Below, piece after piece: positions 1 to 64,000 of a stretch of DNA of 64,000 nucleotides. Position 1 is the first letter of the stretch; every line of letters begins with the position of its first letter. The position numbers were made by a program, and so were the translations under genes. The stretch comes from Cinnamomum chago. Lineage: Eukaryota > Streptophyta > Magnoliopsida > Laurales > Lauraceae. Location: NCBI GenBank assembly GCA_038049695.1, contig CP142458.1:42873501-42937500 (forward strand), given 5' to 3'. The notes under the pieces were generated by a model. That model worked only from the letters and a program-made list of their open reading frames with translations. It was not told the DNA's origin and did no database searches.

Positions 1-295
1 GAAAAAAACATTGCACATGCATCACTTGATTAGGCTTAAACACTTTCATACAACTTGTGATCTTTAGATTTTCATATCATTCACAAGTGTGTAATTGTTC
101 AAGTGATTTGCATAGAACTTCAATCATATCTTTTTGTGCCTTAAACTTTCAAATTGCATTAAGCATAAATTGATTGAGCTTACTTTTAAACTTGATTGAA
201 GTTTTCACATACACACTTCATAAGCATACATCTTTGCATTTCTTTGAGTGTTTGTGTGAGTTAGTTTTCATTTTCATATCCGCCTATTTAGAGGC
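1..295 (+). repeat. Left part of a split LTR (outer Sirevirus-like copy)
   Basis: This stretch is a diverged copy of the LTR interior seen at about 1415-1707 (shared landmarks: ACATTGCACATGCATCAC, the CCGCCTATTT box before GAGGC). It ends in GAGGC at 291-295, where a younger element of the same family has inserted. The LTR resumes at 7889. Its own 5' end lies outside the window, so it may be a 3' LTR or a solo LTR. Confidence 0.85.
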
Positions 296-812
296 TGTTA
301 GGTCTTTTGTATTTGCAATTTGATGGATGCATTTGCATATTGGCATCATTTGAATTCACACACATGCATTGATTTAAAATATCTTGAAATCTAGTTTTAC
401 CCATGCATAGCTTTTAAGATTTGGAAAAGCTTTTGTTTTATGCATGTTTTGGTTTTAAACTTGGATGCATTGGTTTTAGAACCCAAAACTCTTTTGAAAA
501 CCTAATTCCTTGTGCATTATATTTGGAAAATCATGTTAGGTATTTAGGTTTGAGCTTTGCATACATTCATTACAAAAAGAATCATTTTGTATGCAATTTC
601 ATTTGAAAAGAGTTGTTTTCAAATCAAGCTAGCCTTTGGTTTTAATCTTGTGAATCTCTTTAGGCTTTGTGTTTCTCATGTTTTTAAACATCTTAGAATA
701 CCTTAAAACATGTTATTTAAGCTTGATTTAGTGGCCAAAAAATCCACCAAAGAAAAACTTTGAAAATGGAAAAAGTTGGAATTTTGGCCCAGGGACTCGC
801 CCGACAATGTCG

Positions 813-955
813 TCGGTCGACCGAGCCCTGTGTCTCGGTCGACCGAGAACACTGCAGGGCAAATGGACAGTTTTTGAACTGTTTCAGGCCAACGGTCAGA
901 AATATGACCGTTGTGCTTTCTCGGTCGACCGAGACCTGTGTCTAGGTCGACCGAG
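813..955 (+). promoter_or_regulatory. Four CTCGGTCGACCGAG-type palindromes upstream of the LTR TATA box
   Basis: Copies at 813-824, 834-847, 920-933 and 942-955, as two close pairs; two are perfect 14-bp palindromes and the others vary at the ends. They lie 26-170 bp upstream of TATAAAG at 981, where LTR enhancers sit. The same four are in the right LTR at 6451-6593. A role as factor binding sites or methylation targets is inference; each carries several CpG sites. Confidence 0.6.
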
Positions 956-980
956 AACTAGCCGTTGGCAACTTTTTGGC

Positions 981-987
981 TATAAAG
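981..987 (+). promoter_or_regulatory. Probable LTR TATA box
   Basis: TATAAAG follows the palindrome cluster and precedes a pyrimidine-rich stretch; the identical site is at 6619-6625 in the 3' LTR. It is the best core promoter candidate in this LTR. Confidence 0.6.
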
Positions 988-2251
988 TCCATTCTTTTCC
1001 AACCTTCTTGGGTGTTGAACACATGAACCCTTGAGAGCATTTTGGAGCCATTGAAAGGGGATAAAGTTGGAAAGGCTAGAAGGTCATTAGGAGAGCTAAA
1101 GCTTGGATCAATGAGTTAAACAACCAAGTAAGCTCTACCTTTTGTTAATCATAGTTTTCATGTTTTGCTTAAGCTATTGGTAAATGGTTTTGTACATGAT
1201 AACTATGATGTGTAGAATCCTTTCTTCTTCTAATCTTTGGTCTAATTAAGATTGGATTCTTCACATTAGGTTTCAATCCAAGTTGTTTTTTAAAACTTAC
1301 TTAATCATGCTTAGCCAAAGTCTTTGATTTCCTTTAATGCATGATTCTTTGTCTTGGTTGAAACTTGCTTGTTGTTTTCATTCATTTAAACATTAGTAAA
1401 ATCTATTTGCTTTTGAAAACAACATTGCACATGCATCACATGTTCTAAGTTAGTCTTTTTCTTACAACTTGTGATTCTTGATTTTCATATCATAAACAAG
1501 TTATTAAACATACATGTGATTTGCATTAGACTTCATTCAAATCTTTTATGAGTCTTAAACTTTGAAATGCCTTGGGCATACATTTGATTAAGCTTCCTTT
1601 TTAATCTTGATTGAAGTCATCACACACACACCTCATTAGCATACATCTTTGCATTCTTAGAGTGTTTGTGTGAGTTTGTTATTCACTTTCAAATCCGCCT
1701 ATTTTAAGAGGCAATTACATTGAGCTAAAATTGTATCTCTTAGAGTGATCTTTTGTGAAGACACTTTCTTTGAGAAATCTTTATTTGTAAAGGTTATTGC
1801 TAAGCCTAAGAAAAGCAACTTGTAAGGTTATTGCTTAGCCTAATAAAAGCATATTGTAAGGTTATTGCTTAGCCTAAGAAAAGCATATTGTAAGGTTATT
1901 GCTAAGCCTAGAAAAGCACATAGAGAGGTTGTTGTTTAGCCTTGAAAAGCAACTTTGGAAGGGTTATTGCTTAGCCTAGTAAAAAGCATAATTAGTGGAA
2001 TCCGGTGGGGTGTTGGAGACACAAGCCGGTAGTGGATGTAGGCACGTTGGCCGAACCACTATAAATATTGTGTTGTGGTGATTGCTATGTGGTGATTGTT
2101 TTTGTTTTAGCTTCCGCATATTGATTGATTTATCATCACATGTGACTAGTTTAGTTTAAGAATTAAAATTGGTTTAAATTGGTCACAATTGTAGCACACC
2201 CTATTCACCCCCCCCCCCCCTCTAGGGTTAGGATCCTCGTGGACTTTCAAT

Positions 2252-2264
2252 TGGTATCAGAGAC
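2252..2264 (+). other. Primer binding site (initiator-Met tRNA)
   Basis: TGGTATCAGAGAC lies two bases after the LTR end. TGGTATCAGAG is the standard plant copia PBS, complementary to the 3' end of initiator methionine tRNA. Confidence 0.9.
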
Positions 2265-2350
2265 AAGTGCTCTAATCCCTTAGGATCAAGTGTTTGGAAC
2301 TCTTGATTAGGTGTAAAAACCTAGAGTTAAAACCCTAGAGTAGTGCTTAT

Positions 2351-3424
2351 TTGAAAATCATTAGAATGGACTCCACTATGCTAGACTTTGTAGATTCTTC
2401 TAGACCCCTCACTCTTCCTTCTATTAGAGATTCAAACCATCAATTAAATGAATATCAATTTGACTCAAAAGAGGAAGAAAATGAGTATGATGAAGATGAT
2501 CTTCAACAAGCCTACAATGAATTATATACATTATCTACAAAGCTTGATAAAAGAAACAAAAGCTTAAGAGAAGAATCTATGAATCTAACCAAAGATCTAG
2601 CCTCTTCAAAAGATGAACTTAGAGAGAAAGAAGAAGTAATAAAATGTCTAGACTCTAAGTTCATGATCTCTTTAAATAATCTATCTAACATTCAAGATGA
2701 ACTAAAAGAATTAAAGATGGATTATGATAATGTCAATAAGGAAAATTTAATTCTAAGAGATCAAATTACAAGACAAGATAAAGACTTTAACAACTTAGAA
2801 GCCAAGTTAATTAAAAGTAAGTTAAAAACTCAAGAACTTGGATCTAAAGTTGTTAATGAATTAAAACTTGCCAATGAAGAGCTAATCAAATATAAGGAAA
2901 TTGAAAATGAACTTTCAAAAGTCAAATATGAAAATTCAATCCTTATAACCAAAGTCACTCAACTTGAAAACTATAAACAAAAGTATGAGTGCAAGTTTAC
3001 CCAAAGTGAAGAGAAACTTGAAAAATTATTCAAATTGGGTAAATCTCATGGAGATAGGACGGGTATTGGATTTAATAGGAATATGTCTTATAACCCTAAA
3101 TTCACCAACACTTTTGTGAAAGGTGAGTCCTCATTCTCTAGCACTCACACTTCTTTGCCCAAGTCTAAATGTAATTATTGTGGCATTGAAGGACACTTTA
3201 CATTTGAGTGCAAACTAAGAAAAAGAAGCTATGTGTCTAAACCCATCTTTGAACTCAAGAAAGCTAAATCTATGAAGGGTAAGACACTAAAAATCAAGGA
3301 AAACTCCACAAAGACTAAACAAGTTAAATCTTTTAAAATGGAGTCTCCTAAAATAGATTCTAAAAAGCTTAAACAAGTTAAACCAAGCTTAAAAGAATCT
3401 TCTCAACCTATCTCCCTTATATGA
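2351..3424 (+). CDS. C-terminal gag-like protein with coiled coil and CCHC knuckle
   Basis: A 357-aa ORF. Residues about 45-240 are highly charged, heptad-like (coiled coil). It then runs through a DRTGIGF segment, which resembles the KTGLGF-type segment of Sirevirus gag, to one CX2CX4HX4C knuckle (CNYCGIEGHFTFEC, about residues 276-289) and a lysine-rich tail. The N-terminal gag domain expected in copia elements (UBN2-like) is missing, so this is a truncated nucleocapsid-type protein that could bind RNA and self-associate. The annotated first Met is the upstream-most in frame; MDSTMLDF a few residues later is an equally plausible start. It is uninterrupted, unlike other TE genes here, in line with the young LTRs. 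Confidence 0.75.
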   Translation: MKIIRMDSTMLDFVDSSRPLTLPSIRDSNHQLNEYQFDSKEEENEYDEDDLQQAYNELYTLSTKLDKRNKSLREESMNLTKDLASSKDELREKEEVIKCLDSKFMISLNNLSNIQDELKELKMDYDNVNKENLILRDQITRQDKDFNNLEAKLIKSKLKTQELGSKVVNELKLANEELIKYKEIENELSKVKYENSILITKVTQLENYKQKYECKFTQSEEKLEKLFKLGKSHGDRTGIGFNRNMSYNPKFTNTFVKGESSFSSTHTSLPKSKCNYCGIEGHFTFECKLRKRSYVSKPIFELKKAKSMKGKTLKIKENSTKTKQVKSFKMESPKIDSKKLKQVKPSLKESSQPISLI

Positions 3425-3428
3425 ACCC

Positions 3429-3734
3429 ATGAAAGAACTTTTGAAGAAAGTTGCTAAGTTAAATTCAAAATTCAAAAGTCAAGTAAAGGGAGAAAATAAG
3501 AAGAAAAGAAAAGTGAAACAATCCCCTAAGAAGAAAACTCACCAACATCAAAAGACAAATCACCATTCCAAGCTAAATTTAGTAAAATCTAAATATCATG
3601 GTGATAAGTCTAAATTGAAAATTTATCAAGTTAAATCTCCTATAGTTGGTGAGAAGTCCAAACTAGACCTCAAAGTTCAACCCTCCCAAGACCTTAGGTG
3701 GATTCCAAAAGTTATCTACTTAGTCAAACCTTAA
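3429..3734 (+). CDS. Lysine-rich ORF, possible gag tail
   Basis: A 101-aa ORF starting just after the gag stop, very rich in K, S, Q and H. The preceding tail has the same composition, so this may be the original gag-pol continuation detached by a stop codon. No domain was recognised. It could equally be chance in an A-rich stretch. Confidence 0.35.
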   Translation: MKELLKKVAKLNSKFKSQVKGENKKKRKVKQSPKKKTHQHQKTNHHSKLNLVKSKYHGDKSKLKIYQVKSPIVGEKSKLDLKVQPSQDLRWIPKVIYLVKP

Positions 3735-3740
3735 GGCCTT

Positions 3741-5325
3741 GACCCTACTTGACCAAACTATTCTTAAATAGTTAAATCACTTTGTTGGTCAAGTAAGTTG
3801 CATTTGCATTTTGTTTCTATATAGTTACATCTATTTAAATGCAATGTTTCTTTATGATCATTTGATTTTGTTTACATGCACCTTTCTAAGTTACATGTCA
3901 TGGTTTTCAAAATCTTTTGATTATAATTTCATCATGTTTGATTTGCTTTTTGCACACATATGTCTTGCATTGCATTTCTTTACATGATCAATTGATTATG
4001 TTTTTAAAGGCTTTCATAGCTAATTCATTCATGATCAATTGTTGTTGAGTCATTTGTGTAGATGTCATAGTAAGATTTTTTTTAACAAATGATTTGAATC
4101 AATTCAAGTTTTTCCATGGATTTCTAAGTTATATTTTTATATGGAAAATCATTGTCTTGAAAATTCAACTTGTATGTGTTTCAATTTAGTTATATCTTTT
4201 AAAATACAATGTTGAAAATTGATCTTCAAAATCATTCCTTTTATGCTCATTGTTGGATTTTTTTTTCAAAATGATTTGAAGATTGATTGATTGGAAATGC
4301 TCTATAACTTCATTAGTTAGATTCATCAAAGCATGTTCCATGATTCTCATTTCCTTTTCTTTTGGTTGTATTATCTTTAGAAATGGAAATGTATGTTGTT
4401 TGCATCTTTGCCTTTTTAGCTATTCTTTTTATATGCAAATGACAATTGGTTCCATGTATGGTTGTGATATTGGTAGTATTTGTAAAAACCATACTAGAAC
4501 CCAAATCCATCCTCTATGCCTATTAGTCATTTCTTTGTGGATGGTTATGATGTTGATTCATGTGTGTTCTCTTGATATCATCCTTATACATGTTTCAACC
4601 TCATATTAGTGTTCTTGATCATATGAACCTTTTTGAAATCCATTACTTGTATTTCATAGTTATATCTCTTGTTTGATGGATTTCTTAGTGTTGAATTCAT
4701 ATGATCTAGACACTTTGGAAATTGCATGCATTACAAAGCTTTATCCTTTTGCATTGCAATTTGCCTTGTTCATCACTATGCTCTTTAGGAACATCATAAT
4801 GTTCATGTTGCCACCTCTTTTGCTCATATAGGTATATATCATGACCACCATGTTTATATGTTCATAATATTGGTTGGTTATTAGTTGAGGTTGGCTTCAT
4901 GTTTGAATTTCATTTCATTCATTCTTGCACTTTAATAGTCATATTTATTGTTTGAATGAAATGATTTCAAAACTTACATAGCATATGATTTTCATAAGTA
5001 ATATTGATTGATGCTATGTTTGAGTAAACCCCACATCATGGATAGCTCTAATTTGGATTTCTCATAACAGTTATACTTTTAAATCCATTTTAGAGTGATT
5101 GTGTTAATAGTCATATCCTTTAATCTCAATTGATATGTTTGTTTCAATTGATATCCATGATTGCTTCTCCCATTAGACCTAGCTCTCTTTTGGTAATTTG
5201 ATCATATGAGCTTTATAGTTAAATGAATCTAATCCTTTCCTTGAAGTTAACCCTCACTTGGTTAAACCATCTACTTCTTGAATCTAATAGTTATATCTTG
5301 TCAAAATCTTGACAAAAGAAGAGAA
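3741..5325 (+). repeat. Array of imperfect hairpins inside the Sirevirus-like element
   Basis: This non-coding 1.6 kb is a succession of local inverted repeats with different stem sequences. Many have a TAGTTATATC-like motif in or near the loop. Examples: ACTTGACCAA 3747-3756 with TTGGTCAAGT 3785-3794; ATCTTCAAAATCATT 4222-4236 with 4270-4283; GATCATATGAA 4617-4627 with TTCATATGATC 4696-4706, enclosing GAAATCCAT 4635-4643 with ATGGATTTC 4676-4684. No coding potential is convincing. The transcript would be strongly folded. Confidence 0.6.
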
Positions 5326-5330
5326 TGGAT

Positions 5331-5933
5331 TGAGGGGGAGTGTAAACCTTCATAGGAAGAATTAGTTTTGATCAAATTCACCCTTGGAATGCTAATGAGC
5401 CCTTAGAGTTAACTTACATACATGATAGCCTGTTATGTATTTCATTTTCGATTACATTTGTTAACAGGTGCTACTAAAGGTATTCTTCTTGTCTCATGTG
5501 TGTAGGTACCTTTGCAATTTAATGTCAAAGGGGGAGAGAGAGTTCAAGTGTGACTCAAAGATCTCCTACTCTTCAAAGGGGGAGAGAGTTCGAGAGTTCA
5601 AGTACTCGAAGATCTCCTATCCATCAAAGGGGGAGAAAGCCTTCAAGTTCTCACGAGGAAGAGAGAGGCATGGTCAAAGGGGGAGAGCAAATAGAAGAAA
5701 GAAAGCTTGGAGCTAAAGAAGATGCTTGGCCAAAGAGAGGAAGATGAGAAGAAAGCTTGAAGAATGATCAAGCACCAAGCATCAAGAAGATTGAAGAAAA
5801 GAGCCCAAGAGCCCAAGCTAAGAGAAGAAGCATCCAACAAGATTTCAAGACTTGTCAAGCTAAGGGGGAGCTAAAGACTTTGTGTGAAAATTCTATGATG
5901 AGTAAGTTGCCATCAAATTGCAAAGGGGGAGAT
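5331..5933 (+). other. Cluster of seven polypurine tracts, last one used as PPT
   Basis: AAAGGGGGAGA-type tracts occur at 5527-5540, 5575-5588, 5626-5639, 5676-5687, and degenerate ones at 5331-5340 and 5871-5880. The final AAAGGGGGAGAT at 5922-5933 directly abuts the 3' LTR and is the expected plus-strand primer. Multiple upstream PPT copies are a Sirevirus trait as I recall it. Short ORFs across this stretch are purine-rich noise. Confidence 0.75.
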
Positions 5934-7888
5934 TGTTAGGTCTTTTGTATTTGCAATTTGATGGATGCATTTGCATATTGGCATCATTTGAATTCACACA
6001 CATGCATTGATTTAAAATATCTTGAAATCTAGTTTTACCCATGCATAGCTTTTAAGATTTGGAAAAGCTTTTGTTTTATGCATGTTTTGGTTTTAAACTT
6101 GGATGCATTGGTTTTAGAACCCAAAACTCTTTTGAAAACCTAATTCCTTGTGCATTATATTTGGAAAATCATGTTAGGTATTTAGGTTTGAGCTTTGCAT
6201 ACATTCATTACAAAAAGAATCATTTTGTATGCAATTTCATTTGAAAAGAGTTGTTTTCAAATCAAGCTAGCCTTTGGTTTTAATCTTGTGAATCTCTTTA
6301 GGCTTTGTGTTTCTCATGTTTTTAAACATCTTAGAATACCTTAAAACATGTTATTTAAGCTTGATTTAGTGGCCAAAAAATCCACCAAAGAAAAACTTTG
6401 AAAATGGAAAAAGTTGGAATTTTGGCCCAGGGACTCGCCCGACAGTGTCGTCGGTCGACCGAGCCCTGTGTCTCGGTCGACCGAGAACACTGCAGGGCAA
6501 ATGGACAGTTTTTGAACTGTTTCAGGCCAACGGTCAGAAATATGACCGTTGTGCTTTCTCGGTCGACCGAGACCTGTGTCTAGGTCGACCGAGAACTAGC
6601 CGTTGGCAACTTTTTGGCTATAAAGTCCATTCTTTTCCAACCTTCTTGGGTGTTGAACACATGAACCCTTGAGAGCATTTTGGAGCCATTGAAAGGGGAT
6701 AAAGTTGGAAAGGCTAGAAGGTCATTAGGAGAGCTAAAGCTTGGATCAATGAGTTAAACAACCAAGTAAGCTCTACCTTTTGTTAATCATAGTTTTCATG
6801 TTTTGCTTAAGCTATTGGTAAATGGTTTTGTACATGATAACTATGATGTGTAGAATCCTTTCTTCTTCTAATCTTTGGTCTAATTAAGATTGGATTCTTC
6901 ACATTAGGTTTCAATCCAAGTTGTTTTTTAAAACTTACTTAATCATGCTTAGCCAAAGTCTTTGATTTCCTTTAATGCATGATTCTTTGTCTTGGTTGAA
7001 ACTTGCTTGTTGTTTTCATTCATTTAAACATTAGTAAAATCTATTTGTTTTTGAAAACAACATTGCACATGCATCACATGTTCTAAGTTAGTCTTTTTCT
7101 TACAACTTGTGATTCTTGATTTTCATATCATAAACAAGTTATTAAACATACATGTGATTTGCATTAGACTTCATTCAAATCTTTTATGAGTCTTAAACTT
7201 TGAAATGCCTTGGGCATACATTTGATTAAGCTTCCTTTTTAATCTTGATTGAAGTCATCACACACACACCTCATTAGCATACATCTTTGCATTCTTAGAG
7301 TGTTTGTGTGAGTTTGTTATTCACTTTCAAATCCGCCTATTTTAAGAGGCAATTACATTGAGCTAAAATTGTATCTCTTAGAGTGATCTTTTGTGAAGAC
7401 ACTTTCTTTGAGAAATCTTTATTTGTAAAGGTTATTGCTAAGCCTAAGAAAAGCAACTTGTAAGGTTATTGCTTAGCCTAATAAAAGCATATTGTAAGGT
7501 TATTGCTTAGCCTAAGAAAAGCATATTGTAAGGTTATTGCTAAGCCTAGAAAAGCACATAGAGAGGTTGTTGTTTAGCCTTGAAAAGCAACTTTGGAAGG
7601 GTTATTGCTTAGCCTAGTAAAAAGCATAATTAGTGGAATCCGGTGGGGTGTTGGAGACACAAGCCGGTAGTGGATGTAGGCACGTTGGCCGAACCACTAT
7701 AAATATTGTGTTGTGGTGATTGCTATGTGGTGATTGTTTTTGTTTTAGCTTCCGCATATTGATTGATTTATCATCACATGTGACTAGTTTAGTTTAAGAA
7801 TTAAAATTGGTTTAAATTGGTCACAATTGTAGCACACCCTATTCACCCCCCCCCCCCCCTCTAGGGTTAGGATCCTCGTGGACTTTCA
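5934..7888 (+). repeat. 3' LTR of the Sirevirus-like element
   Basis: Near-identical to 296-2249 (offset 5638, then 5639 after a one-base poly-C difference). It is followed directly by the target duplication GAGGC at 7889-7893. Confidence 0.93.
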
Positions 7889-7893
7889 GAGGC

Positions 7894-8365
7894 AAATTAA
7901 TTTGAGCTTAAATTGTAATCTCTTAGAGTGTTGTGTAAACACTATCTTTGAGAAAATCTTCTTGATTTGTAAAGGTTATTGCTTATCCTAAGAAAAGCAT
8001 TGTGTAAGGGTTATTGCTTAGCCTTGAAAAGCATCTTGTAAAGGTTGTTGTTGAGCCTAGAAAAACAACTTTGTATAGGTTATTGCTTAGCCTTTGAAAA
8101 AGCATAAATAGTGGAAATCCGGTGGGGTGTTGGATTCACAAGCCGGTAGTGGATGTAGGCACGTTGGCCGAACCACTATAAATATTGTGTTGTGGTGATT
8201 GCTATGTGGTGATTGTTTTTTGTTTAGCTTCCGCATTTTATATGATTAATCATCACATTTGACTAGTTTATGTTAAGAAGTTAAAATTGGTCTAAATTGG
8301 TCACAATTGTAGCTCACCCTATTCACCCCCCCCCCCCTCTAGGGTTAGGATCCCAAGGACTTTCA
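7894..8365 (+). repeat. Right part of the split outer LTR
   Basis: Homologous to 1713-2249 of the inner LTR but clearly diverged and shorter. It has the same GGTTATTGCTTAGCC units, the GTAGGCACGTTGGCCGAACC block, a poly-C run and the terminal TTTCA at 8361-8365. No PBS follows, so it is a 3' or solo LTR. The next five bases (AGACT) would be its target duplication; the partner lies left of the window. Confidence 0.85.
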
Positions 8366-10990
8366 AGACTAACACAACAAGGTAGCTAAGTTTAGTTAAA
8401 TCCCATAAGAGGCCAATAAAGGCCAATACAAATCTCAAAATATCACAAAAGAACCCATGACCAAAATGAAGCGCCACTTAAGAACCCGCCCGACGTCTAG
8501 TTGACTTCGTCGGGTTGCCACTATCTGACTGGGGGTGGCTCAAGAGCCTCCTCCGGACGCTCCTCCTCAAAGGCAATGTCAGTTGCACCTGGGCACCAAC
8601 ATACAAGGGTCAAAACAACGGTTTGGCAGGTAATCAATTTAGGCATGAGCATGTAATAAGTAATTGTTTAAAGAAACAAATAAGACATTTTACTGAATTG
8701 TAAACAGTTACATGACTAAGGTACATTTCAAAATACGAGCAAAGCTAGCATGAATACTTATAATATCATGAATAGTTACATCCCACAATGAGCTCATCCT
8801 TTCTCTATCATTTATAATGAAAAGAGCAAGCACGCACGACAAGCACGATATACATAATATAATCACGACACGATTCCCACATATACGGGGATTCCGGCCG
8901 CGGAACCGGACACGCACGATGTGTAATAAAATACATGACCAGTCTGCAGACAGTCCACATGTTTAAGGACCCCCAGACAGTGGATCAAACTGAAGGGGCA
9001 GTCCAAGCTCATTGGTGTTCACTTAAATTCATGAATGCACAAAACACGGCGAAACACGTCTTAAACCAAATCAAGCTTGAAAGGGGAAATCACTTATCAG
9101 AACTAAGCAAGGCACGACTAGCAAGAGGCATAAGTATATATGCAAAACACGCATAAGAAGTGACCCCCTTTTATCCTTGAAACCATTTTTTCAAATGAGT
9201 TTATACTTAACTTCAAAACGAGTACACGATAATACTTGTTACATCAAACTAAAGTTCGAAGCAAAGTCTATCAAGCATATGTAAGGACCTTTGGTTGACA
9301 CTTGTGTAATTGAAACCCAAACGTTGGAATTGCAAAGAGAATTGGGTGCCCCCGAAGTTAAAGACATTTCAAATCTCAATTACACAATGTCAGGCTAAAA
9401 GCCGCATAACATATTCTAGTTTTCATCCCTGTAGAAATCCTTCTAAAAGCGGTTCATTTTGAGATTTCGGTCACCTCTCGATCACCTGTGGGTCTACCGA
9501 GACGGATATGTCGGTCGGCCGACAGCTGACCGACAAGCTGACCAACAGATTTTCCTAGAAAATCTCATCTCTCGGGAAAAGGAACCGAACTGACTTCGGT
9601 TGGTTGTCCGTCGACCGAGGTGGGAACGTCGGTTAGCCGACAGCTGACCGAAATCTGTCTTACGAAATGCAGGTCTCAAGAAAAGAAGCCGACTAAGTTC
9701 GGTTGGCTGTCGGTCGACCGAAGTGGGAACTTCGGTTAGCCGGCAGCTCACCGACGAGCTAACCAACGTTGCGCCGACAGTACATTTCAAGTCAGATTTT
9801 TACATTTCTTCTTCCCTTCTTCTTATTTCTCCTTCAACCTGCCCCTCCCTGAGCCTACAAGCACTCCAAGGGATTTAACGTACATTTACAAGCACAATTT
9901 CAAGCATCTCATTCCTATTCTCCCATCTAAAACAAAATCCCCAAAAAGTTCCATTCAAGACATAGATTTCCAATGAAATGAAGAGAATGAAAGAAACAAA
10001 CCAAATGCACACATGCTAACATCCATCCTAGATTGTTTACTTGCCTTAGTCCAAGATGTCACAACCTTCTTCAAGCACTTCCACTCGAGCTAAGCCAAAG
10101 GCTACAAAAACCCCATGAAAGCCATTCAAAACTCACTCAAACTCGAAAACAAGAAACCCATTTTCACAAACAGGTTTGTAAACATGTAAAACAAGATCTT
10201 TAGGAACCAAAAAGGCTCCATTAAAAAGATGGGTTGGAGTTCTTACCTAGAGATGCACAAACAAGAGAGGAGGAAGAAAATGGAGATCTTGCCCAACTAG
10301 AAACTTCAAGAAACTTGGATCAATGGAAAGCTTGGGATAAGAGGAAGAAGATGACGGTCTTGGAATTCCATTTGGAGTCTTCTAGCTTGATCATTCATGA
10401 AAAATGAAGTGGAAGAAAAAGGGTTTTCTCTCCTTGGCTGCTCTAGGGTTAGGGTTTAAGAGTTAAAAGAGGGAAGGAGAAGGAGTTGACTTATAAACCC
10501 TAGTAAATGGGCCCCAATGAGCCTAAACCAGACATGATCTTACAGGCATCGGATGAACTCGACGAAGAAGGATAAAACGATCCTCGAAATATCCAGTTTC
10601 CAAAAAGTATATTTTTGACATGGTTTTGAGATTTTGAAATTTGTTTCTAGATTTGTGAATAAAAGACAACTTTACCCTTTTTGGGCCAGAACTTGAGTTT
10701 TGGGCTTCAAACATGAATGGGCTGAAAACAAAAGTTGTAACAAATATTAAAACCATTCAATGAAATTAAAAATCACAATTAAAAATGGAAACGAATACGA
10801 TCCTCCCAAGCTTACACGTGCACTCAAGCCTCCCTGAGTGTGCCTGACTAACGTTAAACGTCCTCAAAATTTCCAAAGCTATATCCAGGACTAAAACTAA
10901 CTATTTCTAACCCACGATACCTAAACACACTTAAAACTAAACACATACTAATCACACTCTAATCGAATTAGTCTGGATCGGGGTCTAACA
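8366..10990 (-). repeat. Long gypsy-type LTR on the minus strand (interrupted at 8366)
   Basis: Read on the minus strand it starts TGTTAGACCCCGATCC at 10990, a start typical of long plant Ty3/gypsy (Tekay/Del-like) LTRs. It has a TTTATAA box at 10491-10497 followed by a pyrimidine-rich leader with an AAACCCTAA telo-box, then a tandem repeat (9489-9785). About 8370-8777 is an inverted copy of 10991-11420. Its end is cut by the Sirevirus-like LTR at 8365. No coding sequence was recognised; lineage is inferred. Confidence 0.6.
9489..9785 (-). repeat. Three tandem units of about 100-120 bp with GTCGACC palindromes
   Basis: Unit cores start near 9491, 9609 and 9709, each of the form CGACCGAnGTGGGAACnTCGG then GCCGACAGCTGACCGA (variants). 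Spacing is about 118 and 103 bp. They lie in the minus-strand LTR downstream of its TATA box. ORFs here only translate the repeat. Confidence 0.7.
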
Positions 10991-11694
10991 CTATTCATGA
11001 TAATATAAGTATTCATGCTAGCTTGTTTTGTATCTTAGATTTGTTCGTATTTTTGAAATATACCTCAGTCAAGTACTTGTTTCAAATTCAGTAAATTGCT
11101 TTAATATGTTTCTTTAATCGTCTATTGTTAAATGCTCATACCTAAATTGATTACTTGTCAAACCGTCGTGTTTGATGTTCGTTATTTTGGTGGCCGGGTG
11201 TAGGAGATGTTGTCTTTGAGGAGGAGCGTCCGGAGGAGGCTATTGAGCCACCCCCAGTTAGAGAGTGACAACCCGACGATGCCAACTAGACGTCGAGTGG
11301 GATCTTGAATTCGCTTCATCATGTCATGGGTTCTTTTTTTTATTTTGGAAACTGTATTGGCCTTTGTTGGCCTCTTATTTGGGGATGTAACAAACTTAAA
11401 TTACTTTTGTGATAACTTATAACTTGAATTATGACGGGAATGCTATGTGATATTTCCTACTTGTGATACCCTGTCTTGTTAATGTTATTCTTGCACTTAA
11501 AATATTATTCGTGCTTGTCTTGATGTGATTTGCTACACGCTTCCGCAAACTTGATCATATGAGCTAAATTCCACGTGTCTCGGAATCAACACCGCGGGAA
11601 CCTGTAGGAAATTAATCAATATTATATTTCCAATTAGATGGACGCATCTCACCATCGCGGGCCCGGTCAAGGATCTCGGTCCGGGGTCGCAACA
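10991..11694 (+). repeat. 3' portion of a plus-strand LTR of the same family
   Basis: Inverted homologue of 8370-8777 (shared GAGGAGGAGCGTCCGGAGGA, TTGGCCTC blocks), extending to GGTCCGGGGTCGCAACA at 11694, a plausible LTR end complementary in style to TGTTAGACCCCG. Its upstream part is missing: it starts exactly where the minus-strand LTR starts (10990), so that LTR probably inserted here. Confidence 0.55.
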
Positions 11695-12665
11695 AGCCCC
11701 ACTTACGGAAACACTCCCCTTCAAACCGCCGCACTCCCGTAATCCGACGCGAAGACTGCTTGGTATTAAAGTGGATCAGGATCACAGCCCCTCCTTTTTC
11801 GCAACTGCAGCTGAATTTGTTGGCCCGAGTATCGAAGCCTCATGGGGATTAGCACAATAACCATGTGATAACGCGAGCCAACGTTAATGATGCAGATTCT
11901 TAGGCCCAAACACTGGCTATATGGACGGTGCCTGCTTGACGCTTCGCATACTCTGGACCCAAAAACGGCGACCTGCCAACATACTGGTTGAGGTAATGGC
12001 AGTGAGCCGAAGACGATATAGCTCCAAATCGATGAGTTCATAGCTTAAGTCTAGCCCCGTCCCTCTGGAGAAAACCCTGGAAGTCGAGAACCACTGAATT
12101 GCATCGTGAGATTGAAACAGAGAGTGAAAGCTGCCACCTTCTACATAGCCTGCGGTTTTTGCAAAAAGAGGTATTCAAGTAATCGTATGGTATGGGTCGG
12201 CGCCACTACAGAGTGTTGGGTAATCAGTTTGCAGACCATCGTAGCCAATAAGGGAGCCTATCCTTATTTCCTTCTTAAGGTCCCTATTGTAACCTATAAA
12301 TACGCTCCACTACTCTCTAGGTTAATAATAAGAAAAGTAAGAGAGAAATCTCGGTTTTGGAGAGCAAAGGAGAATTTGCAGAAGAGGCCCACTCCCTGGT
12401 GCGAGTTCGAGCATATAGGAATACAGTAGAAGATCTTGAGGTTTTCGGGTTGCTGTAAGACCGAGATCAAATCAGAGAGGTCTCAAAGGTATGATTTAAT
12501 CATATTAGTTCAAAGTTATTTCCACAGTGATCTGTACGCAATGTCTAGAGATCCTGGTTTCTACTCATTTCTAACATTTGTTCTATCAAATGGAGGTAAT
12601 TGGCTTTTCAAGCAGCATCGGTCACTTTCTATAGTATCAGCCTCATTGTCCTGCCTCATTTTCAG
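11695..12665. other. No recognisable gene; possible promoter near 12295
   Basis: Short ORFs on both strands show no family resemblance. TATAAATA at 12295-12302, followed by a purine-rich transcribed-leader-like stretch, could be a promoter for the PMD-type gene downstream or an LTR promoter. The N-terminal PMD exons expected before 12666 were not found. Confidence 0.35.
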
Positions 12666-13942
12666 ATTTGGGCTTATTTGCATACTGCGGTAGGCCGTCC
12701 GCTAAGAGCACAATTGGATGCCCTTTCCTTTGAATTCCTAATTTTTCGGATGTGGCATAGCATTTTGGAGAAGCAAACTGTCTCAAGCAGTATCCAGACA
12801 AGAAAGGATGAGCTCAACCAAATAGGTCCTGACAAGGTATGAATAATAAGTTATGCATTCGCGGCCTATTGTGATGGTGACCAAGTACAGGTGCCAGTTT
12901 CTCTCTGCATTTTAATTGATTCTTTATTTACTAATGATTGGCAGATTGAGAATCAACCGTATTTGAAGTGGGGGGAACAGCTTCATGACATTGTCGACAA
13001 AGAGGACAGATGCATCTTCCGTTCCACTACTCCACTGATTTACTACTAGATTATCAAGAGACACAATGTCGATAGGGTGTACCAACAATTTGGCCTAATT
13101 CAACCCATGCCACCTCCTCTTTATCGATGGCAGAGATACAACGACCGAGCATCAACCACCGTCGTTGATTATCGAACAAGAAGCCAGATGTACCTAGAGG
13201 CCTGGGAGGCGAGAAAATCCACGGTCATAACTGGGAGTCCAGTAAAAGGCAATGGCATGGCCCGTGAAGATTATCTCAACTGGTTTCACAACGCAACAGG
13301 GATGTCAACAATACAGCCTCAAGATGTAGGCATGACAAGGGTTGAAAATGCACTTAAAAAGGTATTTGGTCCGACAATCGCAAACTGTGTGCTCTCTTTG
13401 TGGCGCTGTCTTCTATGTATATCAATGGTTTCACTGTTAACCTTTTTTGGTCGATCTCTTCCTCCGATGGCAACTTGGGGCGATTGCCTGCATGGTTCCT
13501 GATCAAGGTTCCATGGACCCGTACCAACAAGCCGTGAGGATCGGTGAGAAGACCCAGGTGTTTAAGCATGCCACATCATCACTTATGGCATTAGAACATT
13601 GGAAATATGAAGATTTGGACAATAGCAGCCACAACTCCTCCGTAAGTATCAATCTCCTTTCACTTGAGCCCTCCCTTTGTACCCTACTTACCAGATCGAT
13701 TCTAAAAATTCCGTTTTAATACTATGAATTTATATACTCAGGGTTATAGCACCTCATTGTCGCTGGGAAGTCCATTTAATTCCTCTGTCCTGGATAGGTG
13801 TAGTCCTCAAACACATATGGAAACCAATCCAGCTACAAGTCCAAATGTTGTTTTGTCGACTGCAGTTACCGACGAGGAGACGGATAGCTTGAAATGCAAG
13901 GCACCCGGGCCTCAGAAGCGATCCAGAAGCACTCGACAGTGA
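12666..13942 (+). pseudogene. 5'-truncated plant mobile domain (PMD) gene
   Basis: Exons with good splice signals can be read. Exon 12666-12836 (starts IWAYLHTAVGRPLRAQ after TTTTCAG, donor AAG/GTATGA) matches the middle of PMD, where IWAYE-type motifs precede a GRP. Exon 12945-13361 gives PLIYY, then IIKRHNVDRVYQQFGLIQ and YLNWFHNATG, the conserved PMD C-terminal motif. A third exon runs from about 13506 to a GTAAGT near 13640. The last, about 13742-13942, ends in a basic tail and stop. An in-frame TAG at 13047-13049 breaks exon 2, and the N-terminal half of PMD is absent. PMD (also called aminotransferase-like or MAIN-like) is found in silencing and meristem-maintenance proteins and in many plant TEs; this one looks TE-associated and dead. 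Confidence 0.65.
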
Positions 13943-15145
13943 CACATGGTGGCTAACAGCGTCCCACTACTACTCTGTCCATATCCTACCTTTGCCGAAA
14001 AGGAATGATTCGTTGCCAAATCCTGAATATCAGCTTTCCAGTGATGAACGGACGCTGTTGGAGGATTTTTGGAAGAAATCACACGTCGTGTATGATGCTC
14101 TGCTATTCCACTGACATAATGTTCATATGCAACCTATTCTACTATGTTTAATGTTTCCCTCGTTATACAGACGGGACAGTATAAAACCTATATGCAGCTA
14201 CATCACTGTAGAAGAAATGATGCAGGTCCTAGAAAGGCATTGGATTAGTACGACGGTAATTTACAGATACCAATTAATTAAATACCCTCCGATCGAGATT
14301 AAACAATCTCGGAATAGGATCGGGAATTAACCGTGTCGAATAATGAATCTATTGCTCTACCACAGGTCATGGACTACTGGCTCGACATCACCGCCGGGCA
14401 ACTGAAGAGCACCCACATATTTCTGAGCATTCTCGCAGTAAGATTTCCTCGAGATGAATTAACATAATTATGAGAAGCGCCCTACGTACTTTATCAACTT
14501 CGCCTGACGGAAAACATTCTGTCGTATGGGTTTCAGAGTTGGTGAGACCGTGGATGGAGCGGAGCTTATTCCGAGGCATTCCAAATCTATCGGACAACGA
14601 GCATCCAACAGTTTCAGATGCTGATCTACCATGTTTGGTACCAAAATCATTTCTTCCTCTTGGTGGCATACCCAAGTGAGTGGAAATGGGTTTATTATAG
14701 TACTGTCGGGTGGAGGAAGAGGCATTTTGTCTACGCATTGCAATTTGTAAGACTCATTCTGACAAAATCATCAACTTTCTCTGCTGAACACGATTTTTAA
14801 ACTGACTGCACATACGTATACTATTGCAAAAAGCATTCGTTTGCAAAGAGTTTGAGGCAAGAGGGTGGCGTGGGCTAGGGGATTAGGAGCTGGGGGAAGC
14901 AGTTGACTGTCCACGGTAGGGTAACAGGTAAGCCTCTCCTCTTTGGCATCATTCGGATTCATCCACTAGTAATTTATGTCGAATTGTCTAACAATTAAAC
15001 TCATATGTTTTGTACTCAGTGATGATTGTCGTATCTTCGTCATGGCCATTGCAGATCCTCTGGCCGGGGGCCGTGTGCTAAATCTCGCGCAATCAGATTT
15101 GTGTTATTTTCGCCAGAAGATGGTTCATGACATGTACAGCAACTA
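13943..15145 (+). pseudogene. C48/Ulp1-like peptidase gene remnant
   Basis: Directly downstream and on the same strand. Readable pieces in order: WWLTASHYYSVHILPLPKRN (about 13945-14100, other frame); a segment ending LERHWISTT joined across an intron to VMDYWLDITAGQLKS (acceptor near 14365); YQNHFFLLVAYPSEWKWVYY (about 14620-14740), which fits the Ulp1 His-containing strand; and DDCRIFVMAIADPLAGGR ending with a stop at 15145, which fits the Cys-containing DCG(I/V)FV motif (here DCR). The order N-helix, His, Cys is that of C48 SUMO-type proteases, but the Gly after Cys is Arg and the frame is broken. It may be the 3' half of one PMD-C48 gene. C48 domains occur in plant Mutator-like elements. 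Confidence 0.5.
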
Positions 15146-15906
15146 GCTGAAGTCTTTCGAGACTCGCGAGGGTGGTCCCCTGGGTTAGGGCAATTATTGA
15201 ATGCCTTGTCTTATATTGGATTAAATTTGTCTTGGATTAAATCTGTCAATCTGTCTTATATACTTTTTCCTTTTGGTGGTCCCCTGACCTTTCCAGAAGA
15301 ACTTTTTATAATTGTTAGTTCTATAGATTGAGTATCACTTCAACGTGTGTAAATCCCCAGTTTGGATGTCATGTTTTGAATACTCTGCATGCATGTGTGA
15401 ATTGAACATTTTAAGTCGACCGACCCAATTTGTCCTACCGTCATGTCACGAACACCCAACACATGTGCGAGACCACGTTTTGGCTGTTTCACTCGAGGGT
15501 ATGGGCGAAGACTGAGATTCCTCCCGTTTGGGCAAGGGGGGGCACAGCATATGAAGATTTGTTTGGGAGGGCCACATTAAACTTATATATACTTTGGAAT
15601 CAGATAGGGGCTGCTATTGACTTTTCACTCAAGTGGGGGGGGGGGGGTTGTTTCGGGAATTCATGTGGCCCATATCTTATTTTCTAATTAATTCCAACAG
15701 TGATTTCAAACGTTTGGCATCTGGGAAGTTTCAAACGTACTTGCCCCTGATGGACCCGATTCTTCCATTCCTCCCCCATCCGTCCCCGGGGTCACTGAAA
15801 AGGCCGAATGGAGGGGAGGAGGGGAGAAAGGTGGGTATCAATATTTTTTTGTACGGGTATAACAGATTCCTATTCTACTTGGAATTTAGAAATGGTAATC
15901 CGGAGA
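15146..15906. other. Non-coding stretch, nothing recognised
   Basis: AT-rich with a run of 13 G near 15635-15647 and a C/G-rich patch at 15765-15830. ORFs here are short and unsupported. The boundary at 15906 is where homology to the inverted LTR at 35993 stops. Confidence 0.4.
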
Positions 15907-18299
15907 CCCACCTTCACAAGTAGAAAGGAAATCAATCTTTTTTCTAACTTTCCATTGCACATATATTTTAAAAAAGAGACAGTTTTTAAAATGCCGTGAA
16001 AGGCGATTTCATTTTGTTTCTCGTGAAATGCAATTTTGTGCAGTAGGAGGCGATTTACGCCGTAGAAGGCGATTTTGTGCCGTGAAAGGCGATTTACAAA
16101 TCTCATCAATGAAGAAAGACAAGAAATATGATTTTTTTGTCTCTTAAAGAAAATAAAAAATACAACAGAAAAGTGAGAAAGGGAATCTGACTTCTTAGGA
16201 AATTGCGGGGACTCGTTCAGATCGACGGTCGCAAGTCATGTATGGACTTCGCCATCGTCCTTCAGATGAGAACATGCGATGCTTCGATTCATTTGGTTTG
16301 GCTTGGACCTCAGTTTTTTTTTAGAGGATAAAGACCAAGGGAAGGTCCTATATCCAATAAAAAAACAAAGAGACGGACTGAAAAGCCACGTCTAGGCCAT
16401 GTTGAATAGGAGAAAAGAGGGCTTTGCCTTGGGGGGAGTGCCCCCCAAGGGGCTTCAATCACCTTGTGGTGTTTGTTGTAGCAAAATTTCTTCAAAGTAG
16501 GAGAGCTTGTTTGTGCCGAGATTTATTCGAGAATTCCTCAGGATTTTTCTCTCTCTCTGATCTGTTCTTCTTGGAATGCTTTCCTATTTATAGGCCTTTG
16601 GTAGCCATTTAGGAGGGTTTATGAGCATTGATGGCTTTAAAGCTTCACGACGGGAGGAGTTACAAGTTTTTATTTCTTGATTTTGTAACTCCTTTTTCCT
16701 TGAATCTAATTGGCCGATGGAGGATGATGGGCATTTAATCGCCTTTAATCTCCATGATGAGAGGAGTTTCATGGCTTTAATGCCATGATGGCTTTGACTT
16801 GTAACTCCCATTCTCTTGAATCTGATTGGACTGTCCAAAATAATGATTTAATGACCGCATTTAGTTGGGTCAATTAACAGCATTAAGTGGTCATCGGGGA
16901 TTTGAAGAGTTGCGGGCCGTGCCGCGTCTTTTGGAATTCTTCTTGCGATGATCGACGATGGATCTTCATGTTGATCGATGTCGGATGATCATGCAACTTC
17001 AGACATAGATTGCTAACAGCGGGCCGGTACCATCTGTCTTGTCGATTTCTCGATCAGTCGGGCAGAAAGTGTACTTTCTTGGTCAGCCGGTTGGCGATCT
17101 TGGAGCGATTAATGAGGATTTCATTCTCTTGACGGCGGATCCGAATTGTAGGCGGAGATCAGTCGTTTTCGAGCATAAAAAATCAGATTTTTGGAAGACT
17201 ACAAGGATTGGAATCCCCAAAACGCGAAAAGGATCGAAAAACGGGCCTTCCGACGGAAATCCGGCTACCCGGACTTCTAGGGTCGCCGGCGACATTTCCC
17301 CTTTGGTCGCCTTTTGTTCTGCCGTTTTTCGAGCTTTTTCAGTCCTTTTTTCTCCTGTATTTTTCTTGACATTTTTTCTCAGTTTTTGGCTTGATTCTCC
17401 TGAAGAAAAACCAACGAGAAGTCGTGCAAAACCGGAGCACAAAGTTTCCTATTTCTTAGAAAAGTCGAAGACTTTGTAGCCGATTTTCCGTCAAGAGTCG
17501 AAACTAGGTCAAACGATGTCGGAATGACCTGAAATCTGAGGTAAAGCCTCCTAAGCAGTAGATAGGACCGACCATGGGCATTGGTTTGAGTTTTGAATCC
17601 GTTTGGGGTCCCGTCGCTGCTAGGCTTGATTTCTACACGAGGAAGATATCGCGCTTTGATGTGCGATCAACCGATGTTCAATTAACCTGAAATTTGACAG
17701 GGAGCCTATTAGAGTCATTTTGAGATGATCCATTAGCTCCGATTTGGATGTCATGGTCCCAGGGTGCTCCGCCGCCGGTAGCCTTAATTTTGTTTCGGAG
17801 CGTCAAAGTCGGGTCAAACGTTGTCGGAATGACCTGAAATTTCATGTGCAGCCCTTTTGAAGCATGTTGAAGCCGCCCATGTGCTCTGTTTGATGAGTAA
17901 TGGTCCCGGTGGTTCTCATCGCCGAGAGACTTGATTTTTTTTCGGAGCGTCAAAGTCGGGTCAAACGTCGCCGGAATGACCTGAAATTTTACGTGGAGCC
18001 TTTTGGAGGTATTTTGAGACCATCCGTGGGCTCTAATCGAAGTTTTAATGTCTTCAACGCCGTCGCCACCAGGAGCGCCTGTTTGGCTGCCGGAGGAGTG
18101 AAGTTGGGTCAAATGATGTTGAAATGGCCCGAAACTTCATGTGAGCCCCTCTTTTGGCTATCTTGAAGGATCTTGCAGTTTTTCAAGTTATTCTGACAAG
18201 ATCTTATGCTTCAAGCAGCATTGCCTGTTTTGTAATAGGATGCAGCTTCAAGTGGCTTCTTGATGTTGAAGAGGCAAAGTGATATTTTTTGTGTCAACA
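15907..18299 (-). repeat. 3' LTR of the Tat-like element (minus strand)
   Basis: Starts TGTTGACAC at 18299 on the minus strand, immediately after a PPT. Contains about five 148-bp units (17505-18130), a CCTATAAATAGG core promoter near 16590, a G-rich/C-rich hairpin at 16429-16452 and short GCC(N6)GGC hairpins at 15990-16095. An inverted, diverged copy lies at 32660-35993. The exact 3' end is uncertain: shared sequence stops around 15907. Confidence 0.7.
17505..18130 (-). repeat. About five tandem units of near 148 bp in the LTR
   Basis: Each unit carries GTCAAACGnnGnCGGAATGACCTGAAAT or a variant; copies start near 17510, 17655, 17812, 17959 and 18107. The related LTR at 32660 has the same array in the opposite orientation, so it is an old feature of the family. 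Confidence 0.75.
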
Positions 18300-18313
18300 A
18301 AGCCCCCACGAGG
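18300..18313 (-). other. Polypurine tract of the Tat-like element
   Basis: The minus strand reads CCTCGTGGGGGCTT directly before TGTTGACAC, the layout of a PPT next to a 3' LTR. Confidence 0.65.
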
Positions 18314-18499
18314 TACGACGACGAGTAGCCTTTTGAGTCGATGTGCATTGAAGAGAATTTTGAAGGAGAGCTTCTGACTTGACCAAGAGTCTTTGAACAT
18401 TTTTTTTTAATAGCCTTTTGAGTTTCCAAGGGGATTTTATGGTAGTGAGAGGGATTACATACCATCTCAAGGCAAAGTTTTGAAAATGACATGAGGGAG

Positions 18500-19235
18500 T
18501 TGGATTTTGGGTTTTCCTTTTGACCTTGTGAACCTAAGGGCTGTATGTGGCACATCAGGTGATCAAGAAGGATTTTTTGGTTTTTGACCTTGTGACCTAA
18601 CGAGTTGTATGTGGCAGGTTAGGGGGTCACATTTTTGGATTTTTTGGTTTTTGACCTGTTTTTGGATTTTTTGGTTTTTAGGGGTTTCTTTTTCTCTCTT
18701 TTTTGCTCACCATGATAATGAGGTTTATGCAAATCAATATGTTCATGCATTTTTTTTTTTTTTTTTGCATCAAATAAATGGCTAGAATTTCTAGGTCAAG
18801 CCAACACAAGTTTTGGCTTGGACAAAGTTTGATTGGTTTTGACCAAATTGGGTTGGAATTGGTCAAACTTTCGTCAAGGGTTTCCTAGCATCTAATGCAT
18901 GACAACTTTCCTTTTATGCATGTTTTTTTTTTTTTGTAAATTGAATTGGAAATATGATGATGCATCTTGAAGGTCTTTTGCAAAATTTGGAATTGGAGCT
19001 CGCAGCAACGTTCAGCCCTTTTCCATTCTTATGAGGTCTTTGAGGAGCTTTGCAGGTTTGAAGTTTGGAGCTCGCAGCAATGTTGAGCCCTTCTTCAAGC
19101 TTGTGGAGATTTGATGAGATTGGTTTGATCCCGTAGCAATGTTTGAGTTCAGACTTCCTTTGAGGATGCTCCATTGACTATGAGCTTGTAGTGGTGTTGA
19201 GCTCATTTTCAAGCTTCTTATCTTCTTCGGGTTGT
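18500..19235. repeat. Degenerate tandem repeats before the antisense gene
   Basis: Two near-60-bp copies of TTTGACCTTGTGA...CTGTATGTGGCA lie at about 18525-18640 with TTTTTTGGTTTTT runs. About four 55-75-bp copies of GGAGCTCGCAGCAAnGTTnAGCCC lie at about 18995-19210. There is no coding potential. Repeats between pol and the 3' LTR are common in Tat elements. Confidence 0.55.
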
Positions 19236-20689
19236 TTCCCTTTTCTCCAGAATTGTCACGGAATCATGCCAAAATTTCGCTAGAATTTTTCTTTAGCAAA
19301 ATTTTGTCACTTTAATGATTGATTTTTTTTTCTTTCCATCCTTTGCAGGTAGTTCCTCCAAAACGAACAAGGGCAAAGAGCCTGTTACTGATGCACCTCA
19401 TCGGTCTACCAGGTCTCCTAATGTGGTCGTACAGTAGGCTTGGGAGAAGGTCCAGTTTGTGGAGAGAAACTTGGAAGAGTGTGACCCCCTCAACCGCAAT
19501 GAGATAAGATAGCGATTGATCGCCCTCAAGGATGAGGAGTTTTACAGGATTATGGTAAGCAACCGTCCTCGGGTCATGGACGATCAAAGCATTGTGCCCA
19601 AGCCTACCTTTTTCTTTAGTGATGCAGTCCCTGACAACTTGACGTACCAAAGAAGGTGTTTTCAGTTCTCTTACACATTTGATGGTAAGGAGAGAACTAT
19701 TTCTACCAGGTCGACCTTTGATCGGACTGTATCAATCATGAGTCTTTCTCCCACGTGTCCCAAGAGGGAGGATCCTCCAAGTTGGGTGACGAGGACCAAT
19801 GTGATAAAGACCAGGGCTTTTGTTGGCGGCCCTTCCGGATATGCGGAGAAGTTGCCTGTCCGTATGAACATGTTGATGCTCTCCAGTGGCTACCAGGGTT
19901 CTGACCATCCTTCGGTCAATTTGAGACCGGTTGGCCTTGGCATTTTTCGGGGTGACCGCAGCAATTGGATGAAGCCTTTCCGACTTCGTGGCCATTTCAG
20001 TGCTGATTCGAGCTGGGAATAGTGGACTGATCACACCCTGCAGGTTGGTAGAGCCATTTTGAAGGAGGCCGGGATCTTCGACGCAGTTCGCGCTTTTCAG
20101 AAGACCGTGGTTTTCTCTAATGAGGCCTTCATGCCCATGCTAGAGTCATTCCTTCCACAAACCAACACCTTCATTGTGACGAACGGTGAGATTGATTTTA
20201 CTTTGAAGGACTTAAACGTCATCACCGGGCTGCCTATTCTTAGCAAACTCTATGAGGAGTTTATGCCTATCGACAACGTCCTTGAGGTGCAGTCTGAGGA
20301 GTTTAGACTCTTATACTTTTAGCTCGTCGCCTTCTATGATTTTTCCGGTGTAACAGTTGGAAGAATTGTAGCTCCAACTTTTTTTACGGTGGAGAGTCTT
20401 CTGATGGTATGGCCCAGGATGCTAAGGTCAAGAACCCAAGTTTGAAGAAGATCTCCGTCATGCGAGATGACTTTAGGAAGTTCTTCGGGAGTACAGACGC
20501 CATTTATCCTAACATTGCACTGCGGAGAGATCTCACTGTTTACCTCACTTATTGGTTGGGTGAGGCTGTTTTCGCTAAAGGAGATGGAACACACATCAAA
20601 CCGCACTGAATTTTTCCAACTTGTCAAATGGCATTCGGAGATCGGCTTGCTTTGGTGCCAGCCCTTTACTCCTACTTGCTTTGGTGGCA

Positions 20690-21258
20690 TAGTTCTTCTC
20701 GTGATCTTTCAACTGTCGGGATCCATATGCAATCACTTTTCCGTCTTGTATCAACACACAACCAAGTCCAACATTCGAAGCATCGGTAAAAATGGTAAAA
20801 TCGACGCTTCCGGATGGTAAAGTAAGGACTGGTGTTGCAGTCAATCTCTTCTTTAGCTCTTGAAAACTATCTTCACACTTATTTGTCCACACATATGGCA
20901 CATTCTTCCTCCTCAACTTCGTCAAAGGCGACGCAATCGACGAGAATCCCTGCACAAACCTCCTGTAATAGCCTGCCAATCCCAGAAAACTTCTAATTTC
21001 TGACGCATTCTTCGGTCTTTCCCAACTCATAATTGCTTCAATCTTGGACGGATCCACTGATAATCCTTCTTTGGAGATGATGTGCCCCAAAAATGCTACT
21101 TGCTCCAACCAAAATTCACACTTATCGAGCTTCCAATACGGTTGATTCTCTCTCAAGAGTTGCAGTGCTATCCTCAAATGCTCTTCATGCTCTTCTCCAG
21201 TTGTAACAATCCTGGAGGCCTCTGATATTCTACCTTTATCAACTGACAAGTCATACAA
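20690..21258 (-). pseudogene. Second partial RT/RNase H copy fused to integrase
   Basis: Repeats the segment at about 21880-22370 ([14 protein letters not shown] through [17 protein letters not shown] to [16 protein letters not shown]), with several base differences. Upstream it is joined to the integrase CMTCQ region around 21190; downstream it stops at 20690. It is not a standard gene order and must come from recombination. Confidence 0.8.
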
Positions 21259-21336
21259 CGGGAGACAAACACTACAATCTCTCTCTTCATGTTATTCCAC
21301 CAAAATCTGCCCTTTAAATTCTTATACATCTTCGTG

Positions 21337-22832
21337 CTACTTCGTACTGTGAGCTTCGATCATAATGTCATTCCTCAAGTCTTCAATATTTGGTACACAT
21401 AGACGGTCACGGTAGTACAAAACTCCATCAACAAAACGGAAGTCAGGACGGTCTGCTATATGCTCTGAAATCTTTGTCAACTCTGGATCTTGCAACTGAC
21501 TATCCTTGATCTTCTGAATGAAAGAAGGCTCTGACACTGTCATGTTAGCTAACAAAACACCCTTCCTTAGTGGCTGCAGGTCTATACTCAATTCTTCAAA
21601 TTGCTCAAAGATACAAGTGGCACTTAGGTTTGCCAAGCCTACAGATTTTCTGCTTAAGGCATCGGCAACTACATTTGCTTTCCCCGGGTGATACTTGATT
21701 GGAAAATCATAGTCCTTGATATATTTCATCCATCTCCTCTGCCTCATGTTCAATTCCTTTTGAGAAAATAAATATTGTAAGCTGCGGTGGTCGGAGTGGA
21801 CTTCGAACTTCTCTCCATAGAAGTAATGTCTCCACATTTTTAATGCGAAAACAACCGCTGCTAACTCAAGATCATGGGTGGCATAGATCTTCTCGTGATC
21901 TTTCAACTGTCGGGATCCATATGAAATCACTTTTCCGTCTTGCGTCAACACACAACCAAGTCCAACATTCGAAGCATAGGTAAAAATGGTAAAACCGCCG
22001 CTTCCGGATGGTAAAGTAAGGACTGGTACTGTAGTCAATCTCTTCTTTAACTCTTGAAAACTATCTTCACACTGATCTGTCCACACATATGGCACATTCT
22101 TCCTCCTCAACTTCGTCAAAGGCGACGCAATCGACGAGAATCCCTGCACAAACCTCCTGTAATAGCCTACCAATCCCAGAAAACTTCTAATTTCTGATGC
22201 ATTCTTCGGTCTTTCCCAACTCATAATTGCTTCAATCTTGGACGAATCCACTGATAATCCTTCTTTGGAGATGATGTGCCCCAAAAATGCTACTTGCTCC
22301 AACCAAAATTCACACTTGTCGAGCTTCACATACAGCTGATTTTCTCTCAAGAGTTGCAGTGCTATCCGGTCCTGGAGTACACCAAAATGTCATCTATGAA
22401 TACTACTACAAACTGATCCAGATACTGTGCAAATATTTTGTTCATCAATGCCATGAACACTGCCGGTGCATTAGTCAACCCAAATGGCATCACTAGGAAC
22501 TCATAGTGGCCATATATGGTCCGGAAAGCTGTTTTCAACACATCTGATTCTCTGACTCTCAATTGATGGTAATCGGATCTCAAATCAATCTTCGAAAAGT
22601 ATGAAACACCTTGCAATTGATCAAACAATTCATCTATTCTTGGTAATGGATACTTGTTCTTGATGGTCACTTGATTCAATCTTCTGTAACCTATACACAT
22701 TCTCATGGAACCATCCTTCTTCTTGACAAACAAGACTGGAGCTCCCCATGGTGAAATGTTCGGTCTCACAAATCCTTTATCTAACAACTCTTGCAATTGT
22801 ATCTTCAACTCTCCCAATTCTGCCGGAGCCAT
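21337..22832 (-). pseudogene. gypsy reverse transcriptase, RNase H and partial integrase
   Basis: RT fingers and palm (22832-22362) carry [14 protein letters not shown] and the active-site [14 protein letters not shown] deletion of about 25 nt after SRT shifts the frame; the thumb and RNase H follow (22350-21337) with the self-acting [13 protein letters not shown] (the first RNase H Asp is Tyr here), [18 protein letters not shown], and [17 protein letters not shown]. It continues into the start of the integrase zinc finger (IEAHSTK), then [13 protein letters not shown] and CMTCQ at about 21350-21200. Confidence 0.8.
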
Positions 22833-22868
22833 TCTATAAGGTGCAATAGATATCGGAGCGGTCCCTGA

Positions 22869-23243
22869 CTACAACTCGGTAGTGAAATCGATCTCTCTGA
22901 TGGGTGGTAAGCCTGGAATCTCCTCCGGAAAAACATCCGGGAACTCCCAAACAATTGGGATCTCCTCCACCCCTTGGGACCGTTTATCCTCCGTGATAAA
23001 TGCCAAATATGCTTCACAACCACTTCTCAATAATCTATCAGCCTTCAATGCTGAGACCAACCCTGTACGAGGACTCCTCCTCTCTCCCTGAAACAACACC
23101 CCTGCTGGTGTCTCATCTAACTTGAAAGTCAGGGTCTTATGGAAACAATCCATTATGGCATGGTATCCTACCAGCCAATCCATCCCTAGGATGACATCAA
23201 AATCAAACATCTCTAATAGAATGAGATCTGCGGTTAAAACCAC
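22869..23243 (-). pseudogene. gypsy aspartic protease domain
   Basis: The ORF contains FDVILGMDWLVGYHAIMDC, the conserved strand of plant gypsy retropepsins. The catalytic D(S/T)G lies in the damaged stretch upstream and was not read intact (a stop near 23258). It links to the RT through PEEIPGLPPIREIDF, the standard linker. Confidence 0.75.
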
Positions 23244-23461
23244 TTCTCCTATCTAAACTGTGCAACTAGGGTAATATGCTCTACAGATAACTTGTTTGCC
23301 TACGGGAGTTGCCACAGTCAAAATGAACTCAAGTTCTCTAACATGCATATCAATCAACTTAGAAAATTAATGGGATAAGAATGAGTGTGTAGAGCCAGGG
23401 TCAAATAAAATCCTATCTTTTATCCCACAAACAAGAAGCGTACCCTCCACTACATTTCCCA

Positions 23462-24752
23462 CTACCTCTGCATCATCTCTATTGACCGCATAGATTTGCC
23501 CTCGATGTTGTGGCCTATTTGGAGCTTATTGTGGCCTGCCTTGTTGTGCATTCCTATTCTGTTGCGGTGCACGCTGATTTTGGTTCTGTCCCTGTTGACA
23601 AGCCTGTTGTTGTTGCTGCTGCTGTTGTGGTGCTTGTTGCTAGAGTGGCCTTGCCTGATTCTGGACAACGAACGCATTCAATGGTGGTGTTGGACGTTGT
23701 GCCCCTTGCTGCTGCTGCTGCTGATTCTGTCTATTCTGCCTTGGACAAACTCTCATCTGATGGGTCATGGAACCACATCTGAAGCACGCTCCTGTCAGTG
23801 TGCGGCACTGTGCACTCTCATGGTTCTTCCCACGGTGGGTGCAAACCAAGGGATTCTGAGTATTCGGTTCTGTCCTCTGCTTCTTGTTCTGTTGACTCTT
23901 CTGCTGGTAGTTCTACTGATGAGCTTGTCCCTTGCCTTGGACTCTAAGGATCTTGATGTGAAAGTTCTCAAACTTATAGGCCCTCTTGACAGCTTCATCG
24001 AAAGTTGCAGGTGGCACTACTCCGGTAGCATCTCTCTCAATGAAAGGGTTAAGTCCCTCTAGGAACTTTGCAATTTTCTTCTCCACTGTATCCACCAATT
24101 CCGGAGCATATCTAGACAATCTCTCGAACTTAGTGAGGTTTTTTAGGACTGTCATACTCCCTTGCACAAGCTACTGAAATTCTATTGCGTTCTATCTCTT
24201 GATGTGGGCGGGTACATACTTATCACGGAACTGCCTCTTGAAGTTTACCCAAATCTCTGCATCAACCATAGTCCTGTATTCCTCCCTAATTGTCTTCCAC
24301 CTTCTGTCCGTTGTATCGCTAAAGAGAGATGATGCTAGTTTTACTCTTTCTCCCTCGGTGCATTGGAAAATCTCGAATATGTTCTCCGTATGCTCTAGCC
24401 AATCATCTGCAGCTAATGGATCCTCTATTCCAAGAAACTCTTTCGGAGCCCTCTTCCGAAACCGCTCAAATAATGCATTTGGGTCATGTTGCCTCTAATT
24501 GATGACAATAGCGGGTTGAGGTTAAACCGGTTCAGGCCTTCTCTGTAATACCTCTAACAACTGCCTCTGCATTTCTGCCAATTCTCTTGCATGATCTTCC
24601 TCTCCCTTAAGCATTTGCTCTTGCAATCTAGCTTGATTCTCATTGGCCTGACGCTGTTGGTCAAGCATTGCATGCATCATTTGTTGGAATTGATTTGGCG
24701 TGTTGTTATCAACCCTATCCTCTTCAAGTGGCCCTGTAATAAGAGACGACAC
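23462..24752 (-). pseudogene. gypsy gag with CCHC zinc knuckle
   Basis: Pieces in several frames: N-terminal RQANENQARLQEQMLKGEED (24752-24522), a retrotransposon-gag-like segment (24167-23913: YAPELVDTVEKKIAKFLEGL), and a nucleocapsid CX2CX4HX4C (CFRCGSMTHQMRVC, about 23790) followed by a glutamine-rich stretch (CAG/CAA repeats, 23600-23730). Several frameshifts and stops break it. It would have encoded the structural capsid protein. Confidence 0.75.
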
Positions 24753-25802
24753 GATGACTCTCCTGATCCAGAAGTCCCTCCCACCATTGCTGAAGAGACG
24801 TCAGAGGATGCTGATGAGCCTCCGGAAAAGAGGAGTCGAGAGGAAGAAACCGTTAATGAAGGTATGATTCCTCCTCTTTCTCTTTCCGCTTCTTTCATTG
24901 AAGTTTCTTTTTTTTATTCGCCTTTTCTCCTTTTTTCGGTGGAAGATGAGGACTTGGTGATGCCTGAGGTTCCGGCTGATGAAGCAGTGATGGATCTGAT
25001 TGCGGCATCTGAAGAAGAACCGAAGGACTCTAGAATGAGTCCAGAATCTTCACCTGGTATGACTTCTTTATATTTTCTTTTTTTTTCTTTTTTTTTTGTG
25101 CTATCATTTGTTAACATGTTGCTTGTTTTCTTGTCAGCTGACTTGCCACAGGATTCCGACGATTTCAAGCCATCCATGGATGCAGCCTTTGACGACGCTT
25201 CGGATGAACTCATGGAGGCAGAAAGTATTCCGCCGATCGTCGAAGAAGGTATTTGTAGCAATAACCCTGATGATAATGATTTTTTCAACAAGATCATATT
25301 CATACCCTTTTTTATTTTGTTTTGCTGGCAGATTGTGAGGTAGCAGAAGAAGTTCCTCCATCTTTCTCAGTGCCAGAGCAAGGGATGCCAGCAGTTGAAC
25401 CAGAAGTAGGGACTTCTTTTTCCAGTTTTGATGCAGCGGAGATGGAATCTTCTGAGCAGATTCCTTCGCTAGTGTCTCCGATTAGAAAAAGCTTAATGAT
25501 CACGCCTCCAGCAGGACATGACACGGGCAGTCGACCAACGGAGGGGGGCGAGCCTTCATCCAGGCCAACTCTTGAGTACGTGAAGAAAGTGTTGAAGAGC
25601 ACTTTGAGCTCATGGTTAAAAACTCTTTCTTCTGGCCATTTGGAAGCCGGCTTTGGCAAGATCAAGCATGTGTTGGAAATAGGTGGACCTCATGGATAGG
25701 TTTTCAAAACATTTTGACTCACTTGACTCAGGGATCAACTATCCAGAAGGCTACAAAACCCAATCCAGGATGCAATCCCTCAAACTCATAAATCATGTAC
25801 AG

Positions 25803-27283
25803 CAATAGAACCTATCTAGAAGATAGAAAACAGCACCTAAACATGCAACCACGAAATCTACAACATATAAGGATGTAGATTATACCTTTGGAGCTTAGTA
25901 GTGCTCTAATGGAGAAGTTGATCGCTTTCTTTGATGATGAACACCTTCACTAATCAAATCAGAATCTCTAAGACCTTATGATCTTCCACACTATTACCCG
26001 TGTCAGATTCTCTTTTCTCAAGAAGATTGTGGAATCTCCAAGAGAAAACCCTAAAGGAAACTTGAAGAGAACTAGAAGAGGGAGAGAGGGATATGGGCGT
26101 GTGCAACACCTGCACTCTATGGGCTGGGCATGAATCTCCTCTATGGTATGGTGGTCGTCCAAGCCTCTTCTCTCTCTCTCCCTCTATAGATTCATATAAC
26201 CTCCTCTTGTTAACTAATTGAAATAGAAGTCTTACTTCTCTAACAATTAGTAACTCTCTTGTTTCTAACAATTAGTAACTTTCTAATAACTTGGGCTAGC
26301 GTGGGGATCACTAGGGATTCCTTAGAAAGCTGGCTCCAACTGGGACACGCGACCCCACATCTCATATGCAATCCGGGCCCACAGTTAATTGTAAATAACA
26401 CCACTATATAAATGCAATTGCACTCCAGTCTTAGGAATAAATTACAATGAAGACCCTAAACTTCACAATTACCACAAGTAGGCCCCTCTATCATTATCCA
26501 TGAATCAATTGGAATAAATCTATCACATCCAATCTTAGATCCACATCTTATTATCCTTGAGCCCCAATTAATCACAGTGATCATCAGTACCATCCAATTA
26601 ACTCTTAATCAAAATGGGTGCGCACTTACTAATGATAAATCCATTAATTGGCACAAGGGGATAATGTAGATAGATTCCATCTTGATCATTACATGTTCCA
26701 AATGTCCTACCACCACGTGCCCAAGACACCGAGGTGTTGACCTATAGTTGGCCTCACTCATTGGTGACTCAAAGCAAATGAATAGATAGAAACTTGAGTT
26801 GATCAATGTCTCAGGATTGAGAGCCTATTGATAGGGAATTATGAGAGTAGTCCTTAAATCGAGATAGTATTTCATAAGATGCTTCTCATGGTCCTTCAAT
26901 ACATCCAATATACCAACACTATAATCTAGAATCATACATTCCGATGATCGAGACAGATCACACTATCTCATAGTGATCAAAGTGCTGCAACCTTGTCAGA
27001 TGAGATGCCCAGTCTCATCACTGGTTGTGAAGATATTTTTAAGTACAAGATTTGTGACACATGTCTCCCGTATGTGGATCTCATCCATATACATATATCA
27101 CATCTAATATACTAAGGGGACCCGGTTCATCTCATGAACCATTATGTCATATGTATTGGTCATGTGCATTAAGTAATAAAACACCATTCATCTCATGAAA
27201 GGAAAGCATGATTTTATTGATTAATAAAGAAATTAATCAATTTTTTACATCAACTGATTGATTAAGACCATACAATCTAACAA
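25803..27283 (-). mobile_element. Solo copia-type LTR inside the antisense gene
   Basis: A 1481-bp block between two 9-bp direct repeats CATGTACAG (25794-25802 and 27284-27292), splitting an otherwise continuous reading frame. The minus strand begins TGTTAGATTG at 27282, has TTTATATA near 26407, a transcribed-leader-like stretch, and ends near CTATTGCTGTA. A related LTR copy lies at 45156-46012. The exact terminus on the left is ambiguous (see findings). Confidence 0.7.
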
Positions 27284-28137
27284 CATGTACAGGACATCCT
27301 TGCTGATAGCGAAGAGGTCGGTCTGGACATTGCAGGTGCGAAGGCTTTCGTTGATAAAGTCATAGCTCTAGGGAGCAAGTGGAATGAAACCAAGGGCTTC
27401 CCAAGTGGTGACTTCTTCAATGAGATATTTTTGAAGCCTTCTGGCGAGGTCAAGTCTGAGCTGAACGAGATCTCGCGGACTCGGAAGCAATTCGTTCGAG
27501 AGAGGAACGTTACCGAGTTGGCTATCATTGCGCTGACAGAAGATCTGCGCCGTGTTGATAAAGAGGTCGTTGAGACCAGGCAGCGTCTTGAGCTATTGGA
27601 GGAACAAGCTGCTGCAAAATGGGCCACCATTATGGAAGCTCGTGCCAGAGAAGGAACTCTGATTCGCCAAGTCGAGGTGGCTGAGAGCAATCTCCAAAGG
27701 AAGACTCAAGAGTACGAGCAATGGCAAATTCTTTGGGAAAAGTTTCCCCGTGCTGCAGATGGATCGCGGCGTCCTACCGAATTTTATGGGAAGATTTTGA
27801 AAAAGCATGGCCTGGAAGCTTTAGAGGCTAAGGCCAAGAGTCTGCTTGAGGAGTTGAGTCTTTGGTTGAAGACAATGTGAGACTGAGCTCTTGATTCTTG
27901 TAACGAACCTTTTTCTTCCTTTTTCGGTACCCGTGTATACACACATATATTTTTTGGTACTCTTTCTCTTGTAGTGCTTGTGGACATTTTTTTTAGCACT
28001 TCTCTTTTTTGTATTCCGTCCTTTCACTCAAATTCTTTTGTGATAAATTCAAGCAATAGTTAAATGGGAATGTTTGTTGGGAGATTTGATCAAAAGTTTG
28101 TCATTTTGTAAAAAACCTTTTATCAAATGGTTGTTTT

Positions 28138-28612
28138 GGCGTGAAAGCCGAATTTTCAGATGGCATAGAAGCCGAATTTGGGTAGGCATGGAAGACGGAA
28201 TTTTGTGGCGTAAAAGCCAAAATTTGGGATGGCATGGAAACCAGTTTTGTTTGTGGCATGGGAGCCAAAATTTTTGTTTGTGGCAATGATAGCTAGGATT
28301 TGTTTTTTGCATGGAAGCCAAAATTTTGTTTGTGGCATTGATAGCCGATTTTGTGGCGTTTATAGACAATTTTTTTGTGGTATTTATAGCCGATTTTGTG
28401 GCGTTTATAGCCGATTTTTGGCATGAGAGCCAATTTTTTTTTAAAACCGAGTTTTATTTTGTTGGCATGAAAGCCAAATTTTGAATTGGCATGAGAGCCA
28501 GGTTTTGTGGCATTTGTGGCCGATTTTGTGGCGTTGATAGCCGATTTTTGGCATGAGAGCCCAGTTTTGGCATTTATAGCCGATTTTGGCATAAGAGCCG
28601 GGTTTTGGTTTT
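28138..28612. repeat. About 20 mini-hairpin units GGC-N6/7-GCC
   Basis: Units such as GGCATGGAAGCC, GGCGTAAAAGCC, GGCATTGATAGCC and GGCGTTTATAGCC recur every 20-40 bp, separated by AATTTTG-type spacers. The 3-bp GGC/GCC ends are kept while the loop varies. Overlapping ORFs on both strands are translations of the repeat. Confidence 0.7.
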
Positions 28613-28619
28613 AAAAAAT

Positions 28620-29060
28620 GCAAGTATCAACTAAAAGTCGCCTCCCTGCTGAATGGTCTTGCAAGTATCGATGGAATGTCGCCTCCTTGCTCATTCGGTT
28701 GCGAGAATCGATGGAATGTCGCCTCCTCGCGAATTTGGGTGCAAGTATCGACTAAGAGTCACTTCTTTACTCTTTTTTTTTCAAAGATTTTGGTTTTGTG
28801 GGTATCGATTGAATGTCGCTTCCCCACGATTTTTGAAATTTTGAGGTCTTTTTTTTTTTTTTTAGACCTCGGTTTTTGTTTGAATTTTGGGTTTGTGGAT
28901 ATCAACTGGAATGTTGCGTCTCCACGATTTTTGAAATTTTGCAAGTATCAACAAAGTGTCGCTTTCTTGCGATTTTGAAATTTTGGAAGTATCGAATGGG
29001 GTTCGCATCCTTCCGATTTTTAGGTTTTGCGAGTATCGACTGAGCGTCGCGTCCCCGTGG
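28620..29060. repeat. Tandem units with covarying 5-bp outer stems
   Basis: Nine units of the form N5-TATCGAC-loop-GTCGCnTC-N5'. The outer pairs are GCAAG/CTTGC (28661, 28941), GCGAG/CTCGC (28701), GTGGG/CCCAC (28798), GTGGA/TCCAC (28895) and GGAAG/CTTCC (28985); from start to end each spans 30-31 nt. Units 1, 4 and 9 have decayed stems. It lies between the integrase stop and the end of the antisense gene. Confidence 0.75.
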
Positions 29061-29423
29061 TTTCTAAAAAAAAAGTTTTTGTTTAAAGACATGAGGGTCG
29101 TGAATTTTGACTTAAGACCGTTCTTTGTTGTAAAAGTCAGGGTGGACTAGGGTGAAAATTCTTGAGTCCTGATTTTGTTTCAAACCATGAATTTTGGGTT
29201 CAAGGATTGAAAATTTGGTTAAGTTTGGGAAGAGGCTCCTAAACTTGGATTTTTGGATTTTTCTTTTTTTTAACAATGAAACTATGACAGTAAGCATTGT
29301 TTTGAAATTTTAGAAATCTCAACATAAGGACGAAAAATCTAAAAGAGGCGGGTTTGACAAGCGAGTACCTGAGAATAGGCTTTTGGCCATGCAAGCATTG
29401 CTCTGTCCCAGTGGCGTAAGTCC

Positions 29424-30896
29424 TCAAGGGTAGTATCGCTTCAGGAACTTGTCGTTGATAGGCAGCATACACCTGTCGCCCTCCATGTTTAGAAGTGCGT
29501 ATGCGCCGCTAGAGAAGACTTTGTCAATGATGAAGGGTCCCTCCCATTTTGGTTCGAATTTGCCTTTGGATTTGTGAGCGAAAACCATTGGCCTTTTTAC
29601 TGCGAGAACCAAGTCTCCCTTTTTGTAGGCACGTTGCCGGACCCTTTTGTCGAAAGATCCTGCCATGCATGCTTGGTACAGCTCAATGCTTTGTAGAGCT
29701 TCGAGCCGTCTTTCATCGAGATTGTCCAGTTCTTGGAGTCTCAATTTGACATTGCTTTCTTGCGTCATGTCATTTTGCAAAGATACCCTTAAGGAATGAA
29801 TTTGTACTTCTAAAGGGACAACAGCTTCGCACCCATAGACCAAAGAGAATGGTGCTATGGGTTGGCCCTCGAACGGTGGTTCGATAAGCCCACAAAGCTT
29901 CATGTAATTTGTCGCCCCAGTCTCTTTTATGACTAAATACCATTTTCTTGAGGATTTTGCAGAGTGTCTTGTTGAAGGCTTCGACTAGTCCGTTTGCCGC
30001 CGGATTGTTTGGAGTCGAAGGACAACTTTGGATTTTGTATTTGTCGCAAAACCTGTAGAATCAGTGATCCCGGAATTGCGGTCCGTTATCATGGATGAAT
30101 CTTTTTGGTATGCCGAAGCGACAAATAATGTTGATGCGCAAGAATTGAAGGACTGATGAGGTCTTCATTTCGCTGAGCGCAAATGCTTCTGACCACTTGG
30201 AGAAATAATCCGTAGCGGCGAAGATGAAACGATGACCTTTGCTTGACGGGGGAGAGATAGGACCTATGATGTCCATACCCCAAGCTTCGAACAGCCATGA
30301 GATTGATGTGGGATGTAGCCATTCCGGAGGCATGTGAACATAATCTCCATGAATTTGGCATTATTGGCAGCGTTTAGCAAATTGCATAGCGTCTGCTACC
30401 ATGGTAGGCCAATAATAACCTAACATTTTTATCTGATTGTAGAGCTTGGGACCGACCTGATGGGCTCCACAAAGACCAGCATGAACTTCTTTGAGCGTTT
30501 CCTCAGCCTCTTGTTGTGACAAGCAGCATAGAAGTACTCTGTTAAAGGACTTTCTATAAAGCATTTTTGAAGGTATATCCAAATGAAAGTTTGGGGCTCG
30601 TTTTTGAATGCTTACCCGTTCTTTTGGATCTTCAGGGAGGATTCCGAACATGGTGTAATCAATGAACGGATCTCTCCAGTCGCTGATTGGAGGTTTAAGG
30701 ATGGAGATCCGACTTCCGGCCAATTGGTGGCATTTAGCAACTGCTTGGTGTGTGTTAAGAGGGGGAGAATCCATCTTTGACACACTGTAATTTGCATGTT
30801 TTCCCCTTCCTGGATCGCCATGGATGCTACAAGTCCGGCCAGGGCATCTGCACGGATGTTCTCACCTCTGAGGAGATTCCAGGGTTTTGCCATCAC
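29424..30896 (-). pseudogene. Tat-type gypsy RNase H end and integrase
   Basis: On the minus strand: NIRADALAGLVASM (RNase H tail), integrase HHCC zinc domain (EEVHAGLCGAHQ ... RCQ, stop, CQIHGDY), core with the three acidic residues of the DDE triad readable (AWGMDIIGP, HDNGPQFRDH, and VEAFN in a different frame near 29970), then PFSLVYGCEAVVPLEV and a C-terminal FEPKWEGPFIIDKVF segment ending RYYP and a stop at 29424. Stops and frameshifts separate the parts. Upstream RT, protease and gag are missing beyond 30899. Confidence 0.8.
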
Positions 30897-30899
30897 TGG

Positions 30900-32309
30900 G
30901 GAAGAAGACCAGAGCAGAGGTCAGTCGTTATTACCTCGCCGCGGGCGGAGAGGGTAGAGAATCTTATCTAGGGCGATTCCTGGATGTTAATTCCTATTGA
31001 AGAGAAATAGAGACATCTCTATTTTATATTCTGAAGACAGAGAAAAGACTTGAGACTTTTCTCTTGCAAAGACCGTGATTCTCTAGTGATAGAAGAAAGG
31101 CGTCGTTGCCAAATCTGCAACTTGCCGTTGTCAGAGAAGACTGTCAATCTCGTTGTTGGCGCCACTACAGTTTTTCAATTGTTGCCGAACGCAGTCTACA
31201 GCGCTACGCAATAGCCAGCGAAGGAAGGCAGCAGAGCGGTTATATCGTTCTTGGCAAATCTATATGAGTCTTTATGAAATTTATCTGAGTTTTTTGTGAA
31301 GTTGACCTGTGTTTTCGTCAAATTTATCTGAGTTTCTGTCAAATTTATCTAAGTTATTTTAAAATGTATTTGTGTTTTTTGAAATTTCTTTGCGTTCTTT
31401 TGAAATTTATTTGCATTTTTTTCAAATTTACTTTTATTTTTTTTAAATTTATTTGAAAATCTCACTAATGGGATTTTCATTAATTGTAGCTAATTAAATG
31501 GTAGTTGACCATAATTAATGGATATCCCCTTAATCATGGGATATGATTTATCTTTAAATAAATAAAAACTTTTAAAGAATGGATAACTTGGACATTTTAG
31601 GTCTTCAAATTTGGAAAAATGACCTACCACACTATGAAAAGAGATTGTGGATCTAAGGCCAAAAAGTGAAATATTGAGGGACCTGTCACCAAATGCCCCT
31701 AAAAAATATTCTTAAGACTCATGTCATCCTTTTTTGGCAAAAATTCAAATTTCCATCATTAATTAGCAATTAGTGGGATTTTCTATAATTCTTTTGGTAA
31801 AAATCCTTGACGTATTTTTACCTAACAAGACTATTCCACGAAATGTATGTGTGACCCTGAAACTCACATGCAAAAGGTAAGTCTGGGGGTTTAAGTTTTA
31901 CAATTGTTTTCCCTTTTTTTCATTTGGATTTATGGTGATATAAGGATCAAGGCACAAACATAGAGGGAAAAAAGAAATTCATAGGGAGATAATGAGGAAT
32001 AGAACAGAGATTAGTTGAGAGAGAGTGTACCTAGTAGAGAGAGATGATCGACGAGAGAGATGATGGATGAGAAAGAGACAATCACAATGGAGACTCCTTC
32101 ATGAGAGACTTTCGCGGGAGAAACGAATGTGAAGACATGATTATGAATCGTAAATCCGATCGTGTGGCTTTCATATTTTATATCCAATACATTCAGTTAT
32201 TGGGTTTGCAGAATCCAAAGGGGGGAGGGAGGGGGTGCGTGGACTCCGGAATCCGCTTAAGAAAAGATCTTGCATGGCCAAAAATTTTAGGTATTTGCCC
32301 AAACGTGGA
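30900..32309. other. AT-rich non-coding stretch with short tandem repeats
   Basis: At 31255-31465 about seven degenerate 28-bp units read CAAATTTATCTGAGTTTTTGT or variants. The rest shows no family resemblance. Polypurine ATGAGAGA-type repeats occur near 31990-32110. Confidence 0.4.
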
Positions 32310-32590
32310 TCTTTCTTGATCCTATGGAAATTGGGAAACTTCATCTCGACGATCTTGTTGTGAAACATGCCCTTCAACATTTTTCTAGTTACGAAGAAAC
32401 TTCTAACAATGGCTATAACTGAATTACCCACAATGTTCAAGTAGTTGCAAAAAGAAAAAAGTCCAAAGAATCCATTTGGACTTGGGGCGCTACACCTTTT
32501 GAGGCCAAAGACAATAGCACGAATCTCTTCACCGTTGGGAATTAAGGATAGTATAGAGTTTTGGGTAGGGGAAAAATGGTTTATGGGCAC
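32310..32590 (-). pseudogene. LINE reverse transcriptase fragment
   Basis: The minus-strand ORF contains NGEEIRAIVFGLKRCSAPSP, NGFFGLFSFCNYLNIVG and AIVRSFFVTRKMLKG. These match the plant L1-type RT start (EIxxAVFxLxxxKAPGPDGF, then FFxxxxxIVGxxV and FFxxGxLLKxxN). The PGPD motif is changed to PSPN. Only this 5' part of RT is present. Confidence 0.65.
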
Positions 32591-32969
32591 CTAGTAAAGT
32601 TGTTGGTCTAAAAGAGATGGAGCACCCTGAAAAGAATTGGCGAAGAACTCTATGGCAACTGTTGACACCAAAAATGTCACTTTGCCTCTTCATACCCTTT
32701 CAAATATCAAGAAGCAAAATGAAGCTGCATATAACCACAATAGGCACATCTACTTCAAGCATTAGATCTCATCAAAATCATTCATAAACTGCAAGATCCT
32801 TCAAAACAATGATAAGAAGAGTGCACATGAAGTTTTGGGTCATTTCAACATTATTTGACCTATCTTCACTCTTCCAGTAATTGAACAAGAGAACTCGGCA
32901 GCGGTGAAACTGGAGGCATTGTTTCACAAAACAGAGCAAATAGCTGGGCTCAAAATGCCACTAGAAAGC

Positions 32970-33610
32970 TCTACATCAAATTCTAGGCCATTCCGACACT
33001 AATTGGCCCAAAATGCAAAGAGTCACATTCTCCATGCAGCAAAGTCAGCCCTCCCGGCGACAACAGCATCAAAGACATCAAATCTTCAATCAGAGACTAT
33101 CGATTGTCTTAAAACACTTCCAAGAGGCTCTATATCAAATTTCAAGTCAAACAGGCAATGTTTGACCCAACATCAACCCTCAAACAATAAAATCAAACCT
33201 CTCGGCGACGAAAACCACCGAGGCAGTCACTCATCAAACAAAGCACAATGATGTTCTCAAAATACTTCCAAAGGGCAGCATGTCAAGTTTCAAGTCATCT
33301 CGTCATCATTTGACCAGACTTTAACCTCCTCAAAGTTAAATCAAGCCTCCCGGCGGTGGAACCCCTCGAGACCATGATTTCCAAATCGGAGCTAATGGAT
33401 CATCTTAAAGTGATCACAAGAGATTTCTTATCAAATTTCAGGTCAATCAGACATCGTTTGACCGTACATCAAAGTGTGGGGTCTTCCTCGCGAGGCGACA
33501 GACCCCACACGGCTTCAAAACTCAAACGAAAGCCTGTTGTTGGTCTTATTTATTGCCCATGAAGCTTCATCTCAAATTTTATGACATTCCAACATCGTTT
33601 TGACCCTGTT
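32970..33610 (+). repeat. Five tandem units of about 140-160 bp
   Basis: ATCAAATTTCAnGTCA...TTTGACC units at about 32968, 33130, 33283, 33432 and 33570: the counterparts of the 17505-18130 array in the inverted LTR. ORFs across it are repeat translations. Confidence 0.65.
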
Positions 33611-34226
33611 TTGACTTCTCATCAAGTTTTATGTAGGGAAATCATGCCAAAGATTATACAAAAATACCAAGAAAAATGTCAAAGAAAAAAAAAACCAGAA
33701 GATGGCCGAAAACGACGACTAAAAGTGGGAAAAATGCCCCGTGGTCGCCTGCAACCTTGGAAATCCGAGTCGTCGGATTTTAGCCAAAACCCATTTTTGG
33801 GTCCCTTTTCGTGTTTCAAGCCATTTGGCCTTTGTGATTTTTCAAAAATCTGATTTTCAGGGCACAAAATCCATCGATCTTCGACAATATCGTGGATTCA
33901 ACGTTAAAATCATGGGTTTGTCATCGAACACTTTGAAATCGTCAACCGGACGACCAAGAAAGCACACTTTTGCCCGATCGATCGAGAAATTGACAGGACA
34001 GATGATACCGGTCCACTGGTTGAATCAGTGTCTAAAATTGCATGATCATCCGACAACAATCGGCATGAAAAAGCCATTGGCGATCAAGGCTCCCTACGTC
34101 GTAAGTAGAATTCTAAAAGACGCGGCGCGGCCAGTGACTCTTTAAGTACTTTGGCGGCCACTTAATGTAGCTAATGACCCATGTTATGACAAGTTAATGC
34201 GGTTGATTACTCATTATTTGGACGGC

Positions 34227-35077
34227 TGATGCAGAAATTGATGATGGTCTTATTTTTGTTAAGGCTAAAGGTTATTTGCAACAATGGGAGCATCCCAAGA
34301 TGGCCTGCAAGGGTCCCGTCAAGTTTTGATTGAAAACTTTGGCCCAAACAGCTAGGAATTGTGCTCAATTATGAAGAACAGGGACTGTTCGGAGAATAAC
34401 TCAAAAAACAGGGGTTGTTTTCAAATTTTCATAAATTTCGATGACCCAAAAAGACGTCTCACGTGCAGCATATTTGGGCAACAGGTTGGTTGGTCAAGCC
34501 CAGCCCAACCCACATGGATTCTCTACCACAAGTGTCGCCCAGAAGTTCCCCTTCAATTAGTTGCAGTCTGTACATAATCAAGTGGGACACATGGGTCCCA
34601 CAACTAGATTTGCACAAAAGGCATATGACAATGAGATTTTAAAAATATTTTGATTTTGATCAATTTTCTTAGTAAATTTTCATTGTTTTAATTTCAAAAC
34701 ACTATCTAAAAGTCCTAATTGTAATAGGTAAGTAGTTGCTAGGGTTTTTCTAGGGTTTTATGAGTCTTATGCACTATATAAAGGCATGTATGGGTCGTCG
34801 GTACTGTTCATGCTACAGTACAGTTTTCTGAAAATTATTCAATAAAGCACTGCTTGCTTTGTTTTCCTCTCCCTTGTGTCTTATTGATGCATGGTGATTG
34901 AGAAGGCTCATACATGTCAGTTTTTTTTTTTTTTGGTTTTTCAGCATTATTTCCTTCACCATTAAATTTCTGGATTTCTGTTTTCATCACTGCCTATCAG
35001 TGTGGTGGTTGGATATTTTCTGGTTTTGGTTACTTGGGCCCTAGACAATCTGATTGCCTCAAATCGGGACTGCGTTA
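34227..35077 (+). mobile_element. Solo LTR nested in the Tat-type LTR
   Basis: Comparison with the other Tat LTR shows an 851-bp insertion flanked by ACGGC (34222-34226 and 35078-35082). It starts TGATGCAG and ends TGCGTTA, i.e. TG...TA ends. TATATAAAGG at 34775-34784 and AATAAA at 34841 fit U3 and polyadenylation signals in plus orientation. No internal region or second LTR is present. Confidence 0.75.
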
Positions 35078-35999
35078 ACGGCCCAATCAGAAGCCAAGGA
35101 GTGAGAGTTACAAGCCAACACAATTATAGCATTAAACCATGTAACTCTTCCTATCATAGAGTTTAAATGCAATTAAAAGCCCATTATTCTCCAACGGCCA
35201 ATCAAAACTCAAGAAAAAGGAGTTCAAAAAAAAAAAACATAAATGAAAATGTGTAACTCTTCCCATCATTGAGCATTAATGCAATAAATGTATTTAAAGT
35301 CCATAAACTCCCCCCCATGGCCACCAAAAGCCTATAAAATTAAGGAGGTCATCTCCACCATTCCAAGACATGATGATGATGTGCAAATCTGAAAATAAAA
35401 GCTATACATCGTTGCAACGACGCTCCAACGACGATCACTCTACTTTTGGAGAAGCTCCGCAGCGACTACCACTACAAGGTGACCAAAGACGTTCCGGGGG
35501 CCACCCCCCAAGGCCTTCTCCTTTTATCTCAATGGCTTAGACGCGGCTTTCAGCCCGTCTACTTAGATTTTTATTGGATTTAGGACCTTTCCTTGGTCCT
35601 TATTCTCTAAAAATCTGAGGTTCAAGCGGAGCCAAGAAAATCAAAAGCATCATTTGTTATCATCTGAAGGATGACGACGAAGTCCAAACATGACTTGTGA
35701 CCGTCTATCTGAACGAGTCCCCGTAATCTTCTCCGAACTCAAATTTCCCTTTCTTCATTTTTATTGTATTTGTATTTTTTAAAGAGACATAAAAATCACA
35801 ACTCTTGTCTTTTCTTTTTTATAAGAATTGTAAATCGCTTTTCACGGCAAAAACATCGCCTTTCGGGGCAAACAAATAGAAATTGCCTTTGACGGTATCC
35901 AAATTCAAAATCACGTCTCTTTTCTTAATACAAGTGCAATGAAAGTTAGAAAAAAAACTAATTTTCTTTTCTACTTGTGAAGGTGGATCCATGGACATT

Positions 36000-38522
36000 A
36001 GGAAGGTCACCGTCATCTTTACTCAATTTTAGATTGACTTCTACAGGTGTATCAATAGGTGAAGAGTCATGGAGATCAGTAAGCTCAATAAGATCATACA
36101 TGTATTTGTGTTGATTAAGAAACAGGCCTTTGGGAGATTGATGCACTTTCAGCCCCAAAAAATAATGCAAGGGACCTAAATCATTCATATGGAAAGAATT
36201 CCTTAGAGACTTTTTGATAGACCTTATCATACCATCATCAGTGCCAGTGATAATAATGTCGTCAACATACATAAGGAGAACAGTAACACCAGTAAATGTT
36301 GTAGATCGCAAGGGCTTTGAGTAAAGCCACTCATGCATAGGCGACCCTTAAAAGTTTTGAACCAGGTCCGAGGAGCTTGCTTCAGACTGTAAAGAGACTT
36401 CCGTAGGTGACAGACAGATTTCTTAGATGGAGAGGTGACTCCCTGTGGTATCCGTATACAGATCTCTTTTTTCAGATCCCCATGGAGAAATGCATTTTTT
36501 ACATTCATTTGGTATAATGGCTAAGAGTTAAAGGCAGCAATGGCGAGAAGTAACTAAACTGTAGTCATTTTTACCACAGGTGCAAACGTCTCCTCGTAGT
36601 CAATCCCATATTCTTACCTGTTGCCGAGTGCCACGAGTCAAGCTTTGTGTCTATCCAATGAGCCAGCAGATTTAAGTTTAATTGAGTAGATCCATTTGCA
36701 ACCGATGGGTTTAACTGCTGAAGGACAATCCAAAATGTCCCATATGTGATTTTGATCCAATGCATCCAATTCTGCCCTCATAGCTTGGTTCCAACTATCA
36801 TGTTGTACTGCTTGCAAATAAGAACTTGGGATAGATACAGAAAAAAGGTTGTCATCAAGGAAGTGTGAGTGAATCCATACCGCTGAGGTGGTCTAGAAGT
36901 TCTTGAGGAGTGACGCAGGATATGAGGAGTTGTGGAACCGGTTGCAGGCGAAGGATGAGGAGGACAGGCAGCTGCAGTGGTAGGTTTTTCCCGACGATGA
37001 TAAACAAAGTCAGGATGAAACCTAATAACAGTTGTTTTATCTGAAAAACCTGGTAAGAGAGCAGGTGAAGATGGATGAGGACAATCTAAGTGAGTATGGA
37101 AAAAATACTGATTTTCATAGAAAATAACATTTTGAGAATCCCTAATGCGACGACCAATGGGATCATAACAAACAAAACCTCTTTGATTGGTGGCATAACC
37201 CAGAAATGCACACCGGCGAGATTGTGCGGTTAATTCTGTTTGTTCTGTGGGTGGTAGATGAACGAAGCAAACACAGCCAAAGGTATGTAGATGATCAAAC
37301 ACGGGATGATGACCAAACAATTTAAAATGCGGTGTTAATTGAGCAATGGTAGGTCATGGAAGACGGTTTATTAGATGTACTGCAGTGGTGAGAGCTTCAG
37401 CCCAAAAACGAGGAGGAATTGAAGATTCAATTAGTAGTGTTCCAGTTGCATCAAGGAGATGACTGTTTTTCTGTTCCGCGACTCCATTTTGTTGTGGAGT
37501 ATACAGACAAGTACGCTGAGAAATGATTCCTTTAGTCTTTAGGAAAGATTGAAAATCATTGGAAACATACTCTCCCGCTAAATCTGAGCACCAAGTTTTA
37601 ATGCATTTTGAAAATTGGGTTTCAAGATAGCTAAGAAAAAATTGAAATGCTTTAAGAACATCAGATTTAGAATGCTATAGATAAATCCAATTAAACCTGC
37701 TGTAGTCATCAATGAATGTAGCAAAGTACTTGAAATGTCCTTGGGAAAGGTGCGGAGCAATGCTGTTGTGAATTAAGTCAAAACATTCGGTGCTTCGTGT
37801 GGTGGACTGAGGAAAATGTAAAGTTTTACTTTTTACTAATTTACAAGCATCACATTCAAAAGAAACAGAATCAATAGTTTTATTTTATAATCCAGATTTA
37901 AATAAAGTAGACATTGTAGAAGCATTCGGAAAACCAAGCCTATTATGCCACAACCGAGAAAAACAAAACAACTGTTGTAAAGATTTATTATGAAGAAATG
38001 TAGACACTGGTAGGGAAAACAATCTGCCACGCTTAGGCCCCCTTGCGATCATTTCCCCCGACTCCTGGTCCTGCACAACACAACCAGAAGAAGAAAAAGA
38101 GATATTGTAATTATCATCAACAAGTTGACCAGCAGAAACTAAATTGGTAAAAAAATGAGGAGACACTAAAACATTGGTTAATGGTAATGGGTCAGGAGTA
38201 TTACCAACAGAGGTGATAAGAAGATGGTCTCCATTGGCAGTTTGAACAGTAAGATTACCAGTGTAAGGAACAACATGCTGTAATTTTGTGGGTGAAGATG
38301 TCATATGGTTACTTGTGCCAGAATCTAAGTACCACGTATGAGAAAGAGACGAATCAGTACCTGAGATGCTCATGGATGCTAAGGCATTGATAATCATTTG
38401 ATTTACTATATTAGGAGTGAGAAGAGCTGGAGACGCAGAGTGCATCCATGGCATTGATAATCATTTGATTTACCATATCAGGAGTGAGAAGAGCTGGAGA
38501 CGCAGAGTGTGAATGAGAAACC
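36000..38522 (-). pseudogene. Ty1/copia polyprotein, truncated at both ends
   Basis: Minus strand from a start-like MVSHSHSASPALL at 38522: protease WYLDSGTSNHMTSSPTKL (38340 region), GAG-pre-integrase WHNRLGFPNASTMSTL, integrase with TPQQNGVAEQKNSHLLDAT and FWAEALTTAVHLINRLP (about 37530-37380) followed by LHTFGCVCFVHLPP, then RT with [37 protein letters not shown] and DLGPLHYFLGLKV. It ends at LSKDDGDLPN (36000), where the Tat LTR sequence begins; RNase H is lost. Several stops, including TGA at 36640-36638. Most of gag is missing upstream. Confidence 0.85.
38384..38518 (-). repeat. 67-bp tandem duplication at the copia start codon region
   Basis: GCATTGATAATCATTTGATT... occurs at 38384-38450 and again at 38451-38518 with few differences. 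It duplicates the codons just after the apparent start of the truncated polyprotein. Confidence 0.8.
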
Positions 38523-38539
38523 ATGATGTGAAGAAGAAT

Positions 38540-38576
38540 CAGACCATAGTTAATTATAAGTAACTCTACTAAATAA
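38540..38576 (-). repeat. Short flank of the copia LTR left of the Mutator-like element
   Basis: AGTTAATTATAAGTAACTC...CTAAATAA matches 26381-26408 of the LTR at 25803-27283. Together with 45156-46012 it shows that one LTR was split by the Mutator-like insertion. Confidence 0.7.
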
Positions 38577-38619
38577 GGGTTGTGCTATTGGCACACAAAA
38601 TTTAACTTTTCCCACACAA
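38577..38619 (+). repeat. Left terminal inverted repeat of the Mutator-like element
   Basis: Begins GGGTTGTGCTATTGG and continues through CACACAAAATTTAACTTTTC to CCCACACAA. It matches the right end apart from two bases near the tip. Confidence 0.88.
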
Positions 38620-38934
38620 GGAAATTTGTTTTTTTTTTATTACATTCATGCCCCTTCATGAAATTACCAAAATAGACATATTCCAACTCTTACTCAAAAC
38701 CCATTTTCTTTTCACACACAAGTCTTCTTCCTCTCTCACTCATCTCAATATTCACGTTCTCCATCTTCTTCCTATCTACTCATCATTCCTATCTTCCTCC
38801 ATCTCATCTCTACTTACACAAGCTAGTCTTCTCCTATTCAAGCCATTTACTTTCTACTCTCACTCTCTACTTCTCTACTTCCTCCATCCACTTTTCTACT
38901 AATCTTCACTTACATTCCTCTACTTTCTAGTGCA

Positions 38935-41900
38935 ATGAAGGAAGAAAACAACAATCAAATTAACCAAAGTAGTATTGGAAAGGTCAGTTCCTTTGTTTGT
39001 TTGTGTTTTTTTATTTATTTTACCTCTTTTTCTAATTTTTTTCTCAACTGCAACGAGTTGCAGGTTCTCGATATGTACAGACTTTCAGGTCCGAACAAAT
39101 GGGCTTTGTTCGGACATTAAGGTCCGAACAAAATCCATTTGTTCGGACCTTAATGTCCGAACAAAATCCATTTGTTCGGACCTGAACTTCCGAACACTTA
39201 CAGTACTAAACATTTATTATGTATTTTTTGTAGGCCTCTACACAAGAGAGTCAGGTTGGATCGGAGTTTGTCATGGATTATACCAGTGAGTTTATAACTC
39301 AAGAGGTCTGTCTGATTGTGAATTTATTACTCAAATTATAAATATTTGTTCCTAAATTAATATAAAAATTGTTTACTGTAGATATTTCACAGTCGCGATT
39401 CGTTGATCAGTTGGGCTCGTGGTGTAGGACGGAAAAATGGGTTTGTCATTGTGATAAAGGTTTCAAATGCTGCTCGGATAGGTGTCAAACCTAGAGTACT
39501 CCTTGCATGCGAGAGAAGTGGACAATATAAGCATGAAGAGGGCCAAAAGCGAAAAAGGGTCAAACAAACCGGTTCAAAAAAATGTGGATGCCCTTTCTCA
39601 TTAAAGGGCATAAAGTTAGACTCAAATGATGGTTGGATGTTGGAGGTCACATGTGGCGTGCATAATCATTCGGCAGTAGAACATTTAGAGGGGCATTCTT
39701 TTGCAGGTAGATTATCAAAGGAGGAAACACAGTTGTTGGTTGATATGTCCAAGAGCATGGTTAGACCTAAAGAAATTTTGGTTACGTTGAAACAAAGAAG
39801 TGAATTAAACGTAACCACAATGAAGACAATATACAATGCACGCTACAGATATAAAGTTAATGATCGGGGTGGAAGAAGTCAGATGCAACAACTGCTTGGG
39901 AAGCTAACAGAGCATAATTACATTGAATGGCATAAGACTTGTGAGGACAGCGATACTGTAACTGACTTGATTTGGACGCACCCAAGCAGTTTAGATTTAT
40001 TACGTGCATTTCCACATGTTTTGATAATGGACTGCACTTACAAGACCAATCGTTATTGCATGCCTCTATTGGAGGTTGTTGGAGTCACATCCACAGACAT
40101 GACTTTTTCTGTATGCTTTGCATACCTTCATGCAGAACGCGAAGATAATTATGCATGGGCATTGGGTGTATTGCGGGAAATTATTGGTGATGGTATTCTT
40201 CCCGATGTCATTGTGACGGACAGAGAACTGTCACTCATGAACGCCATTAACAGAGTATTCCCGAGTGCAACTCATTTATTATGCAAATGGCATATTAATA
40301 GAAACGTATTGGCAAGATGCAAAAAGTTGTTTGAAACTAAAGAGAAATGGGACAGGTTTATTATGAGTTGGAATATGTTAGTGTCTTCATCAACAGAGGC
40401 AGAGTTTGGTGAACAACTACGTAAGCTAAATCAAGAATTCAGTACGTATCCTGCTGCACTCAACTACGTGAAGGGTAATTGGTTAGATCATTACAAGGAA
40501 AGATTTGTTTCCGCATGGACAGACAATAGTATCCATCTTGGGAATACTACATCGAACAGGTACTTTTAAAAAAAATCCAATTATTTGAGCCATATGCCTA
40601 TTAATTACTATGTCTCACCTCTTAACAATCATATGCAGGGTTGAGAGTTCACATGCACAGCTTAAGAGGCAGCTGGGATCGAGTCAAGGAAATTTTGAAG
40701 CGGTTTGGACTAAAATCCACAATTTGCTTGAGTTGCAGCATACCGGTATCAAAGCTTCATTTGAGAAAAGTAAGACAATTGTGCAACATAATTTCAAGCC
40801 GGCCGAATACAAAGAGCTTCGTGGTAATGTCTCTAAGAATGCACTTGAGAAAATCTTAACAGAAACCAAGAGAGCCAACCTAGTTGGAATTGACGCCATT
40901 GTTTGTGGTTGTGTTATTCGACACACACATGGATTACCCTGTGCGCATGAGATTGCAGAATATATAAGTCAAGGGCGGCCTATTCCTCTAAGTTGCATAC
41001 ATCCGCATTGGTGTAAGCTAGATATGTTGCCTACTGCCCCGTCAACAAGTTCTTCTATGGGCCTGGATTGTAAGGCTGATTTGCAGTTACTGGAAAAACG
41101 GTTCAATGAATATGATTCCACAAGAAAACTGCAACTTCTAAAGAAGATACGAGAACTATCAAAACCAGAAAGTACTCATTTGATAGAACCCGAAGTAAAA
41201 TCAAGAACAAGAGGTAGACCAAGTATGAAAGTTGACACATCAACTCGACGAGATCCAAGCGCGTTTGAGTTGGTATCGTCTGCACAGGATAGCTACTCTC
41301 CTAAATCAGTTGCAATGACAGAAGTTACAGATAAAGGACGGCTAAAATGCAAACCAAAGAGAAGAGAAAAGATTAGTGCAATTCGTACGAGGTCAAGGAG
41401 CATTAATAATTATGTTCTCTCATTTCCCGTGGGGTTGAGGCCTTACATTCAACATGTAAAGGACGTCGCAGCTGATGGTAACTGTGGATTCAGAGCCATC
41501 GCTGGTTTGGTTGGTCTAGCCGAGGATGAATGGAGACAAGTTAGGAGAGATTTATTACAAGAGTTGCTTGCACATGTAGACCACTACAAACAATTATATG
41601 CGGTGGAGAACAGAGTTGAGGAATTGGTGGAAGCATTATCATACTATGATGACAACCCAGGCTTGGACTATTGGATGACTATGCCTGACATGGGGCACCT
41701 CATAGCGTCTCGCTATAATTTGGTATTATACCACTTCAGCATAGAACAGTGTCTGACTTTCCTCCCATTGCGGTCTGTGCCTGTGCCGACACCTTCTCGG
41801 AACGAGCGAACAATAGGTTTTGTTAATCGGAATCATTTTGTTCAATTATTCTTAGTACCTGGTCATCCAATTCCGCCTATTGCAAATAAGTGGAGACAAT

Positions 41901-42013
41901 TTCATCACTCTTGTGCGAATGGTTGGGAGACTCCATACAGGGATCGGATTGTACAATTCAAACAGCTTGTAACTCCAGATGTATCAACATGTGAGACAAT
42001 TGATTTGGATTGA
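38935..42013 (+). CDS. Mutator-like transposase fused to an OTU cysteine protease domain
   Basis: Four exons join in frame: 38935-38982 (ATG, donor AAG/GTCAGT), 39234-39305, 39382-40559 and 40639-42013, giving about 890 aa with no internal stop. Exon 3 holds a FAR1/WRKY-GCM1-type DNA-binding segment (CGCPFSLKGIK ... VTCGVHNHS) and the MULE catalytic core: VLIMDCTYKTNRY (first Asp), DVIVTDRELSLMNAI (second Asp) and LLCKWHINRNVL. Exon 4 has a SWIM zinc finger (CGCVIRHTHGLPCAH), a basic linker, then an OTU domain: DVAADGNCGFRAIAG (Asp/Cys) and FVNRNHFVQLFL (His). It would cut and join element ends in the nucleus; the OTU part could remove ubiquitin or a ubiquitin-like tag. Introns 1 and 3 are short; intron 1 carries the palindrome array. 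The leader (38650-38934) is strongly C/T-rich. Confidence 0.9.
39081..39200. repeat. Left subterminal palindrome array (GGACCTnAAGGTCC type)
   Basis: Alternating AGGTCCGAACAAA and TTGTTCGGACCTnA segments (about five half-sites between 39088 and 39193) lie in transposase intron 1, 504-623 bp from the left end. The right-end counterpart is at 44468-44645. Confidence 0.75.
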
Positions 42014-42174
42014 ATAGAACTACCCGGTCATCCAAGGGGGTTTATGTTGATTGTAATGACTATGTTTAAACATTTGATGGAGTTTGGAATGTGTTTAATG
42101 ATTCGCTTTGATGTATTTAATGAATGCTTTGATGTATTTACAAATTTTAAAACTAATAGGATGTATTGATTTTC
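42014..42174. other. 3' untranslated stretch of the transposase gene
   Basis: AT-rich, with repeated TTGATGTATTTAATGAATG-like words, between the transposase stop and the palindrome. No canonical AATAAA was seen. Confidence 0.4.
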
Positions 42175-42352
42175 CCGGCTATTACAGGTTTTTAAAAGGT
42201 GATGGGTTACAGTTACTGTGTTCGGAAACACAGTGCTGAACAAACCCAGTTTGTTCAGCAACATAGGGCCGAACAAACAGGGTTTGTTCAGCACTGTGTT
42301 TCCGAACACAGTAACTGTAACCCATCACCTTTTAAAAACCTGTAATAGCCGG
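42175..42352. repeat. Perfect 73-nt inverted repeat with 32-nt spacer
   Basis: Arms 42175-42247 and 42280-42352 are exact reverse complements, base by base. The spacer 42248-42279 itself contains GTTTGTTC and GAACAAAC, so the whole 178 bp folds into one hairpin. The arms include TGTTCGGA and GAACAAA words related to the subterminal arrays. It lies between the 3' ends of two convergent genes. Confidence 0.95.
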
Positions 42353-42544
42353 CAAGAATACCATTTGATCTGAATTCTGTAACAATTCAAGCGTATTCAA
42401 ACATAAAATCAAAGGTAAAAAATAAACGAACAACCACTTTCCAAATAAACGATTACTTAAAAGAGGATCCAAGTCTTATAACAACCATTCAAATTACAAA
42501 CAAAAAAAAAATCTAAAGAAATACAAGCATTCATTTTCGTTTCA
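42353..42544. other. Short 3' flank of the PMD gene
   Basis: AT-rich with ATAAAC-type and poly-A runs; nothing else was recognised. It would be the 3' untranslated region of the minus-strand PMD gene. Confidence 0.4.
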
Positions 42545-44420
42545 TCAGTTGTTCCTTCCCCTTGTTGACCTGCTGCGGGTGTAAGTCTGTGAACTCATGT
42601 GGGGATGTCGAATGGTTCGTTGAGCATCGGCAATGGACATTCCCCGTAAAACGTGGGCAACCTGATTCACATGGGTATATAGTCCCCGTGGATCTTCAAC
42701 CCAATGGTCCTCACCCCTTTCAATCACTTCATCAAGAATTAATACTGCATCCGAATTACGATACTCGTAGTCCACCATATCGCTTGACTGTGCATCGTCT
42801 GGTAATGCCGCGAAATTAGAGTGATGATTTGGGTTTTGTAATATCCGGTACGAAATTTGTCTGTACCAATCCATATACCCGGGAACACAATCTGCAGGAC
42901 GCCTTACTGGTTGACTACGGTTCAATGCAGACAGTAGGTGATTAGGCCATCCCTCCCAAATTTGATTCATGTATTGATACGCGATATGGTAGTCACGGGC
43001 AGTCGGACCCCGCGTAGCGCGAATGGGGGCTAATGGCGGTGGAGGAATAGTTTGTACTCTCCCAAACTGTCTGAGCACCCTATCCGGATGATAAGGCTCA
43101 ACAACATCCATGCACTTGATGCATCCACAGTAGTATGCAACCTCGTTGAAAGGGTGATAGCGCCTAACATCACGATATGGGTCCCAAGTGACCTGAAAAT
43201 TGTGAATCCAAGTATAAGATATGAAAATACATAATACGGAATGATGACTTCATGTGATAGAAAATGAGTAAGAAAATTTGCGTAATTACCAAATCAGTGC
43301 TCATGGAATCAAGTCTCTCTCGTAATGACTGTAAAGGCGCAGACTCCCTACGAGGTACCCATCGATGGACCCGGAGTTGATTGGGCTGATAGTGAATGTT
43401 TGGAGTTGGAGCCAAACATTCGAAGTGCTCGTACACCCAAGCTTCAAGTAGAGTCAGGTAACCGGCAATTTGTTTAACTTCACGCCGGGTTGCTAACCCC
43501 AATTGCCTGTATAAGTATGCCAGTGCAGCAGTACCCCATGCATATGTACGTACGTTTTCCAAATCCACCAGATGTGTAAGAAATATGATCGGCACCCTTA
43601 TGCCACTCTTGTCTGTGAACAACGTACATCCCAGTAAGTACAGAAGGTAAGCTCTGACTGCACAATCAACCATCTCCTCTCCATCATCGTCAGACATTCC
43701 ACCAAACCTTTCCCGTAGCCACTCCAATCTAACAGATTGGCCCCGCACCTGGATCAGCTCATCATGTGCCTCTATGGGTTCTACTCCTAGTGCATCAACA
43801 AGGAGTGCTTGAGCTGCCTCATATGACATTCTTTCATTATACGAGACAGTCCGCCCCGTCACTGGGATGCCTATGATGGATGCAACATCATCTAAAGTGA
43901 TGGTCATCTCACCAAATGGCATGTGAAAGGTGTTAGTCTCAGGTTGCCACCTTTCCACAAAACCCGATACAATGATCTTATTGACAGAGCGGTATGATGC
44001 AGTAACTAAGGGAGCCAAACTGGATCTGGACATCCATTGCCTGAACCTATCAGACCCATTCAATTGCCATTGCCACAATGGCACTTTCTGACCATGGCTG
44101 AGACACTTCAGTGGTCCTCAATCCTGCAGTCAACAATTGATACATCATTATTGAATAAATTCACAACTTAATCAATCAATCAAACTTCATAGGAAACAAA
44201 CGAAACGCACCTCTCCACTCCAAATAAACCCAGCTATATGTGTATCAAAGCTGGTCAATAACGACCTATCCCGTGGCCCATGAGATGGTTGCTCTTCCAT
44301 CTCTGGTTGTTCTTCAACGTCCTCCTCACGAAGAACAGGTTCTTCTACCTCTTCCACTCGGTGGCGACGCCTTCTGTTTGAAGCAGTAGGTCGCACCCTA
44401 GAAGAGCTCGGTTGGTCCAT
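42545..44420 (-). CDS. PMD (plant mobile domain) gene of the Mutator-like element
   Basis: Minus-strand exons: 44420-44211 (MDQPSSSRVRP..., acidic/arginine-rich, ending SFDTHIAGFIWSGE), 44123-43290 and 43192-42545; phases fit. PMD features in order: GPLKCLSHGQKVPLWQW, the ETNTFHMPFGEMTITLDDVA core, TYAWGTAALAYLYRQLG, LEAWVYEHF, DRVLRQFGRVQTIPPPP and YMDWYRQISYRI, ending with a short basic tail: about 563 aa if read through. One TGA (44120-44118) interrupts just inside exon 2, after the acceptor; it is probably a mutated CGA. A 5' intron from a GTAAGT near 44743 to an acceptor near 44424 would contain the right palindrome array. Role in the element is unknown; cellular PMD proteins act in silencing and meristem maintenance. 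Confidence 0.8.
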
Positions 44421-44467
44421 ATCTGAAATAAAAATACAAACATTGTAGGATTATGGTGTTTCAAACA

Positions 44468-44645
44468 AAATGTTCGGATGTTTAGTTTCGAACAAAGTGA
44501 AATTGTTCGGACCTTCACTTCTGTTCGGACCTGAAGGTCCGAACAAATCACTTCTGTTCGGACCTGAAGGTCCGCACAAATCACTTTTGTTCGGACCTGA
44601 AGGTCCGAACAAATCATTTTTGTTCGGACTTTCAGGTCCGAACAG
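44468..44645. repeat. Right subterminal palindrome array
   Basis: Five near-35-bp units, each with TTCGGACCTGAAGGTCCGAA or a variant joined by CAAATCACTTnTG, lying 510-687 bp inside the right end and in the leader/intron of the PMD gene. An ORF across it (44345-44722, minus) is repeat translation. Confidence 0.8.
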
Positions 44646-45112
44646 ACCGTGCTTTCTGTGTGGGAAAATAAATGGCGATTATGGTGTACAACCAGCCCAA
44701 ATGCATGGAAAAACGTCACCATTGTTTGTAAAAACTTACATTGAATGAGAATCTATCCCCATAACAAGTTTTCATGAAAAACAAAGCTAATCTAAGATGG
44801 ATAAAATGGTAAAGAATGAATGGTGAAGAAAAATGAAATGACAATGGTGGAGATAGAGATTTACCTTTGAAAGAGGATATTATGTAGAGGATTGTGAACG
44901 CCAGAGTAACGCCGGAGTAACGCCGCCGGAGAAGTGGAGAGAGTGGGAAGAAAGGGGATCGGCTGATGTTGGTGAAGAGAAGGAAGGGGAAAACGTGCGT
45001 GTGTGTGGGGAAAGAAAGAGGGTAATGGAGGGAGGGGTAAAAACGAGATTTCTGCTGTGTGTGGAAAGAAAAAATGTCATTTTTAAATTATTGTGATGTG
45101 TGTGGAGAGAAA

Positions 45113-45155
45113 TTGTGTGGGAAAAGTTAAATTTTGTGTGCCAATAGCATGACCC
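45113..45155 (-). repeat. Right terminal inverted repeat of the Mutator-like element
   Basis: On the minus strand begins GGGTCATGCTATTGG and pairs with the left repeat for 43 bp; flanked by CTAAATAA. Confidence 0.88.
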
Positions 45156-46012
45156 CTAAATAAATGCAATTGCACTCCAGTCTTACAAGAATACCCTTAA
45201 CTTTCCAATTACTGCAAGTAGGCCATTGAAATTAAATTGTCTAACAAATGTGGATCTACCTCTTATTATTCTTGTGACCCAATCAATCACTTTCATCATC
45301 GATACCATCTGATTAACTCTTAATCAAGACGGGTGCGCACTTAGCGACGATAAATTCCATTAATTAGCACAATGTGATATTTCTCTTATAGAGGATAGAT
45401 TCCTTCTTGAGAATATATATATATATATATATATATATTCACATAGTCCCACTACCATCAACCCAAGATACCGAAGTTTTGACCTACAGTCGGCCTCACT
45501 CATTGGTAAGTTAAACTAAACGCATAACAAAAACTTGAGTCCATTGCTTTATCCGGATTAAGAGCCTATCGCTTGGAAATTATGAGAGCATTTCTTAATT
45601 TGAGACGGTATTTGGTTTAATGTGCCACTCATGGTCCTCAGTACATCCAATGTACTAGCACAACAATTCAGAGGCTTCCACTCTGATGGTAGAGACGAAC
45701 GGTACTATCTTATAACAATTGCAATGTTAAAACCTTTTCAGATGAGATGCCCAGTCTTCATCACCGGTTGTGAAATACTTCAAATATAAGAGTTGTGATT
45801 TATGTATCCTGCATATGAATCTCATCCAGACATATGGATTACATTTAATATACTTAAGGGCTCCTGTTCATCTCATTTTGTATTAAATTATGTGCAAATA
45901 TAAAATAAAATCCCTTTAATCTTATGAATGAAGCATGAAATTAGAAATCAATTAAGATAATAAAATAAATTTAATCACATCATCCATTGAATTGAGGACA
46001 TACAATTTAACA
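45156..46012 (-). repeat. 5' portion of a copia LTR, right of the Mutator-like element
   Basis: Homologous over its length to 26400-27282 (shared TGCAATTGCACTCCAGTCTTA, GGGTGCGCACTTA, TCAGATGAGATGCCCAGTC) and starting TGTTAAATTG at 46012 on the minus strand. A (TA)n run lies near 45415-45440. Together with 38540-38576 it is the 5' LTR of the copia element at 36000-38522. Confidence 0.8.
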
Positions 46013-46469
46013 AGATGAAGTTAGCATAGCATTTACAATTATCCATGGAGGATCTGTGGGGAATGCATTGGCTCAATTTTTTAGAAGCAGAAGTGATGGC
46101 ATTAAAGTCTATAATACCAGCCCTAAGTGTGTTTGGCAATTTTCTAGTAATGTTAAAGTAAAGTAAAGGCTCCATTATCCAGATAAGAAAAGACAAGGGG
46201 TCATATTAAAAGTACAAAAATTCAAAATTCCCTCATTCCTTTTAAAAAAAAGTAAAAAATAACCTCCTTTCTCTACTAAATGACAAAAAAAAATCATCTT
46301 TTTATTTTATTCTCCTTTATTTTGACAAAAAAGGCCATCATAACCTCCGATATTTTTATTCTCTATTGATTTGATACTTCACCTCACTTTACTTCAATTT
46401 ACCGTACATCCAAACACTGATTAAGACATGGGGGAGGGATGGGAAATGTCTTTGTGGAGGAGGGCAGCC

Positions 46470-46651
46470 AGACCCATAGATGAATTGATTAGGATAGTTT
46501 ACCATTACTACCAAGTCCTAACATGTAATATTCAAAAGAAAAAAAATAAAAATAAAAAAGAGACCCATAGATGAATTGATTAGGATAGTTTACCATTACT
46601 ACCAAGTCCTAACATGTAATATTCAAAAGAAAAAAAATAAAAATAAAAAAG
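46470..46651 (+). repeat. 91-bp perfect tandem duplication upstream of PIG-N
   Basis: 46470-46560 and 46561-46651 appear identical, each ending in an A-rich tract. The second copy ends about 240 bp before the PIG-N start codon, in the likely promoter. Confidence 0.9.
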
Positions 46652-46888
46652 AGAAAAGAAAAAAGTGAAGACTCAACTAGGTTCCTCGTCATCTGAACTC
46701 AGCGTCCCTTTTCCGAGCCAAACCGAGTTAGGCCGGAGGGTGCGGATCCATGGACTCATCATATCAGCTGTATAGCTGTAGAGGGCAACCATTTAAGACA
46801 TCGACTGACGTCCGTATTTCAATTTCAATATCCAGACCTCGAACGAAAACAAACCTTGTCTTCCGTTTCGGGTTGGCGGAAAGGAAAT

Positions 46889-48484
46889 ATGCAGATCGGG
46901 AGAGATGGGATCCTGGGAAGCCCATACAGCGAACAGCGCAAGACGTCTCTTCTCTTCAACCGGCAGTGGCTGAAGAGGCGCGAGACGTGTCTCGTTGTTC
47001 TTGGCGTGCTTCTTCACTTTGTCTACATGCTCAGCATCTTCGACATCTACTTCAAGACCCCGATCGTCCACGGCATGGATCCCGTTCCTCCACGCATTTC
47101 TCCCCCTGCGAAGCGTCTCGTCCTTCTTGTAGGTGCGAACGATACCATCTCTCTTAGTTCTTCTAGGTCTCCCTTCCTCTTCCCCATTTTTCAACAACTC
47201 CAAAGAGCCCACCGCTTGTTTGTGGATATGCCTCAAAGAACCCCTGCTCTAATCTTGTTCCGTTTACTTGTAAATATCCTTAGGATTGTGAACTTTGATG
47301 TATATTTTTACCGGTGGGTGGTTTTTGCCTGAGGAGTGGATATATGCACACATTGAATAAAATAAGATGATCAGTGCTCCTCCTCCTCCTCCTCATCATC
47401 CATGGTGAGGCACATGAATGATAATGATTAGTGGTGAATAGCATGAATGGAGCTTTTGGCCCTATAGGAAGATATACTGGCTCCGCCCAGTTTTTCTTTT
47501 CTTTTTGCTTTAACTCTAATGGTGTCGGATCTGACCTCATTGGTTAAATTATTGTTTTCCTTTTATGTCATTTAAAGACTGCCACTAATCTAGTGATTCT
47601 ACTTTGCTTGTTATATATTTGGGCATTACGTCATTTTTCACAATTAATGCAGTTCATTAGATGCTTTCAAAATATTGGGCTTGAAATGAATATGGATTCT
47701 TGATGCAGGGAAAGATAGGCTTCGAATAAAATGATCAATTAGAAGACCCAAAACTGCATATTTATGATGTGCATTAAGTTTTTTGTTCATACATCAGATA
47801 TGTTAGTATTACCCCAATTTGCTTTGTGCATTACTGTGATGGAGTTAAAGAATCATGGCTCAAAGTGAGAAGTCACTCAAATTAAAATAAAAACAGTCTT
47901 CACCTTCACTTATCTACAAAAAGAACAGACTTACACTTGTATGCCCCTTAAAGCAATGCCAAGCATAATCTAACCTTTGTCGTACAATAGGTTATAGTTG
48001 ACAAGTTACAACAATCTATTTTGATAAACATATTAATGATGAAAAACATCTTTAAATTCGTCTTGCCACCCTAAAATTTATTATTCATACTTCAGTTGTA
48101 TATTGTACAATTCTAGTTTGACCATGTGATCTTTAGGTTCAATAATTAGATATATATATATATATATTTTAAGGGTGACAATTTTATTGAGACAATCTGT
48201 AACTACCTAATGGTTCCAATTTGTGCTCTTTCGATGTGAAAGGCACACATTTGAAGTGGAAAAAAAATGTTTAGTTATTGAAATTAGGTCACTTCCTTTC
48301 GGTACTAGACTGCCTTTTGACCTCTCTCTCTCTCTCTCTCTGGGAAAAAAATGTTGAGTAGTTGAAATTAGGCCACTTCCTTTTGGTACTGGACTGCCTT
48401 TTGACCTCTCTCTCTCTCTGGGAAAACAAATGTTGAGTAGTTGGAATTAGGTCACTTCCTTTCAGTACTAGACTACATTTTGAC

Positions 48485-48517
<33 letters not shown>

Positions 48518-51500
48518 TATTAATGCTTCCTCTTCAACTCTTCTCACTGTGAAATGGTGATCATGTAGAGCACCATGTAAGAGGGAAAGGAACACTGTTT
48601 TGCATACTCAACATCTTTAATTATTTTGTATCACCTCTCTTTTTTTTTATTAGAATCTAGTCATTATTTGTAATGTAATGCCCCAAATTAATGACTTGAA
48701 TTATGCTGATTTATTCTATATTAACTTATGACTTGCCACATTGCGATAATTTAATTTCATAATGGAATCTCATTCAATTCAAGATTTCATTGAATAGTAT
48801 AAGAGCCTCTCAATTTGTCATTCTAACCATACACGGGAGATCTTGTTATTTTTGTACTATGCAAATGTGAGAGACCTTGGAAACCTCTCAATTTGTTGAA
48901 CTTCTACGTCTGCCCGGTCATGCTATCTCTTCAGCTGCCATATACACTCCAACAAAATGGCATGCCCGAGAAGCATAGGCAATTTGGACACCACCATGAC
49001 ATTTCTTCATTCCTCTCATGTTCCTATCTCCTTCTGGGGAAGGTCTTTTAATATCAGCCTCTCATTTATAGATTACCTTCCTCCTCTGTTTTAGTCAGTG
49101 GCCACTCTCTTTAAGAAGTTAATTGGTTTTCAACCAAACTACAATGATTTTTGGATTTTTTGGTTCCACACGCTTTGTTCTACTTCCTAAATATTGACGT
49201 AGTGTGGGTAGGAGAAGAATAACCAACGAGCCAAAGGCTTAGGGATAGGGATCCATGGGATCCAAAACGTCTTGGTCTCACCACAGACATATAATTGAGA
49301 GAAAAACTCCGGAGAGGAATTTTATTATCGATGAGCTTGTTGAATGAAAGAGATTACAATCCTTTATATAGGTACTGCTTTCCTAATTCTATTCTTGGAA
49401 ACAATTCCAATTGAAATCAAATTCTAAATTCTAATATAGACTTTCTAATAAAATCAAATCTATATCCCTGAATTCTAGCTACTCATTATTTATTTAATCG
49501 GAAAAGAACAGTAAAGACCCCTAAGCTTGCATGATCTTGAACTTTTGATTTCTTTAATGGTCTTCGGTGGGCTTGGCCCCAATGGGCTGGCCAATGATAA
49601 ATTTGACCTGCATCAAATATTAACAAACTAAGCATTCTTAAAGATGTGTCATTTGTGGCTTCCTCGGATATGGGATTGAACAAATGGGTATTAGATGTGA
49701 TGATCCTAAAATCAGCTGTCTCCACTTTTTCAGACATGTTTCCTTTTCTCGGGACATATATACTGGTCTATCCCTTGCTTGTTGCATCACTTAAAAAAAC
49801 CCCTTTGTTTATCTGCTTGATCCATTTTTAAATGTGTCTCGTAGATTCTTTTTCTTCTTTTAATCCCCCTCAACACGTTTATCATTAGTCCTAAGTGCTT
49901 CAGATATACATCCTTCTGAGATACTTGTAGCTGTTCTTTTCTGTAGAGAAATCTTGTTGATTCTCGTAGCTTTCTTACACTTGACCAATATTCTTGTCAA
50001 TGTAAGTCCTTTCTTGCAGTAGTACATTTGTACTCAGAACCTTACTCCTACAAAGAAGCTTGTTCTACCTCTCATGCAACAAGCTATATAAGTAGGACCT
50101 CAACATTGAAGAGAAATCAAAACTAGGAGTTGGTTTCTCAACTCTTAGTAAGCATGTCATTGGCTGCAAGCGGGTCTACAAAATCAGAACAAAGATCAAT
50201 GGGTCGATGAACAGTAAAAAGCTCGTCTCATGGTAATTTGGAGACTTTTGCTTCAATTGCTAAAATGACCATATTCTATCTTGTTGCTGCTGTTTGTCAA
50301 TGGGTCTTATTACAAAAGGGTATTAATAATGCTTTTCTTAACAGTTATCTCTTAGAAGAATTGTCACATCCCCACCCAACTCAGCATGAAATTGTCCGTT
50401 TTGGCCCACATGCGCGCTTGAGGACTTCCCAGGAGGTCACCCATCCTAGTACTGCTCCTGCCCAAGCACGCTTAACTCCATAGTTCTTACGGTTTTTGGG
50501 GCCGCACGGTTTTAAAAGCCCTCATGTTGAGTTAAGGCGGAGTTTTGACTTATAAGCCCAGGGATTTGGACAACTCATTTCCAATGTGGGACTCATGTAT
50601 TCCTCACATTGCAAACCCAGTCCATATGCGGACCCTTCTAATCGCCCTTCTTCAGGGGGGTCACAATTGTCAGGTCTTACAAGAATACTACTATATAACT
50701 TATGTTTCATGGCTTTCTCATCATCCTCATTAGGTTATTCATTTGAAAGTAGTTCTTTACTCTCAAGTAAGCTTCTTGTGCATGGTTTGGTCGTTTTAGT
50801 GCAACTATTCATATTTCATACTATTTCATACTCAAAGTTCTTGTGATTCTACCTTATTTTCTTGTTATTTCTTCAAAGGAGGGTCTATCTCCTCTTTTAT
50901 GTTGATGGCATGATCATTATAGGTGATGATCGTATTGGAAGTATTGTCTTAATAGACTTTTTAAAGTCAACGATTTGTCATTTTGTGACATTTGCTTTAG
51001 GTTCTTGGAACTGAGGTTGCTTATTTCTCTTACGTTTAGTCGTTTACATCTTGACACAATGTAAAAATATTGCCGATATTCTTCAAAGACCTGTACTTAT
51101 AGACAATAGGAGTACTGAAATGCAATCCATCTCGAGTTAAATATAAAGCTAAAGCCAACAAATGTATCCCTCTAGTGGGTCCAACTAGATGTAGACAACT
51201 TGTTGGTAGTCTTGTCTTTCTTGTTGTTACCCCCTCAAATATCACATTTGCTGTTCATGTTGTTAGTCGGTTTGTGGCGACTTAAACTTTTGCAGATTGG
51301 TCTACGGTTCTCAAAGTATTTTGGCATCTTTGCGACGCTATAACAACATATTTCTGTCTACATATCTTAATTCTGATTGGTTTGGAAATGTTAATGACCA
51401 ATGTTCTACCCATGGGTTTTGCATCTTTTTTGGATTATCACTTATCTCTTGGAGGAAGAAATAATCTTTTGTTTCTTGCTCTTCTGCCAAAGCTGAGTAT

Positions 51501-53053
51501 CATGCGCTGGCTCATATTACCTCAGAAATTTTATGTCTTCATTGGCAACTACAAACAGGGGGTGTTTATTTGTCCTCCAAATTTCGGCCCTTTATGTAGT
51601 TCCTGATGTCCATCACACACTAAACAGGTCAATGTAGCAACTATTGAAGTTCCATTTTGTTTAATTCACACAGATGCTTGGTATGCTCAGATTACTTCTT
51701 TGTTGGGCAATTGTTGCTTTCTCTTTTATTGATGATTTCACAAGATGTACAGATTTGTCTTACGAACTACATGGGAAGAGCTTGCTTTGAGATATTCCAT
51801 TAAATAACGATCTTTGAGGCAAAAGTCACAATCCTGTGATTAGATCATGGGAGTATCTTTCTCATAAGTTTCAGTCATATTTAGCTGACTCTTGTGCTTA
51901 TGCCCCTAAAACAAAATGGAAGAGCTCAGGCAAGCACAAAAAAGAAAGGAAAAAACCCTGATTTTTTTTGAATTGGTCATTGTGATAGAAATTTGTTATG
52001 CATTTTGGAAGCTGGAGCTTTTAAGGGCACTCATATTGATCTTTTTTCATGGTAAATGGGATCATAAGTTTTAACAAGGACTAGTAACCATTAATGAATA
52101 GAGGAGTGAATTCACTCCATCTGAGGTGAAGATGTAGTTTAGGTTATGACATTACTGATTGGAGGTTAGAGTTGAGAATGTGTCATCATTTCACATTTTT
52201 ATATATGTACATGGGTTTTAAATTATTTTTTGGCATCTAGAAGTAGCATATTCCATTGATGATTTAATACGATCAATTAAGCGCATGTAGTTTATGTATT
52301 ACATTCACTTTTTACTATTTTAATATTTTTCTAATATATTTTAGTTTTTTAATATTTTCTGGGATGTAACTTGAATTTATGTATTACATACACCTTTTAC
52401 TATTTTAATATTTTTCTAATATATTTTAGTTTTTTAATATTTTCTGAGATGAAACTTGAATATGTAGCACTGAAATGCGAACGGGGTGAAACATTGCAGT
52501 TCAGAGTTAAACCACAATGGCATCCGAAACGACATTGACAACTATTCATGTACATATGTGTGTGTGTGCACACTTGGATGGATACTTGTGTTGTGTGCAT
52601 GTGTGTTAGGATTGGTGGGTTTGCATGGTCGTGTGCATGTTGGGTTGCTTGGATGCCATATGTTATTAGGACTTTGGAAAAATGATCACCTTTATAATGA
52701 TTTAATTTGGTGCATTAAATACTAAAGTCCACATTTGGATTGCACTGTTAATGCTACTGGAACATCATGTGCAGAGTTCTTTGGAAAGCATTTATTGAAT
52801 TCACTATTTTGGTTTTTTATGTCTAAGGGTCATAGCTAATGCTCTTAAAAAATAACTGCAGCTGATGGCTTACGTGCTGACAAATTTTATGAGCTGGATT
52901 CTGAAGGGCAGTATAGGGCACCTTTTCTCAGAAGTATAATAAAATCAAAAGGTCGCTGGGGAGTATCCCATGCACGTCCTCCAACTGAATCAAGGCCTGG
53001 TCATGTTTCTATAATTGCAGGCTTCTATGAGGACCCCAGTGCAGTAACAAAAG
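46889..53053 (+). CDS. PIGN: GPI ethanolamine phosphate transferase 1, exons 1-2 (partial)
   Basis: Exon 1 is 46889-47132 and exon 2 is 52862-53053; they join as VAD across a split codon. Exon 1 encodes an N-terminal membrane anchor ([14 protein letters not shown]) followed by the hallmark [18 protein letters not shown]. Exon 2 encodes [58 protein letters not shown]. This ER membrane enzyme adds ethanolamine phosphate to the first mannose of GPI anchors. It belongs to the alkaline phosphatase superfamily; the Asp of ADG and the Thr of PTESRPGH are the expected metal/nucleophile residues (by family knowledge). The ATG at 46889 is the first in frame. Intron 1 is 5.7 kb of TE debris. Exon 3 (expected GWK start) was not found up to 64000: either a very long intron or a broken gene. 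The intron 2 donor is GC. Confidence 0.88.
47133..48254 (+). other. PIG-N intron 1, first part, nothing recognised
   Basis: Begins with donor GTGCGA. AT-rich, with a CTCCTCCTCCTCCTC run near 47378-47392 and no recognisable gene or TE domain. Confidence 0.5.
48255..48513 (+). repeat. Three tandem 85-bp units with embedded (TC)n
   Basis: Each unit reads GTAGTTGAAATTAGGTCACTTCCTTT...TTTTGACC followed by a TC microsatellite of a different length; starts near 48262, 48345 and 48428. Confidence 0.85.
49200..49615 (-). repeat. Solo LTR-like remnant (minus strand) in PIG-N intron 1
   Basis: The minus strand begins TTGATGCAGGTC near 49612 and has CTATATAAAGG near 49372. The layout matches the LTR at 53590-54097, which begins TGATGCAGGCC and has CCCTATATAAGG. 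Sequence similarity is partial. Confidence 0.5.
50362..50681 (-). mobile_element. Cassandra-type TRIM solo LTR
   Basis: 320 bp flanked by AGAAT at 50357-50361 and 50682-50686. The minus strand runs TGTAAGACC ... GATGTGACA. It contains a 5S rRNA-like block on the minus strand, the defining trait of Cassandra elements, whose LTRs use a 5S/Pol III promoter. It interrupts a copia remnant. No second LTR is present. Confidence 0.85.
50421..50476 (-). promoter_or_regulatory. 5S rRNA-like Pol III promoter block
   Basis: Minus strand: AGTTAAGCGTGCTTGGGC, then AGTACTAGGATGGGTGACC and TCCTGGGAAGTCCT, matching the internal control region of plant 5S rRNA with small changes. It is only the 3' half of 5S, so it is not a functional rRNA gene. 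Confidence 0.8.
51601..52861 (+). other. PIG-N intron 1, last part
   Basis: No recognised domain. Contains the 85-bp tandem duplication at 52291-52460 and ends with the AACTGCAG acceptor of exon 2. Confidence 0.5.
52291..52460 (+). repeat. 85-bp tandem duplication
   Basis: TTTATGTATTACAT...TTTTCTGnGATG occurs at 52291-52375 and 52376-52460, with few differences; very AT-rich. Confidence 0.85.
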
Positions 53054-53106
53054 GCAACTCTCTCTCTGTGTGTGTGTGTGTGTGTGTGTGTGTTATATAT
53101 AAAAAA
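53054..53106 (+). repeat. GC splice donor followed by (TC)n(TG)n microsatellite
   Basis: Exon 2 ends AAAAG and the intron begins GCAACT, then a TC run, about 14 TG units and TATATA. Confidence 0.7.
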
Positions 53107-53589
53107 AGTCTCTTTCCATATATCTTATGCTATTACATGCTTATTGTTTTGGTATTATGTGAGGTAGCACTTCACATACAACTCGTTGCAGCAAGTTGGT
53201 AAGCAACGCTAGAATTAAAAAAAAATGATTAGTTTTGCTTACATGATTACCCACAAAAGCATATATGGGTATTAGCTGAGGAAGATAGATCAGCAGACGG
53301 AATTGTTCTGGGCTAACTGTTTGGTTCGGTGGATACAAGTAGAGTTTCTGATTGGCACTAGTAGGAGCTCTAACTTGGTTGCTCAGCAACTAGTACAAGA
53401 TATCCAACTACAAATCGTACTAATGACGCAACGTTGCAACCTTATCAATTGTCATGGACAAAAAATGGCCATTAAGCAATTCTTTTTGAGTGATGCTTGG
53501 TTGATTTTTTTTTTCCATTGGAGGCTGTTGTCGTGATTACTCTTGGTGTGATGTGATGCCCATCATTAGTGTCTGTCATCTCCTTTTCG

Positions 53590-54097
53590 GAAGACCATGG
53601 CAGTTTTGATCTCGGAATAATTCAAAATGGGCGGGAGAATTCTTACACCATCCAAGGGAGTGTAATCTGCTTGTAACCCTATTTCCAAATGTAAGAGACA
53701 GTGTAATGGAATAGAGCAGGGAGTTATAGGCACAACCCAGATCCGCGATCGAAGAATAGACTAATCTCCCAAAGGATTGATCGAATCCAACGATAGATTC
53801 AACCACTAGGGCACCCTCACAAGAGGAGAACACACCGTATCCGTTTGAGATAAATCTCAAAGAAAAATTTTAATTGATTGAAAATAAGCACTGCATTACA
53901 ATGAGGCCTAACATCCTTATATAGGGAGTTGGCTTAATCCCTAAGTAACAATATTTTCTAATATATGAATAATGCCTAAAATAGGAAACATACTAATATT
54001 AATCCTGAACAAACCAAACTACTAAATAAATGGATGTCCCATTGGGCCTATGGAATGGGTTCAACGGGTTGGCCGACCTATTGCGTGGCCTGCATCA
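53590..54097 (-). repeat. 3' LTR of a minus-strand gypsy-type element
   Basis: The minus strand starts TGATGCAGGCC at 54097, directly after the purine-rich AAGCAGGGGAGAAT (54111-54098, the PPT). CCCTATATAAGG near 53925 is a core promoter candidate. The 3' limit is approximate. The internal sequence upstream continues at 54204-54719 and, beyond a copia insertion, 60270-61205. Confidence 0.6.
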
Positions 54098-54203
54098 ATT
54101 CTCCCCTGCTTAAAAAAAATTTGACTCTGGCGAGTTGACAATTTGATAATATGGGAGAGAATCCGACCACAAGTTCGGAAAATGTCCTGGTCGAAAATTA
54201 ATC

Positions 54204-54635
54204 TCACAAACTTCTGGTTTTTCTTGTTATCTTATTCTCTTGACATGACTTGGAAGTTCGATGCAATCTTTTCCTCTTTCTAAAAGTAGATTGGCAGTAT
54301 CGCTTCTTTTGATGTCTGCATGGAGCTTGAATGTGTGATCTGACCATTAGAAACTTCAGTTGTTTCCTTTGAACTAACAGATCATGAACATGGACTATCC
54401 ATCGTTGATCGCTGAAAATGAAGTCAATGTGAGGAACTTCGACTACTTGATCTTCATGTGAAACCACTGGAACACTTGACGCAATTGGATTTTTTGAAAG
54501 TGGCATTATCGGATGTTCAATCTTCTTGCTAACTCGATCGGAGTCTTCAATGTTTGCTTGCCCATGTCCTTCTGCCTTTTGTGGCTCTTGGTTAACACTA
54601 TCTTGATCATCTTGTACTTGTTTTGAATTTTCCAT
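54204..54635 (-). pseudogene. Glutamate/glutamine-rich ORF of the gypsy element
   Basis: A 143-aa ORF, hydrophilic, with a basic C-terminus. It lies between the protease fragment (across the copia insertion) and the PPT, where reverse transcriptase and integrase should be. No domain was recognised; probably a fused remnant. Confidence 0.35.
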
Positions 54636-54719
54636 GAGATCAACTTTGCCTTGAACTTACTCATCTATTGCACCCTTGATGTCTGCTGGCATGGTTGGTC
54701 TCTCTTGTAGTGCAATTAT

Positions 54720-55041
54720 TGTAAAAGATAACAAGGCCGGTTGCTTACAGGCCCTAGGCCCTAGGCCCAGCCCAACAGAGGCCCATTACAGCCTCTCTCA
54801 CGTAGGATTTAGTCAATCCCTGTAAAGTTGATTTCTCTTTTTATGTTTTCCTTGTATAGACTAGGATTGATTCTTTCCATTCTTTCATTTATTCTAATTT
54901 GTAATCTTAACATACTTAGTGCCTTGATTAAGGTAACAATTCATTATAAAACAGAACTGTCGATGATCCATTGATCATTGAGTTTCTCGCCAATATTGTC
55001 TTCTTCTTCTTCTTCGTCTCATCTCATCACAGAATCTATCA
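54720..55041 (+). repeat. 5' LTR of the copia element
   Basis: 322 bp, TG...CA ends, with a TTCATTATAAAACAG promoter-like stretch near 54945 and a CTT-repeat near its end (55000-55016). Confidence 0.92.
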
Positions 55042-55054
55042 TGGTATCAGAGCC
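55042..55054 (+). other. Primer binding site (initiator-Met tRNA)
   Basis: TGGTATCAGAGCC immediately after the LTR. Confidence 0.93.
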
Positions 55055-55762
55055 ATAATACCTTGGAGATCTCATCTACATCGTCAAAGCTTGATCTGTG
55101 TCTTCTGGAAGCCAAACGTAGGTGATAACCTACTGTTTCTTCACTGCGATCATAGTGGCCCACTTGCGATCATCTCGAAATCCACAAGTTTCCTTCCAGC
55201 ATTGGTCGTCCATCTCTCCTTGTTATTTTGGAGATTCTTTCAGCATTTTTCAGAGATCAGAGGCAGGCGATTTGATCCATCTTGTGATTATTCACTTTCT
55301 TTAAATAGTTTTCATCACAGCCGCACAAAATCCTTGATTCTGATCGGATCTGGATGAAACTTGAATTGCTAGAAAGGAAATTGGATACTGGTATCTAGCT
55401 ACTGATCTGATCACCAATCAGAATCCTTTGTGGGCCCCACGCAAGGATCCCACCTCAATTTTTCAGGTCGCCTGGACTGTTTTAGTGCAATTTTTGCACT
55501 ATGTGTGTGCTGTTTTTGCTTGGAAGCCTCTGCTACTTTGATCTCTTCTACTCTTGCTTCTGTATACTGTTGATGCTGCTTATGACTGATTAAGGCTGAT
55601 TAAATACTGTTCAGTGTTGGTTAGTGCTCTGTTAGTATAAATACTGCCGTATTCGCCTTTTTATACCAGACTAGAACACCTTCTTTTGGTTGGTTTGTGT
55701 GCTGCTCTCTTTCTTCTTTTGCTGTTTTGCTCTGTAGTCTCTTATCTAGTACATTCTTGCAA

Positions 55763-56707
55763 ATGGACAAGTAAGACGTCATCCCAATTAAATTCAATGG
55801 GCAAAACTATATGTCCTGGTCCTTCCACTTAAGGAACTTTGTAGAAGGACAGGGCCTTTTTGGTTATCTTGATGGATCAATACCTAGGCCTCAGATTACA
55901 AGTACTGCCGACTCCAAAGGCCTAGCTACTTAGTCCAAAGAAAATGCTAAGGTCGTAACTTGGATCCTTAACTCTATTGATCATTCTCTTGCGGTGGCTC
56001 TTCAAGCCTACACAAAAGCAGTTGATATGTGGACTTATCTGAAGAAAATCTACCATCAAACCAGTAAAGCCCGGAAATCTCATATGGATAGTGAAATTGC
56101 CAAATATAGTCAAGGGGATAAAACTGTGCAGGAATACTTTAATGGTTTCCTCATCTTGTGGACTGAAAGGGATTCCATGTTAATCCAAACGGTCTCTTCT
56201 GGATTTCTGTCTGAGGCTCTCCAGTTACAAGAAGAAACTCATATCAGCCAGTTTCTTATGAATCTACGACCTGAATTTGAATCTGTTCAGTCTGCCCTCA
56301 TGAATAGGGAGAATACTGCTAATCTTGATATTTGCTTCCAAGAAGTCCTTCATGAAGAACTTCGTCTCATTTCACAGCGCACTATTCTGGAAGCACCCGA
56401 AGCACCCAAAGCCTTCCTTGCGCCTCTTCCTGCTGACTCGGCTCTTCTGGCCACTCCAAAGCCGACTCAATGTTATGAATGCAAAGGCTTCGGGCATATT
56501 GCCAAAAATTGTCGCAAGAAATTGGTTTGCAGATATTGTAAACGGACCGGTCATGTGATTGATGACTGTCGAAGCCTACAGCGCCGAAATGAGGCACAGC
56601 CTAAGAAGCCTCCCTCCAATATGCCAAGACAGAATGTTCCATCCGCATTCAGGCTCAAGCCCCCGTATCAGATACAGGCAGTACTTCCTCTGGGGCTATA
56701 TCCATGA
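55763..56707 (+). pseudogene. copia gag with two CCHC knuckles
   Basis: The ATG at 55763 is followed by a stop at codon 4 (55772-55774), then IPIKFNGQNYMSWSFHLRNF, the copia gag N-terminus, another stop near 55931, and a long open stretch from 55994. The UBN2-type capsid region (MWTYLKKIYHQ ... SEIAKYSQGDKTVQEYFNGF) leads to two zinc knuckles, CYECKGFGHIAKNC and CRYCKRTGHVIDDC. It ends in a proline-rich tail with a frameshift near 56690. Confidence 0.85.
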
Positions 56708-59700
56708 CTCCTGCTCAGATTCAAGAATTGATCTAGAGCACAGTCACCTCTGCATATCCATCTATGGGCTTCTCTGGTGGTCGGTATCAACCTCATTCTC
56801 ATATCGCATCTCCTGCCTTTCATTCTTCTGCATCTTTTTCTTCTTCTATCACCTCTTCCACATGGTTTTTAGATTCAGGAGCCTGAAATCACATGACATC
56901 TGTAGAACATAGCTTTATAGATTCCCACCCTTACCTTGGAAAAGAAAAAATTACCACTGCGAATGGTGATCAACTACTCATTTTTGAAGTGGTACCATTA
57001 CTTTATCTAGTGTCACTGGCCAGTCCATCACCCTTCCAATGTCTACTTTGTTCCAAAATTATCAGCCAATTTACTTTCTGTAGGACACCTTATTGATGAG
57101 GGCTATCTTGATCATTTTTCTTCCTCTGGTTGTGTCATACAGGGGCGGCAAACTGGGAAGGTGATCGCGACAGGGAGTAAACATGGGCGCCTATTTTTGC
57201 TGGACATTAGACATCATTCCTTCTTTGCTTCTTCTTCTAATAATTTCATAAACTTGTGGACGGTTTGGCATAAACGTCTTGGTGATGTGAACAATGCCTA
57301 TTTAATTTCTTTATTTAAACTTGGTTATTTGGACTCTACGATTGATAATAAAATGATGTCTTTATCTCAATCAATATGTGAAGCGTGGTGTTTAAGTAAG
57401 AGTCATATTTTACCATTTTTTGTTCATAATTCTCGTGCATTAGAATCTTTTGACATCATTCACACTGATGTTTGGGGCATTGCTCCTACCTTGAGTCGGG
57501 TAGGATTCAAGTACTATGTGACATTTATTGATGATCATTCCCATTATACTTGGATTTATTTCATGCGTTTAAAATTTGAAGTATCTTCTATTTTTCAAAG
57601 ATTTTGTAACATGTTCCACATCCAATTTAAGAAAGATATCATGATCCTTTGATCTGATTCCGACGGAGAATACATGTCTCATGAATTCTCTGCTTTTCTT
57701 TCTGATAAAGGAATTCTTAATCAAAAATCTTGTCCGCACACTCCTCAGCAGAATGGAATTGCGGAATGAAAGAACAAACATATTCTTGAAACTGCTCGCA
57801 CCCTTTTACTTGGATCCTTAGTTCCTCCAGAATTTTGGTGTGATGCTGCACAGACTGCGGTATATCTGATCAATCGTCTTCCTAGTACTGTTCTAGGCAA
57901 GACTACTCCTTACGGAGTTCTTTTTGAACATCCTCCTTCATACTCTTACTTATGTGTGTTTGGTTGCTTGTGTTTTGTTCATCTTCCACCAACTGAACGC
58001 ACTAAGCTATCCCCACAAGCTGCCAAATGCATCTTTCTTGGCTACAATACTGAAAACAAAGGGTTCTTTTGTTATGACCGGTTTGAAAAACGCATGCGAA
58101 TCTCTTGAAATGTGATCTTCCTGGAACAAATTCCCTTCTTTTCATTACGTTTAGATCGTCATCCTCTTGCTGTGTCCTATTTGCCACAATTCCCGGAGTC
58201 TGCTTCTCCATCACCTTCTCTCAAGGTCTATGTCCGGCGTAACACGGTTCCTCCTATGGTGCCTTCCTCTTCTAATCATCTCCCAGTGCCGCCTACTGCT
58301 CCTACAAGTAACAATGCTTCTTCTGACAATACAATCTCTCTGCGACGATCTAATCGTCTTTCCATTGCCCCTAATCGCTATGGATTTCCTGCTCTCTTTT
58401 CATCTTTAGATAGTGCTCCTATACCCACCTCATATTCACAGGCATCGAAGATTGCTTACTGGCAGGATGCTATGAATGAGGAATTGCTCGCTCTCGAAGC
58501 TAATCAGACATGGGACTTGGTACCGGCTCCTGAAGGAGCCTCTGTGATTGGCAGTAAATGGATCTACTCCATCAAAGTTCACTCCGATGGGAGTCTTGAT
58601 CGTTGCAAAGCCTGATTGGTTGCGCAGGGTTATAAACAGGAGTATGGAATTGACTATGATGAAACATTTGCACCAGTGGCTAAAATGACCACCGTCCGTA
58701 CTCTCCTCTGTGTCGCTGTAGCCCGTAACTGGCCTCTGTGGCAAATGGATGTTAAAAATGCATTTCTTCATGGGGATTTGCGAGAGACTGTTTACTTAAA
58801 GCCTCCTCCAGGATATGCCTGTACTCCTAAGCATGTTTGTAAGTTGCGGAAATCTTTGTATGGACTTAAGCTGGCTCCCAGGGCTTGGTTCAATAAGTTT
58901 CGGGCTGCAATTCTTCAAGCTGGATTTCGTCAGTCATTCGGATAGCTCATTATTTCTTAGATGGACATCGAAGGGCTACACCTTCTTTTTAGTCTATGTT
59001 GATGATATGATTATCAGTGGCAATGATAGTCCTAGCATTACGGATCTTAAACATCATCTCACTTGCCACTTCAGAATGAAGGATCTTGGTCCTCTCACCT
59101 ACTTTTTGGGGCTGGAGTTCTTGCGTAGCAAATTTGGCATTCGGGTTCATTAGCGGAAATATGCTACAGATTTAATCACTTCGGCAAGACTCGATGATGC
59201 TCACACTTTTGATACACCTATGGAGTTGAACAACAAGATCAGTACGGATGATGGCCCTCCCCTGGATGATCCCTCTGTTTTCCAGCGGATAGTTGGTAGT
59301 TTGCTCTACTTAACTATGACTCGGCCGAATATTTCTCATGCCGTTCATATGGTTAGCCAATTTGTGAGCAATCCTCACAAACCTCACCTTGTTGCTGCAT
59401 TGCTCATACTCCGCTATGTCAAAGGCACCCTTAATCATGGTCTCTTCTACTCTTCGGGCGCTTCTCTGCACCTATCAGCTTATGCGGATTCTGACTGGGC
59501 TGGTTGCCTAGATTCTCGGCGATCTACCACTGGCTGGTGTATGTTTCTTGGGGATGCTCTGATTTCATGGAAGTGCAAGAAGCAGACCACCGTTTCAAAG
59601 TCTTCTGCTGAGGCTGAATATCGGGTGATGTCATCTGCTAGTGCTGAAATCATCTGGCTACGCCGTCTTCTCTGTGAATTTGGTGTCATTGTTGGTAGTT

Positions 59701-59969
59701 CTACACCTCTTCATTGGGACAACACAAGTGCTACCAGAGTTGCCAACAATCCAGTTTTTCATGAAAGAACGAAGCACATTGAGATTGATTGTCACTTCAT
59801 TCATCAACATGTTCTTACTGAGAAGATCACTCTGCCTCATGTCTCTACTCTTAACCAGTTGGCGGATATCTTCACAAAAGCTCTCCCCAAAACGAGTCAT
59901 CATGATCTCACTAGCAAATTGATGTTTTCTGCCTTACCACATCAATTTGAGGGGGAGTGTAAAAGATAA
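56708..59969 (+). pseudogene. copia pol: protease, integrase, RT, RNase H
   Basis: Protease TWFLDSGA then TGA, then NHMTS. GAG-pre-integrase WHKRLGDVNNAYL. Integrase FDIIHTDVWG, FIDDHSHYTWI, HTPQQNGIAE then a stop, VYLINRLPSTV. RT WQDAMNEELLALEANQTWDL, KWIYSIKVHSDG, a TGA at 58613-58615, [12 protein letters not shown], a frameshift near 58930, VYVDDMIISGND. RNase H YADSDWAGCLDSRRSTTGWC, SSAEAEYRVMS, HWDNTSATRVANNPVFHERT. The last 249 codons (59220-59969) are open. All domains are present in copia order. Confidence 0.9.
59946..59957 (+). other. Polypurine tract of the copia element
   Basis: TTGAGGGGGAG lies directly before the 3' LTR; it overlaps the last pol codons. Confidence 0.85.
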
Positions 59970-60269
59970 CAAGGCTGGTTGCTTACAGGCCCTAGGCCCA
60001 ACCCAACAGAGGCCCATTATAGCCTCTCTCACGTAGGATTTAGTCAATCCCTGTAAAGCTGATTTCTCTGTTTATGTTTTTCTTGTATAGACTAGGATTG
60101 ATTCTTTCCATTCTTTCATTTATTCTAATTTGTAATCTTAACATACTTAGTGCCTTGATTAAGGTAACAATTCATTATAAAACAGAACTGTCGATGATCC
60201 ATTGATCATTGAGTTTCTCGCCAATATTGTCTTCTTCTTCTTCCTCTCATCTCATCACGGAATCTATCA
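59958..60269 (+). repeat. 3' LTR of the copia element
   Basis: 312 bp; like the 5' LTR with a 9-bp deletion in the CCCTAGG region, a shorter CTT run and a few substitutions. Confidence 0.92.
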
Positions 60270-60423
60270 ATTATGACTGCTCTTTCAACTCTTTGCTCTT
60301 CTTGTGGCTATTTCTTTGGTTCAGTGGAAGGAGATGATGTAGACAAAGATGGCTGTCAATGTAATTGGAATGAGCATAACCCTTTTTCCATTCCATAAAA
60401 GGGTATATGTGTTCGCCTCTTTA

Positions 60424-60684
60424 TCATGGTGCACTTTTCGATAAGAAAAGGCAGGGACGCCCAAAAATAATATGAGCAATATTCATATGAATCACATCAC
60501 ACCAAATTTTGTCATCATAATGGCCCATCCTGAATGATACCAAACATTTTTGAGTCACATGGATGACATGACCATCAGACCATGTAACTTGGTAGGGCTT
60601 ACGAAGTTTCTCAGTTGGCCAATGAAGTTTGTCAATGACCTTTTGCGCGACAAAATTTATTGCGCTACCATTGTCAATAATCAA
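60424..60684 (-). pseudogene. gypsy aspartic protease fragment
   Basis: The minus strand reads MIIDNGSAINFVAQKVIDKL (active-site D-N-G-S in place of D-S/T-G), then KPYQVTWSDG and HIIFGRPCL, matching plant gypsy retropepsin with its I(I/L)G-RPW-type strand. Confidence 0.7.
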
Positions 60685-60890
60685 AATAGCAGATTTTTCT
60701 TTGACTGTTACCTGCTTATGGAATTTCTTAGCTTGCCTCCATTCTTCTTCTTCTTTTTCACTTGTATTGAGCAGTCGGTGAATGACAAGTGTAGGATTAT
60801 CTTTTCCTGCGAAAGGTCTCTCTACAACCTGAGCTCTTGATCTTTGCTAAATTTTCTCTCTTGATATTGAGATTGAGAGATGCAAGATTT

Positions 60891-61187
60891 TCAAGGCATG
60901 TGCTCCACATGAATAGCTTCCTCGTACGCTTCTGGAATGGTTTCACAAAAGTTTACTTTTGCTCCTATGTCCGGCCTTAGACCTTTGATATAACGAGCTC
61001 CATCATTCTTATTCTTATCTCTCTCCCATAAGCCACATAAGGTTTCCAACTCTTGATATCGGCAGGTATATTCATCAAAAATCAATTTTCCTTGCTTCAA
61101 ATTAATGTGCTGCTCAAAATAGAACTCTTTCTCGTGGTACTGATTTCCATATTTGAACTCATACATAACAGCTTCAATGTGTCTCAT
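60891..61187 (-). pseudogene. gypsy gag fragment
   Basis: 98-aa ORF: YEFKYGNQYHEKEFYFEQHI, KQGKLIFDEYTCRYQELETL, ARYIKGLRPDIGAKV. This is the retrotransposon gag (capsid) pattern (SVxEYxxEFxxL ... RFxxGLR). It is on the same strand as the protease fragment at 60424-60684. Confidence 0.7.
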
Positions 61188-61205
61188 GTTGATTTGATAG
61201 GCTGG

Positions 61206-62103
61206 GATAATGACACTCTAAATGGGTCGGATTTTAATTAGGCCCACCTGGCTCAGATTGAAAAATTCTGCACTGTTTTTTTCCTGCAAGTGGGTTGGAT
61301 TCAGGTTCAAGCTCGGGTCAGACCTAAACTTAGGCCCAACTCGAAAGCTGGGCTGGGTTGTGCCTGGGAATATCATGTGTGAAGAGAGGCCCTTACCCTT
61401 GGTTCTGCCTTGGGTTTTGTGCAGAGAAGAGAATAAGAAACGAAAAGGTCGACTTATCGTTTGACTACAGCGACGAAGAGGAGAGGTGCATAGGCGGTGT
61501 AGTAGAGAGCGGTGATGGGATCTCATCAATAGGAGCCCAGGCGATGGCTCCTTCTGTGTGACAATGCTCAAAAGACGTGGCAGATTGGCTCCGGCGAACT
61601 TGATGCAAGAAGAGGAAGAGCCCAACGTGTGGCGATTGCTGTGTGATGGTGAAATCGGCGCTGGTTGAGGAGTCGGTCCGTGAGACGGAGGTGCAGCTGC
61701 TTTGTGAAGTCGAAGACGATGGTGCTGTTAGGTACGGCCTCTGATCTTAATCGTCTTTTTCTTCTTTTTTTTCTTTGGGATGGGGATGCTCTAACGGAGA
61801 CAAAGGGAACAAATTTTTTTTCTCTTCGACGGTCTGGTTTCGGGAGACTGGGAAGAGGTGTTGTCGAGGTGTGGGGCCTGGGGAAAGTTAGGTGGGCTCT
61901 GGGAGTGGGTTGGAAAGGGGGTGGTGGGTTTCAGTGAGACGGGAGACGGGTTTTGGGTTGTGGGCTGACTGGTTCCGTGAGGTTGGGGATGGGAATTCTG
62001 AGTTCGACCGTGGGGTGGGTTTGATGGATTGGGAGATTGGGTTCGGTTTAGTGTTTTCTGGTGTGGTCGAACTTGGAGTTGGGGGCTTTATGGTTTGTAG
62101 CGG
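61206..62103. other. GC-richer stretch without recognised gene
   Basis: ORFs of 60-135 codons on both strands (for example 61625-61218 minus, with a serine/arginine-rich N-terminus) have no family signal I recognise. G-rich GTGGGGTTTGGG-like runs at 61840-62090. It could be an unrecognised TE end or a degenerate gene start. Confidence 0.3.
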
Positions 62104-62425
62104 TGATAAGTGCGTAATTATCCCTAATATTCCGTTTATTCTATGCTAGTTCATGTTTATTTTATTTTATTTTACATAGTTTTTGTTAATTTTTATGCTA
62201 AGGTTAAAAGGAGCAAAAAGAGAGTAATTAATGAAGAGGATGATGGGTGTGAATCCCAAAGAAGGACCAAGGTGGGTCCCATTCAAGATGTTTCGGATTC
62301 AAAGAAGACTTTCTAATTATTTGGACAACTTACAATTCAAATCAAAGAAGGAAAATTTGGAGAAAGAGTTCAAGTCAAGATAAAAGTCCTAAAAGAGGGG
62401 TCCCACACTTATGTTACACGCATCA
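62104..62425 (+). repeat. Athila-type LTR start fused to gag
   Basis: Begins TGATAAGTGCGTAATT, the start I recall for Athila-lineage LTRs. Only about 320 bp separate it from in-frame gag sequence, far too short for an Athila LTR plus leader, so a deletion has joined LTR interior to gag. Confidence 0.5.
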
Positions 62426-64000
62426 AAGAGGCTACGTCTATTTCCTTTTTCTCTTAAGGATAAAGCTAAAATATGGTTGAACTCCTTGGATGTTGGTTCT
62501 ATCAACTCTTGGCAGCAGCTAGCCAGGAAGTTTCTGAAGAAATTTTTTCCGGTTCAAAAGACTAGGCAGTTAAGAAGAGAGATCTAAACATTTCAGCAGA
62601 AAGATGGAGATCAGTTCTGGGAAGCGTGGGAGCATTTTAAGGATTTATTATTGAAGTGTCCACATCATAACCTCACCAAAGATGATCAGGTTCAAGCTTT
62701 CTATGAAGGACTGAACGAGCCGAATAAGGGAATAGTTGACTCTGCATGTGGAGGAGCCCTGATGGAGAAAAATAGTGAGGAAGCTTATAATCTCTTTGAA
62801 ACTTTTAGTGAAAACTCACAACAATTTTCTTGTCGAAAGAGACAGATGGGTAAGAAGCAAGGAATATATGAGATCCAGTCTCAAGGAAATATAGCTACTC
62901 AGATGGCGGCAATGGATTAAAAAAATGGACATGCTCATAAAAGCAATGGCTTCCAACAGCATGCAAGGACAGACACCAAAGGAAGTTTGTGCTATATGTT
63001 CTCACACAAACCATGCTACTGAATGCTGCCCCATGTCATCTTTTACAGACAAGGAACATACCGACTATGTTGATAACACTTTTCCGAAGCAAAACAATCC
63101 TTACAGCAATACCTACAATTCTGGATGGAAGAATCATCCAAACTTTTTGTGGGGAGGGAATCAGAACAATCAAGGAAATCAGAATCAATATCAAGGACAG
63201 CAGAGAAGCTATCAATACCCCCAGAATAACAACTCTTCTCAGAATAGTGCACAAAAGGCACAGGAAGATGAGTTCAAAAGTTTGGTTACCCAGTTTATTC
63301 AGTCATCTCAGGCTAATCTCCGGCAACATAGCCAAGCAATTACAAATACTCAGCAGAGTTTGGCCAAGCTGGAAGCACAAGTGGGTTAGATAGCTAATGC
63401 CTTAAGCAAGAGGGAGGACGGTAAGTTTCCAAGTCAGACTGAAATCAACCCTAAAAATCATGAGCATCTGAAGGTCATAAGTACCGTCACCAAAGAGCCT
63501 GAGAAGGTCTACAGGAGAATGAGGCAGCATGGTACAGCCATAGACACCAGCGTGAATGGGCCACATGAAAATCCGAAAACTGTAGACATTGAGCCACAGG
63601 ACAGTGCAAGGCAAACTGAGACTGATGTGAACCAAAAAAGTGACAAGAAGAGCACAGACACTGCAGCCACTCCTATTCTGATCACACCTTCTAAAGAACC
63701 AGAGAGAGTTTATAAGCCAGTTCCACCTTACCCTCAGCGGCCGAGACAGGAGAAGAAAAGTCAGTTCACGCAGGACATCTTCGAGACTGTAAGGAGGGTA
63801 GAGATTAACATTCTGCTGATTGATGCTATCAAGCAGATACCCTCTAATGCAAAGTTTATCAAGGAGCTATGTACAAACAAGAGGAGATTCAGAGAACATG
63901 AAGAGGTTAAGTTAACTGAGGAAGTCAGTGTAGTTCTTTCAAGAAAGCTTCCTCCAAAGCTGAAGGACCCTGGGAGCTTTACTATACCTTGCAAGATAGG
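62426..64000 (+). pseudogene. Athila-lineage gypsy gag and start of protease region
   Basis: Reads KRLRLFPFSLKDKAKIWLNS, FLKKFFPVQKTRQLRREI, then a stop, TFQQKDGDQFWEAWEHFKDL, LLKCPHHNLTKDDQVQAFYEGL: the Athila gag signature. A frameshift in an A-run near 62920 is followed by the zinc-knuckle-like CAICSHTNHATECC, an N/Q/Y-rich stretch, and a TAG at 63387-63389 in KLEAQVG-stop-IANALSKRE (probably CAG to TAG). The open frame continues to the window end with PPKLKDPGSFTIPCKIG, the linker to the protease. It continues beyond the window. Confidence 0.85.

Follow-up and report, generated by a model that had tools for sequence, protein, structure and literature searches.

The locus considered here, at 28620-29058 of a window of 64,000 nt (the whole stretch of DNA analysed, on contig CP142458.1), raises the question of why nine tandem units that differ in sequence should retain the capacity to form the same hairpin. 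Macas and colleagues are said to have described, in 2009, 3' UTR tandem repeats of Ogre and other LTR retrotransposons of the Tat lineage. Passages of PMC7004042 present such repeats, located after pol and ahead of the 3' LTR, as common in Tat elements, hypervariable and a source of satellites, and the main text of that paper contains neither 'hairpin' nor 'secondary structure'. Parts of PMC6317226 report expanded non-coding regions with tandem repeats, as well as PMD and Transposase_28 ORFs. A literature search, thin in its coverage of subscription papers, returned no account of covarying tandem hairpins in such elements; tandem repeats at this place in Tat elements are known, and their being covarying hairpins appears to be new.

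Organization and pairing of the units

All nine units occur where the initial annotation had placed them within 28620..29060, each spanning 30-31 nt from outer start to outer end (30 nt in eight units, 31 nt in the unit at 28895) and separated by variable linkers (Table 1). Each forms a two-step hairpin, with 5 bp, an internal loop, 4 bp and a hairpin loop of 5-6 nt. The sense strand of the array is taken to be the minus strand because the integrase end of pol, at 29424-30861, reads on that strand. In the sense orientation, a unit consists of a 5' outer arm (5 nt), GANG, a 5' inner arm (4 nt), the loop (5-6 nt), the 3' inner arm, AUA and the 3' outer arm. The linkers of the window copy are 59% A and 5% G on the sense strand. 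Between units 5 and 6, a further hairpin (28843-28873) lies within the hypervariable linker; its 7 bp, GAGGTCT/AGACCTC, pair perfectly around a T-rich loop. An Rfam search of 27800-29500 gave two matches, both outside the array and both below the gathering score.

Table 1. Positions of the hairpin units and of neighbouring parts of the element in the window.
Feature	Positions	Strand	Remarks
Hairpin unit 1, last in sense order	28620..28649	-	Fully paired, with two G-U on sense
Hairpin unit 2	28661..28690	-	Pairing analysis, covariance model
Hairpin unit 3	28701..28730	-	At the majority state, one compensated pair is the sole difference from unit 2
Hairpin unit 4	28741..28770	-	Decayed in the window copy; fully paired at the window-like majority state
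Hairpin unit 5	28798..28827	-	Pairing analysis, covariance model
Hairpin unit 6	28895..28925	-	31 nt; inner stem CAAC/GTTG; pairing analysis, covariance model
Hairpin unit 7	28941..28970	-	Missing from the 22 young-clade copies
Hairpin unit 8	28985..29014	-	GGAAG/CTTCC and CGAA/TTCG; pairing analysis, covariance model
Hairpin unit 9, first in sense order	29029..29058	-	Outer pair 3: G-C in window-like rows, A-U in young copies
Second array, short GGC-loop-GCC hairpins with A-rich linkers	28100..28608	-	Directly downstream in sense; TRF
3' part of pol	29424..30861	-	Integrase zinc-binding domain 30361-30861; integrase C-terminal part 29424-29984
Opposite-strand gene, last exon	27281..27880	+	Coiled-coil-like by eye; convergent with pol
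Opposite-strand gene, earlier exons	24740..25700	+	Cut off by insertion; exon limits inferred
Match to LTR and adjoining 3' region of a young copy (L076)	16098..18659	-	blastn pieces, 74-77%

The five outer pairings that had been reported (GCAAG/CTTGC, GCGAG/CTCGC, GTGGG/CCCAC, GTGGA/TCCAC and GGAAG/CTTCC) are all present, as are the three variants of the inner stem (CGAC/GTCG, CAAC/GTTG and CGAA/TTCG). In the window copy, 70 of the 81 pairs are Watson-Crick, against an expectation of 55.1 when whole 3' arms are dealt anew among the units (p = 0.00015 on the plus strand and 0.00005 on the minus strand; 0.043 for the inner stem alone). The remaining 11 pairs comprise six G-U and five mismatches when read on the minus strand, or five G-U and six mismatches on the plus strand. 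Counted over the units, 93.8% of cells are paired, compared with 82.5% after shuffling, and changes on both sides of a pair are found at six of the nine pair positions. The covariation score of these units is 0.54 (0.28 shuffled, with 0 of 500 shuffles reaching the observed value), and it is at most 0.16 when partners are slid. Poor pairing had been ascribed to units 1, 4 and 9. This does not apply to unit 1, whose two irregular pairs are G-U on the minus strand; units 4 and 9 do miss one pair each in the window copy, and both pair at the majority state of related copies. Units 2, 3 and 5 do not maintain the innermost inner pair, the one beside the hairpin loop; there it is C.A on the sense strand (G-U on the plus strand), also at the majority state.

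The surrounding element and its relatives

Several features of the sequence around the array support its assignment to a Tat-like Ty3/gypsy retrotransposon, with the array between pol and the 3' LTR as originally proposed. The pol end carries a Ty3/gypsy integrase with Integrase_H2C2 (E = 5e-6, above the Pfam cut-off) and SH3_Tf2-1 (E = 0.003, below the cut-off), and no chromodomain is among the families found in the scanned pieces, a combination that is not unique to Tat. No RT piece belonging to the array-bearing element turned up in the window. Both the window and the young copy L076 have an extra ORF beside gag-pol, namely the opposite-strand gene downstream of pol, and tandem repeats follow pol ahead of the 3' LTR in the window, with a purine run and an LTR-like start in L076. 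In this young copy, represented by the overlapping stretches L075 and L076, the sense order is the pol end, the hairpin array, a second GGC-loop-GCC array, the opposite-strand gene, the purine run and the LTR-like start TGTTGACACC. In L076, about 3.5 kb separate the end of the hairpin array from the LTR start, and the end of that LTR is inferred from the point at which L076 and L077 diverge. The window copy probably had the same order, now broken by insertions, and the segment at 16098..18659 is possibly the 3' end of the array-bearing element.

The opposite-strand gene of L076 converges on pol and appears to be spliced. Over 199 aa, the protein sequence of the last exon in the window shares 48% identity with the opposite-strand ORF L076:1701-2846, and 24904-25672 matches L076:2301-3038 at 69%; the pieces of this gene in the window and in L076 match no Pfam family above the cut-off. 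As for the second array, the motif GGC-N5..8-GCC occurs 14 times in 28061-28615 and 20 times in each of two young copies (L075/L076 and L077), against shuffled means of 0.07-0.17; in L075/L076, the 20 occurrences fall within 650 nt (shuffled mean 0.07). One unit of the second array in L075/L076 (L075 1320-1960) has a compensated stem, TGGT/ACCA, in place of TGGC/GCCA.

Other Tat families in the same genome were approached through PMD (PF10536) and PF04195 (Transposase_28). Loci L096-L103, of 3-4 kb each, have neither an integrase match nor a match to the unit model. Nine further loci found via PF04195, L104-L112, are referred to here as Retand-like, a label taken from sections of PMC6317226. 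They resemble the present element in that, in eight of the nine, the C-terminal part of integrase (pieces of 36.6-43.6% identity) and the PF04195 gene are convergent. The unit model matches none of the nine, though a very diverged array could escape it. Tandem repeats on the palindrome TGGGCGCCCA (GGCGCCCA in L105) are found in L105 (2135-2312), L106 (2154-2298), L107 (2104-2280), L109 (2099-2327) and L112 (2352-2601); these lie upstream of the zinc-binding part of integrase, and their listed periods are multiples of 3.

The array is like the known Tat 3' UTR repeats in occurring in the same element type, at the same place and with a unit number that varies between copies. It is unlike them in that they are described as hypervariable, in the portions of the literature cited above, whereas the unit here is a conserved, covarying RNA hairpin. 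A second point of comparison is the clusters of palindromes with secondary structure in Sirevirus LTRs (Bousios et al. 2016, as relayed in part by PMC10760457), which likewise consist of repeated palindromes in a plant LTR retrotransposon and are predicted to fold strongly. According to the same partial account, however, those belong to Ty1/copia elements, lie inside the LTR and are linked to cis-regulation and small RNAs, while the present units are short bulged hairpins of the sense RNA in a Ty3/gypsy element, outside the LTR. The gypsy-type integrase end, together with the distance between array and LTR in L076, rules out a Sirevirus palindrome cluster.

Compensated change and constraint among related copies

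All copies compared come from one genome, the source assembly of 1.06 Gb in 14 contigs; the window has the retroelements and Pfam content of plant DNA. A first look gave 1987 array candidates, of which 40 were scored: the window and its 39 nearest copies, the best-scored of the 1987, at 90-93% identity to the window. The alignment used below has 77 rows, the window and 76 further copies (77 loci were tried, and L061 was dropped as the array is absent there; L001 and L048 are the window itself). Loci were reached by two further routes. From 150 integrase matches, 20 were picked by hand, followed by 18 more from the same list; another 20 were chosen among the first 100 listed of 4118 places, on one contig, with an intact inner stem required. 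These 4118 places are exact genome matches to the core pattern, for which a reversed control gave none. The array is present in 19 of the 20 integrase-selected loci, and in 20 of the 20 loci selected by pattern and hence by intact inner stem. By identity to L075, the rows fall into a young clade (more than 94%, 22 copies) and a window-like set (55 rows, window included). The latter is mixed, and unit 7, absent from the young clade, drops out of comparisons between the sets.

A covariance model trained on the window units, which therefore matches the window by construction, gave 28 matches in 151 kb from 20 sources, with nine in the window, eight in L076 and 11 in L077. Across the loci of one sample, the number of model matches ranges from six (L114) to 13 (L115), in stretches of 1.2-1.4 kb that may cut some arrays. 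The best 150 of 251 model matches are fitted to the model and are kept out of the main argument. Viral contigs, searched with one pattern and two integrase pieces, contained no relative.

At the majority state of the window-like set, 76 of the 81 pairs are Watson-Crick and two are sense G-U, giving 78 that pair, and three are C.A; in the young clade, the 72 pairs comprise 66 Watson-Crick, three sense G-U and three C.A. Units from elsewhere in this genome, taken at the majority state, pair at least as well as those of the window copy. In the window copy, units 4 and 9 look broken, as do the inner stems of units 1 and 7, and all of these pair at the majority state, so that the exceptions are largely departures of the window copy itself. 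Outer pair 4 of units 1 and 9 is G-U at the majority state.

Compensated changes were also counted along a minimum spanning tree that joins the nine units in their window-like majority state. The tree carries eight compensated double changes, compared with an arm-shuffle mean of 1.87 (p = 0.0004), and compensation among the units is thus still significant on a tree. Three further changes, confined to outer pair 4, exchange A-U and G-U on the sense strand, and two others, both at the innermost inner pair, are uncompensated. The compensated changes amount to one or two pairs per step. The same kind of change separates orthologous units: outer pair 3 of unit 9 is G-C in 44 of the 55 window-like rows and A-U in 22 of the 22 young copies, with outer pair 4 G-U in both sets. 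Three outer-stem wobbles hold a majority (in units 1 and 9, and in unit 4 of the young clade), and all are G-U on the sense strand. Below the majority, young copies have outer-stem wobbles of both kinds, for example G-U in unit 3 (9/22) and A.C in unit 5 (5/22).

At the window-like majority state, the internal loop is GANG/AUA in all nine units, with G, A, C or T at N, and its two sides are non-complementary. The window copy departs from this in unit 7 (AAAG), in unit 3 (ATT) and in unit 9, where N is unlike the majority. It is possible that G.A and A-U contacts form across the loop with N flipped out.

Where a difference is called fixed when the majority letter of the window-like set differs from that of the young clade, three of 144 stem sites, none of 56 internal-loop sites, three of 41 hairpin-loop sites and 28 of 149 linker sites are fixed. 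Variant cells per site are of similar order throughout (3.17 in stems, 2.20 in internal loops, 3.27 in hairpin loops and 2.50 in linkers). Stems and internal loops together have three fixed differences in 200 sites, compared with 31 in 190 elsewhere (p = 8e-8), at a similar level of polymorphism (580 structured versus 507 unstructured variant cells). When the hypervariable linker at 28828-28894 is left out, the counts are 3/200 and 12/129 (p = 0.0017), and under a stricter definition, with a majority above 60% in both sets, 26 linker differences are fixed. All three fixed differences in stems keep the pairing, as one compensated change from G-C to A-U and one from A-U to G-U (sense). Few fixed stem differences alongside similar polymorphism are what would be expected if replicating elements need the structure and inserted copies do not. 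Judged from these alignments, the array is constrained in replicating lineages and not after insertion. Among decaying G-C pairs there is no strand bias (152 G-U versus 142 A.C in the window-like set, 18 versus 19 in the young clade), in keeping with neutral decay.

Folding of both strands gives a stronger predicted structure on the sense strand, a contrast that is clear in two young copies and weaker in two old ones. In L075, all eight units are formed on the sense strand in the minimum-energy and centroid structures (z = -5.45, 0/100 shuffles), whereas the antisense strand is at -0.61 (20/100 shuffles). The corresponding values for L077 are -5.41 (0/100) and -1.03 (14/100), and 7 of its 11 units are formed in the sense minimum-energy fold, as read by eye. 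For the window-like copy L013, z is -3.74 on sense and -2.06 on antisense (0/100 shuffles each), and for the window copy -4.19 and -2.15. Over the 77 copies, the mean probability of the designed pairs is 0.534 on sense versus 0.373 on antisense, with sense higher in 64. In context, the antisense strand is favoured for unit 2 (0.63 versus 0.45) and unit 3 (0.27 versus 0.22), and unit 5 is equal. The mean pair probability per copy varies among four young copies (0.89, 0.76, 0.75 and 0.60). In windows of 100 nt, the array of the window copy, which is decayed, is mildly more stable than controls (mean z of -1.53 versus -0.55). The flanks of the array can also pair with one another, as in L075 (about 895-910 with 1316-1330), into a long A/U-rich helix with the entire array enclosed; its duplex energy relative to shuffles has a mean z of -2.75 in the 22 young copies, and of -0.77, hardly beyond shuffles, in the 55 window-like rows.

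Possible explanations, and other features of the window

Compensation among units, conservation of the internal loop, constraint between lineages and a predicted fold that is stronger on the sense strand are established at the level of sequence comparison, and the array is very probably a selected RNA structure of the sense transcript. The initial annotation had left open whether selection or a copying mechanism maintains the hairpin, and the compensated changes between units, the contrast between fixed and polymorphic differences and the strand-specific folding argue for selection. Copying would take the form of template switching or mismatch correction within hairpins, during reverse transcription or DNA replication, with one arm rewritten from the other. 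According to parts of PMC8794818, template switching is able to generate RNA hairpins and to preserve them through compensated changes, and copies differ in their number of units (6 to 13 model matches per locus, 11 in L077), so the region does undergo abnormal copying. Such events may account for single changes. Against copying in general, the compensated changes on the tree come as one or two pairs per step, and three steps show A-U/G-U at outer pair 4. Copying that ran from the outer into the inner arm would also make the internal loop complementary, and GANG/AUA has stayed non-complementary with no fixed difference in its 56 sites. Arm-onto-arm copying would erase a loop of this kind, whereas recognition by a protein or in a tertiary contact would preserve it. 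Nor would copying alone reduce the divergence of stems relative to linkers. As the main cause of the pairing it is thus unlikely. It is less likely still that the arms are binding sites in double-stranded DNA, or a palindromic regulatory region, with RNA pairing incidental. The Sirevirus palindrome clusters linked to cis-regulation (in the portion of PMC10760457 concerned) and the location of the array downstream of the opposite-strand gene are in keeping with that idea. A protein reading DNA would preserve the sequence of the arms, though, and here the arms change while the pairing stays; the fold signal is also stronger on one strand, and the array lies between pol and the opposite-strand gene, outside the LTR.

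The arrays do occupy a convergent gap, and the structure could in principle serve an antisense transcript. It might belong to the 3' UTR of the opposite-strand gene or help to terminate that gene, or it might keep transcripts of the two convergent genes from forming sense/antisense duplexes. For units 2 and 3 the antisense fold is slightly the better one, and L013 lies below its antisense shuffles. In the two young copies, however, antisense folds are near their shuffles, and the majority wobbles of the outer stem are G-U on sense; this account has very little probability. The remaining explanation, a functionless tandem repeat of the ordinary kind in Tat 3' UTRs, descended from a unit that was a hairpin by chance, is in line with the hypervariable tandem repeats common in this region (passages of PMC7004042). 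Drift would break pairs, and the shuffles, the tree count and the contrast between fixed and polymorphic differences, all within one genome, speak against it, leaving it the least probable of the four.

If the hairpins are selected in the sense transcript, the array probably serves, with rather less assurance than the selection itself, as a multivalent docking platform on the genomic RNA of this Tat-like Ty3/gypsy element, with Gag as a possible ligand. It would sit in the 3' part of the full-length RNA, where the linkers, being A-rich and G-poor, would let the RNA fold as beads on a string. Each unit would be a putative docking site whose internal loop is read by a protein within the helix, many units may act together, and template switching may add units. 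Retroviral and Ty packaging signals are multi-hairpin, Gag-binding RNAs, and the hairpins of the 5' leader are few and mutually unlike. The array resembles such signals as a set of cis-acting hairpins in genomic RNA, and it differs in that one hairpin type recurs about nine times, in the 3' part, with Gag binding here putative. In Ty3, a distant relative, the localisation and packaging of RNA depend on UTRs or POL sequences (PMC4974528, in part). The element's own Gag/nucleocapsid is the first candidate for a partner because the array is in the full-length RNA and Ty3 needs UTR or POL sequences; it could mark that RNA for packaging or transport, although we put this forward only tentatively. 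A host RNA-binding protein, acting in export or stability, would be the second choice. With similar reserve, it may be that the units belong to a hitherto undescribed class of cis-acting RNA, sited in the 3' region of the genomic RNAs of plant LTR retrotransposons: multivalent hairpins of the same fold and variable sequence, with a fixed GANG/AUA core, that bind a dedicated protein.

Were the hairpins selected as RNA, the repeats that follow pol in Tat elements would become candidate packaging or transport signals, in elements that fill much of plant genomes, and changes in the copy number of such arrays could be a reason for the ongoing output of tandem repeats and satellites from these 3' UTRs.

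Other mobile elements are present elsewhere in the window. LTR-like direct repeats at 296-2249 and 5934-7888 are 99.85% identical, each with 34-bp tandem repeats, and the ORF between them (2339-3424) has a weak zinc-knuckle match; 296-7888 looks like a recent non-autonomous LTR element. A 491-bp duplication (20683-21173 and 21877-22367, 95.5% identity) falls in the RT/RNase H region of another gypsy element. A MULE/FAR1-type transposase ORF (39382-42013, plus strand) and a plant mobile domain gene (42545-44117, minus strand) are flanked by 33-bp tandem repeats at 39080-39196 and 44515-44644.
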